Assembly (NCBI GenBank): GCA_023664105.1
Contig: JAMPGF010000003.1
Span: 1 to 41,930, forward strand
Direction: 5' to 3'
Origin: Butyricicoccus sp.
GTDB taxonomy: Bacteria; Bacillota; Clostridia; Oscillospirales; Oscillospiraceae
Length of the DNA stretch: 41,930 bases
Position numbers and translations under genes: made by a program. This document shows, one piece after another, positions 1 to 41,930 of the stretch (its first letter is position 1; every line of letters begins with the position of its first letter). The notes below the pieces were generated by a model, which did not search any database, was not told where the DNA came from, and saw nothing but the letters and a program-made list of their open reading frames with translations.

Positions 1-67
1 ATTCTCGATTGAAAGTTCAATCGGGAATTCCGCGTGCTGCGCACGCTCGCGCCGCGCAAAGCGCGTC
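1..67. repeat. Hairpin-rich intergenic repeat, family 1, copy 1
   Basis: This block matches 1222-1288 at 66 of 67 positions. It opens with an inverted repeat (TTCTCGATTGAA, two bases, TTCAATCGGGAA, with one mismatch in this copy). Two further small hairpins follow: GCGTGC-TGC-GCACGC and CGCGC-AAA-GCGCG. No reading frame in it looks coding. It may begin before the window. At its right it runs into the right half of a second repeat family (86-143), so this copy is a mosaic of two element types. I do not recognise the family. Confidence 0.8.
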
Positions 68-85
68 GCGCCGTCTGCTGTGCAT

Positions 86-143
86 GGATGCCGCATCCAC
101 TTTGGGGAAAAAGCTCTTGGAGCTTTTTATCAGGGTTTAGTAT
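86..143. repeat. Right half of the TIR hairpin element (family 2)
   Basis: These 58 bases match 13276-13333 at 56 positions. They contain GGATG-CCG-CATCC, AAAAAGCTC-TTG-GAGCTTTTT, and the 14-bp end sequence TCAGGGTTTAGTAT that forms the right terminal inverted repeat of the complete copy at 13212-13333. The left half and left terminal repeat are missing here and replaced by family 1 sequence. The copy sits directly behind the stop codon of citC. Confidence 0.8.
108..128 (-). terminator. Probable citC terminator inside the repeat
   Basis: A perfect 9-bp stem AAAAAGCTC / GAGCTTTTT with loop TTG lies 24 bases past the citC stop. Read on the minus strand the hairpin ends in TTTTT, as an intrinsic terminator should. 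Because the stem is flanked by A and T runs it could work in both directions. The call rests on structure alone. Confidence 0.6.
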
Positions 144-151
144 CAAAAATA

Positions 152-1189
152 TCAGTAATGTACCACATCTGTCTCCGCCCGGATTGCCCGGATCACCGGG
201 GCGGCCTCGGGGGAGGTGAAGAAGCGGAGCGTGGAGGGGGGGAGCATATCCCGGATTTGTTCCAACGCCCCGTCGTGAATGGCCTGGCGCACCGTGCTGG
301 CGCTGACCACCCTTCCCTCCGTCTCCAGGCGGGGGATGATCCGGCACTCGATCCCCGCCTCCGGCAGGCGCTGGGCCATGACCTGGTTGTACAGGGCGGT
401 GACGTGGCTGGACGGCTCCTCCCCCACGTAGCGGCGCGTGATGCCCAGACAGGGGGCGATGCGGCGGAAGACAGCCAGATCCAGGGCCGCATGGGTGCAT
501 ATCACCGTATCCTCGTCCCGGAGAAAATAGCTGGGGAAGGTGGCGGAGCTGATCATATAGGGCCCAGAGTCGTGGCATCTCACGTTGGGCAGGTGGGCCG
601 TTCCCTCCCGCACCAGACGGCGGCGCACGGCGAAGGGGATGGGGCCTGCCTCTTCACTGAGGACGAAGAGGTGGACGGTGTCGTTCTCCGCCGCGGCCCG
701 TTCCACCAGGTGCAGGTGACCCAGCGTGAAGGGGTTGGCATTCATGACGATGGCGGCGGAGCTTCCCTCGCGCCGGTGCCGGGCCAGAGCGGCGCAGTAG
801 TCGGCAAAGCCATGACGGCGGTTCTCCATAAATACCAGGCGGTCCTCAACCCGGGCGATCTCGTGGAAGTCCAGGTCGCCGAAGAATTTGGCGCTCTGCA
901 CCTTGGTGTACAGGAAGAGATGTGTGTTGCCCCGCTGTGCCTGGACCTCCGCCAAATGGCTCACCACCTGATTGAGAAGACCCTCGCCCTGGTGCTCATG
1001 GGACACCGCCAGACACCGGATGGTGTTCCCGAAGCAGCTGCCGGTGGCGGTCAGCTCCCAGTCATCGTCGAACAGGCCGCAGGAGTAGTCCAGATTGCCG
1101 TCCCGCCGGATGCCTTCCTGCAGCAGGAGGGCGTCCATCTGCCGGTTCTCCCGGATATCGCCGGGGCGGATCTCAGAGATGAAGGACAT
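152..1189 (-). CDS. citC: [citrate (pro-3S)-lyase] ligase CitC
   Basis: The 345-residue product matches CitC in length and layout. CitC uses ATP and acetate to acetylate the thiol of the citrate lyase prosthetic group on CitD, switching the lyase on. Residues 1-120 look like the N-terminal acetyltransferase-type domain. A nucleotidyltransferase domain follows, with MNANPFTLGHLHLVE (149-163) as the ATP-binding TLGH motif and SASTVR (296-301) as the second nucleotide-binding motif. ATG at 1189 is preceded by AAGGAG with 10 bases of spacing. Citrate lyase operons usually carry citC next to citD; here it stands alone, about 9 kb from citDEF and on the other strand. A promoter using a repeat-borne -35 box lies just upstream. 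Identification is firm; the partner is inferred to be CitDEF in this window. Confidence 0.93.
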   Translation of the reverse strand: MSFISEIRPGDIRENRQMDALLLQEGIRRDGNLDYSCGLFDDDWELTATGSCFGNTIRCLAVSHEHQGEGLLNQVVSHLAEVQAQRGNTHLFLYTKVQSAKFFGDLDFHEIARVEDRLVFMENRRHGFADYCAALARHRREGSSAAIVMNANPFTLGHLHLVERAAAENDTVHLFVLSEEAGPIPFAVRRRLVREGTAHLPNVRCHDSGPYMISSATFPSYFLRDEDTVICTHAALDLAVFRRIAPCLGITRRYVGEEPSSHVTALYNQVMAQRLPEAGIECRIIPRLETEGRVVSASTVRQAIHDGALEQIRDMLPPSTLRFFTSPEAAPVIRAIRAETDVVHY

Positions 1190-1212
1190 TGCTTACACGC
1201 TCCTTGTCTCAT

Positions 1213-1241
1213 TTTATACTGATTCTCGATTGAAAGTTCAA
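1213..1241 (-). promoter_or_regulatory. Candidate citC promoter, -35 inside a repeat
   Basis: On the minus strand TTGAAC (1236-1241) and TATAAA (1213-1218) are separated by exactly 17 bases, a near-consensus vegetative promoter placed just before the citC ribosome site. The -35 hexamer is part of the right arm of the perfect palindrome in the family 1 repeat. The -10 lies outside the repeat. Confidence 0.6.
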
Positions 1242-1288
1242 TCGAGAATTCCGCGTGCTGCGCACGCTCGCGCCGCGCAAAGCGCGTC
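1222..1288. repeat. Hairpin-rich intergenic repeat, family 1, copy 2
   Basis: This copy has the perfect form of the palindrome (TTCTCGATTGAA, AG, TTCAATCGAGAA), followed by GCGTGC-TGC-GCACGC and CGCGC-AAA-GCGCG. It differs from copy 1 at one base in 67. It lies in the gap between the 5' end of citC and the 3' end of the hydratase gene. The two copies therefore flank citC as direct repeats about 1.2 kb apart, which could allow deletion of citC by recombination. Confidence 0.85.
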
Positions 1289-1329
1289 TCATTAAAACTA
1301 TTGTATCAGACATTTTGGGAAAAAGAAAG

Positions 1330-1359
1330 CCCCCGCGCCGTTTTTCCGGCGCGGGGGCT
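1330..1359 (-). terminator. Intrinsic terminator of the hydratase gene
   Basis: A perfect 12-bp GC-rich stem (GCCCCCGCGCCG / CGGCGCGGGGGC) with a six-base loop sits 9 bases past the stop codon. On the minus strand it is followed by TTTCTTTTT. This is a textbook intrinsic terminator for the gene at 1369-3636. Confidence 0.9.
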
Positions 1360-1368
1360 CTACGCTTA

Positions 1369-3636
1369 TTACTTGCTGTTCCGGTAGTAGTTGATCAGGC
1401 AGCCGTTGGCGATGATATCGCGCTCCGGCTCGGTCAGCGCTCCGGTGGAGACGGTGAAGGCAGTCACCCTGCCCTCGGCATTCACGGCGTAGGCCTTGAT
1501 GCTCTCGGCATTCTCGAGGACCTTTTGACGGATGCCGGGGACGAAGATATAGTCGCCCAGGGAGAACACAGAGGGATCCTCCACCAGGAAGGGCACCATG
1601 CCCCAGTTGATGCAGTTGGAGCGGTAGCGCTTGGTGGCATACTGCCTGGCGAAGTTGGCGGCGGCGCCCACCACACGCTGGCAGGAGGCGGCCTGCTCAC
1701 GGGCGGAGCCGTCGCCGGGCATGTTGGCGAAGATGGTGGAGCCGATCTCGGTGTTGGGCAGGTCGCAGGACACGCCGGCCTTCTCAAGGGCGGCGGCCAC
1801 GGCGGCGATCTCATCGGGGAGGGCGGCACCGGCTTCGCGGTCACGCTCGATCTGGCGCACGGCCTTGCTGCGGGAAACGTACTCCGGATCGCGGCGGGAC
1901 AGGGCGAACTCGCTCAGACGCTCGGGGTTGGAGCGGTAGCTGGAGGTCTCGCCGGAGGGGATGAGCTCGTCGGTGGTGGTGACGGGGTCGGTGATGTAGG
2001 AGCAGACCTTGACCAGCAGGTCGTCGGTCAGGGCGGGGAACTCCGGCCAGTCCTTGATGTTGGGGCCGAACTTCAGTCCGTACTCCGGCTCCGGCTTGCC
2101 CCAGCCGTTGTAGACGCGCTTCTGATAGACGCCCTGGTCGAAATGGTAGTCGGGAGTGGTGTACTCCACCTCAATGTCGGTGGCGGCGGTGAGCCTGCCG
2201 CCGTTGGCGGCGGTGGCGGCGATGGAGCGGGTGTCCATCAGCGCCACGGCGCTCATCTGGCCCTCGCCGGGCTTGGAGCCCTCGCGGTTGGGGAAGTTGC
2301 GGGTGGTGTGGCGGATGGAGAACTCGCCGTTGGCGGGGCAGTCGCCCGCGCCGAAGCAGGGACCGCAGAAGCACTCGCGCATGATGGCGCCGGCGGCCAG
2401 CAGGTCGGCGGCACGGCCTGTACGGATCAGCTCCAGATTGGCGGGCATGGAGCCGGGATAGATGCTCAGGGTGAAGGCCCCGTTGCCGCAGCTCCTGCCG
2501 CGCAGGATGTCGGCGGCGGCGCAGAGGCTGTCATAGGTGCCGCCGGCGCAGCCGGCGATCTCGCCCTGCTCCACCCAGACGGCGCCGTCGTGATACTTGC
2601 TGTCGAGCTCCATCTTCGCGCCCTTGATCTGGCGGTTGGCCTCCTCCTGTACCTGATGGAGGATGTCCTGGGCGTTCTCCTGAAGCTCGTGAATGGTGTA
2701 GACGTTGGAGGGGTGCATGGGCATGGCGATGGTGCACTCCACGGCGGACAGGTCCACGTACACGCAGCCGTCGTACCAGGCGACATCGGCGGGCTTGAGC
2801 TCTTTATAGGCGTCGGGACGGCCGTGGAGGGTGAAGTAGCGCTTAGTCTCCCCGTCGGTGACCCAGATGGAGGACCAGCAGGTGGTCTCGGTGGTCATGA
2901 CGTCGATGGCGTTGCGGTACTCGGCGGACAGCCCGGCGATGCCGGGGCCGACGAACTCCATAACCTTGTTCTTGACATAGCCGCTCTTGTACACCGCGCC
3001 GATGATGCTCAGCGCCACGTCCTGGGGACCTACGCCGGGCTTGGGAGCGCCGGTGAGGTAGATGGCGATGACGCCGGGACGGGCGAAGTCATATGTACGG
3101 CGCAGCAGCTGCTTGGCCAGCTCGCCGCCGCCCTCGCCCACGGCCATGGTGCCCAGAGCGCCGTAGCGGGTGTGGGAGTCGGAGCCCAGGATCATCCGGC
3201 CGCAGCCGGCCATCATTTCGCGGTTATAGCTGTGGATGTTGGCCAGGTTGGTGGGGACGTAGATGCCGCCGTACTTGTGGGCGGCGGACAGGGCAAACTT
3301 GTGGTCGTCCTCGTTGATGGTGCCGCCGACGGCGCACAGGGAGTTATGGCAGTTGGTCAGCACGTAGGGGATCGGGAACTCGGTCATGCCGGAGGCGCGG
3401 GCGGTCTGGATGATGCCCACATAAGTGATGTCGTGGCTGGTGAGGGAGTCGAAGCGCAGGCGGAGGTTGTCCATGTCCTCGGCGGTGTTGTGGGCCTTCA
3501 GTATGCCGTAGGCCATGGTGCCCTGGCCTGCCTTGCGGCGGTCGCCCGGTGCCCCGGTGCGCGCGGCGAACTCATCTTCCGTGACGAGCTCGCTCCCGTT
3601 GAGGAGATAGACACCGGATTCGTACAGCTTAACCAT
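1369..3636 (-). CDS. Aconitase-family hydratase (YbhJ-like)
   Basis: The 755-residue protein has aconitase-family features throughout and the length of the YbhJ-like group. GSDSHTR (151-157) is the substrate-binding motif. C363 (AGCAGGTYDS), C424 and C427 (CFCGPCFGAGD) are placed like the three ligands of the [4Fe-4S] cluster. TTRNFPNREG matches the usual SNRNFEGR region. GDGSAREQAA (641-650) matches the swivel-domain motif that holds the catalytic serine. It should therefore be a functional iron-sulfur hydro-lyase in the cytosol, but the exact acid is unknown. The context of a tricarboxylate transporter and citrate lyase suggests an aconitate, isocitrate or related substrate. ATG at 3636 has AAGGA upstream. 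It is transcribed divergently from a LysR gene that probably controls it. Housekeeping AcnA/AcnB and 3-isopropylmalate dehydratase are less likely on sequence and length. Confidence 0.82.
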   Translation of the reverse strand: MVKLYESGVYLLNGSELVTEDEFAARTGAPGDRRKAGQGTMAYGILKAHNTAEDMDNLRLRFDSLTSHDITYVGIIQTARASGMTEFPIPYVLTNCHNSLCAVGGTINEDDHKFALSAAHKYGGIYVPTNLANIHSYNREMMAGCGRMILGSDSHTRYGALGTMAVGEGGGELAKQLLRRTYDFARPGVIAIYLTGAPKPGVGPQDVALSIIGAVYKSGYVKNKVMEFVGPGIAGLSAEYRNAIDVMTTETTCWSSIWVTDGETKRYFTLHGRPDAYKELKPADVAWYDGCVYVDLSAVECTIAMPMHPSNVYTIHELQENAQDILHQVQEEANRQIKGAKMELDSKYHDGAVWVEQGEIAGCAGGTYDSLCAAADILRGRSCGNGAFTLSIYPGSMPANLELIRTGRAADLLAAGAIMRECFCGPCFGAGDCPANGEFSIRHTTRNFPNREGSKPGEGQMSAVALMDTRSIAATAANGGRLTAATDIEVEYTTPDYHFDQGVYQKRVYNGWGKPEPEYGLKFGPNIKDWPEFPALTDDLLVKVCSYITDPVTTTDELIPSGETSSYRSNPERLSEFALSRRDPEYVSRSKAVRQIERDREAGAALPDEIAAVAAALEKAGVSCDLPNTEIGSTIFANMPGDGSAREQAASCQRVVGAAANFARQYATKRYRSNCINWGMVPFLVEDPSVFSLGDYIFVPGIRQKVLENAESIKAYAVNAEGRVTAFTVSTGALTEPERDIIANGCLINYYRNSK

Positions 3637-3680
3637 GTTGATCCATCCTTTCTAAATATAAAATAATTTCTTGGTTCCTG

Positions 3681-3717
3681 TTGAATTTATGATACCATAA
3701 CGTTACAATATAAACAA
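3681..3717. promoter_or_regulatory. Overlapping divergent promoters with a dyad operator
   Basis: On the plus strand TTGAAT (3681-3686), 17 bases, then TACAAT (3704-3709) fits a promoter for the LysR gene. On the minus strand TTGTTT (3712-3717), 17 bases, then TATCAT (3689-3694) fits one for the hydratase. Between and across them lies an imperfect 20-bp dyad at 3692-3711 with core TAACGTTA (3698-3705). It contains two T-N11-A patterns (3693-3705 and 3698-3710), as expected for a LysR-type binding site. This suggests autoregulation and control of the hydratase from one site. Confidence 0.6.
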
Positions 3718-3769
3718 CTGTCAAAGATAAGATGAGAAGTATAAATTTTATTTATAGGATGTGAGACGG

Positions 3770-4696
3770 ATGACAGACCGGGAGCTTTTATACGTCACCA
3801 CCATCGCCCAGGAGGGGAGCCTGACACGGGCCGCCCAGAAGCTGTACATCACCCAGCCCGCCCTGAGCCACAGCCTGACCGGGATCGAGCGCTCGCTGGG
3901 ACAGCCCCTGTTCCGGCGGGAGAGCCGCGGGCTTGTGCTGACCTGCGCCGGCGAGCGGTACTGTGAGACGGCACGGGAAATCCTGCGGATGTACGGAGAC
4001 CTGGAGCAGCAGTTGGGGGAGATCGAGGGCCTGCGGCGGGGCCGTGTGCTGGTGGGCATGACCCGCTTTTTGTCCATGGAGCTGATGCCCCGTGTGTTTC
4101 CTGCGTACCGGAGGCGGTACCCGGGCGTGGAGATTCAGCTGCGGGAGGAGCCGTCGGGCCGGCTGATGGAGATGCTGTCCACCCGGCAGCTGGACCTGGG
4201 GGTAATGAACCTGACGGGGGAGGAGGCGGAGCAGATGGCGGAGGACTATGACTGCCGCGTTTTGTACCGGGACCCCTTCGTCATCGCCGCCGCCAGGGGG
4301 GACCCCATAGGCCGCTTCGCCGAGGACGCCGCCGGGGGCGGCCTGCCCGTGCTGGACCCCCGGTACCTGGAGGGGCGGGCCTTCTGCGCGGTAACGCCGG
4401 GGCAGCGGATCCGCCGGGTGACCGACCGGGTGTTCCGCCAGGCCGGGGTCAAGCCGGAGATAGTGTTCACCTCCTCCAGCTTCGAGACGGCCCGCCGGGT
4501 GGCCTGCTCCGGGCAGGGCATCGCCATGCTCCCGCGCCGGTACGCCGCGCTGCTCTCCGGCGGCGGGGAGGCGGACTACTACGCCCTGCCGGAGGAGTAT
4601 CACGCGCTGCTGCTGGCGGCGGCGGTGCGTTCCAGGGAGAGCTATCTCCCCGCGGCGGCGGCCAGGTTTTTAGAGATTCTGGAGGAGGTGAGATAA
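3770..4696 (+). CDS. LysR-family transcriptional regulator
   Basis: The 308-residue protein begins with a LysR winged helix (MTDRELLYVTTIAQEGSLTRAAQKLYITQPALSHSLTGIE), followed by the usual linker helix and a periplasmic-binding-protein-like effector domain from about residue 90. Starting at ATG 3770 puts the helix at the expected distance from the N terminus. A GTG three codons upstream (3761) is also possible. It is divergent from the hydratase gene with overlapping promoters, so hydratase control is the natural inference. The effector is probably a carboxylic acid related to the hydratase substrate, but nothing in the sequence fixes this. Confidence 0.9.
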   Translation: MTDRELLYVTTIAQEGSLTRAAQKLYITQPALSHSLTGIERSLGQPLFRRESRGLVLTCAGERYCETAREILRMYGDLEQQLGEIEGLRRGRVLVGMTRFLSMELMPRVFPAYRRRYPGVEIQLREEPSGRLMEMLSTRQLDLGVMNLTGEEAEQMAEDYDCRVLYRDPFVIAAARGDPIGRFAEDAAGGGLPVLDPRYLEGRAFCAVTPGQRIRRVTDRVFRQAGVKPEIVFTSSSFETARRVACSGQGIAMLPRRYAALLSGGGEADYYALPEEYHALLLAAAVRSRESYLPAAAARFLEILEEVR

Positions 4697-4716
4697 GGGG
4701 CCGGCCTAAGCCCCTT
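4695..4716. terminator. Hairpin between convergent lysR genes
   Basis: AAGGGGC (4695-4701) pairs with GCCCCTT (4710-4716) across an 8-base loop. The hairpin overlaps the end of the plus-strand lysR and the stop codon of the minus-strand lysR. There is no U tract in either direction, so termination is uncertain. Confidence 0.35.
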
Positions 4717-5644
4717 CCGCCCCCTGGCGCCCGCGGCGGCGGCTCTCACGGGTGGCAGCCTGGACCATCTCGATAAAGTCGCGGGTGTAGGCGGGCAGGT
4801 ATTTCTCCCGCTGGTGGCAGGCGTAGAAATGCCGCTGCTCGTTGAGCTCGTCCACCTGGTAGCACACGCCCTCTCCGGCGATGGCCGGGGCGTCGCGCAC
4901 GAAAACCTGCGGGCAGAGCATACAGCAGCCGCAGGCCACGGCGGTGCGCATCGCCCCTTCCAGGCTGTCTGTCTCCATCAGGATACGCGGGGAAATGCCG
5001 CAGCGGGCAAAGACCCGGTCCTGGATGACGCGGATGTTGTGGCCGGGCTTGAGGGAGACGAAGCGCTCGCCCACCAGCTCTATCAGGCTGACGGAGTCCC
5101 CCGGGCGGCGGCGGGAGCCGAGGGCGCTGCCCCGGCTGGTGAGGAGAACGTAGCTTTCGTTCTCGATCAATATGTACTTCAGGTTGCTGTCGGAGGGCTC
5201 GGTGGTCACAAGGCCGAGGTCGATCTTTCCGTCTCCCACGATTTTCTCCAGCAGCTCGGAACCGTGTTCCTCCAATATGAGCTGCACGTCCGGGTAGCGC
5301 CGGCTGAACTCGGGCAGCACCAGGGGCAGAAGCTGAAGCCCCCGCTGGATGCTGAAGCCCAGGCGCAGGCAGCCCTGTTTCTCGTTGCGGATGTTCTCTA
5401 AAATGCCGTTGAGCTGCTCCTCCTGGGCAATCATCGCACGGGCAGCTTGCAGATACTGCTCTCCGGCGTAGGTCAGCTTTGGGGGCGATATGCCCCGCTC
5501 GAAGATGGCGATGCCCATCTCCTGCTCCACCAGGCGCACCGTCTGGCTGAGGGAGGGCTGGGAGACGAAAAGCTTTTTTGCCGCAGCCGTGACGCCGCCG
5601 GACTCGTAGATCGCGTTGATGTAGCGGGCGCGTTTCAGATTCAT
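4706..5644 (-). CDS. LysR-family transcriptional regulator
   Basis: With ATG 5644 the product is 312 residues and starts MNLKRARYINAIYESGGVTAAAKKLFVSQPSLSQTV, a standard LysR helix-turn-helix. An effector-binding domain follows and the last 20 residues are basic (RESRRRGRQGA). A longer form from ATG 5680 adds 12 arginine/proline-rich residues. AAAGGAG directly abuts that ATG with no spacer, while ATG 5644 has no clear ribosome site, so the start is unresolved. The gene is divergent from tctC with a 371-base gap containing a nested inverted repeat, which makes it the likely regulator of the tct-cit operon. Its effector could be citrate or a related acid; this is inference from position. Confidence 0.88.
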   Translation of the reverse strand: MNLKRARYINAIYESGGVTAAAKKLFVSQPSLSQTVRLVEQEMGIAIFERGISPPKLTYAGEQYLQAARAMIAQEEQLNGILENIRNEKQGCLRLGFSIQRGLQLLPLVLPEFSRRYPDVQLILEEHGSELLEKIVGDGKIDLGLVTTEPSDSNLKYILIENESYVLLTSRGSALGSRRRPGDSVSLIELVGERFVSLKPGHNIRVIQDRVFARCGISPRILMETDSLEGAMRTAVACGCCMLCPQVFVRDAPAIAGEGVCYQVDELNEQRHFYACHQREKYLPAYTRDFIEMVQAATRESRRRGRQGAEGA

Positions 5645-5878
5645 GTGGCACGGGCGGCGGGAGGGACGTGCTCCCGCCATCTCCTTTCTGTGTCTCCGGC
5701 GCGGGGATGCGCGCCGGGGGAAGGGCGCTTTGCGCTTATGGTGTTATTAGCCAAAACGGGGAGCAAACTTTTTATGGCATAATATTTTACTTATCAAAAA
5801 AGCAAAAACAAAGTATTTTTCTTTTTGCCAGATTGGTGGTAAAATTGCTTTTATCATAAGTTATAATACGAACCTCCC

Positions 5879-5928
5879 AAAAATGCAAGTGCTTTATGCG
5901 ATATTCACGAAGCATACATTGCATTTTT
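5879..5928. promoter_or_regulatory. Nested inverted repeat upstream of tctC
   Basis: AAAAATGCAA (5879-5888) and TTGCATTTTT (5919-5928) are perfect inverted arms 30 bases apart. Inside them TTATGC and AAGCATA form a second, shorter pair. The dyad lies in the gap between the minus-strand lysR and tctC, where a LysR activator site is expected. The rest of the gap (5645-5878) is AT-rich and shows no gene. Confidence 0.5.
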
Positions 5929-5954
5929 GTTATGGATAGCTTATGACTTATGAC
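5927..5954 (+). promoter_or_regulatory. Candidate tctC promoter
   Basis: TTGTTA (5927-5932), 16 bases, then TATGAC (5949-5954) is a weak promoter match. Its -35 overlaps the right arm of the nested inverted repeat, which would suit activation by a bound LysR protein. Other AT-rich hexamers nearby could serve instead. Confidence 0.35.
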
Positions 5955-6015
5955 AGCCTGCCGGGGATGCGGCAGAAAATCCCATATATCATATATTATA
6001 AGAGGAGGAACCGAA

Positions 6016-6987
6016 ATGAAAATGAAAAAGCTCCTGGCACTGCTCCTGGCAACGATGATGCTCCTGGCTCTGTGCGCCTGCGGGGACGAGCCCGTAGACG
6101 AGAACGCCCCGTTCGTGTTCGAGCGTCCCATCGAAATCGTCTGCCCCTGGGGCGCCGGCGGCGGCGCCGACACCACGCTCCGCCAGTTCGCCACCCTGCT
6201 CCAGCAGGAGCTGGGCCAGACCGTCAACGTCAACAACGTCGCCGGCGCCGGCGGCGTGCAGGGCGTGCAGTACGTTGTGCAGCAGCCCTCTGACGGCTAC
6301 ACCTGGCTGATGTGCACGCCTTCCCCCATGCTGGCCCAGATCAGCGGCGCGACCGAGTTCGACGTGTACGGCCAGATCAAGCCCATCTGCAACATGGTTT
6401 GGGACTGCAACATATTCGTGACCAGCTCAAATTCCCCCTACAACAGCTGGCAGGAGCTGGTTGACTACATCGACGCCAACCCCGGCGCCGTGCAGTGCGG
6501 CGTTATGACCAAGACCGGCCTTGACGGCGCCTGCGTGGTCGCCGCCTTCGACAATAAGGTCGAGGCCGTCGGCTACACCGAGGGCTCCCAGCTCAACTCC
6601 GACGTTATCGGCGGCCACATCGCCCTGGCTTGCGTCGGCCCCGCCGAGGTCCTTGCCATGCTCCAGTCCGGAGACATGAAGGGCATCCTCGCCTGCACCG
6701 AGAAGCGCCTGACCATCGACGAGCTCAAGGACGTGGAGTGCGCCGGCGAAGTCGGCGTGGACTGCTACTACGGCCCCTACCGCGGAATCTTCTGCAAGAA
6801 TGACATGCCCCAGAACGCCATCGACGCCTTTGTCGCCGCGGCTGAGAAGGTCGTCAACAGCGACGAGTTCCAGAACTGGACCAAGACCCAGAACCTTGAC
6901 CAGCGCACCAGCTGGATGGATCCCGCCACCTACCAGGCCCAGTGGGACGCTGACTACAAAGAGCTGACCGAGATGTTCGGCTCGTAA
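6016..6987 (+). CDS. tctC: Tripartite tricarboxylate transporter binding protein TctC
   Basis: ATG 6016 follows AGAGGAGG and gives 323 residues starting MKMKKLLALLLATMMLLALCACG. This is a lipoprotein signal with Cys22 as the probable lipid-attached residue. The mature part has the TctC/Bug pattern: RPIEIVCPWGAGGGADTT near residue 37, then VNNVAGAGGVQGVQYVVQ. It is the extracytoplasmic receptor that captures a carboxylate and delivers it to TctBA. It is the first gene of the tctCBA-abrB-citDEF run. A stable hairpin follows its stop and probably keeps its transcript more abundant than the membrane genes. Citrate is the favoured ligand because citrate lyase lies downstream, but Bug-type proteins bind many carboxylates. 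Confidence 0.92.
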   Translation: MKMKKLLALLLATMMLLALCACGDEPVDENAPFVFERPIEIVCPWGAGGGADTTLRQFATLLQQELGQTVNVNNVAGAGGVQGVQYVVQQPSDGYTWLMCTPSPMLAQISGATEFDVYGQIKPICNMVWDCNIFVTSSNSPYNSWQELVDYIDANPGAVQCGVMTKTGLDGACVVAAFDNKVEAVGYTEGSQLNSDVIGGHIALACVGPAEVLAMLQSGDMKGILACTEKRLTIDELKDVECAGEVGVDCYYGPYRGIFCKNDMPQNAIDAFVAAAEKVVNSDEFQNWTKTQNLDQRTSWMDPATYQAQWDADYKELTEMFGS

Positions 6988-7015
6988 ACCGTACCTGCAC
7001 CGTGACAAATCCGCT

Positions 7016-7050
7016 CCCGGCGGCGCGGACCGAAAGCCCCCGCCGCCGGG
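7016..7050 (+). terminator. Hairpin between tctC and tctB
   Basis: CCCGGCGGCG (7016-7025) pairs perfectly with CGCCGCCGGG (7041-7050) across 15 bases. The sequence after it is AATCCTTTAAG, without a full U tract. It is probably a partial terminator or 3' stabilising structure that raises tctC expression over tctBA. Confidence 0.55.
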
Positions 7051-7091
7051 AATCCTTTAAGAATCAGAAAGGGTGATTTCGTACGATTACG

Positions 7092-7595
7092 TTGGATCTT
7101 ATCTTCACTGTCGTGCTTCTGGCCTTCTCCGTCTACTGCTTCATCTTTATAGGCAAGGTGGACGACCACACCGCCACCGAGCTGGGCGCGGCCTTCTGGC
7201 CCCGGCTCGTCCTGGGCCTGATGATCGTTCTGCTGGTCATCGGCCTTGTGAACACCATCCGCAAGAAAAACGGCGTCGGGACCGTCACCGCCGAGGCCGT
7301 CAAGGGCTTCTTCAAGAGCAAGCTGCTCATCGGCATGATAATCTGCATCGTAGCCGCTCTGGTCCTGCCCAAGATCGGCTTCATCCCCACGTCCTTCCTG
7401 TTCCTCATCGCCTTCGGCGTCCTCCTGGGCGAGAAGCGCCCCGCGGTGCTGATCGCCACCGGAGTCATCGCCACCCTGATCCTGTACATAATCTTCCAGG
7501 GTCCCCTGAGCATCTTCCTCCCCAGAGGCGTCAGCATCTTCCGCAGCTTCGCCCTGTTCATGGAAAAGCTGCTCCGGATGATCCCCGGACTGTAA
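7092..7595 (+). CDS. tctB: Tripartite tricarboxylate transporter small subunit TctB
   Basis: The 167-residue hydrophobic protein has about four membrane segments and sits between tctC and tctA, the standard TctB position. No ATG start exists. TTG 7092 gives MDLIFTVVLLAFSVYCFIFIG. ATT 7086, two codons earlier, is closer to the AAAGGGTGA ribosome-site-like run (7067-7075), and a TGA at 7074 blocks any longer form. A rare start codon would keep its level low. TctB is the poorly conserved small membrane partner of TctA. Confidence 0.85.
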   Translation: MDLIFTVVLLAFSVYCFIFIGKVDDHTATELGAAFWPRLVLGLMIVLLVIGLVNTIRKKNGVGTVTAEAVKGFFKSKLLIGMIICIVAALVLPKIGFIPTSFLFLIAFGVLLGEKRPAVLIATGVIATLILYIIFQGPLSIFLPRGVSIFRSFALFMEKLLRMIPGL

Positions 7596-7612
7596 GAAGG
7601 AGGTCATGACAG

Positions 7613-9118
7613 ATGCTTGATACATTGATTACCGCTTTCCAGATCGCCTTTACGCCGACTACCTTCCTCCTGATTTTCGCGGGTACCGTGGTGGGCGTCA
7701 TCTTCGGCGCGATGCCCGGCGTGTCGGCCTCCATGGCCGTGGCGCTGGCCCTGCCCTTCGCCTACCCAATGAACGGCGTTGTGGCTATCGCCTTCCTCTG
7801 CTCAGTCTACTGCGCGTCCATCACCGGCGGCGGCATTACCGCCATCCTGTTCAAGATCCCCGGCACGCCGTCCTCCGCCCCCACGACCTTTGACGGCTAT
7901 CCCATGGCCCAGCGGGGCGAGGCGGGCAAGGCGCTCGGCTATTCCCTGGTGGCCTCCGCCGTCGGCGGGCTGATCGCCGCATTCGCCATGGCCATCGTCT
8001 CCGCCCCCCTGGCCGCGGTGGCCCTGAAGTTCGGCCCCGGCGAGCTGTTCGGCGTGTCCATGCTCGGACTGTCCGTCCTGACCTGCCTGGACAACGGCAA
8101 CGTGGTCAAGACGCTTATCTCCGGCCTGCTGGGCCTGTTCCTCGCCACCATCGGCATGGACCCCCAGAACGGCGTCGCCCGCTTCACCTGGGGCAGCAGC
8201 ACCCTTCTCTCCGGCGTGGAGATGATTCCCGTCATGATCGGCCTCTTTGCCGTGACCGAGGTGCTCAAGCAGACCAACAAGCGCGCGAAGGGCGGCGGAA
8301 ACGATATGGAGAGCACCGGCACCTTCAAGACCAACATCCCGAAAATCGGGGAGTTCCTCAAGGTGAAGTGGGTCATGCTCCGCTCCTCCATTCTCGGCAC
8401 GGTCGTGGGCATCCTGCCCGGCGCGGGCGCTACCATCGCCTCCTTCCTGTCCTACACTGTTGAGAAGAAGATTTCCAAGCATCCCGATAAGTTCGGCACG
8501 GGCATCGCGGACGGCATTGTGGCCTCCGAGGCCGCCAACAACGCCGCCACCGGCGGCGCTATGGTCCCGCTGCTGGCCCTGGGCATTCCCGGCGGCAACG
8601 CCGCGGCCATCATGATGTCCGCCCTGGTGCTCAAGGGCGTGCAAATGGGCCCCCTGCTTGTCAAGACCCAGCCCGAGTATCTGGCCTCCGTGTTCGGCTC
8701 CATGTTCGTCACCAACATCATCATGGTGTTCGTCTCCATAGCGATCGCCAAGGTATTCGCCAAGATCCTGTCGATCCCCTACTCCATTCTGGGGCCCGTC
8801 ATAATCATGCTTGCCATGATCGGCTCCTTCGCCCTGAAGAACAGCACCGGCGACGTGGTTCTGATGATCGCCTCCGGACTTATCGGCTACCTGTTCGTGT
8901 CGCTGGGCTACTCGTCGGCCGCGCTGGTTCTGGGCCTGGTGCTCGGCATGATGTGCGAGGAGAACCTGCGCCGCGCCTACATGATAGGCAACGGCAGCTG
9001 GGTAAGCGCGCTGAGCAGCCCGATCACCATCGTGCTGCTGCTGGTGTGCGCCGCGATGATCCTCTTCCCGATCTTCAAGGGCCTGATCCCCGGCAAAAAG
9101 GCCAAGGCCAAGGAATAA
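7613..9118 (+). CDS. tctA: Tripartite tricarboxylate transporter large permease TctA
   Basis: ATG 7613 follows AAGGAGGT at 7596-7603. The 501-residue protein has around a dozen membrane segments and the TctA signatures, including FGAMPGVSASMAVALALPFAYPM near residue 32, GGGITAILFKIPGTPSSAPTTFDGYPM near residue 72, and GILPGAGATIASFLSYTVEKK near residue 265. TctA forms the ion-coupled transport channel with TctB and takes the ligand from TctC. Length is typical. It lies 17 bases after tctB. Confidence 0.95.
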   Translation: MLDTLITAFQIAFTPTTFLLIFAGTVVGVIFGAMPGVSASMAVALALPFAYPMNGVVAIAFLCSVYCASITGGGITAILFKIPGTPSSAPTTFDGYPMAQRGEAGKALGYSLVASAVGGLIAAFAMAIVSAPLAAVALKFGPGELFGVSMLGLSVLTCLDNGNVVKTLISGLLGLFLATIGMDPQNGVARFTWGSSTLLSGVEMIPVMIGLFAVTEVLKQTNKRAKGGGNDMESTGTFKTNIPKIGEFLKVKWVMLRSSILGTVVGILPGAGATIASFLSYTVEKKISKHPDKFGTGIADGIVASEAANNAATGGAMVPLLALGIPGGNAAAIMMSALVLKGVQMGPLLVKTQPEYLASVFGSMFVTNIIMVFVSIAIAKVFAKILSIPYSILGPVIIMLAMIGSFALKNSTGDVVLMIASGLIGYLFVSLGYSSAALVLGLVLGMMCEENLRRAYMIGNGSWVSALSSPITIVLLLVCAAMILFPIFKGLIPGKKAKAKE

Positions 9119-9148
9119 TTTGATGTTCTAAGGCGCGATCCATATCAG

Positions 9149-9180
9149 AAGGGGCGCCGTTTTTATTCAACGGCGTCCTT
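9149..9180 (+). terminator. Weak hairpin after tctA
   Basis: AAGGGGCGCCG and CGGCGTCCTT pair with one bulge and one G-U pair, and a short T-containing run follows. It lies in the 115-base gap between tctA and the AbrB gene and may attenuate read-through. No strong new promoter is obvious before the AbrB gene. Confidence 0.35.
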
Positions 9181-9233
9181 TCCGCGGTTGACGCTGTTTT
9201 CAAAAGCATTTTATCCGAGAGGAGAGGAGCCTT

Positions 9234-10292
9234 TTGCTCCGATTTTTGATTACCCTGCTTGCCTGCACGGCGGGGGGACTGCTGCTCAAGCGGCTGAAGG
9301 TCCCCGGCGGGATGCTGGTGGGCGCGCTGATCGTCGCCGCTCTGCTGAAGGTACTGACGCCCTACGGGTATATGCCCTATGCGGGCCGCTTCGCCGCGCA
9401 GGTGGCGGCGGGAGCTTATATCGGCGCTATGTTTGACCGGGAACAGCTCAGGAGCATCCGGCGGGTCTGGAAGCCCTATCTGATGATCATGGCCTTTTTT
9501 CTGGGCGCCAACCTGCTGGCCGGCTTCCTCATCTGGAGGACCGGGGCATGTGACCTGATGACGGCGCTGCTGTGCTGTGTGCCCGGCGGGATGTCCGACA
9601 CGCCGCTGATCGCCGCCGATATGGGGGCGGACGTGGGCACTGTGGCCATCCTCCAGTTCGTGCGGATGGTGACCGGCATTGTGCTGATGCCCTCTGTCAT
9701 CGCCCTGCTGGTACCGCCTGCCTCCGCCGCGCAGGAAGCTGGCGTCCAGGCGGAGGACGCCCATAAGGACACCAAGCCGAAGACTATCCCCCTGGCCGCC
9801 GTTACAGTAGCAATTGCAGCTGTGGGCGGCTGGATCGGCCGGGTCTCTGGGATTCCGGCGGGAATCCTGGTGGGTTCCATGCTGTCGGTCATCGTGATGA
9901 ACCTGACCTATGGCCGGGCCTATCTGCCCATGCCGCTCAAGCGCGCTGCACAGATTCTGTCCGGCGCATATATCGGCTGTACGCTGACCCGGGAGAGCAT
10001 CCTGCAGCTGCGGCATCTCATCGTGCCCGCACTGATCATCCTGGCGGTGTATGTCCCCATGAGCCTGCTGTGCGGCTGGCTCAATTCCCGGCTGTTCCAC
10101 CGGGACAGGCGGGAGTCCATGCTCAGCGCCACCCCCGGCGGCGCATCCGACATGGCGCTGATCGCCGCCGACCTGGGCGTGGAGAGCGCCGACCTTATGG
10201 TTACCCAGGTGCTGCGGATGGTGAGCGTGGTCCTGATTTTCCCCCAGCTGGTCTATCACCTCTGCGCCTTGCTGGGACAGCTCCCCGGATGA
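9234..10292 (+). CDS. AbrB-family membrane protein
   Basis: The 352-residue protein is hydrophobic with about ten membrane segments. It shows the internal duplication typical of the family once called ammonia monooxygenase/AbrB (PF05145 as I recall). Its two halves share the pattern of PGGMSDTPLIAADMGADVGTVAILQFVRMV (about residue 118) and PGGASDMALIAADLGVESADLMVTQVLRMV (about residue 300). The start is TTG 9234, four bases after GGAGAGGAG. This is unrelated to the Bacillus transition-state regulator AbrB. Members are often encoded near tripartite transporters and carboxylate genes, but their substrate is not established. Here it sits between tctA and citD in the same direction, so a role in carboxylate import or export, for example acetate efflux, is possible but unproven. 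Confidence 0.82.
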   Translation: MLRFLITLLACTAGGLLLKRLKVPGGMLVGALIVAALLKVLTPYGYMPYAGRFAAQVAAGAYIGAMFDREQLRSIRRVWKPYLMIMAFFLGANLLAGFLIWRTGACDLMTALLCCVPGGMSDTPLIAADMGADVGTVAILQFVRMVTGIVLMPSVIALLVPPASAAQEAGVQAEDAHKDTKPKTIPLAAVTVAIAAVGGWIGRVSGIPAGILVGSMLSVIVMNLTYGRAYLPMPLKRAAQILSGAYIGCTLTRESILQLRHLIVPALIILAVYVPMSLLCGWLNSRLFHRDRRESMLSATPGGASDMALIAADLGVESADLMVTQVLRMVSVVLIFPQLVYHLCALLGQLPG

Positions 10293-10329
10293 CCCGGCAG
10301 GAGCCATTTCTTGAGAGGAGGAATCGATC

Positions 10330-10632
10330 TTGGAAATCAAACGCACCGGCATTGCCGGGACCATGGAGTCCAGTGACGCCATGGTGACAATTGAAAAGGG
10401 AGGCAGCGGCATCGAGCTGTCGCTGACCAGTCCCGTGATCCACCGCTTCGGCAACCACATACGAGGCGTCGTCCTGGAGACCCTGGAGGCTCTGGAGATA
10501 CAAGACGCTGTGGTCACTGTGGTGGACAAGGGTGCCCTGGACTGCACCCTGAAGGCCAGGGTGGAGGGCGCCGCCTTCCGGGCCGCCGAGTGCTCGGAGG
10601 AGAATATTCCATGGGGAGGTGCCGTGAAATGA
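10330..10632 (+). CDS. citD: Citrate lyase acyl carrier protein (gamma subunit) CitD
   Basis: The 100-residue protein has the CitD signature AGTMESSD, with Ser14 as the expected attachment site for the phosphoribosyl-dephospho-CoA prosthetic group, and a conserved VDKGALDC segment. It carries the acetyl and citryl thioesters through the CitE and CitF reactions. It starts at TTG 10330, 8 bases after AGAGGAGG. Its stop overlaps the citE start (ATGA). The genes that make and attach the prosthetic group (citG, citX) are not in this window. Confidence 0.94.
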   Translation: MEIKRTGIAGTMESSDAMVTIEKGGSGIELSLTSPVIHRFGNHIRGVVLETLEALEIQDAVVTVVDKGALDCTLKARVEGAAFRAAECSEENIPWGGAVK

Positions 10633-11534
10633 GCCATCCCAATAAAAAGCGGCTTCGCCGCTCCATGATGTTCCTCAACTGCCAGAAGCCCTCGCTTATC
10701 CGCGACCCCTACATCTACCAGCCCGACTCCATCATGCTTGATCTGGAGGACGCCGTGGCGGAGAACCAGAAGGACGCCGCCCGTTTCTCCCTGTTCCATG
10801 CCCTTCGGGAGATCGACTACCGCGGCGTTGAGCGCGTGGTGCGCATCAACGGCCTGGACACCCCCCACTGGCGGGAGGACATCCGGGTCTGCGTGGCCGG
10901 CGGCGCCGACGTAATCCGTATTCCCAAGTGCACCTGCGCCCAGGACGTGCTCACCGTGGAGCAGGCCGTGCAGGCCGCCGAGCGTGAGTTCGGCCGTGAG
11001 GAGGGGAGCACCCTCTTAATGGCGGCGCTGGAGTCCTGTTACGGTGTTTTGAACTGCCTGGAGATCTGCAAGTCCACCGACCGCCTGATCGGCGTGGCGC
11101 TGTCCGGCGGCGACTATACCAAGGACCTGCAGACCGGCATCACCGGCACCGGCGTGGAGCTGATGGGCGCGCGCCAGCACATGATCATCGCGGCCCGCGC
11201 CGCGGGGGTACAGTGCTTCGACACCGTGTTCACCAACCTGGACGACATGGAGGGCTTCCGCAAGGAGACCGAGACAATCCACCTGATGGGCTTTGACGGC
11301 AAATCCCTGGTCAATCCCAGGCAGATCCCCATCGTTCACGAGATCTTTACGCCCAAGGAGAAGGACATCATCTTCGCCGAGAAGGTGGTGCAGGAGATTG
11401 ACAGCAAGAAGGCCCAGGGTATCGGGGTCTTCACGGTAAACGGCAAGATGATCGACATCGCGTTCTATGACGGCGCGAAGCGTACACTGATGCTGGCGAA
11501 GGCCGCCGGCGTTTATGGAGGTGACCTGGTATGA
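10629..11534 (+). CDS. citE: Citrate lyase beta subunit CitE
   Basis: ATG 10629 overlaps the citD stop and follows GGGGAGGTG, giving 301 residues. The protein belongs to the HpcH/HpaI aldolase superfamily with the TIM-barrel signatures MLDLEDAV (near residue 36, acidic residues for Mg), VRINGLDTPHW and DVIRIPKC. CitE cleaves citryl-ACP to acetyl-ACP and oxaloacetate. ALESCYGVLN and ALSGGDYTKDLQ are also as expected for CitE. A longer in-frame start at 10590 lies inside citD and is not needed. Its end overlaps citF by ATGA, so translation is probably coupled. Confidence 0.95.
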   Translation: MSHPNKKRLRRSMMFLNCQKPSLIRDPYIYQPDSIMLDLEDAVAENQKDAARFSLFHALREIDYRGVERVVRINGLDTPHWREDIRVCVAGGADVIRIPKCTCAQDVLTVEQAVQAAEREFGREEGSTLLMAALESCYGVLNCLEICKSTDRLIGVALSGGDYTKDLQTGITGTGVELMGARQHMIIAARAAGVQCFDTVFTNLDDMEGFRKETETIHLMGFDGKSLVNPRQIPIVHEIFTPKEKDIIFAEKVVQEIDSKKAQGIGVFTVNGKMIDIAFYDGAKRTLMLAKAAGVYGGDLV

Positions 11535-13093
11535 TCAACGCAGTAGGACGTGATATCCCCGAGGAGGTCCTGCAGGCCACCGGACGGGACATTTTCCGCG
11601 GCTCTCTCTACCATGACAACAAGGAGTACACCAAGGCCGCGCCCACGGTGCGGGCCAAGATCGACCCCGCGCGGAGCAAGCTGATCGGCTCCATCCGCGA
11701 GGCGCTGGAGAAGTGCGGCGCCCACGACGGCATGACCATCTCCTTCCACCACCACTTCCGCGAGGGCGACTATGTGGTGAACATGGTGATGAAGGAGATC
11801 CATGACATGGGCCTGAAAGACATTTGCATCTGCGCCTCCTCCCTGGGCAAGGCCCACGACCCCATCGTCCCCTACATCGAGGACGGCACCATAACCGGCA
11901 TCCTCTCCTCCGGCGTCCGCGGCAAGATCGGTGAGGCGATCTCCAACGGCAAGCTGCGGGACATCGCGGTGATGTACTCCCACGGCGGCCGGGTACGCTG
12001 CATCGAGGAGGGCAGGGTACACATTGATATCGCATTCATCGGCGCGCCCACCTCCGACGAATGCGGCAACCTGCGTCCCAACGGCGGCAAGTCCAACTGC
12101 GGCGTTCTGTCCTATGCCTATGTGGACGCCCAGTACGCCGACAAGGTGGTTGCGGTGACCGACTGCCTGGTGCCCTTCCCCAACATCCCCGCGTCAATCT
12201 CCATGGTGAACGTGGATTACGTGTGCGTGGTGGACGCCATCGGCGACCCCGCCAAGATCGCCACCGGTGCCGCCAAGCCCACCACCGACCAGCGCAAGCT
12301 GCTGATGGCCAAGTACTGCACCGATTTCGTGGTCTCCACCCCCTATTTCAAGGAGGGCTTCATCTACCAGACCGGCGTGGGCGGCGCGTCCATCGCCTCC
12401 ACCATCTATCTGGCGGATGTCATGCGCCAGCGAAACATCCACATGGGACTGGGCCTCGGCGGTATCGCCACCCCCATGGTGAAGCTGCTGGAGGAGGGCC
12501 TGATCGGCAAGCTGGTGGATACCCAGGACTTCGACCTGGGCGCGGTGGAGTCGGTAGGGAAGAACCCCGACCACGTGGAGATCACCGGCAGCGAGTACGC
12601 CGACCCCATGAATAAGGGCGCCTACGTCAACCAGCTTGACTTCGTCATCCTGGCCGCCCTGGAGGTGGACACCCACTTCAACTGCAACGTGATCACCGAT
12701 TCCACCGGCCTGATCACCGGTGCCCAGGGCGGACACCCTGACACCGCCGCAGGCGCCAAGTGCACCATCATCATCACGCCCCTGCTCCAGGGCCGGTCCC
12801 CGGCGGTGTGCCAGGACGTGACCACCGTCACCACCCCCGGCGAGAGCGTGGACGTGGTCGTGACCGAGTACGGCATCGCCGTCAACCCCCGCCGTCCCGA
12901 CTTGATGGAGGCCGCTCAGAAGTGCGGCGTACCCCTGCACACCATCGAGGAGCTGAAGGACATGGCCTATGCCATCGTGAGTACCCCCGAGCCGATCCAG
13001 TTCGGCGACCGCGTGGTGGGCATTGTTGAGGCCCGTGACGGCACCATCATGGATGTGGTGCGGCAGATGAAGGATTTCGAGTTCGCGGACTGA
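11531..13093 (+). CDS. citF: Citrate lyase alpha subunit CitF
   Basis: The 520-residue protein matches CitF in length and motifs. CitF is the citrate:acetyl-ACP transferase of the lyase complex and has a CoA-transferase fold. Recognisable segments are FHHHFREGDYVVNMVM near residue 75, the glycine-rich GVGGASIASTIYL near residue 280, SEYADPMNKGAYVNQLDFVILAALEVD near residue 355, and the C-terminal TEYGIAVNPRRPDLMEAA. It is the last gene of the tct-cit run and is followed by a terminator. CitDEF together convert citrate to acetate and oxaloacetate. Confidence 0.95.
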   Translation: MINAVGRDIPEEVLQATGRDIFRGSLYHDNKEYTKAAPTVRAKIDPARSKLIGSIREALEKCGAHDGMTISFHHHFREGDYVVNMVMKEIHDMGLKDICICASSLGKAHDPIVPYIEDGTITGILSSGVRGKIGEAISNGKLRDIAVMYSHGGRVRCIEEGRVHIDIAFIGAPTSDECGNLRPNGGKSNCGVLSYAYVDAQYADKVVAVTDCLVPFPNIPASISMVNVDYVCVVDAIGDPAKIATGAAKPTTDQRKLLMAKYCTDFVVSTPYFKEGFIYQTGVGGASIASTIYLADVMRQRNIHMGLGLGGIATPMVKLLEEGLIGKLVDTQDFDLGAVESVGKNPDHVEITGSEYADPMNKGAYVNQLDFVILAALEVDTHFNCNVITDSTGLITGAQGGHPDTAAGAKCTIIITPLLQGRSPAVCQDVTTVTTPGESVDVVVTEYGIAVNPRRPDLMEAAQKCGVPLHTIEELKDMAYAIVSTPEPIQFGDRVVGIVEARDGTIMDVVRQMKDFEFAD

Positions 13094-13128
13094 GCATCGA
13101 CTGAGATATGAACTGAGAAATAAAAAGG

Positions 13129-13168
13129 CCGGCGGTGCTGGAAGAGGTCACTCTCCCGGCTCCGCCGG
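13129..13168 (+). terminator. Probable citF terminator
   Basis: CCGGCGGTGCTGG (13129-13141) pairs with CCGGCTCCGCCGG (13156-13168), with one mismatch and one G-U pair. TTCAGTTTATTC follows. It lies 35 bases beyond the citF stop. Confidence 0.65.
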
Positions 13169-13211
13169 TTCAGTTTATTCGGTAAGCTATTTGCGCAGAT
13201 TCAGCGAAGTA

Positions 13212-13333
13212 ATACTAAACCCTGACGCGCCTACGGCGCTATATCCGGTAGCCCTTGGCGGCTTCGCCGCCTTAGGGATGCCGCATCCCCTTTGGGGAAA
13301 AAGCTCTTTGAGCTTTTTATCAGGGTTTAGTAT
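13212..13333. mobile_element. 122-bp TIR element made of consecutive hairpins
   Basis: Perfect 14-bp terminal inverted repeats (ATACTAAACCCTGA at 13212-13225 and its complement at 13320-13333) bound a non-coding element. Inside are four successive hairpins: GCGCC-TAC-GGCGC, GGCGGC-TTC-GCCGCC, GGGATG-CCG-CATCCC and AAAAAGCTC-TTT-GAGCTTTTT. Size, ends and absence of a reading frame resemble a MITE. I see no clear target-site duplication. Its right 58 bases recur at 86-143. It lies in the gap between the convergent 3' ends of citF and the giant surface-protein gene, where its last hairpin could act as a terminator in both directions. Confidence 0.65.
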
Positions 13334-13337
13334 AATC

Positions 13338-13472
13338 GTTTTTTCCGGCGGCGTGTACGTCGGAAAAAACACTTTGCGTGTAGCGAGCGTGCGAGTTGTC
13401 CGCCTGCGGCGGACAGCGAGTGCGCAGAGCGGAGCGAAGCCTTCTCGAAAAAGTGGCTTTGCCACTTTTTCG
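13338..13472. repeat. Second cluster of perfect hairpins
   Basis: Three perfect inverted repeats follow the TIR element: GTTTTTTCCG with CGGAAAAAAC (13338-13347 and 13361-13370), GTCCGCC-TGC-GGCGGAC (13398-13414), and CGAAAAAGTGGC-TTT-GCCACTTTTTCG (13446-13472). Between them is purine-rich AGCGAGCG / GAGCGAAGC-type sequence. No coding frame is convincing. The three-base loops match the style of the neighbouring element, suggesting a related repeat. Confidence 0.6.
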
Positions 13473-13480
13473 ACACGCTC

Positions 13481-13514
13481 AACCGCCCTGTACCGATTTC
13501 GGTACAGGGCGGTT
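13481..13514. terminator. Bidirectional terminator after the giant gene
   Basis: A perfect 15-bp stem (AACCGCCCTGTACCG / CGGTACAGGGCGGTT) with loop ATTT lies 14 bases beyond the stop of the giant minus-strand gene. On the plus strand it ends in TTTT. On the minus strand the U run is short, with further hairpins beyond. Confidence 0.65.
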
Positions 13515-13527
13515 TTGACGCTTTTTG

Positions 13528-16500
13528 TCAGGTTTTTTCCATGAAGTTTTTCAGCAGCTGTGCCGCCTGAGCGCGGGTGGCCGTTCCACCCGGGTCAAGC
13601 ATACCGCCGCCCACTCCGTTGAGGATGCCGTTCTCCACGGCCCAGCACAGCGCCTCCAGGGCGTAGCCGCTGGCCCGGTCTGCATCAACGAAGTCAAGGG
13701 CCTGGCTGCCGGCCTCGGGGCTTCCGGCGTACCGCCAGAGCATGACAACAAACTGCTCCCGAGTGACATCGTCATTGGGGCCGAACTGGCCGTCGCCGTA
13801 GCCGCCCGCGATGCCGTTCTCCGTGGCCCAGGCGACACCGTCCGCGTACCACGCGCCGTCGCTGACGTCGCTGAACGCGTCGGTCAGATCCATCTCCGGA
13901 TTGCCCTCAAGCCTGTACAGCACGGTGGCAAGCATACCGCGGCTCATGGCCAAGTCCGGGCTGAACGTTGTCTCGCTCGTGCCGCCGAACAGCTCATGTG
14001 AGCTGGCGAAGTCCACGGCACCGGCCTCCCAGCTCTCGGGCGGGACATCGTCGAAGTCCTTGCTGTTGTCCACGATCTCCACGGTGGCGGAGCCGCTCAG
14101 GGGAATGCTCATCACACCGTCAGTCACGACGGAATTGCGCACGGTTTCCCGCGTGCCGTCCTCGTTGACCAGGACGGCCACGGTGCCTGGGGCGGCGTCC
14201 TCCACCGGGACGCTGAGCGTCACGCCGCCGGGAACCTGTTTCACGGTCTCGCCGCCGGAGGTCACGGTCAGCGCCACCGACTGCTCCGCGTTCCCGACAG
14301 CGACGCTGACGCTGCCGCCCGACTGGCCCAAGGTATCCAGCGCCTTGTTAGGTATGGTCACGTCAGCGACAGGGGAGGAGACGGTGAGTGCCGCGTCCGT
14401 GTCGCTGCTCAGCTTACTTACCGTCGAGGACGGGATAGAGACCTCCGATTTGGTCACGTCGCCGGTGATTTCCGGCTTGATAACGACGTTCCGGCTCTTG
14501 CTGGCCACGGCCTGCTGCACCAGCCTGCTGCCGTCCGAGGCGCTCAAAACGGTGCTCGCCGTGCCGCCGCGTACGGTGGTCTGCGTCTGTGCCTGCGCCG
14601 GGGTACTGCTGGGCTCGTTTGAGGTCTGCTGCACTGGAGCAGTGACCTGAACCTGAATGGTGCGCGTGTTGTAGTTGGCCTTGTACTCATCATTCGGCCT
14701 GAAGATCACGTTATATGAGGTTCCACTGGTGGGTTTGATGCTGCCATCCTCCCATTCAAAATTGCCGGGAATGTCGGTCGCACCGCCGTCCAGCCTGATG
14801 GCACTGAGCGTTTCCCCCCAGCCGCTTGCCGCGGGATGGCTGGAAATGTACGGATCAGCCTTCTTGATCTCCACCTCCACCTCCGCGGCGGGGATACCGG
14901 TGTAGTTGACGCTGTCCGCCACCTTGTACCAGACGGAGTACATCCCGGCGTTGGTGCCTGTGGGGATGTTTTCCGAATACACGCCCTTCTCGCTTGTGCT
15001 GTAGACGATCGTGCCTATGCCGCCCACCGTTGCGCCGCCGGTGAGAAGCTCCTGAGCCTTGGGCTGGCCGTTTTCTACGGTGTAAGTCAGGCCCTCAACG
15101 GGCTTCGGGGCGTTTTCGGTTTCAATCTTCACGTCCACCATGTAGATCGACGCCGTCGTGGTCTCGGGCCAGGTGATTTGATAATTGGGATCTGTGACCT
15201 TTGGATCCTCACTGTATACGATTTTGACTGTCTTGTTTGTTCCGACATTCTCATCGTCAAAGGTACCCGTTGCAGTAATTTCGGCGTTGATTTCAGGCAC
15301 GGTAAGCGTTACAGCAGTATTTTTGCTGGTGTCATACCCTCTGCTTGCAGCCTTCGCAACAGCGGTGATCGGCTTCGGATTGGCGACAAAGGGCACGCTG
15401 GCCGTGTTGGATTTGCCGTAGCCGTCGGAAGCTTCCCGGTATGCCTGGACGGTAAATCCGCCCGTTCCGGTCACCTTCACCACACCGTTGCCGTCAACGG
15501 CTGCGGGTGCGTTTTCCTCCTTGATGCTCCACTGGATCGCCCCGCTTCCGGAGCCGCCCATGGCGCTCAGCCGGAAGGTGTCGCCGTAATAGACGTCGGA
15601 GGGCTTTTCGGTGATGATGGACAGGGGGGCCTGGCTGGACGCTACGATTTTGAAGGCGCCGCCTGTCGTGGAGCTAAACTCGTAGTTGCCGCCCGGATTG
15701 TCTGTGACGGCTACCTCGTAGCTTTCATCTTTCGCCGCGATTGCGGTCGGAATCGTCACGGTGTACTCGCTCTCCGGGATGATGCGGTTCTCGCCGTCCC
15801 GTACCACGACCGCCGGCGTCTTCGCCGAGCCGTCAAACTGGAAGGTATCCGGCACACACAGGACGCTGGGCGTATCGGTGTTCGGTGCGATCTTGACAGG
15901 CTCCATCTCCACCGCTTTGCTGTCCCTGTAGTTGCTGTTATCGGCGACTGCCTTGTACCAGACGGTGTAGCTCTTCGCGTCCTTACCCGTGGGCACGGCG
16001 TAGGTGTAGTTCTCGCCGTCCAGGGAGTACTTGATATTGCCGCCGCTCGCCTCGCCCCTGTTTACCAGCTCCAGCGGCTCGCCGGTGTACTGAAGGCCCG
16101 TTTTGGCTGTCGGCGCTTTTTCCTCGTTCACCTTTGCCTCTGCCGGGATGATGGTCGCCGTGGTGGTATCATCGCGGCTGATGTCGTATTTCCTGCTGAT
16201 CTCGTCCGGGACGGTCAGACCGGTAATATATACGGTCTTGTCTGCCCCGGCGCTGGCGTTCCTGAAGTAGCCCGTCACGGTAAAGCTGTCGCTGCCGATA
16301 CTGTCCCCGGAGACCAGGCCGGTGACGATGACAGACCAGGAGGTGACGGACGTATTGCCGTCATAGGTCTTATCCTCCGCCGTCACGATTGCTTTGACGG
16401 GCTTCGGGTAGGCGTAGAGGTCCTTCGTCTTGGTCACGCCGCCGGCGGTGGCGCTGATGGTAATGGGGCCGGGGCCGGTGATCCTGAACTGTCCGCCGCC

Positions 16501-19500
16501 CTGGGAGGCGGCCTCTCCGCTTTCGACCTTCCACGTCACCGTGCCGGAGCCTCCAGTGGTGCCCAGCCGGAAGGTGTCGCCGTAGTAGACGGTCTCCGGC
16601 AGGCCGGTGATGGTCAGCTCGGGGGCGTCGCCCTCCGTGATGGTGAAGTGGACAGTCTTGCTGAAGCTGTAATTCCTGGTCGTGCTGGTAACCGTGACAT
16701 CGGCCTGACCCACGTTGATGTTGTTTTTGTAGCTCACCGAGTACTCGCTGGCCGGGATGATGACGTTGTTCTCCACATCCTGGACCGTGACGGTGGGCTT
16801 CAGCTCGCTGCCGGTGTACTTGAGGCTGTTGTCGGACAGGTCGACGTTCAGTTTGTTCTCGGCTATTGTGTTCTTGCCGATGGATACCCGGTACGATTTG
16901 ACATCGCTGTCGGCATAGAAGTCGTTGCCCTCCACTTTGGCCCTGACCGCATAGCTGCCTACCTCAGTCGCAGTGGGGATGAAGGGAGAAAACTCCCCGC
17001 CGCTCAGCGAGTAGACCACGGTACAGTCGTTTTTCCCCTCACCAGAATACACAAGCTCCTGCTCCTCGCCTGTGTAGACCAGATTCTCAACGGGGGCGGG
17101 TACCAGATCAAATTCTGCTTTGGCCTTTGTGATCTCGAACGTCGCGGTCGTGTAGAACTTGTAATTGCCGTTGCTCCTGCTCTGAACTGTGACTGACGCG
17201 GTGCCGGGGTTGCGGTTGTCTGCATATCCGACGATGTAGTAGTCCTTTACGGGAGTAAGCGGCTCGCCCTCCACGACAACGGTCACGCCGGGTTCCAGGT
17301 CCCCGTCGGTATACGGTGTGGAATACTTTGTCTTGCCCTCCACCAGCACGGTAGGCGTGACCTGCTTCGGGGAAATCGTTACCGTCAGGGTCTGGGGCGA
17401 GGTGTCTCCGTAGCCGGGGTTGCCCACGACCTTGTAATAGACGTCGTAATCATCCGCATCGGTTTCCTTGGGGATCGCCATGTTGTAGCTCGTGCCGTCC
17501 GTTGAGTATTCCAGATGGCCGTTCACCGCGCTGCCCGCCGTCACAAGGGCCTGCGCTTTTCCGGTGTAGGTCAGGTCCTTCTCCTGAGGCGCAAGCGTCA
17601 GAGTTGCCGTGCCCGCCTTGATCGTAAATGTCACCTCGCCGCTGACGGTATAGTTTCCGCCTTCGGCGTCGCTGATTATGACCTTGGCGGTATCATTCCC
17701 CGCCTGCACGTTGTTGCTGTAGCCCACCAGATACTCACCGGCGGGGATCACCTTGCTGCTGTCCTTGACCGTGACATCGGGCCGCTTCGGGCTGCCGTCG
17801 TAGTCGAAGCTGTCGGGGGACAGGGTGACGTTTTCACCGGTAACATTCAGCGTTTTCGGACTGATGGTCACAGGCAGGGCCTTCGGGGCGACATCCGCGT
17901 AATTCGCGCTGCCCTCGACCTTGTACCAGACCGTATACGTCCCCGCGTTTGTCTCCTTTGGAATATCCCGGCTGTAGATGACATCATCCAGGGAATACAG
18001 GATATCCCCGTTTGTCGCGCTGCCGCCGATGACCAGCTCCTGCCGCTGGCCGTTGTAGGTCAGCTCCTTAGGCGTAGGCGCGATCACCGTTGCCGCTCCC
18101 GCGGTAATGGAGGCGGTCGTCGTGTCGTTCCAGCTGATCTTGTACTTGTCGTTGTCGGGAGGCGTGCCGGCGATATTGACCGTCTTGTTGTCCCCGACGT
18201 TGGCATTGCTGAATGTGCCGGTCAGGTTCAGCGTAACGGTATCGCCGTTCAGCAGATCGCCGGGTTTCCAGCTGATGACCAGCTCTGCATCAAGCTTACT
18301 GTCATACTCCTTGTCCTTGGCGGTCACGATTGCCGTAACGGGTCTCTTTTCCGCGCTGAACGTCCAGCTGGCCGTGGTTGTGCCGTATCCGTCGGCCTCC
18401 CTCGTGGCCGTGATGGTGATCGGGCCGCCGGCCTTCCAAATCGTGACCAGGCCATTCTGGTCGATGGTGGCGATGTCCTGCTTGTCGCTCGACCACGTCA
18501 CGGTGCCCGTTCCGGAGCCGCCGTTTGTGCTTAGCGTAAAGCTGTCGCCGTACTGAACCTTGCCCGGCTGGTTCACGATGGACAGCGGGCTCTGGCCCGT
18601 CGCGGAGATGGTAAAGGTCTTGGGTGTGTCGGTGATATCGTAGTTGCCGCCAACCTTCCCGGCCTTGTTCTTGACCGTGACCGTATGGTCTTTGGCGCTC
18701 CTCCAGTCCGTGTCGCCGTATTCGACGTCGTACTCGAGATCCGGTATGATACGGCCATTGTTGTCCTTGATCGTGACCGTGGGCTTATGCACGCCGCCGT
18801 CATACAAGGCGCCGGTGGGCGTGAGCTCGATAACAGGATTCTCCACCTTCTGCCGGGCGATGGTTATTCGCGTAGTCTCCGTCAGCTTCGTGCCCGCCGT
18901 ATCCTTGTGGTTGCCGTCGCCCTTAACGCGGTACCAGACATCATAGCTGTCCGCGTCGGTGCCGGTGGGCAGGGAGGTGGAATAGGTACTGTTGTCCGTC
19001 GAGTATTCCAGTGTGCCCTCCGGGGAGGAACCGGCTTTGACCAGATACTGCGCAAGGCCGGTGTACTCCAACCCAGTCTCAGCCGTCGGAGCGGTTACCT
19101 TTGTTTCGTCCACATCCGCCTTAAATATCGACGCGGTAGCCGTGGCGGGGTAGTTGATAATGTAGTTCTCATAATTGCCCTTACACTCGCTGAAATCCGG
19201 ATTTGTGCGGTCAACATTCACCTTTTTGTCCGTTCCGGCGCTGGCGTCCTCAAAACTGCTGCCGGGCAGTGTGATCTTGACCGTATCTCCGCTTACCAAA
19301 TCGCTGTCCTGGAGCGTAGCGGTCACGGTGGCGTCCGTTTCGCCGTCGTAGGTCTTGGCCTCCGCGGTCACAACGGCATTGACCTGCTTCTTCTCCGCGA
19401 AGAACGTCCATGTAGCCGTCTGATCGGTGTAGCCAGCAGCGGAGCTGGTGGCCGTGACCGTGACGGAGCCCACGCCTGCGATTGTGAGCAGTCCGCTGCT

Positions 19501-22500
19501 GATGCTCGCAATGTCGCTGCCGCCGGCGTCTTTGCCCTCAACCTTCCACTCAATCGTCCCGCCGTCGGAACCGCCCGACGTGCCCAGCTGGAACTTATCG
19601 CCGTAGCAGACGCGCTCCCGCGTGCCGGTGATGGTCAGCGGCGTTTGATCCGCCGCGAGGATCTCAAAGGTTTTGCTGCTGTCATTGATCCGGTAGTTGG
19701 AGCTTTCTGTATTTTTGACCGTGACAGTGTATGTGCCGGCCTTTGTCAGATCAGCGTTGCCCTCGGCATCCTTATAGGTCACCGTGTACTCGCTGCCGTC
19801 AATCAACATGCCGCTGCCGTCCTTGACAGTGACCGTGGGCTCCTGCTTCTTCCCGTTGAACGTCACCGAGCCCGGCGTCACCTGGACAGTGGGATTATCC
19901 ACGGTGTTCACGATGATGGAAGCGGCCACCGGGTCAGGCTCGGGGACTGTGTCGTTGTGGTTGCTGTCGCCCTGAACCTTGTAGTAGATATCATAATTGC
20001 CCACAGCCGTCTGCGTGGGGATAGCCGGGGAATAGTCGCCGTCCTCACTCAGGGCGTACACCATCGTGCCGCTGGACGCGCTGCCCGCCGTAATTAGCTC
20101 CTGCGCGGCGCCGTTGTAGGGCAGACCTGTCTTGCCGACTGGGGGCTTCACATCCGAAACGTCGGCTTTCCCGATGATAAAGCTGCCCGTGCCGTTGACG
20201 ATGTAGTTGCCGCCGTTGGCGTTAGTGATAACGACCGTCGCCGTCCCGGCGTTGATGTTGTCGCGGTAGGATACGGTATACTCATCGGTCGGGATGGTCG
20301 TCTCGCCGTCCTTTACCTTGACCTCATCATCGTCCGTCTTGCCCGGTTCCTTCGGGCTGCCATCGTAAGTGCAGCCGCCTGTTACCTCCACCGTGACCTC
20401 CGGGCTGACGACCTCCTTCGGCTTGATGGTCACGGATACCGTCCAGGTCTCGCCGCTGCTGGTATAGTTGCCGTCGCCCACGACCTTGTACGTTACAGTG
20501 TACGTGCCCGCGTTGGTTCCCTTGGGGATGGCCTCGCTATAGGTGTCGTTGTCCTGCAAATACTCGATGTGTCCGCCGCTGGCGGTGCCTACGGTCACCA
20601 GCTCCTGCTCCTGCCCGGTGTAGGTCAGGCTCCTCGCCTCCGGAGACTTCGTCAGCTGCGCGGCGGCACCGGTAATCGTAAAGTTCACGGTCTGCTCGGC
20701 AAAGGTGTAGTTGCCGCCCTCGTTGCAGGTGATGGTCACAGTGCCCTTTGCGTCATCGGTACTGACATTCTTATTGTTGCTGTAGCTGACCGCATACTCG
20801 CCGGCCGGAACCACCGCGTCGCCGTCCTTGATGGTGACATTGGGCTCCTTATCGCTGCCGTCGAACACGTAGGAGCAGTTTCCGTCCTCATCCTTCTTCA
20901 AATCGTTGCCGGACAGGGTGATATCCAAAGTCTCCGGCTTCCTCGGGCTTATGGTCACCGTCACATCCTGCGGCGCGGAATCGTTGTGGTTGGCGTCGCC
21001 CAGCTCCTTGTACCAGACGGTGTAAGTCCCCGCGTTGGTCCCGGTTGGGACGTTCGTGGAATACACGCCGTCCCGGCTGTTGGAGTAGCGCGTATCAGTG
21101 TCGCCGCCGATTACCAAAGCCTGGGCAGAGCGGTTGTATTCCAGCGTATTCGCCGTCACAGCGGGCGCGTCCGTGTCCGCCTTGAGTATGGACGCGGTAG
21201 TGGTACGCGGAATCGTGATGGCGTACTTCTGACTGGTTGCATCATTTACGGGGTCGCCGTTGACTGTCACGGCCTTGTCCTGCCCGACATTAGCATCCGC
21301 GAACGATCCGGTTATTGGCGTGGTATTGATGCTGTCGTTCCCCACCAGATCCCCGGCCTTCCAGCTGACATTTATCGTGACGCTGGTATCATTTTCCGCA
21401 AACACCCTGTCGTCCGCGCTCACGATGGCCGTGACGGGTTTCCTCAGCGCGTTGAGGGGATAGGTTGCCGTCGCGTCGTCGTAGTTCGCACCGCCGGGTC
21501 TTGTCGCGGTAATGGTAGCGGAGCCTGTGCCGACGATTTTTACAAAGCCATTTTGGTCGATCTCAACAACACCCGCAGCTGGTTCCGCGCTCCATGTGAC
21601 CGCGGCGTTTCCGGAGCCGCCGACAGCGCTCAGGGTAAATGTGTCGCCGTAGTAGACGAAGCCGGGCTTGTTGGTGATCTCCAGCGGGTCCTGCGCTGTC
21701 GTGCTGATGGTGAACTGTGCTGTAACACCATCAGCAATAACATAGTTGCCGCGGTCGATATCCTCGATCTTGACGGTGTAATCGCCCTTGTCCGTCCAGT
21801 TCTCATTGTTGTCGGAAACATATGTGACCTTGTACTCGCTCGCCGGGATCACGTTGTTGTCGCCATCCCAGAGGGTGACCGTGGGCTTATGCTCTCCGCC
21901 GTCATACTTCGCGCCGGAAGGTGACAGCCCGACCGTAGGATTCACATTCTGCTTTCCGACCGTCGCCTGCACGCTGTCGACCTCGCTGTCGGTGTGGTTG
22001 CCATCGCCCTGGGCCTTGAAATATACCGTGTAAGTATCGGCGTCCTTGGCCTTGGGGATAGAGGACGTGAAATTGCTGCCGTCCAGGGAGTAGACCATTA
22101 TGCCGCCTGTCACCGTACCCGCCGTGACCAGCTCCTGGGCCTGGCTGGCGTCGTAGGTCAGAGCCGGGGTCACAGTTCCCGGTCCTGCATCCACAGTTGC
22201 GGCAATCGCCTTGATAGACGCGGCAGTCGCGGCGGGATAGGTGATCTCATAGTTGTCCGCGTTAGTTCCGGTGACGGACGCGCCATCGCTGTCCACCGTC
22301 ACCTTCTTGTCGGTGCCGACATTGGGGTCGTCAAATTCGCCGGTCACGCCGTTGATGGTGATGGAGTCGCCCTCCACCAGCGCGCTGGCCGGGACGGAGA
22401 CATGCACCGTGGCCGTTTTATTGCCGTCGATAAAGTCCCTGTCGTCCGCGGTCACGACCGCCGTGACCTGCTTTTTTGCCGCGCTGAACTCCCAAGCGGC

Positions 22501-25500
22501 GGACACTTCGTTGTAGTTTCCGCCCGCGGAGCGCTTCACCGTCACTGTGAGTGTTTTGCCCTGGTCCTTTACGGTGAGCAGTCCGGTGCTGCTGATCTCG
22601 CTGTTTACCGCATTTCCGTCAGCGCCTTTTACCTCCCAGGTGACCGTCCCGGAGCCGGTGCCGCCGGTGATACCCAGCTGAATGGTGTCGCCATAGCGGA
22701 CCTGGGCCTTGATGCCGGTGATGGAAACCGTCTCCTGGTTCGCCGGTACGATCTCAAAGGTGCGGGTGTTGCCGGTCGTGATGATGTAATTGGAGTTTTC
22801 AGGCGTGGTGACCGTCACGGTGTAAGTGTCTACGTCGACCATAGCAGAGCTGTCATTTTTGCCTTCAATCTTTACTGTGTACTCATGCTCCGGAATCACG
22901 AGGCCGTTGTCATCGCGGACGGTGACAGTCGGCTTCTGCTCGCTGCCGTTGTACTGGAACTGATACGAGGACAGCGTGATCCCGGGGGTGTTCACGGTGT
23001 TCCTGGCGATTGTCACCGTACCAAGTTCTGTGGGAGCCGTATCGCTGTGGTTCGCGTCGCCCAGAACCTTGTAGCTGATCTCATAGTCGCCCACCGCCGA
23101 GGCAGAGGGAATGGCAGAGGAGTAGTTCCCGCCGTTTACCGAGTAGGCCACCGTGCCGTCGCCGGACACACCGGCCTTGACCAGCTCCTGGACAGCGCCG
23201 CTGTACTGCAAGCCTGTTTTCATCTCCGGGGCATCAAAGACAGGAGGCGCCTTTTCGATCTTAAAGGTTGCCGTACCGTTGACGATGTAGTTCCCGCCGT
23301 TATTGTCGCTGACAGTGACCGTTGCGGTGCCCGCGCCGGTGTTGTTGAGGTAGTCCACGGAGTACTCGGTTTCAGCAATCGGGTCAAGATCAGCGCCGGT
23401 GTTGACGCCTCCACTAACGGTGACGGTGGGCCTGCACTCATTGCCGTCATACACATAGGAAGCCGGGTTCAGCGTGATCTTCGGGGTGATCGTCTTGGGC
23501 TTGATAGTCACGGACACCTGGCCGGGCGCGGTATCGTCGTGGTTGGCGTCGCCCTTAACCATATAGTAGACGGTGTAAGTGCCCGCGTTGGTTTCATGGG
23601 GGATGGCCTCCGAATAGGAGCCAGACGCGCCGGTGGGGGAGTACATCACCGTGCCGCCTGTGGCGGTGCCCACGTTCACCAGATCCTGGGCGCTGCCGTC
23701 ATAGGTCAGATCCTTGGCCTTGGGAGTCTCGGTCAGCACCGCGGCGCGGCGTTGGATCTCGAACTGCACCTTTGCGGTCACAAAGGTGTAGTTGCCTCCC
23801 TCGCTGGCTGTGACGGTCACGTCCGCTGTGCCGACATTCTTGTTCTTGGCGTAGTCAACGGTGTAGTCGCTGGCCGCGAGCGCAGCGCTGTAGCCGCCTT
23901 CGTCCGAACAGGTGACAGTGACGTTAGGCCTCTTCTCGGCGCCGTCGAAAGCATAGTAGTATTTGCCGCTGTCGTCCGTCTGCAAATCATGGTCGGACAG
24001 CGTAACGCTCACGTTAACCTCTCTGGGCGTGATGTCAGCATGAGCTGTGTCGGGGATGCTGACCGCGTACTTGCCGGTATCGCAGGTGACGGTGAACCCA
24101 TCACGGGCCAGATTGACGGTCTTGCCGGTGCCGGCGTTGACATCGGCAAACGTACCCTTCAGGCCGACAATTGAGATAGTATCAGCGGAATCAACCAGGT
24201 CGCTGCTTTTTACCTCCGCCGTGATATCATTTTCGTCAATGCTGTTGGTTCCGTCATAGGCCTTCGGCTTGACAGTTACATCCGCTATGACCGGCTTCGG
24301 CTCCACAGTGAACGTCCAGGTATCGGTCACCGGCGCGTAGTTGGGGAGAGTCCGCTCCGCCGTAACAGTGATGGAGCCGGTGCCCGTGACAGTGAGCTCA
24401 CCTGTGTCCGGGTCGATATCGGCGCTGCTTTCACCTGCCGTAATGCTCCATGTCACCTTACCGTTTCCGGGTCCGCCGGTGGCACCGGGCTTGACCGTGT
24501 CGCCGTAATAGACGTGTTCAGGCTTGCCGGTGATCTCCAACGAATTCTGGGTAGCCGCGACGATCTCCGCCGTAGCGGTCGCGGAGAACGTGTAGTTCCC
24601 GCCGTCCACATTTTTGATGGCCGCCGTATACGTCCCGGCAGCCTTCAACTCCGTGACAGTTTGGCCGTTTTCATCCGTCCAAACGACCGTGTACTGCTTC
24701 TTGTCAACCACTGTTTCGCCATCCATGACCGTGATCGTCGGGTTTTTTCTCGCGCCGTCGTACGGATAAGAGTTCTCCGTCACCTCGATCACAGGCGTGG
24801 TGATGGGCTTGGGAGCGATGGTCACTTCCACAGGCGCCCCGTTCACCGTCACTCCGGTATAATCGTCGGTGCCGTCCACCTTATAATAGACGTTGTAAGT
24901 ACCCGCGTTTGTCCCGGTGGGGATTTCCTCGGAATACGGCCCGTTCTCGTTCAGCGAATACACGATAAAGCCCACATTGGTCTTACCCGCCGTGACCAGC
25001 GCCTGTGCCTGGCCGCTGTAGGTCAGCGGGTCGATTTTCCCGGGGGCGGTGGTAATTTCAGCGGCCGCCTGCGTAATATTCGCTGTCACCGTCTCGGGGT
25101 AGCTGATGGCGTACTTGCCCGCGTCGTCTCCGGTCACCTCGACCTTGGAGGCATCCAGCGTGACGGTTTTCCCCTCCCCAACCGAGGGAGTATCAAATGC
25201 GGCGGAGATGCTGTTCGTGTCAATTATGACCGTATCGCCGTTTATCGCGGCTATACCGGCGGAGGACACAGTGGCGCTTGTATTGCCGTCATAGGGCTTA
25301 TTATCTACCCTGACAGCAGCCTCGACAGGCCTCGGCGCGGCGGTGAAGCTCCACTGGGTCTCGGCGGCGAGGTAGTTGTTATCCGCCGCTTTCTTCACCG
25401 TGACGGTCACGTCGCCCACGCCGGTGATGGTAAAGCTTGCCTTGCCGTCTGCGTCTACGTCCACACTGACGGGGCCGGTTCTTTCCCACGTCACCTCGCC

Positions 25501-28500
25501 GTCCCCGCTGCCGCCGCTGACGGTCAGCTGGAAGCTGTCCCCGTAGTTGGTAGCCGCCGGCTTCCCGCCGATGACCAGCTCTTCCTGCGGGATCTGGCCG
25601 ATGGTGAAGTCCTTGGTATTTTCAGTAACACCGGCCAGGTCATAATTGCCGTCCGCCTTATCGGTTATCTTGATGGTGTAGGTCCCTACGTTCGTCGGAG
25701 ATTCTACACGATTATTTTCCGCATCTGTGCAGACCCATTCGTACTCCCCCTCAGGCAGCAGCGTTTTCCCATCCCAAACCTTGATTTCTGGCATTTTTGC
25801 CGTGCCGTCATACTCAAAGCTCTCCGGCGACAGCTCGATGGTGACCTCGGTCAGCGGCTTGCGGTTGATCTTCACGCCCTCTACTTCCGTCGCCGCAAGA
25901 CTGTTGTGGTTTTTATCGCCATTCACCTTGTACCAGACCCTGTAAGTCCCCGCCTCGGTGGCGGTGGGGATTGCGGCGGTGTAGGTACTCGTCGGGCTGT
26001 TCAGCGCGTACAGCACCTCGCCGCCGGAGGTCGTCCCCGGAACCAGCAGCTCGTGGGGTTTGCCGTCGTAGGTGATAACAGCCGCGCTCGAGGCCGGATT
26101 AAACTCAATATCCGCCTTTTGGATCACGAATGTCGTCGAACCCGTCACGGTGTAATTTCCGCCCGGCTTGTCGGTGATGTTGACGGTGCCTTTCCCGGCG
26201 TCAATGTTGTCGCTGTAGAGCACATTGTACTCGCCGGGTTTGCTGTCGTCACCGGCAAAAATCACATCGCTGCCGTCCTTGACAACGACCGTGGGCATTT
26301 TCGCGCTGCCGTCATAGGTATAGCTGACCAGGGGATTCTCGCCGTCAAACAGTTCAATGGTCGGGTCCTTCACCGTCTTGGGCGCAATGGTCACGGCTGC
26401 CTCACCCACCTCGGAATCGCTGTGGTTTCCGTCGCCCTGCACCTTGTAGTATACCGTGTACTTGGCAGCGTCGGTTTTGACAGGAATGTTTGCCGAATAA
26501 GAATCCCCATTGTCTTTATCCAGCGAATACACCATCGTCCCGCCGTACGCCGCGCCCGCGGTCACCAGCTTCTGGTCACGGTTATTAAAGGTCAGCGGAT
26601 CGCCCGCGGCTTCCGGCGCGGTGAGGACCCTGGCCGGCTCTTTTTTGATCTCGAATTTTTCGGTAACAGGATTGTTGGGCGTAAACTCGTAGTTGCCGCC
26701 GTCCGTGGACGTGACGGTCACGGTGGCGTCGCCCACATTGATGTTATTGCTGTAGCCTACAGTGTAGTTGCTCTCCGGGATCACGTCCACGCCGTCTTTA
26801 ACGGTAACCGTCGGTTTTTTCTCATTCCCGTCGTAGATGTAGGAACAGGTTCCATCCGCCGCCGCCGTCAAGCCATTGCCGCTCAGCTCAACCGTGGGCG
26901 TCACCTGTTTTTTGCTGATCGTCACATCCACACTGGCCGGAGGCAGACCGGTGTAATTGTCGGTTTCCTCCACCCGGTACCAGACGGTGTAGTTGCCCGC
27001 GTTTGTCCCTTCCGGGATATTCGTGGAATAGCTGCCGTCCTCGCTCATGGCGTACTCCACCGACACGCCCGCGGCGTCCGCTTTCAGCACATCATCACCA
27101 ATCAGTGCCTGCGCCGCGCCGCTGTAGGTCAGCGCTGCGGCATCCTTCTCTTTAGTGATATGCACGACCGCCTTATGTATCGCTGCCGTGACGGTGGTGC
27201 TGGAATATGTAACGGCGTAGTGCCCGGAATTATTGCCGGTGATGGACGCGCCGCTTATATCCACCGTCACCGTCTTGTTCTCCCCGGCGTTCTCATCGCT
27301 GAACGTGCCGGTCAATCCGGTGATCGTGATCTCATCTCCGGGAAGAACACCCTGTTCCACCGCGGCATGAACCCTGGCTGCCTTCAGGTCATCGCCGCCG
27401 TAGGTTTCGCCGTAGAATTTATCCTCTGCCGTCACCGTCGCGGTGACCTTCTTTTTTTCAGCGGTGACCGTCCAGGACGCGGTGGCGTCATCGTAATTGA
27501 TTATGGAAGCGTTAGCGGGGTCTTTACCGGATTTTGTAGCCTTCACGGTGAACTCGCCGTCGCCGACGATGGTGACCTGCCCGCTCTTCGCGCCTACCTC
27601 CGCGACTTTTACACCGCCGACGTCTATGATCTCCCAGGTAACATCGCCGCTGCCCGAACCGCCGGTCGTGCCCAGGGTGAACTTATCCCCGTAGGTGATG
27701 GTGTCGGGCTGCTTTGTGATGGACAGCGCCTCCTGCTCTTTGGAGGTAATTTGGAATGTGGCAGTAGCTGGTTTGAGCTTGTAGTTGCCATTATCTGCAT
27801 TGTTGACTGTGACAGTAGCCGTACCCACATTTCGGTTGTCGCTATAAGAAAATGTGTACTCGCTCTTCGGAATTACATATTCTCCGTCCTTGACGGTGAC
27901 CCCCGGCTCCTTATACTCGCCGGTAAACATGGTTTTGTAATAATCCAGCTCTACCGCAGGCTCGATCTCCCTGTGGTTGATTCGTGCAGTGAGCTGTCCC
28001 GACTGGCCGGTAAAGTTCTCCGTATCCGCCACCCGATACCAGACGTAATAAGTGCTCACGTTAGTTTCGGTGGGAATATCCGTGGAGTAAGGGCCGTCCT
28101 TGGCCCGCGCAAACACGATCTCCGCCCCCTCGGCCGCCGCGCCGGGCTTCAGAGCGCCCGCCGTCACCAGCTCCTGGGCCTCGCGGTTGTACTCCGCCGT
28201 TCTGCCCAAGGGCGCGGTCGTGACCGCCGGAATCTTGTTGACAGTCAGCGTCAGCAGTTCCGTCTCCGCTGCCTCAAAGTTATTGCTCTTCTCCAGGTAC
28301 GCCTTGACCTCATACTTTCCCGCGTTTGTGGGCAGGCCCCCGGTAAACTCGTCCTCTGTTTCAGCCGTCCGGTATGCGTATTGGAGATACGGATGCAGAT
28401 CCTCGGAGGCTTTTATGGTAATGGTTATACCCGGCAGATCCTCGCTGTCAACCGGGCTGCCGTCATAGTCCACAGTGCAGGCGGCAGCATTCCAGCTGAT

Positions 28501-29424
28501 CCCCGGCTTATCCGGCTCAACATAGAAAGTCTTGACAAAGGTCCCGCCGAACGTAATCCCGGTAACAGTCACCCTGACCTCGCCGGCATCCTTCTGGGGC
28601 TTATAATCCACCGTATAATCGGTGTCCTTCACCAGCTCCCTGCCCGTGCCGTCAGCCAGAGACACCGTGATGGAAACATCCTCCGGCTTCACGGTGCCGT
28701 CATAGACCAGTCCGGTCAGGTCAGTCTCGTCCACAGCAACAGCGATCGCGTTCTCACAGTAATCGCAGGTCCCGTTCCCGTCCTCGCCAAAGGTGAAGGA
28801 ACACGTCTCCGTCTCCTCCGCGCCGCAGTACGGGCAAGTCCAGCTGTGCTCCGTGGTGCCGGTCTTGTGCGTCCAGCTGTGCTCCGAGTGCCCGGTGCAC
28901 TTACCGACAGAGAGCACCTTGGCCGACGCCGCGTCCACCGGGGTCAGCAAGCTGCCGTTTAGGTCATAGAAGGCGCAGTCCTCCCCCAGCAGCGCGGCAA
29001 AATCCCCGTCCGCTGTCAGGATCGCCCTGTGCGGTCCGGAATATTTACCGCCGGAGAGCCGCACCGTCGCACCGGAGGCGATATCCAGGGCATAAGCCGC
29101 GCCCGTGACAGACGTCCCCTCGTCCTCGATATACAAAGCTCCGCCGGAGAGCACCTCCACGCCGACGTTTCCCGTGGCGCTGACCGTACCCTTCAGGCTC
29201 AGCGCGCCCGTGCCGGTGACCTGAATAAGGGGCGAGCAGCTCCCGCTGAGGGTATACTCCCGCGTGTCGAACGACCTAACGTCCTCGAACACGAACGTCT
29301 CCAAAGCGGTGTGATTCTCGTTTATTCCCGAGCCGGTATCATCCCACCCGGCCGAAGCTGTAACAGGGCACAGATTCAGGCACAGCGCCAGTGAAATGAT
29401 AAGACAAAGAACTCTGCGTTTCAT
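13528..29424 (-). CDS. Giant SLH-anchored surface protein with Ig-like module array
   Basis: ATG 29424, with GGGAGGT upstream, gives 5298 residues. A signal peptide (MKRRVLCLIISLALCLNLC, cut after VTASA) is followed by a Gly/Ser-rich beta segment and a CxxC pair region (CPYC 197-200, CDYC 220-223). An array of Ig-like modules runs from about residue 400 to 4850. By eye I count 17 A modules (Y-G-x-x-QELV-x-AG ... AGTYTVWYKV), 17 B modules (YDG-x-x-KPTVTVKDG ... GGNY), 9 C modules (YGD ... GGSGSG-x-VTW) and 9 D modules (YDG ... GTF-x-NVG-x-KTV), resembling MBG and YDG families. A Thr/Gln-rich linker lies near residue 4930. Three SLH domains close the protein (about 5123-5175, 5182-5235, 5242-5298) and should bind secondary wall polymer. 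No LPXTG motif or catalytic domain is visible. It is probably an adhesin or stalk; the ligand is unknown. The earlier ATG at 29478 has no ribosome site and spoils the signal peptide. Confidence 0.9.
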   Translation of the reverse strand: MKRRVLCLIISLALCLNLCPVTASAGWDDTGSGINENHTALETFVFEDVRSFDTREYTLSGSCSPLIQVTGTGALSLKGTVSATGNVGVEVLSGGALYIEDEGTSVTGAAYALDIASGATVRLSGGKYSGPHRAILTADGDFAALLGEDCAFYDLNGSLLTPVDAASAKVLSVGKCTGHSEHSWTHKTGTTEHSWTCPYCGAEETETCSFTFGEDGNGTCDYCENAIAVAVDETDLTGLVYDGTVKPEDVSITVSLADGTGRELVKDTDYTVDYKPQKDAGEVRVTVTGITFGGTFVKTFYVEPDKPGISWNAAACTVDYDGSPVDSEDLPGITITIKASEDLHPYLQYAYRTAETEDEFTGGLPTNAGKYEVKAYLEKSNNFEAAETELLTLTVNKIPAVTTAPLGRTAEYNREAQELVTAGALKPGAAAEGAEIVFARAKDGPYSTDIPTETNVSTYYVWYRVADTENFTGQSGQLTARINHREIEPAVELDYYKTMFTGEYKEPGVTVKDGEYVIPKSEYTFSYSDNRNVGTATVTVNNADNGNYKLKPATATFQITSKEQEALSITKQPDTITYGDKFTLGTTGGSGSGDVTWEIIDVGGVKVAEVGAKSGQVTIVGDGEFTVKATKSGKDPANASIINYDDATASWTVTAEKKKVTATVTAEDKFYGETYGGDDLKAARVHAAVEQGVLPGDEITITGLTGTFSDENAGENKTVTVDISGASITGNNSGHYAVTYSSTTVTAAIHKAVVHITKEKDAAALTYSGAAQALIGDDVLKADAAGVSVEYAMSEDGSYSTNIPEGTNAGNYTVWYRVEETDNYTGLPPASVDVTISKKQVTPTVELSGNGLTAAADGTCSYIYDGNEKKPTVTVKDGVDVIPESNYTVGYSNNINVGDATVTVTSTDGGNYEFTPNNPVTEKFEIKKEPARVLTAPEAAGDPLTFNNRDQKLVTAGAAYGGTMVYSLDKDNGDSYSANIPVKTDAAKYTVYYKVQGDGNHSDSEVGEAAVTIAPKTVKDPTIELFDGENPLVSYTYDGSAKMPTVVVKDGSDVIFAGDDSKPGEYNVLYSDNIDAGKGTVNITDKPGGNYTVTGSTTFVIQKADIEFNPASSAAVITYDGKPHELLVPGTTSGGEVLYALNSPTSTYTAAIPTATEAGTYRVWYKVNGDKNHNSLAATEVEGVKINRKPLTEVTIELSPESFEYDGTAKMPEIKVWDGKTLLPEGEYEWVCTDAENNRVESPTNVGTYTIKITDKADGNYDLAGVTENTKDFTIGQIPQEELVIGGKPAATNYGDSFQLTVSGGSGDGEVTWERTGPVSVDVDADGKASFTITGVGDVTVTVKKAADNNYLAAETQWSFTAAPRPVEAAVRVDNKPYDGNTSATVSSAGIAAINGDTVIIDTNSISAAFDTPSVGEGKTVTLDASKVEVTGDDAGKYAISYPETVTANITQAAAEITTAPGKIDPLTYSGQAQALVTAGKTNVGFIVYSLNENGPYSEEIPTGTNAGTYNVYYKVDGTDDYTGVTVNGAPVEVTIAPKPITTPVIEVTENSYPYDGARKNPTITVMDGETVVDKKQYTVVWTDENGQTVTELKAAGTYTAAIKNVDGGNYTFSATATAEIVAATQNSLEITGKPEHVYYGDTVKPGATGGPGNGKVTWSITAGESSADIDPDTGELTVTGTGSITVTAERTLPNYAPVTDTWTFTVEPKPVIADVTVKPKAYDGTNSIDENDITAEVKSSDLVDSADTISIVGLKGTFADVNAGTGKTVNLARDGFTVTCDTGKYAVSIPDTAHADITPREVNVSVTLSDHDLQTDDSGKYYYAFDGAEKRPNVTVTCSDEGGYSAALAASDYTVDYAKNKNVGTADVTVTASEGGNYTFVTAKVQFEIQRRAAVLTETPKAKDLTYDGSAQDLVNVGTATGGTVMYSPTGASGSYSEAIPHETNAGTYTVYYMVKGDANHDDTAPGQVSVTIKPKTITPKITLNPASYVYDGNECRPTVTVSGGVNTGADLDPIAETEYSVDYLNNTGAGTATVTVSDNNGGNYIVNGTATFKIEKAPPVFDAPEMKTGLQYSGAVQELVKAGVSGDGTVAYSVNGGNYSSAIPSASAVGDYEISYKVLGDANHSDTAPTELGTVTIARNTVNTPGITLSSYQFQYNGSEQKPTVTVRDDNGLVIPEHEYTVKIEGKNDSSAMVDVDTYTVTVTTPENSNYIITTGNTRTFEIVPANQETVSITGIKAQVRYGDTIQLGITGGTGSGTVTWEVKGADGNAVNSEISSTGLLTVKDQGKTLTVTVKRSAGGNYNEVSAAWEFSAAKKQVTAVVTADDRDFIDGNKTATVHVSVPASALVEGDSITINGVTGEFDDPNVGTDKKVTVDSDGASVTGTNADNYEITYPAATAASIKAIAATVDAGPGTVTPALTYDASQAQELVTAGTVTGGIMVYSLDGSNFTSSIPKAKDADTYTVYFKAQGDGNHTDSEVDSVQATVGKQNVNPTVGLSPSGAKYDGGEHKPTVTLWDGDNNVIPASEYKVTYVSDNNENWTDKGDYTVKIEDIDRGNYVIADGVTAQFTISTTAQDPLEITNKPGFVYYGDTFTLSAVGGSGNAAVTWSAEPAAGVVEIDQNGFVKIVGTGSATITATRPGGANYDDATATYPLNALRKPVTAIVSADDRVFAENDTSVTINVSWKAGDLVGNDSINTTPITGSFADANVGQDKAVTVNGDPVNDATSQKYAITIPRTTTASILKADTDAPAVTANTLEYNRSAQALVIGGDTDTRYSNSRDGVYSTNVPTGTNAGTYTVWYKELGDANHNDSAPQDVTVTISPRKPETLDITLSGNDLKKDEDGNCSYVFDGSDKEPNVTIKDGDAVVPAGEYAVSYSNNKNVSTDDAKGTVTITCNEGGNYTFAEQTVNFTITGAAAQLTKSPEARSLTYTGQEQELVTVGTASGGHIEYLQDNDTYSEAIPKGTNAGTYTVTYKVVGDGNYTSSGETWTVSVTIKPKEVVSPEVTVEVTGGCTYDGSPKEPGKTDDDEVKVKDGETTIPTDEYTVSYRDNINAGTATVVITNANGGNYIVNGTGSFIIGKADVSDVKPPVGKTGLPYNGAAQELITAGSASSGTMVYALSEDGDYSPAIPTQTAVGNYDIYYKVQGDSNHNDTVPEPDPVAASIIVNTVDNPTVQVTPGSVTFNGKKQEPTVTVKDGSGMLIDGSEYTVTYKDAEGNADLTKAGTYTVTVKNTESSNYRINDSSKTFEILAADQTPLTITGTRERVCYGDKFQLGTSGGSDGGTIEWKVEGKDAGGSDIASISSGLLTIAGVGSVTVTATSSAAGYTDQTATWTFFAEKKQVNAVVTAEAKTYDGETDATVTATLQDSDLVSGDTVKITLPGSSFEDASAGTDKKVNVDRTNPDFSECKGNYENYIINYPATATASIFKADVDETKVTAPTAETGLEYTGLAQYLVKAGSSPEGTLEYSTDNSTYSTSLPTGTDADSYDVWYRVKGDGNHKDTAGTKLTETTRITIARQKVENPVIELTPTGALYDGGVHKPTVTIKDNNGRIIPDLEYDVEYGDTDWRSAKDHTVTVKNKAGKVGGNYDITDTPKTFTISATGQSPLSIVNQPGKVQYGDSFTLSTNGGSGTGTVTWSSDKQDIATIDQNGLVTIWKAGGPITITATREADGYGTTTASWTFSAEKRPVTAIVTAKDKEYDSKLDAELVISWKPGDLLNGDTVTLNLTGTFSNANVGDNKTVNIAGTPPDNDKYKISWNDTTTASITAGAATVIAPTPKELTYNGQRQELVIGGSATNGDILYSLDDVIYSRDIPKETNAGTYTVWYKVEGSANYADVAPKALPVTISPKTLNVTGENVTLSPDSFDYDGSPKRPDVTVKDSSKVIPAGEYLVGYSNNVQAGNDTAKVIISDAEGGNYTVSGEVTFTIKAGTATLTLAPQEKDLTYTGKAQALVTAGSAVNGHLEYSTDGTSYNMAIPKETDADDYDVYYKVVGNPGYGDTSPQTLTVTISPKQVTPTVLVEGKTKYSTPYTDGDLEPGVTVVVEGEPLTPVKDYYIVGYADNRNPGTASVTVQSRSNGNYKFYTTATFEITKAKAEFDLVPAPVENLVYTGEEQELVYSGEGKNDCTVVYSLSGGEFSPFIPTATEVGSYAVRAKVEGNDFYADSDVKSYRVSIGKNTIAENKLNVDLSDNSLKYTGSELKPTVTVQDVENNVIIPASEYSVSYKNNINVGQADVTVTSTTRNYSFSKTVHFTITEGDAPELTITGLPETVYYGDTFRLGTTGGSGTVTWKVESGEAASQGGGQFRITGPGPITISATAGGVTKTKDLYAYPKPVKAIVTAEDKTYDGNTSVTSWSVIVTGLVSGDSIGSDSFTVTGYFRNASAGADKTVYITGLTVPDEISRKYDISRDDTTTATIIPAEAKVNEEKAPTAKTGLQYTGEPLELVNRGEASGGNIKYSLDGENYTYAVPTGKDAKSYTVWYKAVADNSNYRDSKAVEMEPVKIAPNTDTPSVLCVPDTFQFDGSAKTPAVVVRDGENRIIPESEYTVTIPTAIAAKDESYEVAVTDNPGGNYEFSSTTGGAFKIVASSQAPLSIITEKPSDVYYGDTFRLSAMGGSGSGAIQWSIKEENAPAAVDGNGVVKVTGTGGFTVQAYREASDGYGKSNTASVPFVANPKPITAVAKAASRGYDTSKNTAVTLTVPEINAEITATGTFDDENVGTNKTVKIVYSEDPKVTDPNYQITWPETTTASIYMVDVKIETENAPKPVEGLTYTVENGQPKAQELLTGGATVGGIGTIVYSTSEKGVYSENIPTGTNAGMYSVWYKVADSVNYTGIPAAEVEVEIKKADPYISSHPAASGWGETLSAIRLDGGATDIPGNFEWEDGSIKPTSGTSYNVIFRPNDEYKANYNTRTIQVQVTAPVQQTSNEPSSTPAQAQTQTTVRGGTASTVLSASDGSRLVQQAVASKSRNVVIKPEITGDVTKSEVSIPSSTVSKLSSDTDAALTVSSPVADVTIPNKALDTLGQSGGSVSVAVGNAEQSVALTVTSGGETVKQVPGGVTLSVPVEDAAPGTVAVLVNEDGTRETVRNSVVTDGVMSIPLSGSATVEIVDNSKDFDDVPPESWEAGAVDFASSHELFGGTSETTFSPDLAMSRGMLATVLYRLEGNPEMDLTDAFSDVSDGAWYADGVAWATENGIAGGYGDGQFGPNDDVTREQFVVMLWRYAGSPEAGSQALDFVDADRASGYALEALCWAVENGILNGVGGGMLDPGGTATRAQAAQLLKNFMEKT
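14860..28230 (-). repeat. Higher-order tandem array of A-B-C-D protein modules
   Basis: The coding array has two repeat levels. The Tyr of the YGD motif in the nine C modules falls at residues 578, 1294, 1640, 2244, 2592, 3274, 3625, 4281 and 4613. The spacings are 716, 346, 604, 348, 682, 351, 656 and 332 residues, alternating long and short. Short units are A-B-C-D. Long units are A-B-A-B-A-B-C-D, except that the one ending at 2244 lacks its first A. Modules at equal places in different units resemble each other: the first B of long units carries the same insert (VELSGNGL..., VTLSDHDL..., ITLSGNDL...), and the short-unit B modules at about 2500 and 3530 share YDGG-x-HKPTVT. Confidence 0.85.
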
Positions 29425-29497
29425 GACAAAAACCTCCCAAACGCACAAGGTGGCAGCGCGCAGCGCATAGACCCCCATCTTGATACGGCTATTTTAC

Positions 29498-29525
29498 TAT
29501 ATATACCTTAAAAAGTCCACAGCAA
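29498..29525 (-). promoter_or_regulatory. Candidate promoter of the giant gene
   Basis: On the minus strand TTGCTG (29520-29525), 16 bases, then TATATA (29498-29503) lies about 75 bases before the ATG at 29424. An alternative -10, TATAGT (29496-29501), has 18-base spacing. The 159-base gap to the regulator gene holds nothing else recognisable. Confidence 0.5.
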
Positions 29526-29583
29526 AACCGTACCCAACCCCAAAATTTTTGCACTCCGACAGCCTCTGCTTATGGGCGCTTTA

Positions 29584-30237
29584 TTATTTCCGCCAGATCT
29601 CATTGACGTATTCTTCCTCAGGTATCAGCCTGATGTACCGCCCCGCTTCCGCCAGAACCTGTTCTGTAAGCTCATCCGGGATTCCCCAGATGGAAGCACC
29701 GGATTTCATACAGTATTCGCACAGCTCCATTGCATCGTACTTTTGAGGATGCTCACACAGCATTCTCAAACAGCCTATGATATATCCGTAGACAGAAGCG
29801 AAGGCCAGCTGTGAGATATCCTTCCGGTTCCAGAAAAAAGCCCACATCTTTTCGTAGGATGTAAAGTAAAAATGGGTAATATCATGCTTCCCGGTGTAGA
29901 CGGGGAAGTCGATACAGTGCTGGAGCGTAAAGCGGCGGAAATTCCCGTCCGTCTGCACCTGCTTCCAAAAGATCACCATTGCCATAATATACAGATAGCG
30001 TTCATCAGGGCAGTATTTTTCCGCGATCTGCTTGTTCCTCGTCATGTACTCCCATTTCACCTCATAACGCATAGTCTCTTTGGACGCGAAGTGATAGTAG
30101 ATGGTCCCCCGGTTTACATGCGCCGCTTTGCATATATCGGAATAGCTGGTTTCATGAAATCCCTTTTCATAAAAAAGCTGCTTACAGGCCTGGACAATAG
30201 CCTGCCGCGTATGTGCTCCGTTTTCGTAATTCCCCAC
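29584..30237 (-). CDS. TetR-family transcriptional regulator
   Basis: The 217-residue protein begins with a TetR DNA-binding domain: TRQAIVQACKQLFYEKGFHETSYSDICKAAHVNRGTIYYHFASKE, with the helix-turn-helix around residues 30-50. The C-terminal half is a helical ligand-binding domain rich in aromatic residues, with no family-level clue to its ligand. The start is GTG 30237, with TAGGAG 10 bases upstream. It is divergent from the corrinoid methyl-transfer operon. A 22-bp palindrome in the gap is the probable operator, so it likely represses that operon until a methoxylated or methylated substrate appears. Confidence 0.9.
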   Translation of the reverse strand: MGNYENGAHTRQAIVQACKQLFYEKGFHETSYSDICKAAHVNRGTIYYHFASKETMRYEVKWEYMTRNKQIAEKYCPDERYLYIMAMVIFWKQVQTDGNFRRFTLQHCIDFPVYTGKHDITHFYFTSYEKMWAFFWNRKDISQLAFASVYGYIIGCLRMLCEHPQKYDAMELCEYCMKSGASIWGIPDELTEQVLAEAGRYIRLIPEEEYVNEIWRK

Positions 30238-30275
30238 AGTATACCGCTCCTACTCAAACTTTGACAAATTCCGCG

Positions 30276-30297
30276 TTTTGTGCAAAATTGCACAAAA
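30276..30297. promoter_or_regulatory. Probable TetR operator palindrome
   Basis: TTTTGTGCAA and TTGCACAAAA are perfect 10-bp inverted arms separated by AA. The site lies 38 bases from the regulator start and 14 bases upstream of the -35 box of the methyl-transfer operon. Its length and position fit a TetR dimer site controlling both directions. Confidence 0.7.
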
Positions 30298-30310
30298 ACC
30301 CAGAAAACAG

Positions 30311-30339
30311 TTGCTGTCTTTTTATGCTTATTGTATCAT
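30311..30339 (+). promoter_or_regulatory. Promoter of the methyl-transfer operon
   Basis: TTGCTG (30311-30316), exactly 17 bases, then TATCAT (30334-30339) stands about 70 bases before the first start codon. It lies immediately downstream of the palindrome at 30276-30297. No B12-box-like element is visible in the leader. Confidence 0.6.
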
Positions 30340-30410
30340 AACATAAAGACTGTGTCAACGAGTGCGATCTGAAAGCGGCCTTTTCTTATTCTATTTCAAG
30401 GGGGAAAATC

Positions 30411-31568
30411 ATGGAAACGAGCAAGCTGTATGCAGAAAAATATGAAAATTTCCAAAAAGCGATCAACCGCCAGGAGGGCTCTTATGTTCCCAACGCGATG
30501 ACCAACAACGGCGGGGGACTCTTCTGGGACGGAAAGACTGCCCGCGATGTGGCGGGCGACCATCACGCCTATGCCAGGGCCCTCACCTCTTTTCTGGATG
30601 AGATGTGGATGGATGTCAATGTCCTTTCCGGCCTGACCACCACCCCCCGCATCAGCGACACCTTCCCCACGGCGGAAAACCGGCTGGCCAGGGACGGCAC
30701 CCTGACCCATTTGCAGATGTCGCCCATGGAGGCAGGCGAGTATGACCAGCTGACCGCCGATCCCAGGGCTTTCATTGCCAACGTGCTGCTGCCCAGAAAG
30801 TTCCCCGACCTGTTCGCGAGCCGCGAGACCGCCAGGGCATCTCTGAAGGTCTTTGCCGAGGAGCGGCTGGACTGCTTTGTAACGCAGATGGGGTATACAA
30901 GCAAGTACCTTGCCGAGACCTACGGTGTTCATACCTGCGTCAACATGGGATTGATTCTGAACACCCCTCTGGATCATATTTTTGACTACTTCCGCGGCTT
31001 CCGCGGCACTCTGACCGACCTGCGCCGCCAGCCCGATAAGGTCCGCGCCGCACTGGACGCCATTTGGGAATACCAGCATGCCAGGAGGATTTCCGCGCCT
31101 TATGACGCGTCAAAGGGCTACCCCTTCCAGCCCTGCCATATACCCGCCTACCTGAGTCCCAGGCAGTTCCGGGAATTCTACTGGCCCTATGAGAAGCAGC
31201 TGATCGAATGGGTTGCCGCCTCCGGCAGCAAGATTTTCCTGGTGCTGGAGGGCCGCTGGGAAAACATCTGGGACTGCTTCCTGGAAGCCCCAAAGGATTC
31301 CCTTGTACTCAATGTGGATGATGACGATGTTATCAGGGCCAGCGAGGTGTTGGGCGGTCATCAGATTATCTGCGGCGGCCTGAAGCTGGGAGATACGCGT
31401 TTGAAGAGCTTTGATCAGATGAAGGATGACATCAAGCGGGTCATTGATACCTGCGCTCCCGGCGGCGGCTTCATTTTCAGCACAGACAAGGGCTTCCTGA
31501 CTCCCGGCGACATAAGCCCCACGTTGATCCGGTGCTTCAACCTTGCCCACGAATATTCCGGCAAATAA
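30411..31568 (+). CDS. URO-D-family corrinoid methyltransferase (MT I candidate)
   Basis: The 385-residue protein belongs to the uroporphyrinogen decarboxylase (URO-D) superfamily, which includes methanol, methylamine and aryl-ether methyltransferases. Operon partners (pterin methyltransferase, corrinoid protein, activator) make a methyltransferase far likelier than haem synthesis. In such four-part systems this component moves a methyl group from the substrate, often a methoxyaromatic, to the corrinoid protein. The HxC metal motif of MtaA is absent. E280, D296 and H317 (LEGRW, PKDSL, GGHQII) are spaced roughly like the E-X14-E-X20-H zinc motif I recall for ether-cleaving enzymes, but not exactly. 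The substrate is unknown. GGGGG-type ribosome site (AAGGGGGAAA) precedes ATG 30411. Confidence 0.8.
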   Translation: METSKLYAEKYENFQKAINRQEGSYVPNAMTNNGGGLFWDGKTARDVAGDHHAYARALTSFLDEMWMDVNVLSGLTTTPRISDTFPTAENRLARDGTLTHLQMSPMEAGEYDQLTADPRAFIANVLLPRKFPDLFASRETARASLKVFAEERLDCFVTQMGYTSKYLAETYGVHTCVNMGLILNTPLDHIFDYFRGFRGTLTDLRRQPDKVRAALDAIWEYQHARRISAPYDASKGYPFQPCHIPAYLSPRQFREFYWPYEKQLIEWVAASGSKIFLVLEGRWENIWDCFLEAPKDSLVLNVDDDDVIRASEVLGGHQIICGGLKLGDTRLKSFDQMKDDIKRVIDTCAPGGGFIFSTDKGFLTPGDISPTLIRCFNLAHEYSGK

Positions 31569-31589
31569 TTGTTTCGGAGGATAATAGAA

Positions 31590-31715
31590 ATGACAAATCA
31601 GGAATACCTGCAGTCCATCGTCGACGAGCTGATGGCCGACACCGAGTGGCAGCTCCCCCCCGAATTGCGCTTCTTCCTTGTGACAAATCTGGAATGGGCC
31701 CTGCTGGGCCTGTAA
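31590..31715 (+). CDS. Small 41-residue protein in the methyl-transfer operon
   Basis: A short ORF with GGAGG nine bases before its ATG lies between the URO-D gene and the pterin methyltransferase. It reads MTNQEYLQSIVDELM and continues through DTEWQLPPELRFF to end in LEWALLGL. The stop is 12 bases before the next start and is followed by that gene's AAGGAGA. It is acidic and amphipathic with a hydrophobic tail end. The tight packing and its own ribosome site argue that it is translated. I do not recognise a family; it could be a small partner of one of the methyltransferases. Confidence 0.6.
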   Translation: MTNQEYLQSIVDELMADTEWQLPPELRFFLVTNLEWALLGL

Positions 31716-31727
31716 GGAGAAAACAGT

Positions 31728-32537
31728 ATGATCATCATCGGCGAAAAGATCAACGGCGCAATTCCCTCCGTCAAGCGGGCCATTGCGGAGCGGAATGAGG
31801 AACTGATCGTAGAGCGCACGCTGGCCCAGGCCGCGGCAGGCGCCGGCTTTCTGGACTGCGCGCCCTCTACCGCCACGGAAATCGAGTATGAAACCATGAC
31901 CTGGCTGATTGGCCTGATGCAGGGCTGCACGGATGTGCCGCTGTGCATCGACTCACCCAATGCTGCTCTTCTGGCCAGGATCCTGGAGGAGGGGCATGTA
32001 AAAAAGCCGGGTATGGTGAATTCCGTCAATGAAGAAGGGACCAAATGCGAGACAATCTTCCCCCTGATTGCCGGAACCCCCTGGGAGGTCGTTGGCCTGA
32101 CCTGTGACAAGGACGGCATTCCTGCCGATCCCGGAAAAAAGGTGGAGATTGCCAAACGGATCATTGACAAAGCGGACAAGTACGGAGTGGCGCTCAGTCA
32201 GCTGCACATCGATCCCTGCGTGATGGCCCTTGCCGCCATGCCCGGTGCCATGGACGATTTTGTCTACTGTATTGAAAACATCCATGCCTACGCGCCCGAA
32301 GTTAAGGTCACCGGCGCCATATCCAACATCAGCTTCGACATGCCCGCCAGAAAGTATGTGAATATGAACTGCATGGCCTACGCCATTGCGGCCGGCTTGG
32401 ACAGCGCGATCATGGACCCCTGCTCCCAGGACATGATGGGAACCGTTTATGCCTGCGAAGCGCTGAAAATGAGGGATAAGGGCGGCAGAAAGTATAACCG
32501 CGCTTACCGGCAAGGTAAATTTGGACAAAAGAAATAA
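31728..32537 (+). CDS. Methyltetrahydrofolate:corrinoid methyltransferase (MT II)
   Basis: The 269-residue protein is a pterin-binding TIM barrel of the dihydropteroate synthase/AcsE type. It starts MIIIGEKING, and has FLDCAPST, LCIDSPNAALL, GMVNSVNEEG, LHIDPCVMAL and GAISNISFDMPAR at the places expected for AcsE, MtgA or MtvA relatives. It should move the methyl group from the corrinoid protein to tetrahydrofolate, feeding the Wood-Ljungdahl methyl branch or methionine synthesis. AAGGAGA precedes ATG 31728. The neighbouring corrinoid protein lies 15 bases downstream and is its natural partner. Confidence 0.88.
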   Translation: MIIIGEKINGAIPSVKRAIAERNEELIVERTLAQAAAGAGFLDCAPSTATEIEYETMTWLIGLMQGCTDVPLCIDSPNAALLARILEEGHVKKPGMVNSVNEEGTKCETIFPLIAGTPWEVVGLTCDKDGIPADPGKKVEIAKRIIDKADKYGVALSQLHIDPCVMALAAMPGAMDDFVYCIENIHAYAPEVKVTGAISNISFDMPARKYVNMNCMAYAIAAGLDSAIMDPCSQDMMGTVYACEALKMRDKGGRKYNRAYRQGKFGQKK

Positions 32538-32552
32538 GGGAGGATGCATAGT

Positions 32553-33188
32553 ATGATTGATTTTGAGAAAATGGCTGTTGCCATGGGCGAACTGGATGAA
32601 GACACCGTTAAGGAGCTGCTGGCGGATGTCGCTACCGTCGAAGATGCCAATAAGGCCATGGACGCCTGCCAGACCGGCATGAATACGGTTGGCAGGCTGT
32701 TTGAGGATGGCGAATACTTTGTCGGCGACCTGATTTACGCCGGTGAGCTGATGAGCGACGCGGTGGAAGTGCTCAAGCCCCTGCTGGCTGCCGGTGAAGG
32801 CGCGGGTGTCAAGGCGAAGATGATCCTGTGCACCGTCAAGGACGACCTGCATGACATCGGCAAAAACATAGTCCGTTCCATGCTGGAAGCCTCCGGCTTT
32901 GACGTTCTGGACCTGGGCATCGATGTCTCTCCCGAGACCATCGTGAACACAGCCAGGGCGGAAAACATTAAAATCGTGGCTCTGTCCGGAGTCCTGACAC
33001 TGGCGTTGGACTCCATGAGGAGCACCATCAAGGCGTTCAAGGCTGCCGGTATGGAGGATGTGAAAATCATCATTGGCGGCTGCCCTGTTACCGAAGACGC
33101 GGCAAACGCCATGGGCGCTGACGAGTGGGCCTACAGCCCTCAGAAAACAGTGAAGGTCTGCTCTGCCTGGGCCGCTGAGCTGGCGTAA
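32553..33188 (+). CDS. Methyl-carrying corrinoid protein
   Basis: The 211-residue protein has a four-helix cap domain (about residues 1-85) and a Rossmann B12-binding domain. The latter contains DLHDIGKNIV with H100 as the lower cobalt ligand, then VALSGVLTL and IIGGCPVT, the standard DxHxxG / SxL / GG set. It carries the methyl group as methyl-Co(III) between MT I and MT II. ATG 32553 is about 10 bases after AAGGGAGG. An earlier in-frame ATG at 32544 is too close to that site. Confidence 0.93.
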   Translation: MIDFEKMAVAMGELDEDTVKELLADVATVEDANKAMDACQTGMNTVGRLFEDGEYFVGDLIYAGELMSDAVEVLKPLLAAGEGAGVKAKMILCTVKDDLHDIGKNIVRSMLEASGFDVLDLGIDVSPETIVNTARAENIKIVALSGVLTLALDSMRSTIKAFKAAGMEDVKIIIGGCPVTEDAANAMGADEWAYSPQKTVKVCSAWAAELA

Positions 33189-33214
33189 GCATATCTGCTG
33201 CTCCGCACCGGATA

Positions 33215-33246
33215 CCCGCGGGATGTCTCTGCACGCCTCCCGCGGG
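33215..33246 (+). terminator. Hairpin between corrinoid protein and activator genes
   Basis: CCCGCGGGA (33215-33223) pairs perfectly with TCCCGCGGG (33238-33246). There is no U tract after it. In an operon where the carrier protein is needed in excess of its activator, such a hairpin could reduce downstream transcription or protect the upstream message. This is an inference from position. Confidence 0.45.
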
Positions 33247-33276
33247 CACCTTTGGCATACCGGCGAGGTGAATTCT

Positions 33277-34743
33277 ATGTATACACTGCATGTTTTACCC
33301 CACAATATCACAGCATACGCGAAGCCTTCCGCGAATTTGATGTCTGTGCTCCGGGAAAACCGAGTGTTTCTGGACGCCCCCTGCGGCGGCAGCGGAAAAT
33401 GCGGAAAGTGCGGGGTACTGCTTGACGGACAGGAGGCCCTGGCCTGCCAAACTGCTGTTGAACGGGATATGACTGTCACAATTCCGGACAGGACCGGGCT
33501 GAAAGTGCTGCAAAGAGGGATCGCGCCTGTGCAGCGGATGGACCCGCTCAGGGACGGATACCAGGCCGCTTTTGATATCGGCACAACTTCAGTCGTATGC
33601 TTTCTGCTGGATGGCGTCACAGGCGTGGAGCTGGCAAAATGCAGTATGCTCAATCCCCAAACCGCCTTCGGCGCAGATGTGATTTCCCGGATTCAGGCAG
33701 CTCTGCGGGGAGAACTGGAGCGGGAAACAGAGGCCATACGCACCGGCATGACCGCTTTGCTCCGATCCGCCTGCAGCAGTGCCGGTGTTGATCCCGGCAA
33801 AATCGGCGTGGTATCCGTTGCAGGCAATCCCGCCATGCAGCAGCTGTTTTTTGGGATACATCCGGGGAACCTTGCGGCAGTTCCCTTCGCGCCGGCGCTT
33901 ACGGAGGCAAAAACAGTTCCCTGCAAGGACATCCTTCCCATTTGCCCCAACGCAGACTTATTGCTCGTGCCCGATATCTCCGGCTATATCGGCGCGGACA
34001 CGCTGGGATGCGTTCTTTCCACCGGGCTCTATCAGAGTGAAGAAATCACGCTTATGGTGGACATTGGCACCAACGGAGAGATGGTACTGGGAAACAAAAA
34101 CCGGATGATCGCCTGTTCCGCAGCGGCAGGCCCCGCCCTGGAGGGGGCCAATATCCAATTCGGAATGCGGGGCACCGTCGGCGCTGTTGATCATGTCCGT
34201 CTGAAAAACGGCAGGTTAGAATACTCTGTGATCGGCGGGGGAGAAGCCGCGGGAATCTGCGGCTCCGGCCTTATTGACGCCGTTGCGGCGGGCCTGGAAA
34301 TGGGGCTGCTGAACAAACGGGGCCGTATCCAAAATGACGGTCACATTTTCCATATTACGGAACACATCTGGTTGACTCAAAACGATATCCGTCAGGTGCA
34401 GCTTGCAAAGGGGGCCATTTACGCGGGCATCCTCCTGATGGCGAAGCAGCTTGGCCTGGAGATCTGGGATATCCGAAAGGTACAGCTTGCCGGAGCGTTC
34501 GGCAGCTTCCTGGACCCCAAAAGCGCCTGCCGCATCGGCCTGCTTCCCGCCGAACTGCTGGACAGGATCGAAGCTGTAGGCAATGCCGCGGGCAGCGGAG
34601 CAAAGCTGCTGGCAGGAGACCGTAAGCTCTTGCCGCTGACGCAGGCACTGGCTGAAAAAATCGAGTTTCTGGAGCTGGCAAGCCTGCCGGAATTTCCCAG
34701 AACCTTCGCAAAATCAATGAATTTCCGGGAGGAACCCCAATGA
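33277..34743 (+). CDS. Corrinoid reductive activator (ferredoxin plus ASKHA ATPase)
   Basis: ATG 33277, after GAGGTG, gives 488 residues. The N terminus is a plant-type [2Fe-2S] domain with Cys36, Cys42, Cys45 and Cys57 (CGGSGKCGKCG ... LACQT). The rest is an ASKHA-type ATPase with AFDIGTTSVVCFLLDG, LMVDIGTNGEMVLG, ACSAAAGPALEGA and GSGLIDAVAAGL. This is the RACE/activating-enzyme architecture. It uses ATP to drive electrons onto inactive Co(II) corrinoid and restore Co(I). Its target is presumably the corrinoid protein just upstream. The longer in-frame start at 33223 lies inside a hairpin and lacks a ribosome site. Confidence 0.92.
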   Translation: MYTLHVLPHNITAYAKPSANLMSVLRENRVFLDAPCGGSGKCGKCGVLLDGQEALACQTAVERDMTVTIPDRTGLKVLQRGIAPVQRMDPLRDGYQAAFDIGTTSVVCFLLDGVTGVELAKCSMLNPQTAFGADVISRIQAALRGELERETEAIRTGMTALLRSACSSAGVDPGKIGVVSVAGNPAMQQLFFGIHPGNLAAVPFAPALTEAKTVPCKDILPICPNADLLLVPDISGYIGADTLGCVLSTGLYQSEEITLMVDIGTNGEMVLGNKNRMIACSAAAGPALEGANIQFGMRGTVGAVDHVRLKNGRLEYSVIGGGEAAGICGSGLIDAVAAGLEMGLLNKRGRIQNDGHIFHITEHIWLTQNDIRQVQLAKGAIYAGILLMAKQLGLEIWDIRKVQLAGAFGSFLDPKSACRIGLLPAELLDRIEAVGNAAGSGAKLLAGDRKLLPLTQALAEKIEFLELASLPEFPRTFAKSMNFREEPQ

Positions 34744-35264
34744 CAGATATACAGGAGCAAGCCAGGGATCTGGGATTCGATACCGCGGTTTCCTTTGCCC
34801 CGACCATACTTGAGGCAAGAAACGACATTCGGGAAATGTGCAATTCCGGTAAGTGTGCGGCATACGGGAAAAACTGGGGCTGTCCGCCCCACTGCGGAAC
34901 GGTCGAAGAATGCCAACAGAAGATGCGCGCTTATTCTCACGGCATTCTTTTGCAGACCACCGGGCACATGGCAAAAGCTATTGACAGCAAATGCTGCCGT
35001 GATACCGAGAGCCGCCACCTGAAGCGCTTTTATGCTCTGGCCGATAAGGTAAGGGAAGCATATCCCGATGCCCTGTGTCTGGGAGCCGGCGGATGCAGGA
35101 TATGCAAAAAATGCTCCTACCCCGAACCCTGCCGTTTCCCGGAGAAGACAATGTCCAGTATGGAGGGATACGGCTTGTTTGTAACACAGGTTTGCAGGGA
35201 CGCCGGAGTCCCTTATTACTACGGAGAGAGGACGATCACCTATTCGTCCTGCGTTCTTTACTGA
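34740..35264 (+). CDS. DUF2284 cysteine-rich metal-binding protein
   Basis: The 174-residue protein overlaps the activator gene by ATGA and closes the operon. It has many cysteines in DUF2284-like spacing: KCAAYGKNWGCPPHC near residue 38 and GGCRICKKCSYPEPC near residue 117. It is predicted to bind metal or an iron-sulfur cluster. Genes of this kind are often found beside corrinoid methyltransferases, but the role is unknown. A possible part in electron delivery or corrinoid handling is a guess from context. Confidence 0.8.
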   Translation: MTDIQEQARDLGFDTAVSFAPTILEARNDIREMCNSGKCAAYGKNWGCPPHCGTVEECQQKMRAYSHGILLQTTGHMAKAIDSKCCRDTESRHLKRFYALADKVREAYPDALCLGAGGCRICKKCSYPEPCRFPEKTMSSMEGYGLFVTQVCRDAGVPYYYGERTITYSSCVLY

Positions 35265-35273
35265 AGAACGCGA

Positions 35274-35309
35274 AGCGGAAGCCGCCCCCGCTCAGGGACG
35301 GCTTCCGCT
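35274..35309 (+). terminator. Terminator of the methyl-transfer operon
   Basis: AGCGGAAGCCG (35274-35284) pairs perfectly with CGGCTTCCGCT (35299-35309), followed by TTCTTT. It lies just after the DUF2284 stop and before the convergent malQ end. Confidence 0.85.
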
Positions 35310-35342
35310 TTCTTTGGAGAAAAAACCGATGCTTCAAAAAAC

Positions 35343-36839
35343 CTAATTCACCCGGCCGTAAAGCAGCGCGGCCTCACGGATCTGATCCCGAAAACCATCC
35401 GTCAGCTCCTGCCCCCGCAAGCGCCAGAGCCAGTTTGTCCCGACGGTAGACGGCCTGTTAATGCGCGCGCCGTTGTCCAGCCCCAAATAATCCTGCATCG
35501 GAATGATACAGATCCTCGCGCTGCTCCGCAGCGTCAGCGCGATAAAGCAGCGGTACAGCTGCTCATCCGGCGTGTATGCGTCGCACATATAGCTCCGCGC
35601 GGCCAGCCGCTCCTGCTCGCTGATGCTGCCGAGCCATCCGGCCAGCGTCTCGTTGTCGTGCGTCCCGGTGTAGGCGACGCAGTTTTCCACGTAGTTGTGC
35701 GGCAGATAGTCGCTTGCCGAGCCGGTGTCCCGGGAGTCAAAGGCAAATTCCAGCACCTTCATCCCCGGGAACCCGCTCTCCCAAACCAGCCGCTTCACGG
35801 AGTCGTTGACATAGCCGAGATCCTCTGCGATGACCTCGTGCGCTCCCAGCGCCCGCTCGACATGCCGGAACAGGTCGATGCCCGGCCCCCGCTCCCAGTG
35901 CCCTTCGACGGCGCTCACCGCGCCGTAGGGCACGGCGTAGTACTCGTCGAAGCCCCGGAAATGGTCGATTCGCGTCACGTCGTAGAGCCGGAAGCAGTGA
36001 TTAAGCCGGCTTATCCACCAGGAGTAGCCCGTCTGCCGGTGGTAATCCCAGCGGTAGAGCGGATTGCCCCAGAGCTGCCCGTCGGCGGAAAACCCATCCG
36101 GGGGACAGCCCGCCACCGCCGTGGGACAGCCCCGCCCGTCGAGCCGGAACAGCTCCGGGCTTGCCCAGACGTCGGCGCTGTCCATCGCCACATAGATGGG
36201 AATGTCCCCGATTATCCGGATACCCTTACTGTTGGCGTAGCCCTTCAGCTCCCGCCACTGCTGGAAGAACTTGAACTGCATATACTGCTGAAACTCGATG
36301 TCGAAATACAGCTCCCGGCGGTAGTAGTCCATGGCGTTGTCCCAGCGCAGGCGTATATCCTCGGCCCACTCCGTCCATGGCACGCCGCCGAAGCGGTCCT
36401 TTACCGCCATAAACAGCGCATAGTCAGACAGCCACCATCCGTTTTCCGCCAAAAACGCCTGATACTCCGCGTTTTTCGAGATATCGCTGCGCTCGTAGGC
36501 CTTGCGCAGCAGGGGATAGCGCCCGGCGTAAAGCTTTTCATAGTCCACCCGCCCGTCGTCCGCGCCGAAGTCGGCGCCGTCGCACTCCCCGCGCGTGAGC
36601 ACGCCCTCGTCGATGAGTGCCTCGAGGCTGATAAAATAAGGATTCCCGGCGAAGGTGGAGAAGGACTGGTAAGGGGAGTCCCCGTAGCTTGTGGGACACA
36701 GGGGGAGGATCTGCCAATACGTCTGTCCGGCCTCCCTGAGCCAGTCGACGAAGGCATAGGCCTCCCGGGAAAAGCAGCCGATGCCGTATTTTGACGGCAG
36801 GCTGAACACAGGCAGCAAGATTCCCGCCTCACGCTTCAT
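35343..36839 (-). CDS. malQ: 4-alpha-glucanotransferase MalQ (GH77)
   Basis: The 498-residue protein is a full-length GH77 amylomaltase. N-terminal LLPVFSLPSKYGIGCFS and ILPLCPTSYGDSPYQSFS are typical. VTRIDHFRGFDEYYAVP contains the nucleophile Asp, VIAEDLGYV the acid/base Glu, and GTHDNETLAGW the third acidic residue. It transfers alpha-1,4-glucan segments between maltodextrins, releasing glucose, in the cytosol. The ribosome site AAGGAGGG precedes ATG 36839. It is the last gene of the sugar operon, 27 bases after the GH13 gene. Confidence 0.96.
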   Translation of the reverse strand: MKREAGILLPVFSLPSKYGIGCFSREAYAFVDWLREAGQTYWQILPLCPTSYGDSPYQSFSTFAGNPYFISLEALIDEGVLTRGECDGADFGADDGRVDYEKLYAGRYPLLRKAYERSDISKNAEYQAFLAENGWWLSDYALFMAVKDRFGGVPWTEWAEDIRLRWDNAMDYYRRELYFDIEFQQYMQFKFFQQWRELKGYANSKGIRIIGDIPIYVAMDSADVWASPELFRLDGRGCPTAVAGCPPDGFSADGQLWGNPLYRWDYHRQTGYSWWISRLNHCFRLYDVTRIDHFRGFDEYYAVPYGAVSAVEGHWERGPGIDLFRHVERALGAHEVIAEDLGYVNDSVKRLVWESGFPGMKVLEFAFDSRDTGSASDYLPHNYVENCVAYTGTHDNETLAGWLGSISEQERLAARSYMCDAYTPDEQLYRCFIALTLRSSARICIIPMQDYLGLDNGARINRPSTVGTNWLWRLRGQELTDGFRDQIREAALLYGRVN

Positions 36840-36866
36840 GGTGGTCCCTCCTTAGCTTCCAAGAAT

Positions 36867-38162
36867 TCACTCCCGCGCCGTCGGCGCTTCAAAAATAATA
36901 GGCCTGCCCTGACAGCTCACACAGCCGAACTTGACCTCCACGCTGCCGCCGTCAGCCAAATTCCGGTACACCCCGTCCGGCGCGGAAACCGCCACAGGCG
37001 CGCCGGCGCCCTTCACGCTGAAAATGCCGGCAAGCTGCCGCCCGCCGAGCGTGTATCCGGCGAGCAGGATATCCCCCGGCAGCGCGCGGACGCTGTAAGC
37101 GCCGCAGGCGAGCAGCGGGTGCTTTTTCATCTCTCCCAGCCGCTGCAGCAGCTCCGGGCAATCCGCCTCCGCGCCCCAGTCGATGCCGTCCTTATCGAAC
37201 AGGCTCGGCAAATGCGCGCAGCCGCGCTCCTGCCCGGCGTAGAGCATGGTGATACCCTTCTGGAAGTAGAGAAACGCCGTCCAGTTGAGCAGCGCCCGCT
37301 CATCCGGGATGAGGAAAGCCGCGCGCGGCTGGTCATGGTTTTCCAGAAACCGGAGCTTTACGTAGTTGTCCGGATAGATGACCTCCTGCGTGTTGAGATA
37401 CGCGGCGTACTCGCCCAGCGAGGCGCGCCCTTCGAGATAGTCTCTGAAGAGGGGATAGCTGTCATATTCATAGCAGGCGTCGAAGGCCTGCAAAGCCTCC
37501 GAGTCAGACAAAACAGAAAGCCCGTCGGCCCTGGCAAGGGAGATAAAGCGCGGCTCCACCGTCTCGGCGAGCCAGAAGCAGCCGGGCCGGACTGCCTCGA
37601 CCTCGGCCCGTGCCCTGAGCCAGAACTCCAGCGGCACCAGCGGCGCCACGTCGCAGCGAAAGCCGTCCGCCATCGAGGCCCAGTATTTCAGCGTCTCTAT
37701 CTGATAGTCCCACAGCTCCGCTTTGGAGTAGTCCAGATCCACGATGTCGTACCAGTCACCGACATGGTTGCCCATGCTGCCGTCCACCTTGCGGTAAAAC
37801 CACTCCGGGTGGTTCTGCGCCAGCCAGGAATCCGGCGAGGTGTGGTTGTACACCACGTCGATAATGCACCTCATCCCCAGCTCATGAATGCTGTCGACCA
37901 GCCTCTGGAAATCCTCCAGCGTCCCGAACTCCGGGTTGACCGCCCGGTAATCGGAGATAGCGTAGGGACTGCCCAGCGAGCCCTTCCGGGCCGTGACGCC
38001 AACAGGATGGATAGGCATAAGCCAGATAATATCCGCCCCCAGCGCCTTGATGCGCCCCAGATCCCGCCGCACTGCCTCAAAAGTGCCCTCCTCGCTGTAG
38101 TTGCGGACATAGACGGAGTACAAAACCTGGTTGCGGTAATTTTTTGAAGTTGTAATTGCCAT
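36867..38162 (-). CDS. GH13 alpha-amylase-family glycosidase
   Basis: ATG 38162, with GAAGGAAG upstream, gives 431 residues. GH13 motifs are clear: DVVYNHTSPDS (region I), DGFRCDVAP with the nucleophile Asp (region II), FWLAETVEP with the acid/base Glu (region III) and FLENHDQPRAAF with the transition-state Asp (region IV). There is no signal peptide, so it should act on imported maltodextrins in the cytosol together with MalQ. The C-terminal domain is short (about 70 residues). Exact specificity (alpha-amylase, neopullulanase-like or other) cannot be read here. The upstream extension to 38258 overlaps the LacI gene end and lacks a ribosome site. Confidence 0.9.
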   Translation of the reverse strand: MAITTSKNYRNQVLYSVYVRNYSEEGTFEAVRRDLGRIKALGADIIWLMPIHPVGVTARKGSLGSPYAISDYRAVNPEFGTLEDFQRLVDSIHELGMRCIIDVVYNHTSPDSWLAQNHPEWFYRKVDGSMGNHVGDWYDIVDLDYSKAELWDYQIETLKYWASMADGFRCDVAPLVPLEFWLRARAEVEAVRPGCFWLAETVEPRFISLARADGLSVLSDSEALQAFDACYEYDSYPLFRDYLEGRASLGEYAAYLNTQEVIYPDNYVKLRFLENHDQPRAAFLIPDERALLNWTAFLYFQKGITMLYAGQERGCAHLPSLFDKDGIDWGAEADCPELLQRLGEMKKHPLLACGAYSVRALPGDILLAGYTLGGRQLAGIFSVKGAGAPVAVSAPDGVYRNLADGGSVEVKFGCVSCQGRPIIFEAPTARE

Positions 38163-38190
38163 AACGCATGTACTTCCTTCGATCAGAGTA

Positions 38191-38214
38191 AAGGGCCGCC
38201 TTCCGGCGGCCCTT
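38191..38214 (-). terminator. Hairpin between lacI-family and GH13 genes
   Basis: AAGGGCCGCC (38191-38200) pairs perfectly with GGCGGCCCTT (38205-38214), loop TTCC. On the minus strand TTTACTCT follows, a weak U tract, so it may be a leaky terminator between the regulator and the enzyme genes. Confidence 0.6.
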
Positions 38215-38223
38215 GAATCAAAG

Positions 38224-39237
38224 CTAAGCCAGCCGTGCCACGCTCTCGCCCTGGACAAGCTGGAAGGGGATCAGCTCATGGACGGGGCGCCCGTTGAAGA
38301 AGATGCCCCACAGCAGCGTCTCCACGCCCCGCTCAGCCAGCTGCTGCGTGTCCTGCCGGATCGTGGTCAGCCTGGGAAGAAAATACTGCCCTGTGACGAT
38401 GCCGTCATAGCCCACCACGGAGATATCCTCCGGCACGCGCTTGCCCATGTCCCGCAGCGCGCGAATCGCGCCCATAGCCGTCACATCGCTTATCGCGAAA
38501 ACCGCGGTCATATCGGGGCAGCGCTTCAAGAGCTTTTCCGTCGCGGCGTAGGCGTCCGGCAGGGCGTAACGGCAGGACTCGTATTGCAGCCGCGCGTCGA
38601 AGGGCAAACCCAGCCGCCGGCAGGCGTTCTGACTGCCCGTAAGCCGCCGGAAGCTGACCTGGGAAGGGGAGTTGGAGTCGCTGCCGCCGAGCAGCCCGAT
38701 GTGCCGGTGCCCCTGCGCGGCGAGCATTTTGATCACTTCCTCCGCCGCCCGGCTGTCGTCGGTGCTGAAGGAGGACAGGTTCTGGAACCCCAGCTCCCTG
38801 GCGGTGTTTGTCAGCAGAACGCAGGGCACGGTGATAGGCGCGAAGCTCTCCCGGAAGGAATCCGGGTCGCCGCCCAGGAAAATGATCCCGCGCGGCCGCC
38901 GCTCGCGGCTGAGCTGCAATGCGTAGGCCACCTCGTTGGCGTCCTCGTCCAGGTAGTAGACGGCGGCATCCTGCTTGGCCTCAAGCAGCAGCGCCTGCAC
39001 CCGCTCGACCAGATCGGCGAAGAGCATATTCATGGTGCCCTTGACGATAATGGCGATGCTGCCGCCGGTCTGTTTTTTCAGGTGCTTGGCGTTATTGTTC
39101 GGCTGAAAGCCCTGCTCCTCGACCACGGCCAGAACCTTTTGCCGGGTCTCCTCGCTGACATCGGGGTGGTCGTTGAGCACCCGGGATACGGTGGCCACAC
39201 CGCACCCGGACAGCCGGGCAATATCCTTTATGGTCAC
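38224..39237 (-). CDS. LacI-family transcriptional regulator
   Basis: GTG 39237 after AGAGGGGAT gives 337 residues, the usual LacI length. It begins VTIKDIARLSGCGVATVSRVLND, the standard helix-turn-helix, and NNNAKHLKKQ serves as the hinge region. A periplasmic-binding-like sugar domain follows (SIAIIVKGTMNMLFADLVERVQ ... AISDVTAMGAIRALRDMG). It probably represses the surrounding ABC transporter and glucan genes and senses a maltooligosaccharide or related sugar. The longer frame upstream to 39516 is inside the permease gene and not coding. Confidence 0.94.
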   Translation of the reverse strand: MTIKDIARLSGCGVATVSRVLNDHPDVSEETRQKVLAVVEEQGFQPNNNAKHLKKQTGGSIAIIVKGTMNMLFADLVERVQALLLEAKQDAAVYYLDEDANEVAYALQLSRERRPRGIIFLGGDPDSFRESFAPITVPCVLLTNTARELGFQNLSSFSTDDSRAAEEVIKMLAAQGHRHIGLLGGSDSNSPSQVSFRRLTGSQNACRRLGLPFDARLQYESCRYALPDAYAATEKLLKRCPDMTAVFAISDVTAMGAIRALRDMGKRVPEDISVVGYDGIVTGQYFLPRLTTIRQDTQQLAERGVETLLWGIFFNGRPVHELIPFQLVQGESVARLA

Positions 39238-39260
39238 GCTGTATCCCCTCTTTCCTCCGA

Positions 39261-39285
39261 TCTCCCCGCCCTCCGGGCGGGGAGA
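39261..39285. terminator. Perfect hairpin between permease and lacI genes
   Basis: TCTCCCCGCC pairs with GGCGGGGAGA around loop CTCCG. The only T-rich run (TAAATTTTTT) follows on the plus strand, where no gene reads. In the transcribed minus direction there is no U tract, so mRNA processing or stability is as likely as termination. Confidence 0.4.
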
Positions 39286-39293
39286 TAAATTTT

Positions 39294-40151
39294 TTATCCT
39301 TTCACCGCGCCCGCGGCCACGCCCTTGATGATGTGCTTCTGGCAGGTGAGATAGAACACGATGACCGGGATAATGCTCATGAGAATCAGCGCCATAGTCG
39401 CGCCCAGGTCGACGGTGCCGTAGCTGCCCTTGAGGTACTGGATATGAATGGGGATAGTGCGGTACTTGGTGATATCCAGCACGAGCGAGGGGAGCAGGTA
39501 GTCGTTCCAGACCCACATGATTTCCAGAATACCCACGGAGATCATGGTCGGCTTAAGCATGGGCAGCACCACGGAGAAGTAGGTGCGCAGCGGCCCGCAG
39601 CCGTCGATGGACGCGGCCTCCTCGATCTCCAGCGGGATGGACTTGACGAAGCCGACGAACATGAATATCGCCAGCCCCGCGCCGAAGCCGAGATAGACAA
39701 TGGGAATGGTCCAGGGCGTGTTCAGCTGCAATTTGTCGGCAGTCTTGGACAGCGTGTACATGACCATCTGGAAGGGAACCACCATGGAGAAAACGCACAG
39801 GAAGTAGAGCGCCTTGCAGAACAGCGAGTTCACCCGCGCGATGTACCAGGCGGCCATGGAGGTGCACAGCAGGATCAGGAAGGTTGACAGCAGGGTAATA
39901 ACCACGCTGTACTTGACGCTGTTCCAGAAGGGGTAGTTGCCGAAGGTCATGCCCTTGACGAAGTTGTCCCAGCCGGCCCACATCTCCCCGGCAGGCAGGG
40001 CGAAGGTGTCGGTCTTGACGTAGGTGTTGAGCTTGAAGGAGTTGATAACGACGGCCAGCACAGGCAGCACATAGATAACGCAGATGACGCCCAGCACGGC
40101 GGAGAGTATCATCTTGCGCCGCTTTTCGGCGGACAGGGATTTTTTCTTCAT
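39294..40151 (-). CDS. Sugar ABC transporter permease, MalG type
   Basis: The 285-residue protein has about six membrane segments and the permease EAA loop EAASIDGCGPLRTYFSVVLPMLKP near residue 178, where the ABC ATPase docks. The C terminus (KGVAAGAVKG) is typical of MalG-like carbohydrate permeases. Its ATG shares one base with the stop of the upstream permease gene (TAATG), so translation is coupled. No ATPase gene is visible, so a shared MsmK/MalK-type ATPase encoded elsewhere is likely. Confidence 0.94.
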   Translation of the reverse strand: MKKKSLSAEKRRKMILSAVLGVICVIYVLPVLAVVINSFKLNTYVKTDTFALPAGEMWAGWDNFVKGMTFGNYPFWNSVKYSVVITLLSTFLILLCTSMAAWYIARVNSLFCKALYFLCVFSMVVPFQMVMYTLSKTADKLQLNTPWTIPIVYLGFGAGLAIFMFVGFVKSIPLEIEEAASIDGCGPLRTYFSVVLPMLKPTMISVGILEIMWVWNDYLLPSLVLDITKYRTIPIHIQYLKGSYGTVDLGATMALILMSIIPVIVFYLTCQKHIIKGVAAGAVKG

Positions 40152-41056
40152 TACTGCTGCACCTCCCTCTTGCGCGTGTAAGCAAGCTGAGCCAGGCCCA
40201 GACCGGCGACGAGGATGAAGAATATGACAGCCTTAGCCTGTGCGGTGCCCTGAGAGTTGACGTTGGATGTCTGGAAGGTGTTGGAGATGTTCAGCGCCAG
40301 CATCTCGGTTGTCTTGATTGAGGAGCCGTCAGGCTGTATGATGAAGGGCTGACCGGCGGTGAGCGCCAGATTCTGGTCGTAGAGCTTGAAGCCGTTGGTC
40401 AGCGACAGGAACATGCAGATTGTAATTGAGGGCATAACGTTGGGTATGGTCACTCTGAAAAGGGTCTGCCAGCGCGTTGCGCCGTCGATGCGCGCGGCCT
40501 CCAGCATCTCGCCGGAGACATTTTGCAGCCCGGCTATGTAAATGATCATCATGTAGCCGATCTGCTGCCAGCACATGAGGATGATCAGGCCCCAGAAGCC
40601 GTATTTCGTTTCCATGAGAATAGAGGTGCTCCACTGGCTGAGGATACCGTCGAAGATCATGGACCAGATGTAGCCCAGCACGATACCGCCGATGAGGTTG
40701 GGCATAAAGAACACTGTGCGGAACAGGTTGCTGCCCTTGATACCCTGCGTCAGCGCGTAAGCCACGGCGAAGGCCAGCACGTTTATGAGGATCAGCGACA
40801 CGACGGCGAACAGCGCGGTGTACCAGAAGGCGTGGCGGAAGGAGGCGTCGTTGAAGGCCCTGACGTAGTTGTCAAAGCCGATAAATTTGGCGTTGGAAAT
40901 AGTCTTGAACTGGCACATGGACAGCCATATGCCCTGGATAAAGGGCCAGACGAAGCCAATAACGAAGGCGATGACAACAGGCCCCAGAAACAGCGGGCTC
41001 CACTTGCGCGCGGAGCGCTGAATGGCGGTTTTGTTTGAGTGCTTCTTCGCTTTCAA
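40151..41056 (-). CDS. Sugar ABC transporter permease, MalF type
   Basis: The protein has about six membrane segments, an N-terminal basic stretch (MKAKKHSNKTAIQRSARKW) and the EAA loop EAARIDGATRWQTLFRVTIPNVMP. The start is ambiguous. TTG 41065 directly abuts the AGAAGAGGAG ribosome site, which is too close. TTG 41056 lies nine bases away and gives 301 residues, so I prefer it. It pairs with the MalG-type permease immediately downstream and with the binding protein upstream. Confidence 0.92.
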   Translation of the reverse strand: MKAKKHSNKTAIQRSARKWSPLFLGPVVIAFVIGFVWPFIQGIWLSMCQFKTISNAKFIGFDNYVRAFNDASFRHAFWYTALFAVVSLILINVLAFAVAYALTQGIKGSNLFRTVFFMPNLIGGIVLGYIWSMIFDGILSQWSTSILMETKYGFWGLIILMCWQQIGYMMIIYIAGLQNVSGEMLEAARIDGATRWQTLFRVTIPNVMPSITICMFLSLTNGFKLYDQNLALTAGQPFIIQPDGSSIKTTEMLALNISNTFQTSNVNSQGTAQAKAVIFFILVAGLGLAQLAYTRKREVQQ

Positions 41057-41122
41057 AATTGCCAACTCCTCTTCTTATTTTAACGGACAGCCTGCCGCCG
41101 CCCGCCTGAACGGGGATAAAAA

Positions 41123-41151
41123 ACCGGGGCGGGCGACCTGCCCGCCCCGGT
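41123..41151 (-). terminator. Terminator or attenuator after the binding-protein gene
   Basis: A perfect 12-bp stem (ACCGGGGCGGGC / GCCCGCCCCGGT) with a five-base loop is followed on the minus strand by TTTTT. It lies between the binding protein and permease genes, where partial termination commonly makes binding protein more abundant than permease. Confidence 0.75.
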
Positions 41152-41184
41152 CAGATTCACAATAAGGGATTATGCGATCAAGCC

Positions 41185-41930
41185 TTATCCATTCACTGCC
41201 TGATACTGCACGGCCCAGCCGTCCACGAAAGCGGTGCGAACCAGCTCCCAGTTGGCGTCGGACTGATCGGCGTTGTACTGGTTGAGCGCGGCGACGAGGA
41301 CGGCGCGGTACTCGTCGACGTTGGGCTGGTAGTTGGTGGCCCAGTTCATGGTGTAGCAGCCGTCGGCGACGTAAGCGTCAGCGGCGGCGAGGAAGGCGTT
41401 GGTGGACTCGGCGCCGACATTTTTATAGGGGATGGAGCCGAGCTCCTCAACCAGCTTGGAGGAAGCCTCCTTATCGCTGACGAGCCAGACCATGAAGTCG
41501 ATGGTGGCCTTCTGGTCAGCCTCGGAGACCTGGGAGTTTACGGCCCAGCAGTTCTCGGTGCCGCAGTTGAGGCCGGCCTTCTCCTCGCCGGCCACTCCGC
41601 AGTAGTAGGGGATCATGGTCGCGTTGGGCACGGTCTCGGAATAGCTGCTGTACTCCCAGGAGCCCTGCACGGTGAAGGCGGCGGCGCCGGTCTTGAACTC
41701 GTTGGCGGCGTCATGCCCGCCGGTAGCCAGCTCCTTGGGGTCAGTCAGGCTGTTGTTGATGCACAGGTCGTAGAGGTTTTTGAAGTTGTCCATGTACTTG
41801 CCGGAGATGGTGGCGGGGCACTCGGTCCAGACGCTGCCCTCCTGCTCGTAGTAGTACTCAAGGTTGGCCATGTGCCCGGTGAAGCGCCAGGAGGAGGAGC
41901 CGTCCATGTCGCAGGAGGTGAAGGCGTCGA
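41185..41930 (-). CDS. Sugar ABC transporter binding protein (C-terminal part)
   Basis: The frame runs open to the window edge, so the N terminus and lipoprotein signal lie outside. The visible 248 residues include SWRFTGHMANLEYYYE, FKTGAAAFTVQGSWEYSSY, and FMVWLVSDKEASSKLVEELGSIPYKN, as in extracellular family 1 sugar-binding proteins. It should capture an oligosaccharide, probably a maltodextrin given the downstream MalQ and GH13 enzymes, and hand it to the two permeases. The sugar identity is inferred. Confidence 0.9.
   Translation of the reverse strand, partial: DAFTSCDMDGSSSWRFTGHMANLEYYYEQEGSVWTECPATISGKYMDNFKNLYDLCINNSLTDPKELATGGHDAANEFKTGAAAFTVQGSWEYSSYSETVPNATMIPYYCGVAGEEKAGLNCGTENCWAVNSQVSEADQKATIDFMVWLVSDKEASSKLVEELGSIPYKNVGAESTNAFLAAADAYVADGCYTMNWATNYQPNVDEYRAVLVAALNQYNADQSDANWELVRTAFVDGWAVQYQAVNG

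Follow-up and report, generated by a model that had tools for sequence, protein, structure and literature searches.

A 120-bp sequence (13213-13332) in the analyzed window, a 41,930-nucleotide stretch from Butyricicoccus sp., very probably belongs to a family of non-autonomous transposable elements functionally like the pneumococcal BOX elements. Copies of this family have TACT...AGTA ends, are inserted at T-N-A (mainly TYTRA) with duplication of three bases, and are dispersed. The family is short, multi-copy, and devoid of coding capacity, and it is bounded by a terminal inverted repeat of only 5-6 bp. These traits, together with a 3-bp target-site duplication and one empty orthologous site, uphold the original prediction of a MITE-like mobile element. 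The features assigned within the window are as follows.

13210-13212, + strand: left copy of the target duplication (TAA), from the sequence; a like pattern occurs in 86/106 insertions
13213-13332, + strand: element, TACTAA...TTAGTA, comprising only the right domain of the canonical family, from sequence and copy comparison
13219-13225, + strand: left arm of the closing stem, ACCCTGA, equal to stem 4 of the canonical element, from fold and alignment
13227-13239, + strand: hairpin 5, GCGCC-TAC-GGCGC, conserved in the canonical element, from fold and alignment
13246-13283, + strand: optional module Y, a long hairpin with a GGCGGC-TTC-GCCGCC core, from fold and copy comparison
13287-13297, + strand: optional module Z, CCCC-TTT-GGGG, from fold and copy comparison
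13298-13318, + strand: hairpin 6, AAAAAGCTC-TTT-GAGCTTTTT, conserved in the canonical element, from fold and alignment
13320-13326, + strand: right arm of the closing stem, TCAGGGT, from inverted-repeat search and alignment
13333-13335, + strand: right copy of the target duplication (TAA), from the sequence
1-142, + strand: second copy, of longer form, cut by the contig start (model R1 match, 92 bits)
1217-1305, + strand: third copy, a left domain with a degenerate right domain (model R1 match, 77 bits)

The perfect 14-bp inverted repeat that had drawn attention to this locus is present (13212-13225 with 13320-13333), but only TACTA...TAGTA is a true terminal repeat. The 14-bp match joins the true end, TACTAA/TTAGTA, to the stem ACCCTGA/TCAGGGT, which lies in the interior of full-length copies. 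Inner stem 4 directly adjoins TACTAA in the window copy, which therefore mimics a 14-bp terminal repeat. With the arrangement 4-5-Y-Z-6, this copy represents the right domain alone and is the only one of such form seen. Its left domain was probably lost by deletion between TACTAA and CATTAAAACCC, after which the inner stem would resemble a 14-bp terminal repeat; the copy may have moved in the 4-5-Y-Z-6 form or have undergone the deletion at its present site. The four consecutive hairpins that had been described were recovered, with three-base loops closed by C-G in all four (TAC, TTC, TTT, and TTT) rather than in three. The strand at 13213-13332 is predicted to fold into a multi-hairpin structure at -77.2 kcal/mol versus -48.1 for shuffled sequences (z = -7.6), with none of 200 dinucleotide shuffles reaching so low a value. 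The reported recurrence of the right half 13 kb away at 56 of 58 positions was located at 86-143 (97% of the 58 positions) and corresponds to the right 58 bp of the second copy. The third copy is preceded by TTA at 1214-1216.

The window copy occupies the intergenic gap of a convergent gene pair (11531-13093 on the + strand and 13528-29478 on the - strand). We take the former to encode the alpha subunit of citrate lyase, having named it by reading. The latter is a highly repetitive open frame of 5,316 amino acids, the C-terminal end of which presumably contains S-layer homology repeats, again named by reading. At 13308-13336, the right end of the element, the duplicated TAA, and the next T make up a promoter-like pair, TTGAGC-17-TATAAT (0.1 in shuffles); insertion at a TAA followed by T could thus create an outward promoter. 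Directly downstream, at 13372-13482, lies a second hairpin-rich repeat with 84-93% copies elsewhere in this genome on different contigs (L015, L106, L030, and L023) and weaker copies in other genera (L334 and L145).

At the DNA level, the 2.0-Mb draft genome that contains the window yielded 81 matches, and 108 with a longer composite query. Pattern searches gave 52 right ends and 46 left ends, with zero for both when the patterns were reversed. Merging matches within 350 bp yielded 74 loci on 53 contigs; the true copy number is likely higher because many contigs end inside a copy. The element is thus not confined to two copies held at orthologous sites, as ~74 loci and one empty site were found. 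Complete copies start with TNA-TACTA and finish with TAGTA-TNA. In the commonest, canonical form of 147 bp, TACTA is followed by hairpins 1-2-3, the linker CGTCTCATTA, stem 4 around hairpins 5 and 6, and TAGTA. An unpaired CGTCTCAT linker separates the left hairpins from the closing stem, and other copies gain or lose modules X, Y, and Z. A larger hairpin element with TACTG...TAGTA ends (L206, ~4260-4700) encloses an insertion of the 147-bp family, which suggests that more related families exist.

Searching relatives for the ends and hairpins, as originally proposed, extended the family well beyond this genome. A covariance model built from 11 aligned copies (six genomes, four genera) matched 56 of the 400 genomes sampled from the family, in 27 of 106 genera, and gave no match in 397 other genomes drawn across the phylum; the genomes searched are mostly metagenome assemblies. 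Most of the host genomes named by an exact-pattern scan belong to uncultured Oscillospiraceae, Ruminococcaceae, and Clostridia of the rumen and gut. A contig labelled Pyramidobacter, from another phylum, also contains a copy (L305:2055-2243) and is probably misbinned. Rfam contained no match at gathering or relaxed thresholds, and neither a MITE in Oscillospiraceae nor BOX-like repeats elsewhere were found in the openly licensed literature. On the best reading, the family is unnamed in the libraries searched and is not a known named family.

Both ends were available for 106 distinct insertions, of which 86 are flanked by identical triplets (shuffled mean 33, maximum 47), consisting of 39 TGA, 32 TAA, 9 TCA, and 6 TTA. 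TNA is present on both sides in 95 of the 106. The 20 insertions with unequal triplets have mutation, recombination between copies, or misassignment of an end as possible causes. Read toward the left end, the target consensus is TYTRA, with the left end following TRA. TRA occurs in 71 of the 86 insertions with identical triplets (p = 7e-10). It likewise outnumbers TYA by 27 to 5 (27/32) at TNA sites where no long frame ends; the bias persists without a long-frame stop, and orientation therefore comes from target choice. Thirty-six insertions coincide with the stop codon of a long open frame (80 codons or more; 28 sense, 8 antisense), as counted from open frames rather than annotated genes. As a control, such a frame ends at 9.5% of the full set of TNA sites in the loci with these insertions, a figure that pools intergenic sites with the rest. 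The element lands frequently on stop codons because TAA and TGA are preferred targets, and the 3-bp duplication preserves the stop codon on insertion. Insertion at TRA with duplication is a simple route onto stop codons without breaking genes.

Comparison of empty and filled sites, which had been proposed as a check, gave one clean empty orthologous site. In one genome (G420), an element is inserted between the TAA stop and the terminator hairpin of a spoIVB-like gene. At the orthologous site of a second genome (G184), the gene, a single TAA, and the terminator are contiguous. We take the gene at both sites to be spoIVB.

Across 27 genera, compensatory changes maintain the multi-hairpin shape of the ~147-bp form. 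In the 11-copy alignment, 24 of 51 pairs show two-sided change, and the covariation score is 0.331 versus 0.123 for shuffled alignments, with none of 500 shuffles of the 11 sequences reaching 0.331. Sliding the pairing partners reduces pairing to 28-43%. Across 139 distinct copies, Watson-Crick pairs fill 94.6% of 6,587 pair cells, a fraction inflated by fitting these alignments to the model. Constraint at the RNA level would favor G·U over A·C, and a G·U-tolerant model should, if anything, raise G·U over A·C. The two were nevertheless indistinguishable, with 83 G·U versus 100 A·C among the 6,587 cells (p = 0.24) and 33 versus 39 in the first sequence set. In tRNA genes from the same loci, G·U reached 6.1% and A·C was 0, although this control is biased in that the tRNA finder itself disfavors A·C. 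As G·U is no commoner than A·C, the pairing constraint is strand-symmetric and points to DNA folding or palindrome correction. The element had been suggested to be either a structured RNA or a single-stranded DNA substrate; strand-symmetric pairing disfavors the former and favors pairing in DNA. Judged from these sequence counts, we favor the view that pairing is important in DNA, or is restored there, and not in RNA. The same G·U-versus-A·C test tells DNA-level from RNA-level pairing and is usable on other "structured" repeats. Equal G·U and A·C would likewise result, strand-symmetrically, if the hairpins had no role and template-switch correction during replication kept the arms of such imperfect palindromes identical, leaving a plain short-ended MITE. 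We regard this explanation as unlikely, as such correction alone fails to account for the six-helix arrangement and the unpaired linker kept across 27 genera.

The transposase with matching ends expected from the original prediction was not found in the four families searched. Among genes matching DDE_Tnp_1, DDE_Tnp_4, Y1_Tnp, or rve in 12 element-bearing genomes, none is flanked by TACTA...TAGTA ends. DDE_Tnp_1 and DDE_Tnp_4 gave no match in the genome with ~74 loci (G000); the former was absent from others too, the latter produced no match over the cut-off, and rve genes lacked these ends. No transposase-like family recurs across genera near the elements as a possible helper. Open frames bounded by hairpin-bearing TNATACT ends proved to be mostly pairs of separate elements, with no evident transposase inside.

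Derivation by deletion from a conventional IS of the IS5 or IS1182 type present in these genomes would explain why an IS1182-like IS carries an element copy in its leader in two genera, and why an IS5-like IS in another genome (G361) is joined to TACTAA/TTAG motifs. This origin is nonetheless improbable. In the IS1182-like IS, CAGTCTGTC ends of its own lie beyond the element copy, the IS5-like IS has GGAACC ends and YTAR-type flanks and hence uses the element as a target, and G000 has its ~74 loci with neither DDE match. As to the ISs themselves, the IS1182-like IS with CAGTCTGTC ends (L146:1002-2721 and L225:1-1585) holds the element copy between promoter region and transposase gene. Its versions in the two genera differ by one mismatch and one ~40-bp gap over 1,625 bp, a closeness that may be due to horizontal transfer or to cross-contamination between the two rumen assemblies. 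The IS5-like IS is found repeatedly at YTAR motifs, including TACTAA/TTAG element ends (L234:259-992, L236, L224, L228, and L231), and in L234 has inverted TACTAA on both flanks.

If the family were instead a conserved structured RNA (small RNA, terminator, or 3'-UTR element) carried along or retained by the genes upstream of it, the strong covariation would reflect RNA folding. Such an RNA would also suit the 28 sense versus 8 antisense stop-codon placements and the A-stem/U-stem of hairpin 6, which is like a bidirectional terminator. We consider this reading very improbable: G·U is no commoner than A·C, unlike in tRNA stems; the orientation bias comes from target choice; target duplications and the empty site show movement; and Rfam has no match. 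A single-stranded DNA element of the IS200/IS605 or REPIN/RAYT type, whose Y1 (HUH) transposase recognizes subterminal hairpins, would fit hairpins that start right at the element termini and are conserved in shape, and Y1 genes in 7 of the 12 element-bearing genomes, but is most improbable, given that Y1 elements lack target duplication whereas the middle base here matches on both sides, that a Y1 match is missing from five of the 12 genomes (one of them G322, whose copies are near-identical), and that no significant model match lies near any Y1 locus (best E 0.05).

We therefore return to a non-autonomous, BOX-like element family. Its copies would be moved by a DDE-type transposase encoded elsewhere that cuts with a 3-nt stagger and recognizes the ends together with the hairpins, possibly acting on a folded single strand. 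Strain typing has made use of BOX elements for decades, yet their mobilizer is unsettled. A BOX pattern scan of IMG/VR viral contigs gave no hit with a first pattern and two contigs with a shorter one. These two records hold one locus, with a BOX copy reading CCATTT-TAA-TACTCTTCG...TTGAGTA-TAA-ACATT. The copy directly follows ...EEELPF*, and hence sits on a stop codon, of what we take to be the ssb C-terminus. At this one examined locus, BOX resembles the present family in its TACT...AGTA ends, its 3-bp TAA duplication, and its insertion at a stop codon, here that of ssb. The present family and BOX of S. pneumoniae and S. mitis are also alike in modular hairpin composition, about 100 or more copies per genome, low mobility, and a disputed mobilizer (PMC3049150). 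Published work describes terminal repeats and target duplications for BOX and names ISSpn2 as its possible mobilizer, with low-level similarity only (PMC3049150). The two differ in their interiors: BLAST of the BOX copy against all loci gave chance-level similarity outside the BOX records, with nothing corresponding to boxA, boxB, or boxC, and model R1 finds no match in BOX records. Moreover, BOX closes with one long end-to-end stem, whereas here the left domain forms three separate hairpins and the closing stem is confined to the right domain. The family works in the manner of BOX, but its sequence places it outside BOX. It is conceivable, if doubtful, that the two are branches of one superfamily, whose undescribed transposase would read hairpin-folded DNA ends rather than sequence, its 3-nt stagger at TYTRA giving stop-codon insertion with restoration. 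With BOX-like ends and target rule, a wholly different interior, and at least 27 genera, the family offers an independent set of genomes for finding the responsible enzyme.

Other repeats share part of this behavior. Like RUP and other IS-dependent MITEs, the element is short, non-autonomous, and dispersed, with a target duplication. RUP duplicates TA. Its ends are described as IS630-like (PMC3049150), whereas the present family uses a 3-bp TNA and no source IS was found. REPINs with their RAYT transposases are likewise paired hairpins dispersed in intergenic DNA; in contrast to these, the present family makes a direct target duplication, and the RAYT-like genes seen here lie amid other hairpin repeats. 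Those RAYT-like Y1 genes (L388, L391, and L394) are surrounded by quite different short hairpin repeats, such as GTAGGGGCGGACGACTCTGTCCGCCC.
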